Below are positions 1-35,509 of a DNA stretch of 35,509 nucleotides, in pieces. Source of the stretch: Metabacillus rhizolycopersici (GTDB taxonomy: Bacteria; Bacillota; Bacilli; Bacillales; Bacillaceae); the NCBI RefSeq assembly GCF_020075705.1, contig NZ_JAIQUM010000057.1, forward strand, positions 1-35,509, given 5' to 3'. The notes under the pieces are model-generated. The model had not been told where the DNA came from. It was given only the letters and a program-made list of their open reading frames with translations, and searched no databases. The stretch's first letter is position 1. Each line of letters opens with the position of its first letter. The position numbers and the translations under genes were made by a program.

Positions 1-32
<32 letters not shown>

Positions 33-237
33 AAAACGAAAAGCGAAAGAAGCCCGTTTAAATACGGAGGAAATTGGAGCAATCGAGAAGAAGTCGTACT
101 TTGACTTCGCACGAGATTGTGAAATTTTCGGAGTATTTGGCTTCTGTAGCTGGACACAGTAAAAAGCGTAAACTCAGTGAATTGAATTGTGAATCGTTAT
201 CTAGTTTTGAGGGAATATAAAAAGTTTTAAAAAACAC

Positions 238-265
238 TTGAAATATTCCTTGAAAATAGTATAAT
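238..265 (+). promoter_or_regulatory. SigA-like promoter between 23S and 5S rRNA
   Basis: TTGAAA (238-243) and a perfect TATAAT (260-265) are separated by 16 bp and lie about 16 nt upstream of the 5S start. If active, transcription would begin at ~272 and make 5S and the tRNA cluster without 16S and 23S. This is a match to consensus only; the A/T-rich spacer makes chance resemblance possible. Confidence 0.45.
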
Positions 266-280
266 AGTTTTTGTCATAAT

Positions 281-398
<118 letters not shown>

Positions 399-409
399 TA
401 TTATATTGT

Positions 410-484
410 TCCGCAGTAGCTCAGTGGTAGAGCTATCGGCTGTTAACCGATCGGTCGTAGGTTCGAGTCCTACCTGCGGAGCCA
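410..484 (+). tRNA. tRNA-Asn (GTT)
   Basis: The cloverleaf is complete, with acceptor TCCGCAG pairing CTGCGGA, anticodon loop CTGTTAA (anticodon GTT), a T-loop GTTCGAG, discriminator G and an encoded CCA end. It is the first tRNA after 5S, as in many Bacillus rrn-associated clusters. Confidence 0.97.
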
Positions 485-486
485 AT

Positions 487-559
487 GCTTCCATAGCTCA
501 GTTGGTAGAGTACTTCCATGGTAAGGAAGAGGTCACCGGTTCGAGCCCGGTTGGAAGCT
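487..559 (+). tRNA. tRNA-Thr (GGT)
   Basis: Acceptor GCTTCCA pairs TGGAAGC. The anticodon stem CTTCC/GGAAG encloses loop ATGGTAA, giving anticodon GGT. Discriminator is T and no CCA is encoded, so the end must be added by CCA-adding enzyme. It begins 2 nt after tRNA-Asn. Confidence 0.96.
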
Positions 560-586
560 TAAAAAAGATTATTATTGTACATTTTT

Positions 587-661
587 GGCCCGTTGGTCAA
601 GCGGTTAAGACACCGCCCTTTCACGGCGGTAACACGGGTTCGAATCCCGTACGGGTCACCA
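587..661 (+). tRNA. tRNA-Glu (TTC)
   Basis: Acceptor GGCCCGT pairs ACGGGTC with one G-T pair. Anticodon loop CTTTCAC gives anticodon TTC. The T-loop GTTCGAATC and an encoded CCA are present. Confidence 0.97.
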
Positions 662-727
662 AGTAATGATGGCATGTTAAGTACGCAACGTCAATCGCAA
701 CACATGTACTTGCACATCCTGTGCTTC

Positions 728-803
728 GGAGGATTAGCTCAGCTGGGAGAGCATCTGCCTTACAAGCAGAGGGTCGGCGGTTCGATCCCGTCATCCTCCA
801 CCA
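728..803 (+). tRNA. tRNA-Val (TAC)
   Basis: Acceptor GGAGGAT pairs ATCCTCC. Anticodon stem CTGC/GCAG encloses CTTACAA (anticodon TAC). CCA is encoded at 801-803. Confidence 0.97.
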
Positions 804-826
804 TATTTTTTTGGATTTTTAATTAT

Positions 827-899
<73 letters not shown>

Positions 900-914
900 C
901 TGTTTCACACATAT

Positions 915-998
915 GGAGGGGTAGCGAAGTGGCTAAACGCGGCGGACTGTAAATCCGCTCCTTCGGGTTCGGCAGTTCGAATCTGCCCCCCTCCACCA
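915..998 (+). tRNA. tRNA-Tyr (GTA)
   Basis: This is a class II tRNA with a long variable arm (CTCCTTCGGG region). Acceptor GGAGGGG pairs CCCCTCC. Anticodon loop CTGTAAA gives GTA, and CCA is encoded. A ~180-nt spacer without a recognisable gene follows, up to tRNA-Gln. Confidence 0.97.
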
Positions 999-1178
999 TT
1001 TGCATAAAACGATGTAGATAAACGAAGAAATGGGAATCCATTTTATAATTTGTTTATCTTTGATTTTGTTTAGGGGTTTATTACGGATATTTTCACTATG
1101 ATCTGTTTATAATAGTTATACTTAGTGGAAGACGTTATTTCACATAATCTCTTTTAGTAATTCTAGTCACTTATTTAT

Positions 1179-1253
1179 TGGGCTATAGCCAAGCGGTAAG
1201 GCATCGCACTTTGACTGCGACATGCGTTGGTTCAAATCCAGCTAGCCCAGCCA
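1179..1253 (+). tRNA. tRNA-Gln (TTG)
   Basis: Acceptor TGGGCTA pairs TAGCCCA. Anticodon stem TCGCA/TGCGA encloses CTTTGAC (anticodon TTG). CCA is encoded. Confidence 0.97.
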
Positions 1254-1279
1254 TATTTTTTAAAATTTATTAAAGCAAT

Positions 1280-1352
1280 GAGCCATTAGCTCAGTTGGTA
1301 GAGCATCTGACTTTTAATCAGAGGGTCGAAGGTTCGAGTCCTTCATGGCTCA
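1280..1352 (+). tRNA. tRNA-Lys (TTT)
   Basis: Acceptor GAGCCAT pairs ATGGCTC. Anticodon loop CTTTTAA gives TTT. The sequence after the discriminator is TCA, so CCA is not encoded. Confidence 0.96.
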
Positions 1353-1358
1353 TCATTT

Positions 1359-1433
1359 GCGGAAGTAGTTCAGTGGTAGAACACCACCTTGCCAAGGTGG
1401 GGGTCGCGGGTTCGAATCCCGTCTTCCGCTCCA
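1359..1433 (+). tRNA. tRNA-Gly (GCC)
   Basis: Acceptor GCGGAAG pairs CTTCCGC. Stem CCACC/GGTGG encloses TTGCCAA (anticodon GCC). CCA is encoded. Confidence 0.97.
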
Positions 1434-1444
1434 TAATAAATACT

Positions 1445-1517
1445 GGGGCCTTAGCTCAGCTGGGAGAGCGCCTGCCTTGCACGCAGGAGGTCAGCGGTTC
1501 GATCCCGCTAGGCTCCA
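1445..1517 (+). tRNA. tRNA-Ala (TGC)
   Basis: Acceptor GGGGCCT pairs AGGCTCC. Stem CCTGC/GCAGG encloses CTTGCAC (anticodon TGC). No CCA is encoded. It is the last tRNA of the cluster. Confidence 0.97.
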
Positions 1518-1531
1518 TCATTTTAATAAGA

Positions 1532-1581
1532 ATAGATATAAAAAAGCCATAGACGGAAGTTTATGGCTTTTTTATATCTAT
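1532..1581. terminator. Terminator of the rRNA/tRNA operon
   Basis: A perfect 20-bp inverted repeat (1532-1551 with 1562-1581) has a 10-nt loop. Its core AAAAAAGCCATA/TATGGCTTTTTT gives a U-run on both strands, so it could act in both directions. It lies 14 nt after tRNA-Ala. Confidence 0.93.
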
Positions 1582-1870
1582 AGAGAAGTAGAATTTGCAT
1601 AGAGTTTAAATGGTAATAAAGTTTGTGAAAGTAGCCTTTTTAATCCATTGTCCTGTCCCGATACGTGATTCTGTATTTTTAGATTGGGTCATTGTGGTTA
1701 CATTTTAGATTTTCGCCAATAAATCTATCCAAAAATAAGTAGAATATAAAATAACCACCTAAAGACACCTAAAATTTGTTAAAATATTCTATGTGAGGAA
1801 AAGATGGTTAGATATATTCATCACCAAATGTAATGGTGCTTTATTTATGTTTTATTTTATATATAAAAAA
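1582..1870. other. A/T-rich spacer with no gene seen
   Basis: No open frame with a ribosome binding site, no RNA gene and no convincing repeat is visible between the tRNA terminator and the SigW promoter. The stretch is very A/T rich toward its right end, as is usual upstream of ECF sigma promoters. Confidence 0.6.
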
Positions 1871-1896
1871 TGAAACCAATTGAAAATCTATCCGTA
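1871..1896 (+). promoter_or_regulatory. SigW-type ECF promoter of sigW
   Basis: TGAAAC (1871-1876), exactly 16 bp, then CGTA (1893-1896): a perfect match to the known SigW consensus. It sits 36 bp upstream of the sigW start codon and supports autoregulation of sigW-rsiW. Confidence 0.96.
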
Positions 1897-1931
1897 TATA
1901 AAGAGACCCGCAGAGTGCGGAGGTATGATAA

Positions 1932-2495
1932 ATGGAAACGATGATAAAGAAGCGTATAAAGCAAGTTAAAAAGGGAGACCAAAATGCTTTTGCTGAAATA
2001 GTTGATTTATATAAAGATAAAATCTATCAACTATGCTATCGAATGCTTGGTAATGCACATGAAGCAGAGGACATTGCACAAGAGGCCTTTATTAGGGCAT
2101 TTGTTAATATTCACACATATGATATGAGTAAAAAGTTTTCGACGTGGTTATATCGGATTGCAACGAATCTCTCAATTGATAGAATTCGAAAAAAGAAACC
2201 AGATTATTATCTTGATGCAGAGGTATCAGGAACAGATGGTTTAACTATGTACTCTCAAGTATCTGCAGAAGGAGCACTTCCTGAGGATGAGCTTGAAACG
2301 ATGGAGTTACAAGCGACGATTCAACAGGGAATTTTAAAGCTTCCAGATAAATATCGGACTGTGATCGTTTTAAAATATATTGATGAATTATCTTTAAAAG
2401 AAATAGGCGACATTTTAGATATTCCAATAGGTACAGTTAAAACTCGAATTCACAGAGGGAGAGAAGCACTCAGAAAACAATTAAGGCATTTATAA
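1932..2495 (+). CDS. sigW: ECF RNA polymerase sigma factor SigW
   Basis: This 187-aa protein is an extracytoplasmic-function sigma factor that directs the response to cell-envelope stress such as wall antibiotics, antimicrobial peptides and alkaline shock. Region 2 spans about residues 20-90 (KFSTWLYRIATNLSIDRIR) and region 4 about 130-185, ending in a helix-turn-helix with GTVKTRIHRGREALRKQL. Length and sequence agree closely with Bacillus subtilis SigW. The start at 1932 is favoured by GCGGAGGT at 1917-1924; a second ATG three codons later is less well spaced. A perfect SigW promoter precedes it. rsiW begins 14 nt downstream, so sigma and anti-sigma factors are made together. Confidence 0.97.
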   Translation: METMIKKRIKQVKKGDQNAFAEIVDLYKDKIYQLCYRMLGNAHEAEDIAQEAFIRAFVNIHTYDMSKKFSTWLYRIATNLSIDRIRKKKPDYYLDAEVSGTDGLTMYSQVSAEGALPEDELETMELQATIQQGILKLPDKYRTVIVLKYIDELSLKEIGDILDIPIGTVKTRIHRGREALRKQLRHL

Positions 2496-2509
2496 TGAGG
2501 TGAGTTACT

Positions 2510-3121
2510 ATGAGCTGTTCTTCAGAATTTGTTCAGCTTTTGCATGAATATATGGATCATGAATTATCCAGTGTTGAGGAAAAAAGGGTCAAAGAGCATC
2601 TTCACACTTGTGAGGAATGTTACCGGCACTTTTATGAGCTTGAAAAAGCCGTTGCACTTGTTAAAAGTACTTCCCATCTTCAAGCTCCAAATGATTTTAC
2701 TCATGCAGTTATGGAGGGTCTTCCAAAGGAAAAGCGGACAGTTTCCTGGAAGCGTTGGTTTAAAGGTCATCCACTACTGGCGGCTGCCTCTTTATTTCTT
2801 CTTCTCATGACAGGAAGCCTCTTTTCAGCGTGGAATGAGGATCAAAACTTTAGTGTTTCGAAACAATCTAATTTAGTTGTTGAGAACAGTAAGGTAACCG
2901 TTCCAGAAGGTGAAGTTGTAAAAGGTGATGTAACGGTGAAAAACGGGGAAATAATGATTGAGGGAACAATCGAAGGGGACGTAACAGTTATTAATGGAGA
3001 AAAGTATATGGCATCTGCAGGTCATGTAACGGGAGAGATTAAGGAAGTTGATGAGTTATTTGAGTGGCTATGGTACCATTTAAAATCTCTTTCTCATGAA
3101 GTCTTAGCTGTTTTTGGTTAA
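2510..3121 (+). CDS. rsiW: Anti-sigma-W factor RsiW
   Basis: This 203-aa single-pass membrane protein holds SigW inactive until it is cut by regulated proteolysis (PrsW/RasP route in Bacillus). The N-terminal zinc anti-sigma domain is clear: H30-x3-C34-x2-C37, with C3 upstream. One membrane segment lies near residues 87-107. The extracytoplasmic part (about 108-203) has repeated short beta segments (VTVPEGEVVKGDVTV, then EGTIEGDVTVINGE), as in family members. GAGGTGAG precedes the ATG at a good distance. The gene follows sigW by 14 nt and ends just before a hairpin terminator, which closes a two-gene operon. Confidence 0.95.
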   Translation: MSCSSEFVQLLHEYMDHELSSVEEKRVKEHLHTCEECYRHFYELEKAVALVKSTSHLQAPNDFTHAVMEGLPKEKRTVSWKRWFKGHPLLAAASLFLLLMTGSLFSAWNEDQNFSVSKQSNLVVENSKVTVPEGEVVKGDVTVKNGEIMIEGTIEGDVTVINGEKYMASAGHVTGEIKEVDELFEWLWYHLKSLSHEVLAVFG

Positions 3122-3125
3122 AAAG

Positions 3126-3151
3126 AAGGTCATCTCTGCGGTGGCCTTTTT
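3126..3151 (+). terminator. Terminator of sigW-rsiW
   Basis: AAGGTCAT (3126-3133) pairs GTGGCCTT (3141-3148), allowing G-U pairs, and runs into TTTTT. It starts 5 nt after the rsiW stop codon. Its T-run overlaps the -35 box of the next promoter. Confidence 0.8.
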
Positions 3152-3177
3152 ACATTTTAATGCAGGGAGTGTATAAT
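3149..3177 (+). promoter_or_regulatory. Predicted SigA promoter for the cdaA operon
   Basis: TTTACA (3149-3154), exactly 17 bp, then TATAAT (3172-3177). It begins inside the T-run of the rsiW terminator. A transcript would start near 3184 and have a leader of ~280 nt before cdaA. Activity is not shown, but the match to consensus is strong. Confidence 0.65.
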
Positions 3178-3183
3178 AATGTG

Positions 3184-3465
3184 GTTATTACACAAATTAT
3201 TTTTATTTTCTCTAAAAATAGATGATAATAATCTTATTATGGACTAAGCGCTTTGATTATAAGCTCCCTGGTCTTACATTGTAAAGGCCGTGCAAGTGCA
3301 GTGAAGATGTTTACATCGCAGATTTAATTGCTTCTTGAGTCTAGTTACACATGAATAGAAGATCAAGCACACCTTCTATTTTTGGGTATTTTATTGCCTG
3401 AGGCTGATTGAAGTTCATATGCTTTTGTTTACGTAAAAAGAAGTGGAACCATGGAGGTCGAGTGA
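3184..3465 (+). promoter_or_regulatory. Long leader of cdaA with terminator-like hairpin
   Basis: Between the predicted promoter and cdaA are ~280 nt without a convincing gene. A hairpin at 3354-3380 (AATAGAAG/CTTCTATT, 11-nt loop) runs into TTTTT, and a small palindrome GATGTTTACATC precedes it. The hairpin has only two G-C pairs, so termination would be weak. I do not recognise a known riboswitch class here. A 22-codon frame from 3179 starts too close to the -10 box to be read from this promoter. Confidence 0.4.
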
Positions 3466-4287
3466 ATGGAAAATGTGGATTTACCATTATTGCATTACCT
3501 CGGCATAGCTGTTGATATTCTCCTTGTGTGGTTTGTTATATATAAATTGATAATGGTTGTAAGGGGAACGAAGGCTGTACAGCTATTAAAAGGAATTACA
3601 GTTATAGTTGTAGTCCGTATGTTAAGTCAATACTTAGGATTAAGTACCTTACAGTGGATTATGGACCAAGCCCTGACATGGGGATTTCTAGCCATTATTA
3701 TTATTTTCCAACCTGAGGTGCGGAGAGCATTAGAACAGCTAGGTAGAGGACGATTCTTTTCCAGAGGTGGTGCCCAAGGAGAAGAAGACACAGAGATAAC
3801 TATTGAGGCAATTGTGAAGGCAACTGAATACATGGCTAAGCGTCGGATTGGCGCATTAATGTCAATTGAAAAAGAAACAGGAATGAGCGATTACATAGAA
3901 ACAGGGATACCATTAAATTCAATGATTTCTTCTGAATTATTGATTAATATTTTTATTCCTAACACACCTCTGCATGATGGGGCAGTTGTTATTCAACGAA
4001 ATCAAATAGCAGCAGCAGCGTGCTATCTCCCGTTATCAGAAAGCCCGTTTATCTCTAAGGAGCTTGGAACGCGCCATCGTGCTGCTTTAGGTATTAGCGA
4101 GGTTACAGATAGTTTAACTATTATTGTATCAGAAGAGACAGGAAATATTTCTGCTGCTCGTAATAGTGAGATTCATCGGGATCTGACTCAAGATGAGTTA
4201 CGGGAAGTTCTTCAAAGGGAGCTACAATCACCAATTAAAGCTGTTTCCTCAAACCGTTGGCAATGGAGGGGAAGAAAAAATGGATAA
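3466..4287 (+). CDS. cdaA: Diadenylate cyclase CdaA (c-di-AMP synthase)
   Basis: This 273-aa membrane-anchored enzyme condenses two ATP into cyclic di-AMP, the nucleotide messenger for potassium and osmotic balance in Firmicutes. Three hydrophobic segments fill residues ~10-80. The DAC domain (about 105-240) carries the signature D171-G172-A173 and R203-H204-R205, the residues that bind ATP and metal in this family. GGAGGTCGAG stands just before the ATG. The gene overlaps cdaR by 8 nt and is followed by glmM. This conserved cdaA-cdaR-glmM order fits the known physical control of CdaA by CdaR and GlmM. Confidence 0.97.
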   Translation: MENVDLPLLHYLGIAVDILLVWFVIYKLIMVVRGTKAVQLLKGITVIVVVRMLSQYLGLSTLQWIMDQALTWGFLAIIIIFQPEVRRALEQLGRGRFFSRGGAQGEEDTEITIEAIVKATEYMAKRRIGALMSIEKETGMSDYIETGIPLNSMISSELLINIFIPNTPLHDGAVVIQRNQIAAAACYLPLSESPFISKELGTRHRAALGISEVTDSLTIIVSEETGNISAARNSEIHRDLTQDELREVLQRELQSPIKAVSSNRWQWRGRKNG

Positions 4288-5524
4288 GTTGATCGATAAC
4301 CGTTGGGTAATGAGGGTTTTTGCTTTATTTTTGGCATTAATGTTATACGCAATTGTTAATATTGAATCCGGCTCTTCCGTTAATAAGCCACCGACACCGT
4401 TAACGCAATCACCTGTAGCGGATAAGGCAATTGTCACAGATGTACCTGTTGTTACATATTTTGATCAGGAAAATCTGGTTGTTACAGGAGTGCCTGAGGC
4501 AGTAAATGTTACGTTGGAAGGTGCAACAAGTTCGTTAACAAAGGCGCGCCAGCTGAAGGATTTTGAAATCTACGCAGATTTAACAAACTTATCAATTGGA
4601 ACTCATCGAGTTAATCTAAAATATAAAAATCTATCTGAAGACTTAAAGGCTAGTATAACTCCCTCAGCTATCACAGTTTCAATTGAAGAGAAGGTAGCTA
4701 AGGATTTCCCAGTTAAAGTTGATTTACTCAATGAGGATAAGATAAAAGAAGGTTACACACCTGATCAACCAATTGTAAACCCAAATAGCATTCGTGTGAC
4801 CGCATCTAAAGATGTGATCGATAAAATACTGAGTGCGCGGGCTACAGTGAGTTTAGAAAATATAAAAGAAACAATGAATAAGGAATCTCTGATTACGATC
4901 TATGATAGAGATGGAAATGTTTTACCGGTTGAAGTGGAACCATCTGTTGTTGATATCACTGTGCCGATTAAAAGTCCAAGTAAAGTATTGCCGTTTAAAA
5001 TTACTCGAGAAGGTGAGCTTGGACAAGGTTTAAGTGTTTTTAGTATCGAACCAAAACCAAATGAAATTACTGTCTATGGTCCATTAGATATTTTAGATAA
5101 GCTCGAATTCATCGATGGGGTAAAAGTAGACCTTAGTAAAATTAAAGAAGATACTGTTTTGGAAGTAGATGTTCCTATACCAGAGGGAGCTACGAAAGTA
5201 AATCCTGAAAAACTGGAAATTGAGGTTGATATTGAGAAACAAGAAGAGAAGTTGTTTACAGATAAGACAGTAACGCAAGTTGGTTTATCTGAAGGAAAGA
5301 TTTTAGAATTTGTGAACCCAGAAACGGGATCACTTGATGTGAAAGTTTACGGAGCACCGAGTGTTATTGAGGATATAAAACCAGAAGATATAGAATTATA
5401 TATAAATCTTACAGACCTCAGTGATGGTGAACAAGAAGTAAATGTTGAAGTAAATGGTCCACAAAATATTACATGGTCATTACAACAAGAAAAAGTAAAA
5501 GTGAAAATTTCTTCAGCCTCATAA
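4280..5524 (+). CDS. cdaR: CdaA regulator CdaR (YbbR-domain protein)
   Basis: The protein is 414 aa, with an N-terminal membrane anchor (about residues 11-27) and an extracytoplasmic part of four YbbR-type beta domains (roughly 55-135, 145-225, 240-315, 330-410). It binds CdaA and modulates c-di-AMP synthesis in Bacillus and Listeria. The frame is open further upstream inside cdaA, but the start chosen here is the ATG at 4280, since GGAGGGGAAG lies 8 nt before it and the anchor follows at once. It overlaps cdaA by 8 nt, implying translational coupling. B. subtilis CdaR is longer (about 480 aa), so the C-terminal tail is shorter here. Confidence 0.93.
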   Translation: MDKLIDNRWVMRVFALFLALMLYAIVNIESGSSVNKPPTPLTQSPVADKAIVTDVPVVTYFDQENLVVTGVPEAVNVTLEGATSSLTKARQLKDFEIYADLTNLSIGTHRVNLKYKNLSEDLKASITPSAITVSIEEKVAKDFPVKVDLLNEDKIKEGYTPDQPIVNPNSIRVTASKDVIDKILSARATVSLENIKETMNKESLITIYDRDGNVLPVEVEPSVVDITVPIKSPSKVLPFKITREGELGQGLSVFSIEPKPNEITVYGPLDILDKLEFIDGVKVDLSKIKEDTVLEVDVPIPEGATKVNPEKLEIEVDIEKQEEKLFTDKTVTQVGLSEGKILEFVNPETGSLDVKVYGAPSVIEDIKPEDIELYINLTDLSDGEQEVNVEVNGPQNITWSLQQEKVKVKISSAS

Positions 5525-5551
5525 GGCGAATGAGATAAAGGAGCGAAACCA

Positions 5552-6898
5552 ATGGGAAAGTATTTTGGTACAGATGGCGTACGAGGAGTAGCTAATAGTG
5601 AATTAACACCTGAATTAGCCTTTAAAATTGGCCGATTTGGTGGATATGTTTTAACGAAGGATCAGGAGAGACCTAAAGTAATCATTGGCCGTGATACCCG
5701 AATTTCAGGTCATATGCTAGAAGGTGCTCTTGTAGCGGGCCTCCTATCGATTGGCGCCGAAGTTATGCGTTTAGGAGTAATCTCTACTCCTGGTGTCGCG
5801 TATTTAACAAAAGCGCTTGGTGCACAAGCTGGTGTCATGATTTCTGCATCACACAACCCTGTACAAGATAATGGAATTAAATACTTTGGTCCAGATGGTT
5901 TTAAATTATCAGATGAGCAAGAATTTGAAATAGAAAGCCTGATGGACCAAGAAGAAGATACGTTACCAAGACCTGTTGGTAAAGAGTTGGGACAGGTAAA
6001 TGATTATTTCGAAGGTGGGCAAAAATACCTTCAATTTTTGAAACAAACAGTTGATGAAGACTTTACTGGTATTCATGTCGCATTAGATTGTGCTCATGGT
6101 GCAACATCTTCACTTGCTACACATTTGTTTGCGGATTTAGATGCAGATGTTTCAACGATGGGTACAACGCCAAACGGGTTAAATATCAATGAAGGTGTTG
6201 GTTCAACACATCCAGAAGCTTTGGCAGCCTATCTAAAGGAGAAAAATGCAGATATCGGTCTGGCATTTGATGGAGATGGTGATCGCTTGATTGCTGTTGA
6301 TGAAAATGGTGATATCGTTGATGGTGACCAAATTATGTATATCTGTGCAAGATTTTTAAATAGTGAAGGTAGATTAAAGAAGAATACAGTTGTTTCAACG
6401 GTTATGAGTAACCTTGGTTTTTATAAAGGGTTAGAAGAACATAAAATTAACAGTATTCCAACAGCTGTAGGCGATCGTTATGTGGTGGAGGAAATGAAGA
6501 AAAATGACTATAACCTTGGTGGTGAACAGTCAGGTCATATTATTTTCCTTGATTATAATACAACTGGTGATGGACTGCTAACTGGTTTACAACTAGTAAA
6601 CATTATGAAGCTTACAGGGAAAAAGTTATCAGAACTAGCTGGTGAAATGAAAAAATTCCCACAGTTGCTTATTAACGTAAAAGTAACAGATAAGTATAAG
6701 GTTACTGAAAATGTAAAAGTAAAAGCAGTGATTGATGCTGTCGAACAGGAAATGAACGGTAATGGACGTATCTTAGTTCGACCTTCTGGTACAGAGCCAT
6801 TAGTTCGTGTCATGGCAGAAGCTCCAACGGAAGAGCAATGTCGTGAATTTGTTGGACGGATTGTAGAAGTAGTAAAGCAAGAAATGGGTCTAGAATAG
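5552..6898 (+). CDS. glmM: Phosphoglucosamine mutase GlmM
   Basis: This 448-aa enzyme interconverts glucosamine-6-phosphate and glucosamine-1-phosphate on the way to UDP-GlcNAc for peptidoglycan. The catalytic phosphoserine is S100 in SASHNP, the metal loop is D240-G-D242-G-D244-R, and the C-terminal phosphate-binding loop reads [12 protein letters not shown]. Family length is ~448. AAAGGAG precedes the ATG. It lies 27 nt after cdaR and is followed by a strong terminator, so glmS has its own transcription. GlmM also represses CdaA by direct contact in Bacillus, which fits the gene order. Confidence 0.98.
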
Positions 6899-6902
6899 AC
6901 GG

Positions 6903-6927
6903 AAGGCGGGTTAAATCCCGCCTTTTT
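6903..6927 (+). terminator. Terminator after glmM
   Basis: GGCGGG pairs CCCGCC with flanking AA/TT, a 6-nt loop TTAAAT, then TTTTT. It starts 4 nt after the glmM stop codon. Confidence 0.93.
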
Positions 6928-7033
6928 AATAGCATAAGTGGACAATTTTACATATACTTACTTTATAACGCTTAAATAGGAGCCGACCACTTTGAAAGAT
7001 GTGATTGACGGTTTCTTTAGAAGTGTTGTATCA

Positions 7034-7060
7034 TTGTCATTGTGTGTTTGGTCATAATAT
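7034..7060 (+). promoter_or_regulatory. Possible promoter of glmS
   Basis: TTGTCA (7034-7039) and TAATAT (7055-7060) are 15 bp apart, a short spacing, and lie ~35 nt upstream of the ribozyme cleavage site. This is the best candidate between the glmM terminator and the ribozyme, but the spacing makes it weak. Confidence 0.35.
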
Positions 7061-7091
7061 AGAAAGGAGCAGTAAAAAAGGTTTTGCAATT

Positions 7092-7250
7092 TAAAGCGCC
7101 TGAACTAAGTGGTCGAAACTAGCTTAGTTGACGAGGATGGAGGTTATCGAAATTTCGGCGGATGCCTCCCGGCTGATTGGTTACAGCCGTAAGTTTTTCC
7201 TTAAACCAAAGAGGTAACTTTTTGAACAAAGGGAAAAGCGTAGCCTTCCA
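7092..7250 (+). ncRNA. glmS ribozyme (GlcN6P-activated self-cleaving riboswitch)
   Basis: The conserved core is unmistakable: AAAGCGCCTGAACTAAG with the predicted cleavage between A7095 and G7096, a P2-type stem AACTAAG/CTTAGTT, then GACGAGGATGGAGGTTATCG, GGCGGATGCCTCCCGGCTG and the 3' pseudoknot region ending near ACAAAGGGAAAAGCG. In this known class, glucosamine-6-phosphate acts as cofactor for cleavage, and the cut mRNA is degraded, so GlmS is lowered when its product is plentiful. The end coordinate is approximate. Confidence 0.97.
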
Positions 7251-7334
7251 AAAAATAAAAACATGTGTGAGGGGACAATGAATGTCTCCGGAATTGACTT
7301 CTTGTCCCTAGTTACACTATGGGAGGAAACGAAT

Positions 7335-9140
7335 ATGTGCGGAATAGTAGGATATATTGGAAATTTGGATTCTAAGGAAATTTTATTGAAGGGTTTAGAA
7401 AAGTTAGAATACCGTGGATATGACTCTGCAGGTATTGCTACGCTAAATCAGGATGGAATCCATATTTTTAAAGAAAAAGGTCGTATTGCTGAGTTACGTG
7501 AAGGTGTTGACTTTAATGTAGAGGCATCAATAGGAATTGGACATACTAGATGGGCAACACATGGTGTACCTAGCAAAACGAACGCACATCCACATCAGAG
7601 CACATCAAGTAGATTTACACTTGTGCATAACGGCGTTATTGAGAACTATGCTATTTTAGCACGTGAATATTTACAAGGTGTTGAACTGAAAAGTGAGACA
7701 GATACAGAAGTAATTGTTCAAGTTATTGAAAAATTTGTAGCAAAAGGATTAGGGATTGAAGAAGCGTTCCGTCAAACGTTATCAGTCTTAAAAGGCTCAT
7801 ATGCGATTGCGCTATTGGATGAGCAAAATCCAGAAATGATTTATGTCGCAAAAAACAAAAGTCCACTGCTGATTGGATTAGGAAATGATGGCTTTAATGT
7901 TGTTGCATCTGATGCAATGGCAATGCTACAAGTAACTGACCAATTTGTTGAAATTATGGACAAAGAAATGGTTTTTGTTGAACGTAATTCGGTTACAATA
8001 AAAGATTTACAAGGGAACGTAATTGAACGTGCACCTTATAAAGCAGAACTTGATGCAAGCGATATTGAAAAAGGAACATATCCTCATTACATGTTGAAAG
8101 AAATCGATGAGCAGCCTTTAGTAACAAGAAGAATTATTGAGAAATATCGTAATGAAAATGGTGGATTAACTGTTGACGAAAATATTGTCAACGCAGTTAA
8201 TGCAGCTGACAGAATCTATATCATTGCTGCAGGTACTAGTTACCATGCCGGATTAATCGGAAAACAATTTATTGAAAATTGGGCGAAGATTCCTGTAGAA
8301 GTTCATATTGCAAGTGAATTCTCTTACAATATGCCATTGCTTTCTGAAAAACCATTATTCATCTTTATTTCACAAAGCGGTGAAACAGCAGATAGTCGTT
8401 CTGTTCTTGTTCAAATTAAAGAGCTTGGACATAAAGCATTAACAATTACGAATGTTCCAGGATCAACTTTATCTCGTGAAGCGGATTATACGCTACTATT
8501 GCACGCAGGCCCTGAAATCGCTGTTGCGTCGACAAAGGCATATACAGCACAATTAGCAGTTCTTTCTATTCTTGCAGCTGTAGCAGCTTACGGAAAAGGA
8601 CTTTCTTTAGAATTTGACTTAACGAAAGAGCTAGGAATCGTTGCAAATGCAATGGAAGTTCTGTGTGATCAAAAGGAAGAAATGGAAGCTATCGCAAAAG
8701 AGTACTTTTCAACTACGCGTAATGCATTCTTCATCGGTCGTTCTGTCGATTACTACGTAGGACTTGAAGGGGCATTAAAACTAAAAGAAATCTCTTATAT
8801 TCAAGCAGAAGGTTTTGCAGGTGGAGAGCTTAAGCACGGTACAATTGCATTAATTGAAAATGGTACTCCAATTATTGCATTAGCTACTCAAGAGCATGTA
8901 AACCTAAGCATTCGCGGAAATGTCAAAGAAGTAGTATCACGTGGAGCTAATCCTTGTATTATTTCGATGAAAGGTCTTGAAGAAGAGGACGATCGTTTTG
9001 TCCTTCCAAGCATTCATGAACAACTTTCACCGCTTGCAGCAGTAGTTCCATTACAATTGATCTCTTACTATGCAGCACTACATCGTGATTGTGATGTTGA
9101 TAAGCCACGTAATCTTGCGAAGAGTGTTACGGTGGAGTAG
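7335..9140 (+). CDS. glmS: Glutamine--fructose-6-phosphate aminotransferase GlmS
   Basis: This 601-aa enzyme makes glucosamine-6-phosphate from fructose-6-phosphate and glutamine, the first step to UDP-GlcNAc. The start at 7335 is set by the family: the methionine is removed and the next residue, the N-terminal Cys of MCGIVGYIG, is the glutaminase nucleophile; GGGAGG lies at 7321-7326. The frame stays open 24 codons further upstream, but that would bury the catalytic Cys. The N-terminal glutaminase domain is residues ~2-235, then two SIS domains (SQSGETADS near 350), ending in [12 protein letters not shown]. It is controlled by the ribozyme just upstream. Confidence 0.98.
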
Positions 9141-9176
9141 GGAATAGGTTGTAATAGTGTGGATTTGTACAGAGAT

Positions 9177-9317
9177 AATAAAGTTGTTTAAAAAACGCCA
9201 GTCATGTTATTCAACAATCGGGCGCTATTGTTGAATAAACAACTATATTTTTAACCCCGTCCTAAATTTAGAACGGGGTTATGCTTGTTTGAGCTTTTAG
9301 AATTAAATAACTTTATT
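9177..9317. repeat. MITE-like palindromic repeat, copy 1
   Basis: The element has imperfect terminal inverted repeats: AATAAAGTTGTTTA at 9177-9190 against AATTAAATAACTTTATT at 9301-9317. Inside are a perfect 12-bp stem (9207-9218 with 9227-9238) and the hairpin AACCCCGT/ACGGGGTT (9253-9260, 9273-9280), which may terminate glmS transcription. The right half aligns with copy 2 near 18085-18158 over ~75 nt, with the shared run AATTTAGAACGG. No transposase is present. It looks like a small non-autonomous mobile element; the family is not recognised. Confidence 0.6.
9253..9290 (+). terminator. Hairpin acting as possible glmS terminator
   Basis: AACCCCGT (9253-9260) pairs ACGGGGTT (9273-9280) around CTAAATTTAG, itself a palindrome. 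The following T-run is poor (ATGCTTGTTT), so termination may be inefficient. It lies inside the repeat element described at 9177-9317. Confidence 0.5.
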
Positions 9318-9420
9318 GTCTTTTTACAAAATCTATCTAGAGTAAGGTATTTCTTATTTGACAAATTATGAAAAAAATACATTTAAAACATTCAATCAAT
9401 GCGATCATTTTTTCCTTTCT

Positions 9421-10182
9421 TTAAGGGGAGATTCCAGAAGATTCTGGAATTAGCTGTGTTGAATGGTAGAGCAATTCAGATACAGTTACACTTTTATACC
9501 CATTCTTGTCTAAATAGTCCAAAATGTTATCTAATGCTTTAACTGTCGAACTGGTTTGAGTATATTCACTACCATACCAATCATGAAAAAGAATGATATT
9601 GCCTGGCTTTACTCCCTTTTTTATATAACTAGATATTTGATTTGCCGGAGGATTTGTCCAATCACGGGAATCTTGATCCCATGACCATAATACGACCGTT
9701 TTATCATGTTTTAAAGCTGTATTGATAATTACATCATTATAAAAACCTCCTACAGGCCGATAAAGTGCTGGTTTTAAATCAGTGAATTGCTTAATTATTT
9801 TATCTGTTTCATCTAATTCGGATGATAGTTTTGCCGAGGCTATATTTCCATAAAGATGATGGAAAGTATGATTAGCAATTTCGTGCCCCTCGTTCACTTC
9901 TCTTTTTAAAAGATCAGGAAATCTAACTACTTTATTGCCAGCTACAAAAAAGGTAGCTTTCGCATCATGCTTTGCCAATATATCAAGTATTTGTGGGGTC
10001 AGAACAGGGTGAGGTCCATCATCGAAAGTAAGGGCAACTAACTTTTCCTTTGTGTTTACTTCCCAAATAACACGCCCTGTTTTTTCATATGCTTCTCGAT
10101 TTTGAGTGGATGCATCTACATTTACTTGAAAGCAGAATAAAGGAATTAAGAAAAGAATGGTATTGAACAAAATTTTTTTCAT
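9421..10182 (-). CDS. Secreted polysaccharide deacetylase (NodB domain, CE4)
   Basis: The protein is 253 aa with an N-terminal signal sequence (about residues 1-25, ending near NVDA). The NodB-homology domain removes N- or O-acetyl groups from polysaccharides such as peptidoglycan or chitin-like polymers. Motif 1 TFDDG has the catalytic D54 and metal ligand D55; motif 2 is H105-T-F-H-H109; later motifs are YRPVGG and ILFHDW. No transmembrane anchor remains after cleavage, so it is probably exported. It stands alone on the minus strand, and TAGGAG precedes the start. B. subtilis has several paralogues (PdaA, PdaB, YheN, YxkH types), and I cannot assign it to one of them. Confidence 0.9.
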   Translation of the reverse strand: MKKILFNTILFLIPLFCFQVNVDASTQNREAYEKTGRVIWEVNTKEKLVALTFDDGPHPVLTPQILDILAKHDAKATFFVAGNKVVRFPDLLKREVNEGHEIANHTFHHLYGNIASAKLSSELDETDKIIKQFTDLKPALYRPVGGFYNDVIINTALKHDKTVVLWSWDQDSRDWTNPPANQISSYIKKGVKPGNIILFHDWYGSEYTQTSSTVKALDNILDYLDKNGYKSVTVSELLYHSTQLIPESSGISP

Positions 10183-10461
10183 TGGATACGCTCCTACTTT
10201 ATGATGAACTTATTCTTTGATTTCTTTATTGAAAATATTTATCTAAAACAGATTATTAAGTGTTTTTAGGATCTAGTCGTTTCATGGTACGGAGATTTTA
10301 TGCAATAGAAAGGGGGATACTTCCATAATACGGATATTTAATGGAGGGAATATCAGAGAAATGATCAAATTTTTTCAAAACATGCTCTTTCCTTTTATTC
10401 ATTATCAGTATTAATTTGATCAAACTTTATTCGAAGTGTGGGTTATTCTTTTGGAATGGAA

Positions 10462-10719
10462 TCAGTATTTTTCAGCTATGATTCCTGCAAACTCTCTTGT
10501 CTCCTTTTTCGTCCATAAGTAGTCTTCAGATTCAAGTATTTGAGCACAACCGCCTATGGAGGACAGCGGTGTTTTTAAATCATGAGAAAGACCACTTATC
10601 CATTCTTCTCTAGTTTGAGTCATTTTCCTGCACTCAGTTTCGTTTTGTTGTAAGGCCGCTGTTAATTGTACAAGGGTTGTAATCAGATACTTATACAACC
10701 AGTATTTCCTTTTGAGCAT
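10462..10719 (-). pseudogene. Histidine kinase fragment (HisKA only)
   Basis: An 85-codon open frame holds only the dimerisation and phospho-acceptor part of a sensor kinase. The H-box reads GLSHDLKTPLSSIGG, the start of a HisKA domain with the usual downstream helix. Both the N-terminal sensor/membrane part and the C-terminal ATP-binding domain are missing, and I see neither in any frame of the flanks (10183-10461 and 10720-11100). No response regulator is adjacent. It is best read as the remains of a deleted two-component gene. The 279-bp gap toward the deacetylase shows nothing else. Confidence 0.7.
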
Positions 10720-11200
10720 AGCTCACTCTGGATAGGTTTTTGTCTTCAAGTGATTACTAAACATCATCGAATGAAAGTAGAAAATAATTTTTAAACAACT
10801 TTATGTTTACACCGCCTAGATTTGAGGACAGTGTAATACGTATTTGAGGTTCCAAATGCATAAAACTTTCTTGTCAATGCACACGAGTGTTTCATCATAT
10901 AAAGTCGTTTAAAAAGCACACGTCTTCGATTACAATAAATGTATTCAAACATGTGTTTTTTTAGTGTCAGAATTTCTAAGTTTAAGCTTCGAGAATTGTT
11001 CAGTACTTGAAAGAAAATCGTGGACAAGGGGAACTCTCTAATTATAAGCCATGGAATAATACTTGAATAAATATTGGCAAAGGGGAAAAGCAATCGACGC
11101 ATTGCTTCCTGACTATAAAAACTCAGGAGCGAAAGGTATGGAAAGGGAAGCTTGTGAAAGAAAATGAGGCAGACAAAGAAAACGCCATTGAGGTGAAGAG
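10720..11200. other. Gene-free stretch with repeat-end sequences
   Basis: No supportable gene is visible. TTAAACAACTTTATG (10791-10805) and ATAAAGTCGTTTAAAAA (10899-10915) resemble the ends of the palindromic repeat at 9177-9317 and face away from each other. The 103-codon frame on the minus strand between them has no ribosome binding site and odd composition, and is left out. The last ~90 nt before malK may hold its promoter, but no clear -35/-10 pair is seen. Confidence 0.5.
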
Positions 11201-12802
11201 ATGAAAAAGGGAAAATGGAGTTTGCAGGCGACTATCACAATTTTTGTGTGCGCTGTAGTAGTTCTTTCGCTATTAATCACTGATTTGCTTATCAGTCAAA
11301 CTGTGGCTGAGAGCATTGAAGACAGTCAGGCTGAAAAAGCGGGAAATGCATCCCGAATGATGGCACGTTCACCACTTGTGATAGAAGCATTGAGCAACCC
11401 GGAAGACGAAAGAGAATTACAAAGATTTGCTAGCGACATACAATCTGTGACAAATGTACAATTTGTTGTAGTAATGGATATGAAGGGAATTCGTAAATCC
11501 CATCCCGATCCCAATAAGATAGGAAAGAGATTTGTTGGGGGAGATGAGGAAGCGGTTTTAAAAGGAAAAGAGCATGTCTCGATTTCAAAAGGTACATTAG
11601 GCCATTCTTTGCGTTCTTTCACGCCGGTATTCGATGCGAATGGAAAGCAGGTAGGAGCGGTAGCGGTGGGCATTTCTCTTGATAAGGTCAATGAAGCCGT
11701 TGAGAGAAGTCATGAGAATATATATGCAGGAACGATCTTTGGTATCTTAACGGGAATTATGGGAGCAGTCATTTTGGCAAGGTATATTAAGAGAATTTTA
11801 TTTGGGCTTGAGCCTATTGCGATTGCAAGGCTGCTTGAGGAGCGAAGTGCCATGTTACAATCAGTACGTGAGGGGATTATAGCAGTAGATCAGGATTCAA
11901 GAATTACTCTTGTAAATAAGGCAGCATTATTGCTTTTGCAAAAAGCGGGTTTAGATGAAAATCCTGTTGGAAAGAAGATAGATGCAACTATAGTTACCTC
12001 AAGGTTAAGTAGAGTATTGCAAACTGGACAAGCTGAATTGGATGAAGAACAAAGCTTAAAGGATGTTGTTTTGCTGGTCAATCGCGTCCCGGTATTTGTA
12101 GACAACAAAATTGTCGGCGCTGTGGCGACATTTCGGGACAAAACGGAAATCCGTCAGCTGGCTGAGCAGCTGACAGGCGTCCGTTTATATGCCGAGGCAC
12201 TTCGAGCGCAGTCCCATGAATTCATGAATAAACTTCATGTCATTCTTGGGATGGTTCACATGCGCTATTATGATAAGCTCGCCACTTATATAAGCGAGAT
12301 TGTCGACAACCGTAAAAATGAAATAGGTTTTATTGCAAGAAAAATAAAAGATCCCGTGCTGGCAGGTTTTTTAATCGGGAAGCTGAGCTATGCGAGGGAA
12401 ACGGGAGCTGAGCTTGTGATAGCATCAGAATTCCCATTGCCTGAACTAGAAGAAGCAGGCATTACACATGAGTTGATTACCATTATTGGAAATCTCATTG
12501 ATAACGCTCTAGAAGCGGTTGAAAACAGTTCATCCAAACGAATTGAAGTCCAGTTGGATTACTTAGATGAAATATTGACATTCGAGGTTAAAGATACAGG
12601 AATGGGCATGAGTGAGCAAATGCAAAACAACATCTTTCAAAAAGGCTTTTCGACAAAAGGAGAGGATAGGGGGTTAGGCTTACATTTGGTGAAGGAGAGG
12701 CTTGAAAAGCTGGCCGGCGAACTGGAAATTTCCTCTATAGAAGGGCAAGGTACTACGTTTGTTGTTTACATACCATACAAAAGTAAAGGTGATGTAAAAT
12801 GA
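11201..12802 (+). CDS. malK: Malate sensor histidine kinase MalK (YufL/DcuS-CitA type)
   Basis: This 533-aa membrane kinase is of the CitA/DcuS class. One membrane helix (about residues 9-31), a periplasmic-type Cache/PAS sensor loop (about 35-170) and a second helix (about 173-195) are followed by a cytoplasmic PAS domain, a SpoB-like phospho-acceptor helix with H339 in QSHEFMNKLH, and an ATPase domain with NLIDNALEAVEN, DTGMGM and RGLGLHLV. GAGGTGAAGAG precedes the ATG. It overlaps the response regulator by 4 nt (ATGA). The neighbouring malate transporter and malic enzymes support malate as the signal, as for MalK-MalR of B. subtilis. It is not the ABC ATPase of the same name. Confidence 0.9.
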   Translation: MKKGKWSLQATITIFVCAVVVLSLLITDLLISQTVAESIEDSQAEKAGNASRMMARSPLVIEALSNPEDERELQRFASDIQSVTNVQFVVVMDMKGIRKSHPDPNKIGKRFVGGDEEAVLKGKEHVSISKGTLGHSLRSFTPVFDANGKQVGAVAVGISLDKVNEAVERSHENIYAGTIFGILTGIMGAVILARYIKRILFGLEPIAIARLLEERSAMLQSVREGIIAVDQDSRITLVNKAALLLLQKAGLDENPVGKKIDATIVTSRLSRVLQTGQAELDEEQSLKDVVLLVNRVPVFVDNKIVGAVATFRDKTEIRQLAEQLTGVRLYAEALRAQSHEFMNKLHVILGMVHMRYYDKLATYISEIVDNRKNEIGFIARKIKDPVLAGFLIGKLSYARETGAELVIASEFPLPELEEAGITHELITIIGNLIDNALEAVENSSSKRIEVQLDYLDEILTFEVKDTGMGMSEQMQNNIFQKGFSTKGEDRGLGLHLVKERLEKLAGELEISSIEGQGTTFVVYIPYKSKGDVK

Positions 12803-13506
12803 TTCGTGTAATGATTGTAGAAGACGATCCAATGGTCGCAGAGTTTAATAAACGTTATTTGGAACAAGTCGGAGGCTTTGAGTTGGTGACTGTATGTTCT
12901 TCAGTAGATCAAGCAATGGGTGTGCTAGAGGAGCAAAGAATCGATATACTTTTATTGGACATTTTTATGCCGGGGGAAAATGGTTTAGCTTTACTTTCAT
13001 ATATCCGGGAGAATGAAAAAGAGATAGATGTCATTGTTATCTCCGCGGCTTCCGATATTGAAAGAATACAGAAAGCTTTGAGGTTGGGAGCAGTTGATTA
13101 TTTAATCAAGCCATTTGAATTTGAACGTTTTAATGCGGCGTTGTCCGCTTATCGAGAAAAAGCGGCATTTATTCAAAATCAGCATGTACTCAACCAAGAG
13201 GAATTAGATCAGCAGATTTTACGTAAAGAAGAAAAACGTCTCCCCGAGGGATTGCCTAAAGGGTTGACACAAGATACATTAAAGATGATTTGGAATGTAA
13301 TCACGGACATAAAAACAGCCCCTTTTTCAACAGAAGATGTGGTAAGCCGTACGGGAATTTCAAGGGTTTCAGTGAGGAAATACCTGAGATTTTTAAAAGA
13401 TATTGAGGTGCTTGATGTTAAAGTGGTTTATGGGATGGTAGGAAGACCGGTTTATCAGCACGAATTCAATAATGCCAAAGGCAATGTAATTAAACATTAT
13501 TTGTAA
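12799..13506 (+). CDS. malR: Response regulator MalR (CitB/DcuR family)
   Basis: This 235-aa protein has an N-terminal receiver domain with acidic pocket E8-D9-D10, phospho-acceptor D54 (LLLDIFMPG) and conserved K104 (LIKPF). A C-terminal helix-turn-helix region (about 155-225; FSTEDVVSRTGISRVSVRKY) is typical of the CitB/DcuR family. It overlaps malK by 4 nt and is followed by a terminator, so kinase and regulator form a two-gene operon. The likely target is the next gene, a malate transporter, and possibly the malic enzymes. I could not define its binding site from the sequence. Confidence 0.92.
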   Translation: MIRVMIVEDDPMVAEFNKRYLEQVGGFELVTVCSSVDQAMGVLEEQRIDILLLDIFMPGENGLALLSYIRENEKEIDVIVISAASDIERIQKALRLGAVDYLIKPFEFERFNAALSAYREKAAFIQNQHVLNQEELDQQILRKEEKRLPEGLPKGLTQDTLKMIWNVITDIKTAPFSTEDVVSRTGISRVSVRKYLRFLKDIEVLDVKVVYGMVGRPVYQHEFNNAKGNVIKHYL

Positions 13507-13533
13507 GCAACCAATTGGCTGCTTACTTTTTTT
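13503..13533 (+). terminator. Terminator after malR
   Basis: GTAAGCA (13503-13509) pairs TGCTTAC (13520-13526). The loop contains CCAATTGG, and a run of seven T follows. It begins inside the malR stop codon. Confidence 0.9.
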
Positions 13534-13625
13534 AATTACAAAAACACTTACATAAGTTAAATAAACTATTCATATTTCTACAAAACTACTAACATAAGGG
13601 TACAAGAAGATAGGAGGTCAGAGAA

Positions 13626-14969
13626 ATGGAACCAGCGAAAAAATTGCAAGCGCTTCCCTATGTGGAGCAAATGGAAGAGAAAAAAGGATTTTTATCTCGA
13701 TTCAATCAATTGAAGGTAGGGGTTATTCCATTACCTCTTTATTTAGTACTAGCGGCTATTGTTTATGCTGCATCTGTATACAATCAGCTCCCGCCAGACA
13801 TGATCGGCGGTTTTGCGGTCATCATGGTGATGGGAATGTTACTCGGAGACATCGGTATGAAAATTCCTATTTTAAAAGACATTGGGGGACCGGCTATTTT
13901 AGCGCTTTTAGTCCCGTCGATTCTAATGTTTTATAACCTGTTTAATCCGGCTGCGGTGGAAGCGGTCACAACATTAATGAAAACGTCCAACTTTCTTTAT
14001 CTTTATATTTCGTGTCTAGTTGCGGGCAGTATTCTTGGTATGAATCGCAAAGTATTAGTTCAAGGGTTTACAAGAATGTTTATTCCGCTTGTTCTTGGAA
14101 CCATTGCCTCTGTTGTTGTAGGTGTATTGGTGGGATCACTTTTTGGATATGAGATGAAGCACACGTTCTTTTATATCGTTGTGCCGATTATTGGGGGAGG
14201 AATCGGAGAAGGTATTCTGCCGTTATCACTAGCATACTCTCAAATTCTAGGGGAGTCTGCTGAATCATTCGTATCCCAGATGATTCCCGCAGCGGTTATC
14301 GGAAATATTATCGCAATTATTTGTGCAGGCTTAATGAAAAACTTGGGTGAGAGAAAACCAGAGCTTACAGGAAATGGCGTATTAGTCAAAACAAAGGGCG
14401 GAGATGGCATCAAAGAAGAAACAAACATCAACAAGCCTGTTGACTTTTCGTTAATGGGAGCAGGTTTACTTATCGCTTGCAGTTTCTTCATTTTCGGCGG
14501 ACTTGCCCATAAATTCCTTGGTATTCCAGGACCGGTTCTGATGATTGTAGCTGCAACATTGGTCAAGTGTCTTAAATTAATGCCGGTCAAAATGGAGCAG
14601 GGAGCATATCATTTGTATAAATTCGTCTCTACAAGCTTAACCTGGCCGCTTATGGTCGGTTTAGGACTTCTTTATATTCCGTTGGAAGATGTAGTGAAAA
14701 TTGTGACGCCGGCTTATGTGGTGATTTGCGCCGCTGTCGTGGTTGCAATGGTAGGAACAGGCTATATTGTCGGAAAATTCATGAAAATGCATCCGGTTGA
14801 TGCTGCGATTGTAACAGGCTGTCACAGCGGTTTAGGCGGAACGGGGGATGTAGCGATTTTGTCGGCTTCCAACCGTATGTCATTAATGCCGTTTGCACAG
14901 GTAGCGACAAGGCTTGGCGGTGCTTCCACGGTTATATTGGCAACGTTGTTAATGAAGCTGTTAAGTTAA
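13626..14969 (+). CDS. maeN: 2-hydroxycarboxylate (malate) sodium symporter, MaeN/CimH type
   Basis: This 447-aa polytopic membrane protein belongs to the 2-hydroxycarboxylate transporter family, whose members take up malate or citrate with sodium or protons. About eleven hydrophobic segments are visible. The two family re-entrant loops with GGxG are present: GGGIGEGILPLS (near 188-199) and CHSGLGGTGDVAIL (near 399-412). AGGAGGTCAG precedes the ATG. It lies between malR and two malic enzymes, which favours malate over citrate as substrate. The 90-bp upstream region is A/T rich and is the likely MalR target. A citrate or citrate/malate transporter cannot be excluded. Confidence 0.9.
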   Translation: MEPAKKLQALPYVEQMEEKKGFLSRFNQLKVGVIPLPLYLVLAAIVYAASVYNQLPPDMIGGFAVIMVMGMLLGDIGMKIPILKDIGGPAILALLVPSILMFYNLFNPAAVEAVTTLMKTSNFLYLYISCLVAGSILGMNRKVLVQGFTRMFIPLVLGTIASVVVGVLVGSLFGYEMKHTFFYIVVPIIGGGIGEGILPLSLAYSQILGESAESFVSQMIPAAVIGNIIAIICAGLMKNLGERKPELTGNGVLVKTKGGDGIKEETNINKPVDFSLMGAGLLIACSFFIFGGLAHKFLGIPGPVLMIVAATLVKCLKLMPVKMEQGAYHLYKFVSTSLTWPLMVGLGLLYIPLEDVVKIVTPAYVVICAAVVVAMVGTGYIVGKFMKMHPVDAAIVTGCHSGLGGTGDVAILSASNRMSLMPFAQVATRLGGASTVILATLLMKLLS

Positions 14970-15035
14970 AAAGCGAATGAATGAACAAAACAAAGCGATG
15001 TATATGAAAGGCTAGTCATAAAGGAGATTTTAACA

Positions 15036-16253
15036 ATGAACGAAACGAAGATTAGGGAAAAGGCATTACAACTGCATAAGCAACTTACAGGGAAATTTGA
15101 AATCGTGAGCAAAGTAGAAATCAATTCGGCTTATGATTTAAGCCTTGCCTATACACCAGGCGTAGCGGAGTCTTGCAAGGTCATTGCTGAAAACAACGAA
15201 GCTTCCTATGAACAAACAGCTCGGAGCAACCTGGTTGCAGTTATTACGGATGGAACAGCGGTATTAGGATTAGGAGATATCGGCCCAGCTGCAGCCATGC
15301 CGGTAATGGAGGGAAAAGCTGTATTGTTCAAGCAGTTTGCAGGAGTAGATGCTTTCCCTCTTTGCCTCGATACAAAAGATGCAGACGAGATCGTTCAAGT
15401 GGTTAAAGCACTGGAGCCAACGTTTGGCGGGATTAACCTGGAAGACATTGCAGCACCACGTTGCTTTGAAATCGAAGAGCGTCTTAAAAAGGAGCTGAAT
15501 ATTCCTGTATTCCACGACGATCAGCATGGAACGGCGATTGTTGTATTAGCGGCTCTCTTAAATGCTTTGAGACTTGTGAAAAAGAAGGCAGGTAAGATTA
15601 AACTTGTTCTTAACGGAGCAGGATCAGCCGGAATTGCGATTGCTAAATTGCTATTAACATCAGGCTTAAAAGATATTACGCTTGTAAGCCTCGAAGGCAT
15701 TCTTTGCCCGGGAGAAGAGTGGATGAATAGCAGGCAAGCTGCGATCGCGGAAGTAACAAATCTACAAAAAATGCGTGGAACATTAGAAGAGGCGATTGAA
15801 GGGGCAGATGTATTTATTGGTGTTTCTGGACCAGGAGCGTTGACTGGCGACATGGTCCAGAAAATGAATAAGGATGCGGTCGTGTTAGCACTGGCTAATC
15901 CAACACCGGAAATTTATCCGGAAGAGGCACTGGCAGCGGGAGCAGCTGTCGTAGGGACCGGTCGTTCCGATTATCCGAATCAGGTCAACAACGTACTCGC
16001 ATTTCCAGGGATTTTCCGCGGTGCTCTCGATGTACGGGCTACAGACATTACAGAGGAAATGAAACTCGCTGCTGCATACGCCATAGCGGAGCTTGTTTCA
16101 GATAGAGAATTGAACGCAGAATATATTATTCCAAACGCTTTGGATAAACGTGTGGCGTCAAGAGTGGCGGAGGCTGTTTCCGAAGCTGCCATTAAATCTG
16201 GTGTTGCCCAAACGTATCGTGTCTCTCAAAAGCAGCTAGAGACAATTGTCTAA
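15036..16253 (+). CDS. Malic enzyme (NAD(P)-dependent), first copy
   Basis: This 405-aa enzyme oxidatively decarboxylates malate to pyruvate in the cytoplasm. It belongs to the short bacterial malic enzymes such as B. subtilis YtsJ. Key residues are visible: catalytic Y39 (LAYTPGVAE), K94 (MEGKAVLFK), the metal/substrate segment [11 protein letters not shown] and the dinucleotide fold [15 protein letters not shown]. After the second beta strand of that fold the residue is Ser (TLVSLEG), where the second copy has Asp; an acidic residue there usually favours NAD, so cofactor preference may differ (inference). AAAGGAG precedes the start. It follows maeN by 66 nt. Confidence 0.93.
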
Positions 16254-16292
16254 TATGAAACGGCTTTAGTTGCAATTTGAGTTCTTTCCCGG

Positions 16293-16319
16293 GAGGTACG
16301 AAGATTTCTTACCTCTTTT
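16293..16319 (+). terminator. Weak hairpin between the two malic enzyme genes
   Basis: GAGGTA-GAA pairs TTC-TACCTC across one mismatch, followed by TTTT. It lies 40 nt after the first malic enzyme gene. It could lower read-through into the second copy or stabilise the upstream mRNA. Confidence 0.5.
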
Positions 16320-16364
16320 GTGAAAATAAATATCTATTAAATTGAATAAAAGGAGAGACAGGAG

Positions 16365-17612
16365 ATGTCCACTTTACGTGAAGAAGCATTAAAGATGCAT
16401 AAGGAAAAACAAGGAAAGCTTGGTGTTCACTCGAAAGTTGCAGTACGCAATGCAAAAGATTTAAGCCTGGCTTATTCACCAGGCGTAGCAGAGCCCTGCA
16501 TAGACATTCACAAAGATGAAAGCAAAGTATATGACTACACCATGAAGGGGAATCTTGTTGCGGTTGTTTCAGACGGAACAGCTGTACTTGGCCTTGGAAA
16601 CATTGGCCCGAAAGCTGCCATGCCGGTTATGGAAGGGAAAGCATTGTTATTCAAATCATTTGCTGATGTGGATGCATTTCCTATTTGTCTGGATACAACT
16701 GACCCAGATAAAATTGTGGAAGTTGTCAAATTATTAGAGCCGACGTTTGGCGGAGTCAACTTAGAAGATATTGCGGCACCACAGTGTTTTGAGATTGAGG
16801 ATCGCTTACGAAAAGCTTGTAATATCCCGATTTTTCACGATGACCAGCATGGCACAGCCATTGTAACCGCTGCGGGGTTAATAAACGCTTTAAAATTAGC
16901 TAACAAAAGGATTGAAGATATTCGTGTTGTAGCAAACGGGGCGGGTGCTGCAGGAGTGGCGATTGTTAAGCTACTTCTTCATATGGGTGTAAAAGATGTC
17001 ATTTTATGTGATACAAAAGGAATCATTTACGAAGGCCGCCCAGTGGGAATGAATCCATTTAAAGAGGAAATGGCCCGCATTACCAATAGAGAGCAAAAAC
17101 AAGGGACATTAGCAGATGCGCTTGTGGGAGCAGATGTATTTGTAGGGGTATCAGCTGCAGGTGCCGTTACGAAAGAAATGGTGCGTTCCATGAATCATGA
17201 TTCAATCATTTTCGCCATGGCTAATCCGGTACCAGAAATTATGCCACAGGAGGCAAAAGAAGCGGGAGCACTGGTAGTAGGAACAGGACGTTCTGATTTT
17301 CCGAACCAGGTCAATAACGTACTCGCATTCCCTGGCATTTTTCGTGGAGCTTTAGATGCTCATGCAAAAGAGATCAATGAAGAAATGAAGCTAGCGGCTG
17401 TTTATGCGATTGCTGGATTAATTGCAGAGGAAGACCTTCATATCGATTATGTCATCCCAGATCCATTTGACCGCAGAGTGGCTGCCTATGTAGCCGCAGC
17501 AGTTGCTGACGCTGCAATGGAAACGGGTGTTTCGCAAAAGCATGTAAATGTAGAAGAAATCAAAAAGAGTCTATTAGCCCTAGCAGAAGAACAACAAGCT
17601 GCTTTTGTATAA
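16365..17612 (+). CDS. Malic enzyme (NAD(P)-dependent), second copy
   Basis: This 415-aa paralogue of the preceding gene is clearly homologous over the full length. Catalytic Y37 (LAYSPGVAEP), K92 (MEGKALLFK), [11 protein letters not shown] and ANGAGAAGVAIVKLL are all present, so it should be active. It has Asp after the second beta strand (ILCDTKG) and a C-terminal extension of ~10 residues. AAAGGAGAGACAGG precedes the ATG. Two adjacent malic enzymes next to a malate transporter point to a dedicated malate-to-pyruvate route, perhaps with one copy feeding NADH and the other NADPH (inference). Confidence 0.93.
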   Translation: MSTLREEALKMHKEKQGKLGVHSKVAVRNAKDLSLAYSPGVAEPCIDIHKDESKVYDYTMKGNLVAVVSDGTAVLGLGNIGPKAAMPVMEGKALLFKSFADVDAFPICLDTTDPDKIVEVVKLLEPTFGGVNLEDIAAPQCFEIEDRLRKACNIPIFHDDQHGTAIVTAAGLINALKLANKRIEDIRVVANGAGAAGVAIVKLLLHMGVKDVILCDTKGIIYEGRPVGMNPFKEEMARITNREQKQGTLADALVGADVFVGVSAAGAVTKEMVRSMNHDSIIFAMANPVPEIMPQEAKEAGALVVGTGRSDFPNQVNNVLAFPGIFRGALDAHAKEINEEMKLAAVYAIAGLIAEEDLHIDYVIPDPFDRRVAAYVAAAVADAAMETGVSQKHVNVEEIKKSLLALAEEQQAAFV

Positions 17613-17676
17613 ACCTGGTTTAAAAACATCGTATTTATTATTTGTTTTATGACAAATAAAGAAATTTAAAAATAAC

Positions 17677-17691
17677 AATAAAGTTGTTTAA
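17677..17691 (+). repeat. Isolated end of the palindromic repeat family
   Basis: AATAAAGTTGTTTAA is identical over 14 nt to the left end of the element at 9177. No matching right end follows before the Spo0E-like gene, so it may be a solo end or the outer left end of a decayed copy reaching to 18158. Confidence 0.45.
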
Positions 17692-17809
17692 TAGTACATG
17701 TGTAAGCGAAAAGATTAAATAAATATAAGTCTTCATCGATCTGTGGATCAGAGAAAGGATTTTGTTAATAACTAATTTAAGATAATGGGTGAGTGATTAA
17801 GGGGGGTGT

Positions 17810-17992
17810 ATGATCTTTATAGAGTTAGATGAATTAGAATACAGAATCGATCAACTGAGAAGAGAATTGATTCAGATTGTTAAAACAACTGGCTTAAATA
17901 GTCGTGAGACCATTTATTGCAGTCGGAAATTAGACCAACTCATCACGATCTATCAAAAATCTTCTTATAACAAAATAGCAATATGTTGTTGA
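17810..17992 (+). CDS. Spo0E-like aspartyl-phosphate phosphatase
   Basis: This 60-aa protein fits the Spo0E-like family, small helical phosphatases that remove phosphate from the sporulation regulator Spo0A. It forms two amphipathic helices: residues ~5-25 (LEYRIDQLRRELIQIV) and ~30-50, with the family-type segment S-R-K-L-D-Q-L-I followed by Y. The SxxxD signature appears as S38-R-K-L-D42. AAGGGGGGTG stands directly before the ATG. It is a single gene between the malic enzymes and a palindromic repeat. It suggests an endospore-forming host. The C-terminal tail (YNKIAICC) is not conserved in the family as far as I know. Confidence 0.8.
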   Translation: MIFIELDELEYRIDQLRRELIQIVKTTGLNSRETIYCSRKLDQLITIYQKSSYNKIAICC

Positions 17993-17996
17993 ATGG

Positions 17997-18158
17997 CAAT
18001 AAAGTCGTTTGAACATTAACATTATAAACAACTTTATTACCGTTATTTGCGAATTTATCTTCTTGTTACGATCGGAATTAAACAACTTATTTTTTATTTG
18101 ATCTGAATTTAGAACGGTTTTATGCGAGTTTGACACTTCAAAATTAAATGACTTTATT
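17997..18158. repeat. MITE-like palindromic repeat, copy 2
   Basis: The left end CAATAAAGTCGTTTGAA (17997-18013) is inverted against AATTAAATGACTTTATTG at the right (to ~18159). A further inverted end AAACAACTTTATT lies inside at 18026-18038, making a short palindrome with the left end. The right ~75 nt align with copy 1 (AATTTAGAACGG, then TTATGC, then ATTAAAT-ACTTTATTG). The ends of the two copies share substitutions (GTCGTTT here, GTTGTTT in copy 1) that keep each copy's own ends complementary. Confidence 0.55.
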
Positions 18159-18248
18159 GTTACTGTACAGGATTGTTGAAAGACAAAAAGGTTGTGAACT
18201 ATCTTAAATATTGCTAATCAACAATATCCATAAAAAACTTGAACAGGT

Positions 18249-18284
18249 AAGCCCCAATCCAATTTCAGGATTGGGCTTTTTTGG
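18249..18284 (+). terminator. Strong terminator-like hairpin without an adjacent gene
   Basis: AAGCCCCAATCC pairs GGATTGGGCTT with one bulged C, a 7-nt loop, then TTTTTT. It is a good intrinsic terminator by shape. The nearest upstream gene is the Spo0E-like one ~260 nt away, so it may close that transcript or belong to a lost gene. Confidence 0.8.
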
Positions 18285-18400
18285 TTAGTAGGGATTCCAT
18301 TTTTTTTTTTGTTTATATCGGCAATTTTTTTACATATATTTAGACGGAAATATTGGCTTGAAAAACATACAGATATCTTAAATAAAAAGGAAGTTAGAAT

Positions 18401-18592
18401 ATGAGTGGATTTTGGAATAAACATGGGGAAAATGTGCAATCATCTTTTATATGATCGTATCGTTACTGCAAATAAGTGTTTCCTGATTTAACTCAAAAGC
18501 TTGTGATGATCGTGGTTAATTTTATCATTACAACTGGAGCTGTTTTTATTGGGTACAAGATTACAAATAAAATGCTAGGTAAAAAAGCATAG
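18401..18592 (+). pseudogene. Broken small membrane protein
   Basis: From ATG 18401 (GGAAG upstream) the frame reads MSGFWNKHGENVQSSFI and then stops at TGA 18452. After a further TAA the same frame continues as FPDLTQKLVMIVVNF and a second hydrophobic stretch, ending GKKA at TAG 18590. The middle part is open in the next frame (MIVSLLQISV), so two compensating frameshifts would restore one ~63-aa protein with two membrane helices. The family is not recognised. Chance assembly is possible. Confidence 0.35.
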
Positions 18593-18907
18593 GGAGATTC
18601 CTATGTGTATTTTGAATAAGCTACATGGCTGTTTTAAGTTAAAAGAAAGCTTGGAAATAATAAGAATGTCTGAAACTAAGCTTTATCGTTACAGGTGAAG
18701 CAAATATTACACCATAAGAACCCTATCCAAAAATTTTTGGTGGATTTCTTTTTTATGTGAAGAAAAAATGTACATTAAAATTCCTATTTGGGATTTGAAA
18801 TAAAGTCACGATGTTTATAAAAGATTGCACGGTTTGGCCCTTTTGAATAGATTAACTAAAGTTTTCTTGTGCTCTCTATCTATCAACCATACCACAAGTA
18901 ACGGCAA
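18593..18907. other. Gene debris, nothing firm
   Basis: A 31-codon frame starts at 18603 with only a weak GGGAG before it and shows no recognisable domain. The palindrome CCAAAAATTTTTGG at ~18727-18740 is followed by TTTCTTTTTT and could terminate transcription. Otherwise nothing is supportable. Confidence 0.4.
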
Positions 18908-18956
18908 ACTAAAGCCTTACCCCCTGCAAGAAGCTAAAGTTTTGGCTTTAGTTTTT
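18908..18956 (+). terminator. Terminator-like structure with alternative pairing
   Basis: ACTAAAGCC (18908-18916) can pair GGCTTTAGT (18944-18952), followed by TTTTTG. A second CTAAAG (18934-18939) can pair the same CTTTAG (18946-18951) in a tighter hairpin. The two stems exclude each other. It lies ~230 nt upstream of mqo. Confidence 0.5.
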
Positions 18957-19036
18957 GTGTGTTCCTAGCGCCTTATGGATGAACTTCTCACTTTTTTACC
19001 AGCCTAAAATGGTTTATAATTATCAGATAATAGTAG

Positions 19037-19075
19037 ATAGTATAGTCTATAAATAATTATTATAGACTATACTAT
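19037..19075. repeat. Perfect 16-bp inverted repeat upstream of mqo
   Basis: ATAGTATAGTCTATAA (19037-19052) is the exact reverse complement of 19060-19075, with a 7-nt A/T loop. No T-run follows, so it does not look like a terminator. It ends 112 nt before the mqo start codon, where an operator could sit. Confidence 0.75.
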
Positions 19076-19187
19076 GGTTATTATTAAGACAGAAAAGGTG
19101 TGTTCCTAGGAGGCGTCTTGCTTTTTGTGACATCTAAGCAGGAGTGCTTATTCTTTTTTGCAAATATAGGAGATAAGGAAGGGTACA

Positions 19188-20690
19188 ATGAGTAACATAC
19201 TGAAAAAAACAGATGTTATCTTAATTGGTGCCGGAGTCATGAGTGCGACTTTGGGGTCAATACTGAAAGAGTTAGCACCTGAATGGGAAATCAAAGTGTT
19301 TGAGAAACTCGCAAACGCAGGAGAAGAAAGCTCTAACGAATGGAATAATGCGGGTACGGGCCATGCTGCATTGTGCGAGCTTAACTATACATCCGAAAAA
19401 TCTGACGGATCGATAGATATTAGCAAAGCTATAAAAATTAATGAACAGTTTCAGCTTTCGAGACAGTTTTGGTCTTATCTTGTAAACAGCAATCTGATTC
19501 GTAATCCGCAGGACTTTATCATGCCAATACCTCATATGAGTTTAGTACAAGGGGAAGAAAATGTAACGTTTTTGAAAAAACGTTTTGAAGCACTGTTAAA
19601 CAATCCCCTGTTTCAAGGGATGGAATTTTCCGATGACCCTGAAAAACTGAAGGAATGGATTCCGCTTATCATGGATGGTCGCACATCGAATGAGCCGATA
19701 GCGGCAACAAAAATTGACTCTGGGACGGATGTTAACTTTGGTGCTTTAGCACGCATGTTGTTTGACCATTTAAAGAGTAAAAACGTCGAGATAAACTACA
19801 AGCATAGTGTTGAGGATATTAAACGAACTAGCGACGGTTCGTGGGAAGTGAAAGTGCATGATATCGATAGTAGAAAAATCGAATACCATACTGCAAAATT
19901 CGTCTTTATTGGCGGTGGGGGCGGAAGTCTGCCTTTACTACAAAAAACGGGTATTCCTGAGTCAAAACATATTGGCGGGTTCCCGGTAAGCGGACTATTT
20001 ATGGTATGTAACAATCCGGAAGTTGTAGCGGAGCATCATGCAAAAGTATACGGTAAAGCTAAGGTTGGGGCTCCTCCAATGTCTGTTCCGCATCTTGATT
20101 CAAGATATATCGACAATAAAAAAACATTGCTGTTTGGACCATTTGCCGGATTCTCACCAAAGTTCCTAAAAACTGGTTCGAATTTTGATTTGATTGGTTC
20201 CGTAAAACCGAATAATGTCATCACTATGTTGGCGGCAGGCGTAAAAGAGATGGCATTGACAAAATACCTAATCCAGCAAGTTATGTTATCGAATGAAAAG
20301 CGGATGGAAGAATTACGCGAGTTTATTCCGAGTGCCAAAGCTGAGGATTGGGATATAGTGGTAGCAGGTCAACGTGTGCAAGTTATCAAAGATACTGATG
20401 CTGAAGGCAGGGGAACACTTCAATTTGGTACGGAAGTTGTTAGTGCCGCTGATGGCTCGATAGCTGCATTGCTCGGTGCTTCTCCGGGTGCTTCTACTGC
20501 CGTTCACGTTATGCTTGAGGTATTAGAAAAATGCTTCCCACAACATATGAAAGAGTGGGAACCGAAAATAAAAGAAATGATTCCTTCTTATGGTGTGTCA
20601 CTAACAGAAAACCCAGAGATTTTCCAAGAAATTCATTCTTCAACAGCACAGACGCTTGGTCTAAATAGAAAAGAACCGGTCTATAGTTGA
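19188..20690 (+). CDS. mqo: Malate:quinone oxidoreductase
   Basis: This 500-aa FAD enzyme oxidises malate to oxaloacetate and passes electrons to quinone at the membrane face. The N-terminal FAD-binding fold ([15 protein letters not shown], residues 12-26) is followed by the family segments [21 protein letters not shown] (around 47-67) and [11 protein letters not shown] (around 242-252), and a C-terminal [11 protein letters not shown] (around 429-439). Length is normal. AGGAGATAAGGAAGG precedes the ATG. It adds an irreversible respiratory route beside the malic enzymes upstream. It is not in the same operon, since ~1.6 kb of non-coding sequence and decayed genes lies between. Confidence 0.96.
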
Positions 20691-20782
20691 TTCTTTGGAT
20701 GGAGAAACAAGGTTAGATAGTTTGATTTTCGTATTTATCTGTCTATAACTTTTGGGTTTAATTTAATTCATTTTCCATAATC

Positions 20783-20820
20783 AGGCGCTTTCCTGTAATA
20801 AGGATTAGCGCTTATTTTCA
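20783..20820 (+). terminator. Possible mqo terminator
   Basis: GCGCT (20785-20789) pairs AGCGC (20807-20811), with an inner TCCT/AGGA pair, then TTATTTT. It lies ~95 nt after the mqo stop codon. The stem is interrupted, so strength is uncertain. Confidence 0.5.
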
Positions 20821-20871
20821 TTTTATAGGAAGCTATAAAATTCTTGTACTGTGGATACGCGCACGACATCC

Positions 20872-20930
20872 AGCGCAAGCGTCCGGCCCCTCTTGGGTCT
20901 AAGCCTGAGGCTGATCAAGGCGCTTGCGCT
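20872..20930. repeat. REP-like GC-rich hairpin
   Basis: AGCGCAAGCG (20872-20881) is the exact reverse complement of CGCTTGCGCT (20921-20930). The 39-nt interior is unusually G/C rich for this region and holds the smaller palindrome AGCCTGAGGCT. TTTGTTCTTTT follows. Similar GC-rich extragenic hairpins are common in Bacillus genomes; copy number cannot be judged here. Confidence 0.6.
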
Positions 20931-21008
20931 TTTGTTCTTTTAGGTCCCGATTGTTGAATGATTTTATAGAGCTGAAATATGGAAAGTAATATTTGTTGAA
21001 GGTAGGAC

Positions 21009-21289
21009 ATGAAAATTTACAATAAAAATAGAGTGGGGAATTTAGCAAATAAAGCAGATGTCTTTGTTGCCAGGGAAACGTCAGAAATTGATAACTTAAC
21101 TGTTGATGAGTTTTTTCGGAAGGGATAGGCAGCAAGTTACAAAAGTTTGTAATGGAATCATTTCCTTAGAAAGGTGTAATCTTAGTTGCGGATGGTGAAG
21201 ACCTTCCTAGAGAAATGCACACAAGGAAACCTGGCAGTATCATGAATATAAATATGAAGTACAAAAAATCTATCAAAATTAGTTTTTAA
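21009..21289 (+). pseudogene. Broken small gene of unknown family
   Basis: From ATG 21009 (GAAGGTAGGAC upstream) the frame reads MKIYNKNRVGNLANKADVF and goes on to DNLTVDEFFRKG, then TAG. One base later the next frame continues GSKLQKFVMESFP, a TAG, then KGVILVADGEDLPREMH to a stop at 21287. Joined, this is a ~90-aa protein disabled by one frameshift and one nonsense codon. The sequence flow (a coherent soluble domain across both frames) makes a real former gene likely. I do not recognise the family. Confidence 0.6.
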
Positions 21290-21489
21290 TAAGATGTTAA
21301 TCAAGTAATACTAGTTAGAAAAAAAATGAACCAACAGACAATAAACTTTAAAGCGAACAATAAAAAGGAATTCTCTGCTTATTCAATAATCCGACGCATT
21401 TCTGAAGTAAGAATTGCGCTCTTTCTTTATTGTGGGAAGAAATTAATATTAATTTTGTAAAATTCCCAATATAAAGAGGTGAAAGGATG

Positions 21490-21523
21490 AAGAAAAGGCT
21501 CTCCCTTTTCAAGGAAGAACCTT
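21490..21523 (-). terminator. Terminator of the ABC transporter operon
   Basis: On the minus strand AAGGTTCTTCC pairs GGGAGAGCCTT (11 bp with G-U pairs, 7-nt loop), then TTCTTC. It lies 15 nt after the stop codon of the binding-protein gene. The T-run is imperfect. Confidence 0.7.
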
Positions 21524-21537
21524 AACGTAACGAAATG

Positions 21538-22830
21538 TTATTTGTTAAATTTAGCCCAGTTGCTATCAAGAGCTTTCATAGTCTCTTCCTTAGAGAGCTG
21601 GCCTCCAACATACGATTGCAAAGTTGCACCAAACTCCTGACCTCCACCTTCTGGGTATTTCATAAATTGCCAAGAATATGTTTTTCCCGCTTGTGAATAT
21701 TTAGCAATTTCTTCACCTAATGGCCCTACACCTTCTGCTTTAATCGATTTAAAGGCAGGGATATACTTAAAGTCTTCTGTTAGCGCTCTTTTACCTTCTT
21801 CAGATGTGACCATCCAATTTAAGAAATCTTTAGCAGCTTTCTTGTCTGCATCAGGTGCTCCGTTGTGAATGACCCAGTTACTCGGAACGTCGATTGCTAA
21901 TTTATTGGCTACTGCCGGATCATCACTAAGAGGCATTGGAAGAATACCAACATTCATATCCGGAGTAAGTTTATCAAGCATTGGTTGTATCCAGTTTCCT
22001 TGCTGAATCATAGCAGTCTCACCTGTAGCAAATAGTGTAACCTGTGTATTATAGTCGGTTGTTAATGGATTTTTGTTGCCATATTTAATCGTTAAGTCTA
22101 ATAAGTTAAAGTACTGATTGAAATGCTCATTTCCATCAATTTTAGCTGTACCCTCTTTTAATTCCTTGATAAATGCATCCGGATCTTCCTGGTAAGCAAA
22201 CGGAATGCTCAGACCGTGATTCCCTAATACCCACCACTCACTATATCCGACTGCAAAAGGAGTAATCCCAGCAGCCTTCAGCTTTTTAGCTGCTGCCTCT
22301 AACTCAGAAAATGTTGTAGGGAGCTCTGTAATACCGGCTTTCTTAAATAAATCTTTGTTGTAAGTGAAACCATAGCCTTCAAGGTTAATAGGTTGTCCAT
22401 AAACTTTTCCATCGATTGTCATTGGGGTTAATGTGTTTTCAAGTGCATCCTCTACCCATGGTTGATCTGACAAATCTTCTAATTTATCTTTCCAAGTTTG
22501 AGCATTTTGATAGCCTTCACTAGTAAAGAGATCGGGTGCGCTTCCCGAAGCAAATTTCGCTTTCAGTGCTGCGGCACCATCGGCACCACCACCGACAGTT
22601 TGGATATCAAATGTAACGTTCGGATTCTCCTTCGTATATTGATCCGTTAATGCCTTTAATTGGTCGGCAATTTCAACTTTTCCTTGAAATAGATCTATAA
22701 CTATTTTCTCATCCTTACTGCCATCGCTTTTGTTATCTCCAGACGTATTGTTTGAGCAAGCTGTTGTAAGAAGTAGTGATGCCGATAGGATACCAGCCGC
22801 GAGTGAAAATCTTTTTATTTTTAATGACAT
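21538..22830 (-). CDS. ABC transporter sugar-binding lipoprotein (family 1)
   Basis: This 430-aa extracellular solute-binding protein has an N-terminal signal and Cys25 in LLTTAC as the likely lipid-attachment site, though Thr at -3 is a loose lipobox. The mature domain has the family-1 form (YGQPINLEGYGFTYNKDLF, then GETAMIQQGNWIQPM), as in MalE/MsmE/CebE-type proteins for mono- and oligosaccharides. GGAGGAG precedes the start. It is third in the operon after the two permeases, an order less usual than binding protein first. No ATPase is in this operon; the one at 32346 likely serves it. The exact sugar is not readable from the sequence. Confidence 0.9.
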   Translation of the reverse strand: MSLKIKRFSLAAGILSASLLLTTACSNNTSGDNKSDGSKDEKIVIDLFQGKVEIADQLKALTDQYTKENPNVTFDIQTVGGGADGAAALKAKFASGSAPDLFTSEGYQNAQTWKDKLEDLSDQPWVEDALENTLTPMTIDGKVYGQPINLEGYGFTYNKDLFKKAGITELPTTFSELEAAAKKLKAAGITPFAVGYSEWWVLGNHGLSIPFAYQEDPDAFIKELKEGTAKIDGNEHFNQYFNLLDLTIKYGNKNPLTTDYNTQVTLFATGETAMIQQGNWIQPMLDKLTPDMNVGILPMPLSDDPAVANKLAIDVPSNWVIHNGAPDADKKAAKDFLNWMVTSEEGKRALTEDFKYIPAFKSIKAEGVGPLGEEIAKYSQAGKTYSWQFMKYPEGGGQEFGATLQSYVGGQLSKEETMKALDSNWAKFNK

Positions 22831-22918
22831 ATTTTTCTCCTCCTGCGTGTAATTGTTTTTTTGAAAAATGATCGGTGCTAACTACGACCTTTAATAGTTG
22901 TTGTCTGATAAGCAGGCA

Positions 22919-23746
22919 TTATTTAATCGATCCGCTAGTAATCCCCTTAATAATGTGTTTTTGCATTGAGAAGAAAAAGATTAATAACGGAATGATGCCA
23001 AGAACTAATGCTGCTAGTGCCAAATCCCATTGTTTTGTATACTGTCCAAAGAAGAAAAACGTTGCTAATGGAATCGTTCTTAACTCAGGGTCTTGAAGCA
23101 CAAGTGATGGTAATAGGAAGTCATTCCAAATCCATAAGCTGTTTAAGATAATGATCGTTACCGTAATCGGCTTCAACAGTGGAAATACAATTTTCCAGAA
23201 GACGCCAAATGGTGTGCATCCATCGATAATCGCCGCTTCTTCAAGCTCAACAGGTATTCCTTTGATAAAACCATGATACAAGAAAATAGTTATTCCGGAG
23301 CCAAATCCTAAATACATGATGACAAGACCCCAAATGCTGTTTAAAAGTCCCAAGGTACCAGCTGTTTTTACAAGCGGAATCATGATCGATTGAAATGGGA
23401 TAACCATTGCTGCAACAAAAAGCATAAAAATCACATTGCTAATCCTTTTTTTTGTTCTTACTAACATGTAGGCTGCCATTGAACAAAAGACAACGAGAAC
23501 AATGTTACTAGCTATTGTGACAATAAGCGAGTTTGTGAATACTTTTAAATAATTCAATTGCTCGAAAGCATTTACATAGTTCTGAAACTGTAAGACAGAT
23601 GGCAAGGATGATGTGTTGGTTAAAATTTCCGAAAATGATTTTAATGAATTTGAAACAACATAATAGAATGGAATTAAAAAGATGAGACCTATCAGGATGG
23701 CTAAGATTTCAACAGTAAATATTTTTCCTGTGTACTTGTTTCCCAT
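22919..23746 (-). CDS. ABC sugar permease, MalG/AraQ type
   Basis: This 275-aa inner-membrane protein has six predicted membrane segments and the EAA loop EEAAIIDGCTPFGVFWKIVF (around 190-210), which contacts the ATPase. It is the second permease of a CUT1-type carbohydrate importer. Its ATG overlaps the stop codon of the first permease by 1 nt (TAATG), so translation is coupled. An 88-nt gap with no visible signal separates it from the binding-protein gene. Confidence 0.93.
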   Translation of the reverse strand: MGNKYTGKIFTVEILAILIGLIFLIPFYYVVSNSLKSFSEILTNTSSLPSVLQFQNYVNAFEQLNYLKVFTNSLIVTIASNIVLVVFCSMAAYMLVRTKKRISNVIFMLFVAAMVIPFQSIMIPLVKTAGTLGLLNSIWGLVIMYLGFGSGITIFLYHGFIKGIPVELEEAAIIDGCTPFGVFWKIVFPLLKPITVTIIILNSLWIWNDFLLPSLVLQDPELRTIPLATFFFFGQYTKQWDLALAALVLGIIPLLIFFFSMQKHIIKGITSGSIK

Positions 23747-24714
23747 TATGATTCAATCTCCTTCTTCTTTGTAATCGTAACTTGAATGACAGTAATCGCT
23801 GCTACAACAAGGAAGAAGATTAACGCCTTTGCTTCACCAAGACCATAGCGATTATTTACGAATGCTTCTGTATAAATATTAAGCGCTAACATTTCTGTTG
23901 ATTTAAATGGACCACCATTGGTTAGTGCCAGGTTAACATCAAAGACTTTGAATGAAGAAGCTATCGTTAAGAATAAACAGATGGTTACGGCTGGTGCTAC
24001 CATTGGCATTGTAATATGACGAAGAATCTGCCATCGATTTGCACCGTCAATTTTGGCTGCTTCAACGATATCTTGAGGTACATTCTGTAATGCTGCTAAA
24101 TAGATGAGCATGATATAGCCTGCCCCTTGCCAAACACTGACAATAACAATTCCCCAGAAGCCCGTATTGGCGTCCCCTAACCATGGTAGGTTGAAAAGAG
24201 AGATGCCAGTTAATTGTCCAATTGAGGAAAAACCTTTAATGAAAATAAATTGCCAAATAAATCCTAGTAAAAGACCACCGATCAAATTGGGTAAGAAAAA
24301 TACTGTACGTAAAATGTTTCTAGTTTTCAGCATTTGTGTAACGAGGATAGCTAACCCAAAACCAATTAAATTAGTTAGAACAATGGCTACAAACGTATAT
24401 TTCATTGTAAGTAGGAACGACGCTTGAAACTGCTTGTCCTCGGTAAACAAGTATTTAAAATTGTCTAAACCAACCCAGTTTACAGCGCCTGTTATCCCAT
24501 TCCAATCTGTAAAGGCGTAATAAACTCCAGTAAAGAAAGGAATCAGGACGATCATCGAAAATGCTAAAAAGACCGGTCCGACAAAAAGAGCAAATAACCC
24601 TGCTTTTCTTAACTTTCTGTTTTTCATTAAAGATACCGAATTAGTAATTTTTGTGCTTTTCTGATGATTTACAAACGGCAAATCAATATTTTCTACCTTA
24701 TTTTCATTATTCAT
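23746..24714 (-). CDS. ABC sugar permease, MalF/UgpA type
   Basis: This 322-aa membrane protein is the first gene of the operon. A ~35-residue cytoplasmic lead with many charged residues precedes the first membrane segment. The EAA loop reads VEAAKIDGANRWQILRHITM. It pairs with the MalG-type permease downstream. AGGAGGTGCAG lies before the ATG. The promoter at 24738-24766 and the duplicated operator block above it imply control by the divergent two-component system. Confidence 0.93.
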   Translation of the reverse strand: MNNENKVENIDLPFVNHQKSTKITNSVSLMKNRKLRKAGLFALFVGPVFLAFSMIVLIPFFTGVYYAFTDWNGITGAVNWVGLDNFKYLFTEDKQFQASFLLTMKYTFVAIVLTNLIGFGLAILVTQMLKTRNILRTVFFLPNLIGGLLLGFIWQFIFIKGFSSIGQLTGISLFNLPWLGDANTGFWGIVIVSVWQGAGYIMLIYLAALQNVPQDIVEAAKIDGANRWQILRHITMPMVAPAVTICLFLTIASSFKVFDVNLALTNGGPFKSTEMLALNIYTEAFVNNRYGLGEAKALIFFLVVAAITVIQVTITKKKEIES

Positions 24715-24737
24715 CTGACTGCACCTCCTACTACCTT

Positions 24738-24802
24738 ATTTTAATGAATGACGAAAATTATGAAACTGCTTACATTGACCATTAGGGTGGAAAATATTGA
24801 AC
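24738..24802 (-). promoter_or_regulatory. Promoter and operator block of the ABC operon
   Basis: Reading toward the permease genes, a 41-bp block (24802 down to 24762) is followed by -35 GTTTCA (24766-24761), 17 bp, and -10 TAAAAT (24743-24738). The same block with one mismatch and the same spacing precedes the operon at 28496. Within the block TCAAT occurs twice, 22 bp apart in the same orientation, as expected for an AraC-type activator binding two helical turns apart. TGTAAGCAGTTTCA, overlapping the -35, matches 12 of 14 cre positions. Confidence 0.8.
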
Positions 24803-24877
24803 AGACAAAAAATAGACTTATCGATATATGGGACATTTTTTATGTAAAAAGATTCCCAAAAATATGCTATACTAGCG

Positions 24878-24886
24878 TGATATAAT
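24878..24886 (+). promoter_or_regulatory. Extended -10 promoter of the two-component genes
   Basis: TGATATAAT is a full extended -10 element, ~110 nt upstream of the kinase start. No good -35 box is seen, and an alternative TATACT lies at 24868-24873. The predicted leader is ~105 nt and contains the remote Shine-Dalgarno sequence described separately. Confidence 0.5.
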
Positions 24887-24932
24887 TTATTCAGAAAATT
24901 ATAGATGAAATTTTAAGGAAAATATCTTGATG

Positions 24933-24999
24933 AAGGAGAGGGTTGGTTAGTTAAAAAATTAGAATTTTATATACAATGGAAAACTAACCACAACATATG
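24933..24999 (+). promoter_or_regulatory. Remote Shine-Dalgarno and leader hairpin before the kinase
   Basis: The start ATG (24997) has no Shine-Dalgarno in the usual place, and an in-frame TAA at 24985 rules out an upstream start. AAGGAGAGGG lies at 24933-24942. Between them GGTTAGTT (24945-24952) is the exact reverse complement of AACTAACC (24982-24989). Folding this stem would remove 45 nt and bring the Shine-Dalgarno within about 9-13 nt of the ATG. The function is inferred. Confidence 0.5.
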
Positions 25000-26817
25000 G
25001 GATGGAGTATTCGCAAAAAATTAATTATCTTTCTAATGGTCGCAACCATTTTCCCTTTTGGGGCAGCAATTATAATTACGTATTATCAAACGACCGACTC
25101 ACTCAATCAGCATTTTGTTTCAACAACTCATGATGTGATTGAAGATGGGAAAGAAGACATTTCAACATACTTACAAGATTTGGCGTATATGACGACGACA
25201 ATTTATCGGTATACTCCACTAATGAATTCGCTTAGAGATGGGGTATCCAATGATATAGTTAAAAATCAAGAAGAAGTAAAAAGAATACTTGTTTATTTAT
25301 TTAATACAAGGCCTGAAATTGAACAAATGCATCTTTATATTCATAAAGGAAAAGACTCTTATGCGATCTATCATTCAATGTTAAGTGAGCGAGGAAAGTA
25401 TGATAATGTCAATTCCCATCCATACTATTTTCAATTAAGTCAATCTACTAATTTTACAGTGATTGAACCGCCACATGAAATCTATAGTTATAACAATTTA
25501 TCTCTTATTCCAAATTCACAAAAAAAGGATGTATTAAGCTTCCATAATGTCATACGAGACATTCCATCAGATCACCCTTTAGCTTTTTTATCAATAGATA
25601 TTAATCTATCAAAATTAAGTGCAATAGCTGATCGCTTATATTTAAAAGAAACAGAAGATTTTTATCTGATAAATGAAGAAGGCTTGATCGTTTATTCGTC
25701 AGAAGAAAAGTTAATTGGAACAGAGAATAAACAGCAGTGGTTTCAGCAAGTGAAACGGACGTCAGAATCAAGCAAAAGTATGGGATGGAAGGATACGGAT
25801 TTTTCAGGAATTATTGTTTATGAGAAGTTCACCGACTCATTTAAAGACTGGTATATTGTTAAGAGAATTCCTTATGATTCACTTTACCAAGGTGCTAGAG
25901 AAACGGTTTTAACAAACATATTAGTTGGTCTTATCTCCCTTGTTATTGTTCTGTTTGCGACATTGGTCATCTCATTTAAGTTTACTGCTCCGATTAAAGT
26001 ATTGATCGCAAATATGAAACAGGTTGAACAGGGGAAATTTCAAGCTAATTTTGACTCGCTTGGCAACGATGAATTTGGCATGCTAGGTAGGCATTTTAAA
26101 TTAATGCTTGCTAAAATCAATGATTTGATCCAGAGAAAATATAAATTAGAAGTTGAAAATAAATCGTCACAACTGAGGGTATTGCAATCACAGGTTAATC
26201 CGCATTTTCTTTATAATGCTCTTCAATCCATCGGTACTTTGGCGTTAAAGCATAAAGCAGTTCCAGTCTATTCGTTATTAACTGCTTTATCAAAAATTAT
26301 GCGATACAGTATGAATATGAAAGAAGATATTGTCCCACTTACAGCAGAGATACAGCATGTTACATCTTATTTAACTTTACAGAAACAACGATTCGATGAG
26401 CGGTTTGAATTTGAACTGAAGATTCAAAAGGAAGTAGAAGATATCCATGTACCAAAAATGATTTTGCAGCCTCTTGTTGAAAATTGTTTTAAGCATGGGT
26501 TTGATCAGCAGGAGGGGAAATCAATTATTCAGATTGAGGCTTATTTGCAACAAAATGATAGCATTTATCTAACTGTAAAAGATAATGGAAAAGGTGCAAC
26601 TAGTGAGGAATTAAGAGATATTCAAAAGGAATTGTTTGAAGGTATTCGAGAAGACGGAATGCAGAGAGAAGCGATCGGCTTAAAAAATATTTATGATCGT
26701 TTGCAGATTTACTACAGTAATCAGGTGAAAATGTCCGTTAACAGTAATGAAGATAGTGGATTCACAGTTACCATCGTGATGCCTAAGGAAATGAGCAAGG
26801 AGGTGAACCCTTCATGA
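24997..26817 (+). CDS. Sensor histidine kinase, YesM type
   Basis: This 606-aa membrane kinase has helices near residues 8-28 and 303-327 flanking a large extracytoplasmic sensor (dCache-like, about 30-300), then HAMP (327-378), a His_kinase domain with H403 in NPHFLYNALQ, and an ATPase domain (PLVENCFKHGF, DNGKGA). The YesM/LytS class works with AraC-type regulators to control carbohydrate operons. It overlaps the regulator gene by 4 nt. Its place between the transporter operon and the catabolic operon suggests that it senses the transported sugar or the loaded binding protein. Translation may depend on the hairpin in its leader. Confidence 0.93.
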   Translation: MGWSIRKKLIIFLMVATIFPFGAAIIITYYQTTDSLNQHFVSTTHDVIEDGKEDISTYLQDLAYMTTTIYRYTPLMNSLRDGVSNDIVKNQEEVKRILVYLFNTRPEIEQMHLYIHKGKDSYAIYHSMLSERGKYDNVNSHPYYFQLSQSTNFTVIEPPHEIYSYNNLSLIPNSQKKDVLSFHNVIRDIPSDHPLAFLSIDINLSKLSAIADRLYLKETEDFYLINEEGLIVYSSEEKLIGTENKQQWFQQVKRTSESSKSMGWKDTDFSGIIVYEKFTDSFKDWYIVKRIPYDSLYQGARETVLTNILVGLISLVIVLFATLVISFKFTAPIKVLIANMKQVEQGKFQANFDSLGNDEFGMLGRHFKLMLAKINDLIQRKYKLEVENKSSQLRVLQSQVNPHFLYNALQSIGTLALKHKAVPVYSLLTALSKIMRYSMNMKEDIVPLTAEIQHVTSYLTLQKQRFDERFEFELKIQKEVEDIHVPKMILQPLVENCFKHGFDQQEGKSIIQIEAYLQQNDSIYLTVKDNGKGATSEELRDIQKELFEGIREDGMQREAIGLKNIYDRLQIYYSNQVKMSVNSNEDSGFTVTIVMPKEMSKEVNPS

Positions 26818-28391
26818 AAGTATTACTTGTTGATGATGAAAAACATGTTCGTGAAGGAATTATGTTACTTGGAGAATGGGAAAAGTTCGGGATTGAAACC
26901 ATTTATGAAGCAGAGAACGGTGCAGAAGCTATTAACTTCATACAAAAGTTTCAACCTGAAATTATTTTTACGGATATGAAGATGCCGAAAATGGACGGCA
27001 TTCAACTTTTAGAATGGATGAAAGAACATTATCCATATTGCAAGACGGTCGTGTTAACCGGATATGATGATTACCACTATATGAGAAAGGCTATTCACTA
27101 TGGCAGTGTAGATTATCTGTTAAAGCCAATTGATCCGGAAATCCTGAATACGACGTTGGAACATGCCTTAGCTGAATGGAAAAAGGAAGAAGCAATTCGT
27201 AAGAAAAATAAAAGTAGCTCTCAATTAATCAATAAAATGAAACCTGCTTATCGTGATCGAATGCTAACCCAATTAATGAACAATGAGTCAATGAAGGAAA
27301 ATTTGTATGAAGAATTTGGTTTTCAAGTTTCTCAGTCCTATACGGTAGCACTTGTGAAAGTAAGCGGGAAGACAATTGGTGAATTTCATGGAGATCGAAA
27401 TCTAGCATATTTCACGATATTGAACGTTATTAATGAAATATTGACTGAGAATGAATGTGGGACAGGCTTTCGCTATTTATCAAATAAAGGTGAAATTATT
27501 ATCATCTTTTGGAAAAAAATCGAGCAGATCGAAGAATTACTTAAAAGTATGTATAAACAGTTGAGAAAGACGTTTAACATATCTTGTCCGATTGCTTTAG
27601 GAGAATCTGTTAATAAGATTTCTGAACTATTAGAATCCTATAGCCGTGCAAAACACGTTATTTTAAACAGTAATATATTGGACGAAAAAGGTGAAAGAGT
27701 CTATTTACAAGAAATTAAGTCAGAAACAGCTTTACCCAATTTAATGGGGTATGCTTCTGAAATAGAACTAGCTGTGCAAGCTGGTGAAATAGGAGCATTT
27801 GAGGAAATGATTGAAAGAGTGACGAAGGAATTGAAAGAAAGTAGATTTTTATCGTTAAAGCTTTTGTTAAACTTTGAAAAGGAATATCAGGTCATATGTA
27901 ATCGATGGCTTAAGAAATATCAATTATCGTTCTCTGTGGTAGAAAAAGTTGAAAAACAAATTGATCCTTACTTTGATCAAAACGGTTCCTTTCAATTCGA
28001 AAAATATATCGAGAGGAAAAAACGGGAAATCTCACTCTTTTTGAAGAAAGTGAAACGGGGCTCAGGAAAGAAAAATACTAACATCATTTACGAAATTGAA
28101 ACGTATCTTCAAGAGAACTGCAATAGAGATGTAAAGCTCCAAGAGATAGCGGAGCAATTCTATTTAAGTAGAGAATATATCTCAAGGAAATTCAAACAAG
28201 AATTTAATGTAAATATATCAGACTATGTAGTGAAGATTCGTATGAACAAGGCGAAAACATTACTAAAAAACAGTCAATTAAAAATTTACGAAATTGCCGA
28301 AATGATAGGGTATCAAGATGACAAATATTTCCGCAAAGTCTTTAAAAGGATTGAGGGAGTTACTCCCAATGAATACCGCACATCCTGTTAG
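26814..28391 (+). CDS. Response regulator, YesN type (receiver plus AraC domain)
   Basis: This 525-aa protein has a receiver domain with D8-D9 and phospho-acceptor D54 (IFTDMKMPKMDG), a conserved Lys in YLLKPID, a long middle region (about 130-415), and a C-terminal AraC/XylS domain (about 425-522) with two helix-turn-helix units, the second containing IYEIAEMIGYQDDKYFRKVF. It overlaps the kinase by 4 nt. The repeated 41-bp block upstream of both flanking operons is its probable binding site, and the right-hand copy begins at the last base of this gene's stop codon. Confidence 0.93.
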   Translation: MKVLLVDDEKHVREGIMLLGEWEKFGIETIYEAENGAEAINFIQKFQPEIIFTDMKMPKMDGIQLLEWMKEHYPYCKTVVLTGYDDYHYMRKAIHYGSVDYLLKPIDPEILNTTLEHALAEWKKEEAIRKKNKSSSQLINKMKPAYRDRMLTQLMNNESMKENLYEEFGFQVSQSYTVALVKVSGKTIGEFHGDRNLAYFTILNVINEILTENECGTGFRYLSNKGEIIIIFWKKIEQIEELLKSMYKQLRKTFNISCPIALGESVNKISELLESYSRAKHVILNSNILDEKGERVYLQEIKSETALPNLMGYASEIELAVQAGEIGAFEEMIERVTKELKESRFLSLKLLLNFEKEYQVICNRWLKKYQLSFSVVEKVEKQIDPYFDQNGSFQFEKYIERKKREISLFLKKVKRGSGKKNTNIIYEIETYLQENCNRDVKLQEIAEQFYLSREYISRKFKQEFNVNISDYVVKIRMNKAKTLLKNSQLKIYEIAEMIGYQDDKYFRKVFKRIEGVTPNEYRTSC

Positions 28392-28455
28392 TTCAATATT
28401 TTCCACCCTACTGGTCAATGTAAGCAGTTTCATTAATTCGAACATTCTCTAAAAT
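28391..28455 (+). promoter_or_regulatory. Promoter and operator block of the catabolic operon
   Basis: The block at 28391-28431 equals the reverse complement of 24762-24802 except for one base. It is followed by -35 GTTTCA (28427-28432, overlapping the block), 17 bp, and -10 TAAAAT (28450-28455). The first gene starts at 28496. The weak -35 fits an activated promoter, and the same cre-like TGTAAGCAGTTTCA (28419-28432) overlaps it. The block begins inside the TAG stop of the regulator gene, so no spare sequence separates them. Confidence 0.8.
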
Positions 28456-28495
28456 AAAGATAAGGAGATTAACTTTAATAAGGAGTGAATAGATA

Positions 28496-29218
28496 ATGTT
28501 GAAAGTAACGGTATGGAATGAAAATCGTCATGAACAAAAAAATCCGGTTGTTAGAGATATATATCCAAACGGCATCCATGGTGCGATTGCTGATTTTTTA
28601 AAATTAGAAGGATTTGAAGCAGGAACAGCTACTCTGGATGAGCCGGAACATGGTTTAACAGATGATGTGCTAAATAACACGGATGTATTAATTTGGTGGG
28701 GGCATCTTGCTCATGAAGAAGTAAAGGATGAAATTGTCCAAAAAGTACAGCAGCGTGTCCTGGATGGCATGGGACTTATTGTTCTTCATTCTGGCCACTT
28801 CTCGAAAATTTTTAAAGCGTTAATGGGTACGAGCTGTGACTTGAAGTGGAGAGAAGCTGATGAAAAAGAACGTCTTTGGGTGGTAAGCCCGAGCCATCCG
28901 ATAACAGAAGGCATAGCAGAGTATATTGAATTAGAAAAAGAAGAAATGTATGGAGAGCATTTTGATATCCCTGAACCTGATGAGCTTATTTTCACAAGCT
29001 GGTTTGAAGGTGGCGAAGTATTCCGAAGCGGCTGCACCTATAGACGTGGGAACGGTAAGGTGTTTTATTTCAGACCTGGGCATGAAACATATCCGACGTA
29101 CCATAATCAACAAATTCAACGTGTAATTAGGAATGCAGTTAACTGGGCTAAGCCTGTAAAACGAAACAGACCTGTCTATGGAAATGCCACACCACTAGAA
29201 GAAATTAAAGGAATATAG
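28496..29218 (+). CDS. ThuA-like protein (class I glutamine amidotransferase-like fold)
   Basis: This 240-aa protein matches the ThuA family, named for trehalose/disaccharide utilisation in rhizobia, where ThuA acts with the dehydrogenase ThuB in a 3-keto-sugar pathway. Seen here are [15 protein letters not shown] (around 62-76), the nucleophile-elbow region [12 protein letters not shown] (around 93-104) with Ser/His in place of a catalytic Cys, and [21 protein letters not shown] toward the end. TAAGGAGTG precedes the ATG. It is first in the operon and 11 nt before a Gfo/Idh/MocA gene, the same pairing as thuA-thuB. The precise reaction is not established to my knowledge. Confidence 0.85.
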
Positions 29219-29229
29219 GGGGAATAATT

Positions 29230-30264
29230 ATGAAAAAGCTAAGAGTCGGAGTGATCGGTTGCGGAAGTATTGCACAGCATCGTCATTTGCCAGAATATGT
29301 TGCGAATAAGAATGTTCAGCTTGTTGCCGTATGTGACATCAATGCAGAACGTGCAAAAGAAGTAGCGGGAAAATACGAAGTTACGGCTTACACTAGCTAT
29401 GAAGATTTATTGCGTAGTGGGGAAGTGGATGCAGTAAGTGTATGTACACCAAATTATCTTCATGCCCCTATTTCAATTGCAGCTTTAGATACAGGAGTAC
29501 ATGTTCTTTGTGAAAAACCGTTGGCAACTTCTAAAGAAGAAGCTGAAGCAATGATTTCAGCTGCTAAAAGAAGTGGTAAAAAATTAATGATCGGTCATAA
29601 TCAACGCTTTGTATCGTCTCATCAAAAAGCACGTCAGCTAATTCATAGTGGAGAAATTGGTAAAATTTACAGTTTTCGTACCGCATTTGGCCATGGTGGA
29701 CCAGAACAATGGAGTGTCGAAGGAAAAGAGGGTTGGTTTTTTCAAAAGGAAAAGGCCTTTATTGGTGCAATGGGTGATTTAGGCGTTCATAAAGCAGATT
29801 TACTCAGGTTTATACTTGGGGAAGAAATTACAGAAGTAGGAGCATTTGTTGAAACAAGTGCGAAAGACTTCGCGGATGTGGATGACAATGCTGTTTGTGT
29901 CTTAAAAACAGAAAGCGGTATCATCGGTACACTTGCTGCAAGCTGGGCTTATGTAAGTAAGGAAGATAATTCAACGATTATTTATGGAGAAAAGGCCATT
30001 CTACGTTTAGAAGATGATCCAATTAATTCACTAATCGTACAATATGCAAACGGTGAAATCGTAAACTATCAGCTTGGAAAAATTCAGTCTAATGATGAGG
30101 GCGGGCAAAATAACTCATTTGTAGTGGAGAAGTTTGTGGATTCCGTTCTTAATGATCAAGAGCCACCAGTTAGCGGTGAAGAAGGTATGAAATCTTTAGA
30201 GGTTATTTTAGCCGCGATCGAATCGAATGAAACAAGAAAAATTATAAAAGTGCAGGCGATGTAA
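29230..30264 (+). CDS. Gfo/Idh/MocA-family dehydrogenase, first copy
   Basis: This 344-aa NAD(P)-dependent oxidoreductase has an N-terminal Rossmann fold with GVIGCGSIAQHRH (residues 7-19), the family E95-K96-P97 triad in CEKPLATS, and the C-terminal substrate segment GDLGVHKADLLRFILG. Members oxidise or reduce sugar hydroxyls, often at C3. GGGGGAATAATT precedes the start. It lies directly after the ThuA-like gene, so it is the better ThuB analogue of the two. The direction of the reaction and the substrate are inferred only from context. Confidence 0.88.
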   Translation: MKKLRVGVIGCGSIAQHRHLPEYVANKNVQLVAVCDINAERAKEVAGKYEVTAYTSYEDLLRSGEVDAVSVCTPNYLHAPISIAALDTGVHVLCEKPLATSKEEAEAMISAAKRSGKKLMIGHNQRFVSSHQKARQLIHSGEIGKIYSFRTAFGHGGPEQWSVEGKEGWFFQKEKAFIGAMGDLGVHKADLLRFILGEEITEVGAFVETSAKDFADVDDNAVCVLKTESGIIGTLAASWAYVSKEDNSTIIYGEKAILRLEDDPINSLIVQYANGEIVNYQLGKIQSNDEGGQNNSFVVEKFVDSVLNDQEPPVSGEEGMKSLEVILAAIESNETRKIIKVQAM

Positions 30265-30266
30265 TT

Positions 30267-31304
30267 GTGACTAAACTACGAATTGGGATAATTGGTGTTG
30301 GCGGTATTGCACAAACACGCCATATCCCTGCCTTTCTTGAGTTAAGTGACCAGTGTACAATTACGGCTCTAAGCGATGTGAATCTCGACCGGGCGAAAGA
30401 AGTAGCCGAAACATACAATATTCCTTATGTGTTCAAGGATTACCAAAACCTCTTTTCCCATGTGGATGCCGTATGTATTTGTACTCCAAATAAGTTCCAT
30501 GCTGAAATATCAACTGCCGCATTTGAGGCTGGAATTCATGTAATGTGTGAAAAACCAATGGCCCTTAGTGTGAAAGAATGCGAAGCTATGATTTCTGCCT
30601 CAAAAAAAGCGAATAAAGTCCTTGCGATTGCCTATCATTATCGTTTCATGAAAGAATCTCAAGCAGCAAAAAGCGCGATGCAGGAAGTCGGTACGCCACT
30701 TGTGGCAAGAGTTCAAGCGTTAAGACGCCGCAAAGTGCCAGGCTGGGGTGTTTTTACCAATAAAGAGCTTCAAGGAGGCGGAAGCTTAATTGACTACGGA
30801 TGTCATCTTCTTGATCTAGCCCTTTGGTTAATGGGAAATCCCAAACCCATTGCTATATATGGGAGTACGTATAATCGATTAAGCAAAACGCCAAATCAAG
30901 TAAATTTATGGGGGGCATATGATCATGAGACATTTAATGTCGATGATCATGTAACAGCTTATATTAAATTTGAAAATGGTGCTTCCATGTTATTTGAAAC
31001 ATCCTGGGCAGCGAATATAAAAGACGACAAAGAGCATGTTAGCATTTCAGGCGTTGACGGTGGTTTAAACGTTTTTCCTTTTGAAATGTATACAACAAAA
31101 AATGGAATGTTGTTAAACAGTGAACCGGCATGGCTCCCTGGTCACGAAGACCCTGCAATGCCGCAGGCAAAAAACTTTATAGATGCTTGCCTCGAGAAGG
31201 TTCCACTTATTGTTCAGCCTGAAGGGGCCCTTCAAGTATCACAAATTATTGAAGCCATCTATGAAAGTCATGATTCTATACAAGGGGAAGGGGCACGAAA
31301 ATGA
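30267..31304 (+). CDS. Gfo/Idh/MocA-family dehydrogenase, second copy
   Basis: This 345-aa protein has the Rossmann motif GIIGVGGIAQTRH, E95-K96-P97 in CEKPMALS, and LIDYGCHLLDLALWLMG. It is a distant paralogue of the preceding gene, with a different substrate domain. The start is GTG, 2 nt after the previous stop codon, without a strong Shine-Dalgarno, so it probably depends on coupling to upstream translation. Two such dehydrogenases in one operon allow an oxidation at the start and a reduction at the end of a pathway with no net NAD change (inference). Confidence 0.88.
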   Translation: MTKLRIGIIGVGGIAQTRHIPAFLELSDQCTITALSDVNLDRAKEVAETYNIPYVFKDYQNLFSHVDAVCICTPNKFHAEISTAAFEAGIHVMCEKPMALSVKECEAMISASKKANKVLAIAYHYRFMKESQAAKSAMQEVGTPLVARVQALRRRKVPGWGVFTNKELQGGGSLIDYGCHLLDLALWLMGNPKPIAIYGSTYNRLSKTPNQVNLWGAYDHETFNVDDHVTAYIKFENGASMLFETSWAANIKDDKEHVSISGVDGGLNVFPFEMYTTKNGMLLNSEPAWLPGHEDPAMPQAKNFIDACLEKVPLIVQPEGALQVSQIIEAIYESHDSIQGEGARK

Positions 31305-32269
31305 AATTAGGCGTATTTACCGTATTATTTGCTGAAAAAACATTCGAAGAGATGCTCGATACTGTAAAAAATGCAGGGCTGCACGCAGTTGAGATTGGAA
31401 CAGGAGGCTATCCAGGTAATAGCCATTGCGATTTAGATGCCTTATTAGCAAGCGAAGAATCGCGCAAACAATATCTTCAAAAAGTTCGAGATCGTGGGCT
31501 AATGATTAGTGCCTTCAGTTGTCATGGTAACCCGATTTCACCCGAAACATCATTTGCAGGTGAGTCTCACGATACGCTCTTAAAAACAATTAAACTAGCA
31601 TCATTGTTAGAAGTGCCGGTTGTTAACTGCTTTTCAGGAACAGCTGGAGATCATGAAGGAGCTAAGTATCCGAATTGGCCTGTTACCCCATGGCCGAATG
31701 AATATGGGGATGTTTTAACATGGCAGTGGGAGGAAAAACTCATCCCATATTGGAAAGAAGTAGGGAATTTTGCGAAGGAGCATAATGTTAAAATTGGACT
31801 TGAACTTCATGGTGGTTTTCTAGTCCATACACCGTATACTTTGTTAAAGTTACGAGAAGAAACCTCTGATGCGATCGGTGCCAATTTAGATCCGAGTCAT
31901 TTATGGTGGCAAGGGATTGATCCAGTAGCTGCCATTAAAATTTTAGCAAAGGAAAATGCTATCCACCATTTTCATGCTAAGGATACATACATCGACCAGG
32001 AGAATGTGAACATGTATGGGTTAACAGATATGCAGCCATATGGAGAAGTAAGAACAAGAGCATGGTCATTCCGGTCGGTTGGTTGCGGACATAGCTTGAA
32101 AGAATGGTCTGACATGATGAGCGCCCTTCGTACGTATGGTTATGACTATGTTGTTAGCATCGAACATGAAGATCCGATTATGTCGATTGAAGAAGGGTTT
32201 AATCGCGCAGTAACAAACTTAAAGTCAGTGTTGATTGAAGAAGCCCCTTTACAGCCATGGTGGGTGTAG
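31301..32269 (+). CDS. Sugar phosphate isomerase/epimerase-like TIM-barrel protein
   Basis: This 322-aa protein belongs to the xylose-isomerase-like TIM-barrel family (IolE, IolH, AP endonuclease 2 fold). Likely metal ligands are the Glu of IGLELHGG, Asp/His of NLDPSHLWWQG, His of HFHAKDT and Glu of SIEHEDP. It overlaps the second dehydrogenase gene by 4 nt (ATGA). In known 3-keto-glycoside routes, members of this family catalyse beta-elimination or hydration of the 3-keto sugar, which would fit here. Isomerisation or epimerisation of a free sugar is the alternative. Confidence 0.88.
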   Translation: MKLGVFTVLFAEKTFEEMLDTVKNAGLHAVEIGTGGYPGNSHCDLDALLASEESRKQYLQKVRDRGLMISAFSCHGNPISPETSFAGESHDTLLKTIKLASLLEVPVVNCFSGTAGDHEGAKYPNWPVTPWPNEYGDVLTWQWEEKLIPYWKEVGNFAKEHNVKIGLELHGGFLVHTPYTLLKLREETSDAIGANLDPSHLWWQGIDPVAAIKILAKENAIHHFHAKDTYIDQENVNMYGLTDMQPYGEVRTRAWSFRSVGCGHSLKEWSDMMSALRTYGYDYVVSIEHEDPIMSIEEGFNRAVTNLKSVLIEEAPLQPWWV

Positions 32270-32345
32270 TAGGAATACGGCAGGTACCAAAAGTTTTTAA
32301 CTGCACCAAAAAAGAAATCGCTTTCATATAAAGGGGGAAAATTCA

Positions 32346-33443
32346 ATGGCTGAGTTACGCTTAGAAAATATTTATAAAATTTATGATAAAAATGTTACAG
32401 CAGTGGAGGATTTTAATCTTCATATTCAAGATAAAGAATTTATTGTCTTCGTAGGCCCATCAGGGTGTGGAAAATCGACTACTCTTCGTATGGTTGCAGG
32501 TCTTGAAGAAATCTCAAAAGGTGATTTCTATATCGATGGCAAACGTGTCAATGACGTAGCACCAAAAGATCGCGACATTGCGATGGTCTTTCAAAACTAC
32601 GCATTATATCCCCACATGAGCGTATATGACAACATGGCATTCGGTTTAAAACTACGTAAATTTCCAAAAGATGAAATCGATCGCCGTGTACAAGATGCTG
32701 CTAATATTCTTGGGTTAGAGCAATATTTGAAGCGTAAACCAAAAGCTCTTTCAGGTGGGCAACGGCAACGTGTTGCTTTAGGTCGTGCGATTGTCCGAGA
32801 TGCAAAAGTATTTTTAATGGACGAGCCGTTATCAAACTTAGATGCAAAACTTCGTGTGCAAATGCGCTCTGAAATTGCTAAATTACACCAAAGACTACAA
32901 ACGACAACTATTTATGTCACACATGACCAAACAGAAGCGATGACGATGGCCTCTCGCCTTGTCGTCATGAAAGATGGGATTGTTCAACAAGTAGGTGCAC
33001 CAAAAGAAGTGTATGAAAAACCGGAAAACGTATTTGTTGGTGGCTTTATTGGCTCTCCTTCGATGAACTTCTTTAAAGGGACGTTGAAAGATGGCGTCAT
33101 CCAAATTGGTCAACTAAACATTGTAGTGCCGGAAGGGAAAATGAAGGTATTACGTGATCAAGGCTATGTGAATAAAGAAGTCATTTTAGGCATTCGCCCA
33201 GAAGACTTACATGATGAGCCTGTGTTTATTGATTCATCACAAGCCACAACAGTAAATGTCAAAGTAGACGTAGCAGAATTAATGGGCGCTGAAACAATGA
33301 TTTACTCACAAATTAGTGGTCAAAGTTTTGTAGCGCGTGTGGATGCTCGTACGGAAGTAAAACCAGGCCAGCAATTAGCATTAGCTTTAGATATGAACAA
33401 AGCTCACTTCTTCGATACAGAAACAGAGCTTCGCATTCGCTAG
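32346..33443 (+). CDS. Carbohydrate ABC importer ATPase, MsmX/UgpC type
   Basis: This 365-aa ATPase powers CUT1-type sugar importers. Walker A is GPSGCGKST (37-45), signature LSGGQRQ (135-141) and Walker B VFLMDE (155-160); the C-terminal regulatory region (about 240-365) has the TOBE-type ILGIRPEDLH segment. AAAGGGGGAAAATTCA precedes the ATG. The transporter operon at 21538-24714 lacks an ATPase, so this is its likely partner, made under the same regulator. In Bacillus one MsmX often serves several importers, so this copy may also be shared. It follows the isomerase gene by 76 nt. Confidence 0.93.
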   Translation: MAELRLENIYKIYDKNVTAVEDFNLHIQDKEFIVFVGPSGCGKSTTLRMVAGLEEISKGDFYIDGKRVNDVAPKDRDIAMVFQNYALYPHMSVYDNMAFGLKLRKFPKDEIDRRVQDAANILGLEQYLKRKPKALSGGQRQRVALGRAIVRDAKVFLMDEPLSNLDAKLRVQMRSEIAKLHQRLQTTTIYVTHDQTEAMTMASRLVVMKDGIVQQVGAPKEVYEKPENVFVGGFIGSPSMNFFKGTLKDGVIQIGQLNIVVPEGKMKVLRDQGYVNKEVILGIRPEDLHDEPVFIDSSQATTVNVKVDVAELMGAETMIYSQISGQSFVARVDARTEVKPGQQLALALDMNKAHFFDTETELRIR

Positions 33444-33500
33444 AGGCATAGAATAAATGAAAAGAAGATTTCTCGTCAAGCATGGAACAATTTTGATATA

Positions 33501-33542
33501 AGAAATAGCCAAGCGTTTTTTAGAAAAACCTTGGCTATTTCT
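33501..33542. terminator. Terminator-like hairpin after the catabolic operon
   Basis: AGAAATAGCCAAG (33501-33513) is the exact complement of 33530-33542, and an inner GTTTTT/AAAAAC extends the stem. The T-run on the plus strand is broken (CTATTTCTCATATTT). It ends 4 nt before the TTTAT that borders the next element. Confidence 0.75.
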
Positions 33543-33551
33543 CATATTTAT

Positions 33552-33701
33552 CCCGCATTAACGGGCAGTAATACCCCCACCTCTGAGCTTGAATGAATCA
33601 CAAAGAAGCGAAGGTGGAGGATAACTGCCCGTAAAAGCTAAGGTAAGTCTCGCTATCCATCAGTGGGAGATAAGGAAAACCCCCACTGATGGAAGTCTCG
33701 C
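33552..33701 (-). mobile_element. HEARO/omega-RNA-like or bcr1-like structured element
   Basis: This 150-bp element is bordered by TTTAT on both sides (33547-33551 and 33702-33706; ATAAA on the minus strand). It holds two strong structures: ACGGGCAGT/ACTGCCCGT (33561-33569, 33624-33632) with inner CCACCT/AGGTGG, and CCATCAGTGGG/CCCACTGATGG (33657-33667, 33682-33692). The second hairpin is flanked by the direct repeat AAGTCTCGCT. HEARO RNAs, now known as IscB omega RNAs, insert next to ATAAA or GTAAA, and bcr1 of the Bacillus cereus group is a ~155-bp repeat bordered by TTTAT. Identity with either is not proven; strand follows the HEARO reading. Confidence 0.6.
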
Positions 33702-33790
33702 TTTATAAACGTTAAGTTATATTGTTAAAGTTTTGTAAGAACTAAAAAAAGAAATAGGTTGTTAAACCATTCATAAAAGGGAGGAGCGTC

Positions 33791-34804
33791 ATGATGACGA
33801 ATGTTTTAATTGGGGTGGATTTAGGTGGTACGAGCACAAAGCTAGCATTTATTGATGAAAACGGCCATTTTCTAAACAAATGGGAAATTGAAACTGATAA
33901 ACGCGATTCTGGAAAGTATATTCTATTAAATATCGTAAATTCTATAAGTGAAAAAGTGAAAGAACTAAAGATAGAACGCGAGCAATTAATTGGCATTGGA
34001 ATAGGTGTTCCTGGTCCCGTTAACTTTGAAACTGGTTTGGTGTATCAATGTGTAAATCTAGGATGGGGAGAAACACAAGTAAAAGAAATTCTTGAAAAAG
34101 AGACAGGGATCCCAGTTGTCGTTGATAATGATGCAAATGTTGCTGCTATCGGTGAAATGTGGAAAGGCGCAGGAAAAGGAACGAAAAATATGATTTGTGT
34201 CACTCTTGGCACTGGTATTGGCGGCGGTGTAATTATGGATGGTAACATTGTTCATGGTGTAAAAGGTGCTGGCGGTGAAATAGGGCACATTGTGTCAGTC
34301 ATGAATGATGGTTTTACTTGTAATTGTGGGAAAAAGGGATGTTTAGAAACAGTTGCATCCGCATCTGGGATTTCCCGTCTAGCGATAGAAGCAGTTCGTA
34401 AGACAAAAAGAGATAGCAAGCTAAAAGAATGGTATGAAAAGAGAAACCAATTAACAGCAAAAGATGTATTCGATGCATTACACGAGGGAGATCAGCTAGC
34501 AGAAGAGATTGTAGAAAATGTAACAAAGTATTTAGGTGTAGCGTTGGCCAATATTGGTAGCCTATTAAACCCTGAAAAAATTGTGATTGGTGGTGGGGTA
34601 TCTGCAGCAGGTAATGCGTTATTAGCCCCATTAAATCACTACTTTAATCAGTATACTTTTTCAACAGTTCGAATTAGTACGATGTTAGTACTTGCTACAT
34701 TAGGTAATGATGCTGGTGTTATCGGAGGAGCGTACTTAGCAAAAACCTACGGTGATCATATTAGAAAGATTAAGCATAACTCCTATATTAAAGAATTGAC
34801 TTAA
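33791..34804 (+). CDS. glcK: ROK-family glucokinase
   Basis: This 337-aa protein phosphorylates glucose with ATP. Seen are the phosphate loop D10-LGGTSTK, catalytic D114 in VDNDANVAAIGE, GTGIGGGVIMDG, and the ROK zinc site H166 (GEIGH) with C177-x-C179-x4-C184 followed by LE, typical of glucokinases. GGGAGG ends 6 nt before ATG 33791; a second ATG follows at once. It is separated from the sugar operon by a terminator and a mobile element but has the same orientation, and it would act on glucose released by that pathway. B. subtilis GlcK is ~320 aa. N-acetylglucosamine or another sugar kinase is less likely. Confidence 0.87.
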   Translation: MMTNVLIGVDLGGTSTKLAFIDENGHFLNKWEIETDKRDSGKYILLNIVNSISEKVKELKIEREQLIGIGIGVPGPVNFETGLVYQCVNLGWGETQVKEILEKETGIPVVVDNDANVAAIGEMWKGAGKGTKNMICVTLGTGIGGGVIMDGNIVHGVKGAGGEIGHIVSVMNDGFTCNCGKKGCLETVASASGISRLAIEAVRKTKRDSKLKEWYEKRNQLTAKDVFDALHEGDQLAEEIVENVTKYLGVALANIGSLLNPEKIVIGGGVSAAGNALLAPLNHYFNQYTFSTVRISTMLVLATLGNDAGVIGGAYLAKTYGDHIRKIKHNSYIKELT

Positions 34805-34817
34805 TAGATTTATATCT

Positions 34818-34864
34818 GTGGGCGTAAAACCACGATACCTTTAGGTTCGTGGATGTAAGCCCAC
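34818..34864. repeat. Terminal hairpin of the IS200/IS605-type element
   Basis: GTGGGC (34818-34823) pairs GCCCAC (34859-34864). Inside, CCACGA-ACC (34830-34839) pairs GGT-TCGTGG (34844-34852) with a TTTA loop. Subterminal hairpins of this kind are what the Y1 transposase recognises. It ends 5 nt before the stop codon of tnpA. Confidence 0.75.
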
Positions 34865-34869
34865 GGTTT

Positions 34870-35265
34870 TCATCCTTGTTCGTGAATATATTTTTGAATC
34901 ATCTCTTTGCTGACATTTCCAATGGAACAAGCGAAATATCCGTCGCTCCAAAAGGTTTGTTCCTTCCAAAAATGTTTAGAAAGATACTTTTCATGTTGTT
35001 TCCAAATATGAAACGTAGTCATTTGCTTGAGTAGTCTCACAATTTCAAGAATACTCATCTTAGGCTCATACTGAATAAGCAAATGGATATGATCCTTATC
35101 TACTTCCATTTCGACTATTCTAAAATGGTATCTATTGGCTATATCGTGCATAAGTTGTTTCACATCATTTCCAAGTTGGATTAACAACTTTTTTCGATAT
35201 TTACAAACAAATATCAGATGACACATAAGTAAAAAATTGGAATGGTTTTTTGTATGGTAATCCAT
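34870..35265 (-). CDS. tnpA: IS200/IS605-family transposase TnpA (Y1 HUH)
   Basis: This 131-aa protein is a single-strand DNA transposase. The metal-binding HUH motif is H-I-H in KDHIHLLIQ (around residues 58-66), and the nucleophile is the Tyr of KEMIQKYIHEQG (about Y126). Length is normal, so it looks intact. Its ATG lies inside the 3' end of the iscB-like gene, with a ~50-nt overlap in another frame, which suggests coupled translation. It recognises the element's hairpin ends. Confidence 0.92.
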   Translation of the reverse strand: MDYHTKNHSNFLLMCHLIFVCKYRKKLLIQLGNDVKQLMHDIANRYHFRIVEMEVDKDHIHLLIQYEPKMSILEIVRLLKQMTTFHIWKQHEKYLSKHFWKEQTFWSDGYFACSIGNVSKEMIQKYIHEQG

Positions 35266-35509
35266 GATTTTCTGGCACTCACTCTCTGCATCTTAGAAAA
35301 CTTTGGGATTGGCTTTAAATCTACCTTATGTCCTTCAATATCCATTAAAATAGCATAACCGCTGCTCATACGTCCTTTAATAAAATATTCTTCTCCTTTG
35401 TATTGAATCTTATCAAATTTTCTAAATCCAAATAGCTTCCCTGTTGGAATGACTTGTTCACTACGAACGCCTTTGGTTTGTTGATAATCGCCATCAGAAA
35501 CGCATTTTT
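35214..35509 (-). CDS. IscB-type RNA-guided nuclease, C-terminal part (partial)
   Basis: Ninety-seven residues are visible, reading into the window from its right edge and ending at TGA 35216-35214. They include TKGVRSEQVIPTGKLFGF, FDKIQYKGEEYFIKGRMSSG and KFSKMQRVSARKSW. The GKLFGFRKFD and GRMSSGYAILMDI pattern resembles the C-terminal target-adjacent-motif binding region of IscB proteins, ancestors of Cas9 found in IS200/IS605 elements. The RuvC and HNH domains would lie outside. TnpB is the alternative, but its zinc-ribbon C-terminus is absent. The gene overlaps tnpA by ~50 nt. Confidence 0.65.
   Translation of the reverse strand, partial: KCVSDGDYQQTKGVRSEQVIPTGKLFGFRKFDKIQYKGEEYFIKGRMSSGYAILMDIEGHKVDLKPIPKFSKMQRVSARKSWITIQKTIPIFYLCVI

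Follow-up and report, generated by a model that had tools for sequence, protein, structure and literature searches.

A conserved 41 bp block in mirror-image copies around a YesM/YesN two-component system, a predicted YesN operator in Bacillaceae

A 41 bp block that stands in two near-identical, mirror-image copies around a YesM/YesN two-component system is very probably the binding site of the response regulator YesN, a prediction from sequence that is made because the site goes with YesN in related bacteria. With high confidence we propose that the block is the YesN operator, on which two monomers would occupy a 22 bp direct repeat and activate the promoters of an ABC importer operon and of a catabolic operon. 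The window, i.e. the whole stretch analysed, comprises 35 509 nt of Metabacillus rhizolycopersici (RefSeq assembly GCF_020075705.1, contig NZ_JAIQUM010000057.1, positions 1–35 509).

The left block (24762–24802, reverse strand) faces the importer operon and the right block (28391–28431, forward strand) faces the catabolic operon. The right block is the reverse complement of the left with one mismatch, as the first-pass annotation had claimed and as was confirmed by reading the sequence and with a repeat finder; the blocks were also recognized in relatives. The longest inverted pair in the window (24736–24807 and 28386–28457) spans 72 nt and is 85% complementary. Given the base composition of the window, chance alone would produce about 1e-13 inverted 41 bp pairs with no more than one mismatch. 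This expectation was used in place of simulation because palindromes count in the latter: the longest exact inverted repeat in the window has a length of 22, which was equalled in one of 40 simulated sequences, palindromes included. On the reverse strand, the left block contains TCAAT as a promoter-distal half-site (24796–24800) and a promoter-proximal half-site (24774–24778), both conserved; its end is overlapped by a poor −35 box, GTTTCA (24761–24766), followed by the −10 box of the importer operon, TAAAAT (24738–24743). The right block has the same elements on the forward strand, with TCAAT at 28393–28397 and 28415–28419, the poor −35 GTTTCA overlapping its end at 28427–28432 and the −10 TAAAAT of the catabolic operon at 28450–28455. 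The conservation profile described below also identifies both −10 boxes. The sequence thus bears out the arrangement noted earlier, with both blocks over GTTTCA-N17-TAAAAT and both operons directed away from yesMN. The right block does begin in the yesN stop codon (28391 is the last base of TAG), but this detail is incidental, as in relatives up to about 50 kb can separate the second site from yesN.

The genes around the operators were assigned by domain searches. The kinase (24997–26817, forward strand) has HAMP, His_kinase (PF06580, 1.4e-24) and HATPase_c (PF02518, 2e-9) domains, with dCache under the cutoff. The regulator (26814–28391, forward strand), the proposed binder of both operators, consists of a receiver (Response_reg, PF00072, 2.9e-25), a GGDEF_2-like middle part and a C-terminal AraC helix–turn–helix (HTH) pair (HTH_18, PF12833, 2.9e-20); Asp54 and Lys104 are invariant in 35 aligned sequences. 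By their domains, the two form a YesM/YesN two-component system. The left operon, on the reverse strand, starts with an ABC permease gene (PF00528; 23746–24714; here permA), followed by a second permease gene (PF00528; 22919–23746) and a gene for a solute-binding protein (PF01547; 21538–22830), the nearest solved structure of which is PDB entry 9xor (461 bits), deposited as a maltose-binding protein. The right operon, on the forward strand, encodes a ThuA-domain protein (PF06283; 28496–29218) annotated as PalA in some relatives, two Gfo/Idh/MocA oxidoreductases (29230–30264 and 30267–31304) and a sugar isomerase-like TIM barrel (PF01261; 31301–32269), which together make up the gene set of ThuA/3-keto-type glycoside catabolism. 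We take the 3-keto type, with putative C3 oxidation of the sugar by an oxidoreductase, by analogy with such operons. An MsmX/UgpC-like ABC ATPase (32346–33443, forward strand) is a candidate ATPase of the importer and a candidate co-transcript.

A conservation profile was calculated from 48 transporter-side and 17 PalA-side sites, omitting sites that scored below 29/34. The 41 columns of the block average 1.76–1.77 bits in both groups, compared with 0.2–0.3 bit per column upstream, 0.86–0.93 in the 17 bp spacer, 1.4–1.9 in the −10 box and 0.45–0.58 downstream of it. The flanks therefore diverge around a conserved block, which supports the earlier suggestion of selection on a site and excludes a recent large duplication. 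The spacing of −35 and −10 is 17 bp at 39 of the 48 transporter-side sites and at all 17 PalA-side sites; another spacing to the −10 box occurs at nine of the 48 and at two of seven other sites. The site is present in 56 of 193 related genomes (one copy in 17, two in 37 and three in two), and each of 40 locus genomes searched holds 1–3 copies. A reversed-pattern control gave no match in the 193 genomes.

These counts bear on what the paired copies are. Two near-identical inverted copies could suggest a mobile or copied repeat element without a regulatory role, for which dozens of copies at unrelated loci had been named as the sign. The 193 genomes instead contain 0–3 copies each, at a fixed distance before a few related genes and between unrelated flanks; we reject a repeat element on copy number and assign it a negligible probability. 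An RNA element was also discarded: the block lies upstream of a conserved −10 box, and no Rfam match was obtained there at gathering thresholds. Gene conversion, by which the left copy would recently have overwritten the right in this strain, is compatible with a YesN operator and concerns only the near-identity of the copies. It could account for the single mismatch in the window, against 2–6 between the sites of 29 other genomes, and for a PalA-side spacer that ends in TG, as is usual on the transporter side; since the promoter flanks differ and the PalA-side site of another locus (L054) also ends in G, so that chance may suffice, we think it unlikely.

The presence of the site follows that of the regulator. 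The site is found in all 51 genomes whose YesN is 50% identical or more, compared with five of the remaining 142 (Fisher p = 2e-41, a value inflated by shared ancestry). This co-occurrence, together with the 1–3 copies in the locus genomes, supports a YesN regulon with its own motif, as first proposed. Three of the five site-bearing genomes without such a YesN retain yesM along with a yesN region that is compact or cut short: in G040 and G142 a receiver and an AraC domain are joined in one frame (256 and 262 amino acids), and in G173 the contig ends inside yesM. Only a remnant is found in G050. G150 is the exception: it has a PalA site, and its sole YesN is 42% identical and encoded elsewhere. 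The possibility that the site belongs to PalA instead of the regulator was rejected: of 13 genomes with PalA at 83% identity or more in which no YesN reaches 50%, nine have no strict site, and three of the other four (G040, G142 and G173, but not G150) hold parts of yesM and yesN. Eight of the nine were inspected, seven of which have a best score of 19–21/34 in the stretch examined. The eighth, G178, whose best YesN is 26% identical, shows a decayed site before PalA (27/34, with TAAAAC as −10). Farther away, nine of 11 Paenibacillus and Cohnella loci have a TCA-N19-TCA site at the corresponding place; YesN there is 31–35% identical and its first recognition helix is nearly unchanged. The pattern is absent from the other two of these loci (L064 and L065). 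The relaxed core applied to Paenibacillus was defined after weak matches had been seen in the same loci, so its score is partly circular; the constant place is not.

TCAAT occurs twice per block, 22 bp apart from start to start, and the pair is conserved and abuts the −35 box. With this period the two halves agree at nine of the first 14 positions and at 9/19 overall, a modest repeat, and the AT-rich consensus also matches itself at other offsets (12/31 at 10 bp and 11/32 at 9 bp). What argues for a direct repeat is TCAAT together with the conserved period, which is 23 bp in one Niallia-type subgroup. The first-pass annotation had ascribed the spacing to the pair of HTH units in a single AraC domain. 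The repeat is there, but these units contact adjacent major grooves, some 10 bp apart, and a 22 bp period suits a direct repeat occupied by two monomers. In Escherichia coli, two AraC monomers bind the 21 bp direct repeat araI1–I2 just over the −35 box and activate transcription. AraC binds the sugar itself, whereas YesN would be phosphorylated at its receiver, and the period here is 22 bp.

In the proposed mechanism, YesM would sense an extracellular sugar, probably an α-glucoside, alone or via a binding protein, and would phosphorylate YesN. Two YesN monomers would then occupy the block in a head-to-tail arrangement, each on one TCAAT half-site, between about −72 and −31 relative to the expected transcription start and beside the weak −35 box. 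Bound YesN may recruit RNA polymerase to the two promoters, of the ABC importer and of the intracellular catabolic operon, the latter being under the same predicted control in many species. GTTTCA matches TTGACA at three of six letters, and a promoter scan of the window that required at least four of six listed neither promoter; both observations are as expected of activator-dependent promoters.

Two other views of the regulation were weighed. YesN might repress, the block covering the −35 box until the signal arrives; the overlap of block and −35 in both operons is in its favour, and yet the −35 is poor at the aligned sites. For Caldicellulosiruptor bescii, one report describes five two-component regulators of sugar transporters with AraC-type domains and predicted tandem direct-repeat sites; three of the five sites lie upstream of promoters, and these regulators are predicted activators (PMC8579813). 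We therefore hold repression to be quite improbable. A different transcription factor, encoded elsewhere and sharing the phylogeny of YesN, might bind the site. Binding by YesN is our deduction, and G150 carries the site with a YesN of only 42% identity. The site nevertheless occurs in every genome with YesN, is retained alongside both compact YesN proteins and has decayed in G178 without YesN, which makes such a factor very improbable. Activation by YesN bound at the block is the preferred reading.

Gram-positive soil bacteria have many YesM/YesN pairs, few of which, to our knowledge, have an assigned DNA site. In XynDC and AraPST of Geobacillus stearothermophilus, an AraC-type response regulator reportedly controls an oligosaccharide ABC importer; these systems share the control of an importer in Bacillaceae, theirs for xylo- and arabino-oligosaccharides, and are likened by description, not by site sequence. 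The report on C. bescii likewise places a sensor kinase and a response regulator beside an ABC sugar importer, although in another organism and for other sugars (the systems named are AviRS, MosSQ, AxeRS and GxgRS), and again the likeness is one of description and not of motif letters (PMC8579813). CuaR of Ruminiclostridium cellulolyticum (with CuaS and CuaD), a YesN/AraC-family response regulator of 538 amino acids, resembles the present YesN in having a receiver and an AraC domain with a long part between them and in adjoining a disaccharide importer, but its system is one for cellobiose; the main text on CuaR contains no promoter or binding-site term (PMC10384115). Computed candidate motifs are given for the pneumococcal YesN-type regulators RR07 (CTWWWWWWAG) and YesN (no clear repeat), and both differ from the 41 bp operator (PMC11034029). 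In the open-access literature searched, no description of the present operator came up. Systems of this kind are known; the 41 bp site, with the set of genes under it, appears to be new. The result is a precise, searchable operator with target genes named in dozens of species and a pointer to an α-glucoside. Variants among the relatives amount to natural experiments: in them YesN can lack its middle part, the operator can be decaying in the absence of its regulator, and the repeat can be one base longer.

Among the 193 genomes, all 51 permA genes of at least 73% identity have the site upstream; in 50 of them the match begins 83–94 bp after the start of the site. The site directly precedes 36 PalA genes, including some distant from yesN. 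In the 51 YesN genomes it stands before PalA in 33; in 16 every PalA gene lacks an adjacent site, and two have no PalA match. At three loci (L018, L024 and L029) the site is missing from a PalA gene that is linked to yesN. PalA is a non-obligatory target. A second site can precede a GH13 gene or another ABC transporter in relatives, so the regulon of two operons, as originally described, applies to the window and is not general: 17 of the 56 site-bearing genomes have one site, and the second target varies. One operator code may join exchangeable parts, the same 41 bp site standing, in different Bacillaceae, over an oxidative PalA module, a hydrolytic GH13 α-glucosidase or the two together, or else over another importer that comes with a sugar kinase. 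This code would follow the first recognition helix of YesN to Paenibacillaceae, and the YesN middle part of about 280 residues would be dispensable for DNA reading because compact YesN proteins without it keep the site. For this generalization as a whole we see the chances as evenly balanced.

The sugar of the system is probably an α-glucoside. Isomaltose, the first guess from the GH13 gene, is no longer favoured because α-glucosidase ranks ahead of oligo-1,6-glucosidase among the best solved relatives of its product and because an alanine follows the catalytic aspartate, which we take to denote the α-1,4 type. The best NCBIfam score of the four GH13 proteins tested was obtained with the phosphotrehalase equivalog model, below its cutoff; the same proteins score above the cutoff of the phosphotrehalase subfamily model.

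Two permease genes (permA first) and a solute-binding protein gene form an importer operon that runs leftwards from 24714 on the minus strand of the window. The sensor-kinase and regulator genes yesM and yesN occupy 24997 to 28391 on the plus strand, followed on the same strand (28496 to 33443) by a catabolic operon, which encodes a ThuA-domain protein (PalA), two Gfo/Idh/MocA oxidoreductases and a TIM-barrel isomerase and may extend to a gene for an MsmX-like ATPase. Further downstream lies a gene for a ROK-family protein (33791-34804), a possible additional member. The encoded YesN is identical to a Metabacillus litoralis protein, which places the window in that species or a close relative of it. 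One copy of a 41 bp block precedes each operon (24762-24802, minus strand; 28391-28431, plus strand), and the copies differ by one mismatch. The mirror-image arrangement described in the first-pass annotation was recovered with a repeat finder, which ranked the block pair first in length among the inverted pairs in the window, with about 1e-13 such pairs expected by chance; the sequences flanking the two copies are dissimilar.

We consider it very likely that the block is the operator of the adjacent YesN, a candidate binding site from which both operons would be activated. YesM would phosphorylate YesN, which would bind the site as two monomers and, once bound, activate both operons. In its position, its spacing and the quality of its promoter the site resembles araI1-I2. 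A paper on Caldicellulosiruptor (PMC8579813) predicts direct-repeat sites for two-component regulators that carry AraC-type domains, so the kind of system is already known. Neither this operator nor its regulon, nor the module exchange beneath it, was found in the literature searched.

Conservation was assessed using a profile from 35 aligned YesN proteins, scanned over one genome per species. The best 80 of 148 matches gave 75 loci, in 53 of which YesN reached 49.5% identity or more across no less than half of its length. A strict site (at least 29 of 34) precedes permA in 47 of these 53 loci, lying between permA and the divergent yesM in 45 of the 47. The remaining six (L038, L040, L041, L042, L045 and L050) all have a relaxed match ahead of the binding-protein gene, and the permA sites of L042 and L045 score 26 of 34. 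Transporter-side sites (48; 47 loci and the window), PalA-side sites (17; 16 and the window) and seven others were aligned, with lower-scoring sites excluded. The block is a sharply bounded conservation island: information per column is 0.2-0.3 bit upstream versus 1.76-1.77 bit in the block. The spacer holds about 0.9 bit per column, the -10 1.4-1.9 bit and the downstream sequence 0.45-0.58 bit. GTTTCA is separated from the -10 by 17 bp in 39 of 48 transporter-side, 17 of 17 PalA-side and five of seven other sites.

A repeat element, the alternative raised when the block was first noticed, would be expected in dozens of copies; each site-bearing related genome has one to three. All 40 genomes searched (those of 40 of the 75 loci) contain 1-3 sites, and the reversed pattern gave no match in them. 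In a wider search of 193 genomes, covering the taxonomic family of the related genome G004, the site was present in 56 (one in 17, two in 37 and three in two), and in 34 of the 37 two-site genomes both sites share a contig and face outward, separated by 3.7-53 kb. Paired sites of one genome differ at one position in the window and at two to six elsewhere, as counted in 29 further genomes; the median of all 30 is 4, and most differences fall within four spacer columns. On the transporter side the most frequent spacers have TG at the end, and PalA-side spacers end in T in 22 of 30; the PalA-side spacer of the window is of the transporter type. The near-identity of the window's two sites may reflect gene conversion, or it may be due to chance.

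All 51 of the 193 genomes with a YesN at least 50% identical have the site, a count that ignores phylogeny, and the site lies upstream of all 51 permeases at least 73% identical. Five genomes have the site without such a YesN (G040, G142, G173, G050 and G150). The contig of G173 stops inside yesM, and G050 holds a remnant whose binding protein is truncated. G040 and G142 encode compact YesN proteins of 256 and 262 residues (L075:10001-10771 and L127:2872-3660), each joining the receiver to the AraC domain within a single frame; the middle ~280 residues are missing and the junctions differ between the two. Close relatives of the compact form are P0242 (97%) and P0243 (87%). A wider set of receiver-plus-AraC regulators (P0245-P0336), mostly of 234-263 residues and ~50-62% identical to compact YesN, occurs in Cytobacillus, Sutcliffiella, Exiguobacterium and others. 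G150 (L124, L131) has a strict site before PalA and its nearest YesN, located elsewhere, is just 42% identical; this genome is an exception to the link between YesN and site.

PalA occurs in 101 of the 193 genomes (E up to 1e-80). The site stands directly before it in 36, of which 33 have YesN at least 50% identical, the remainder being G142, G150 and G173. Thirteen genomes have PalA at least 83% identical without such a YesN: four (G040, G142, G150 and G173) have a strict site and nine have none. Eight of these nine were read, leaving out G179, in which PalA is split across two contigs; in seven of the eight the best score anywhere in the stretch examined was only 19-21 of 34. In G178 (L158, near 2602, minus strand), where the best YesN is 26% identical, a decayed site (27 of 34; -10 TAAAAC) stands right before PalA. 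Sixteen genomes with both proteins have PalA without a site ahead and speak against a simple YesN-PalA rule; at L018, L024 and L029 PalA is linked to yesN yet lacks the site.

After removal of duplicates, 118 distinct sites were obtained over all loci examined. Of these, 59 precede permA, 39 PalA, nine a GH13 gene and three a second binding-protein type, with single sites before a gene for the window-type binding protein, before a sugar kinase gene, before a TIM-barrel gene and before a PalA remnant that has an oxidoreductase gene behind it; of four without automatic assignment, three precede permA by locus reading and one is the G050 remnant. In 16 of 20 distant or unlinked stretches examined the site directly precedes PalA. 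Mesobacillus foraminis has three sites, before permA, GH13 and PalA, and at L075 and L111 a PalA-type module is followed by a GH13 gene; no GH13 gene was found within the window. Three of the nine GH13 sites (L044:11651, L146:8555 and L148:5870) have a 23 bp period, with the two TCAAT one base further apart and the rest nearly intact, and a further, less perfect one precedes GH13 at L043:11659. The closest solved relative of the binding protein is named maltose-binding protein and those of the GH13 protein are alpha-glucosidases; these similarities point to an alpha-glucoside, perhaps maltose-like, as the candidate sugar.

More distant relatives were compared by means of a relaxed core with 15 fixed letters, TCAnnATnTTnCAC-N6-GnTCAA. 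All 17 of the divergent Bacillaceae loci examined match it at 13-15 of these letters, as do nine of 11 Paenibacillus and Cohnella loci, where the reversed core gave no match versus these nine forward matches of at least 13. Eight of the nine lie just upstream of yesM, directed away from it; at L073 the match is at the same kind of place and a search there found no yesM. Downstream of the Paenibacillus and Cohnella matches lies a -10 resembling TATACT or TATAAT. Because the core was composed after viewing these same loci, independent evidence comes only from the constant place. In 16 of 19 regulators compared, the first recognition helix agrees with SREY[IV]SR[KR]FKQ; L044 (with K as its last residue) and L053 (SKEH) deviate and have sites, and L064 (SREN) deviates and has none, as does L065, outside the 19.

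Elsewhere in the window, 11201-17612 probably serves the uptake of malate or citrate: it encodes a sensor kinase (sCache_3_2 and PAS), a response regulator, a 2-hydroxycarboxylate transporter and, in tandem, two malic enzymes. A diverged repeat family (61-79%; 9262-9328, 10817-10883, 18103-18169 and 17660-17692) surrounds the transporter and malic enzyme region. A glmS ribozyme (7084-7249) directly precedes a gene whose product carries SIS and glutamine amidotransferase domains. A 5S rRNA gene followed by ten tRNA genes occupies 283-1517, with a weak Bacillaceae-1 RNA match (661-725) between these genes.
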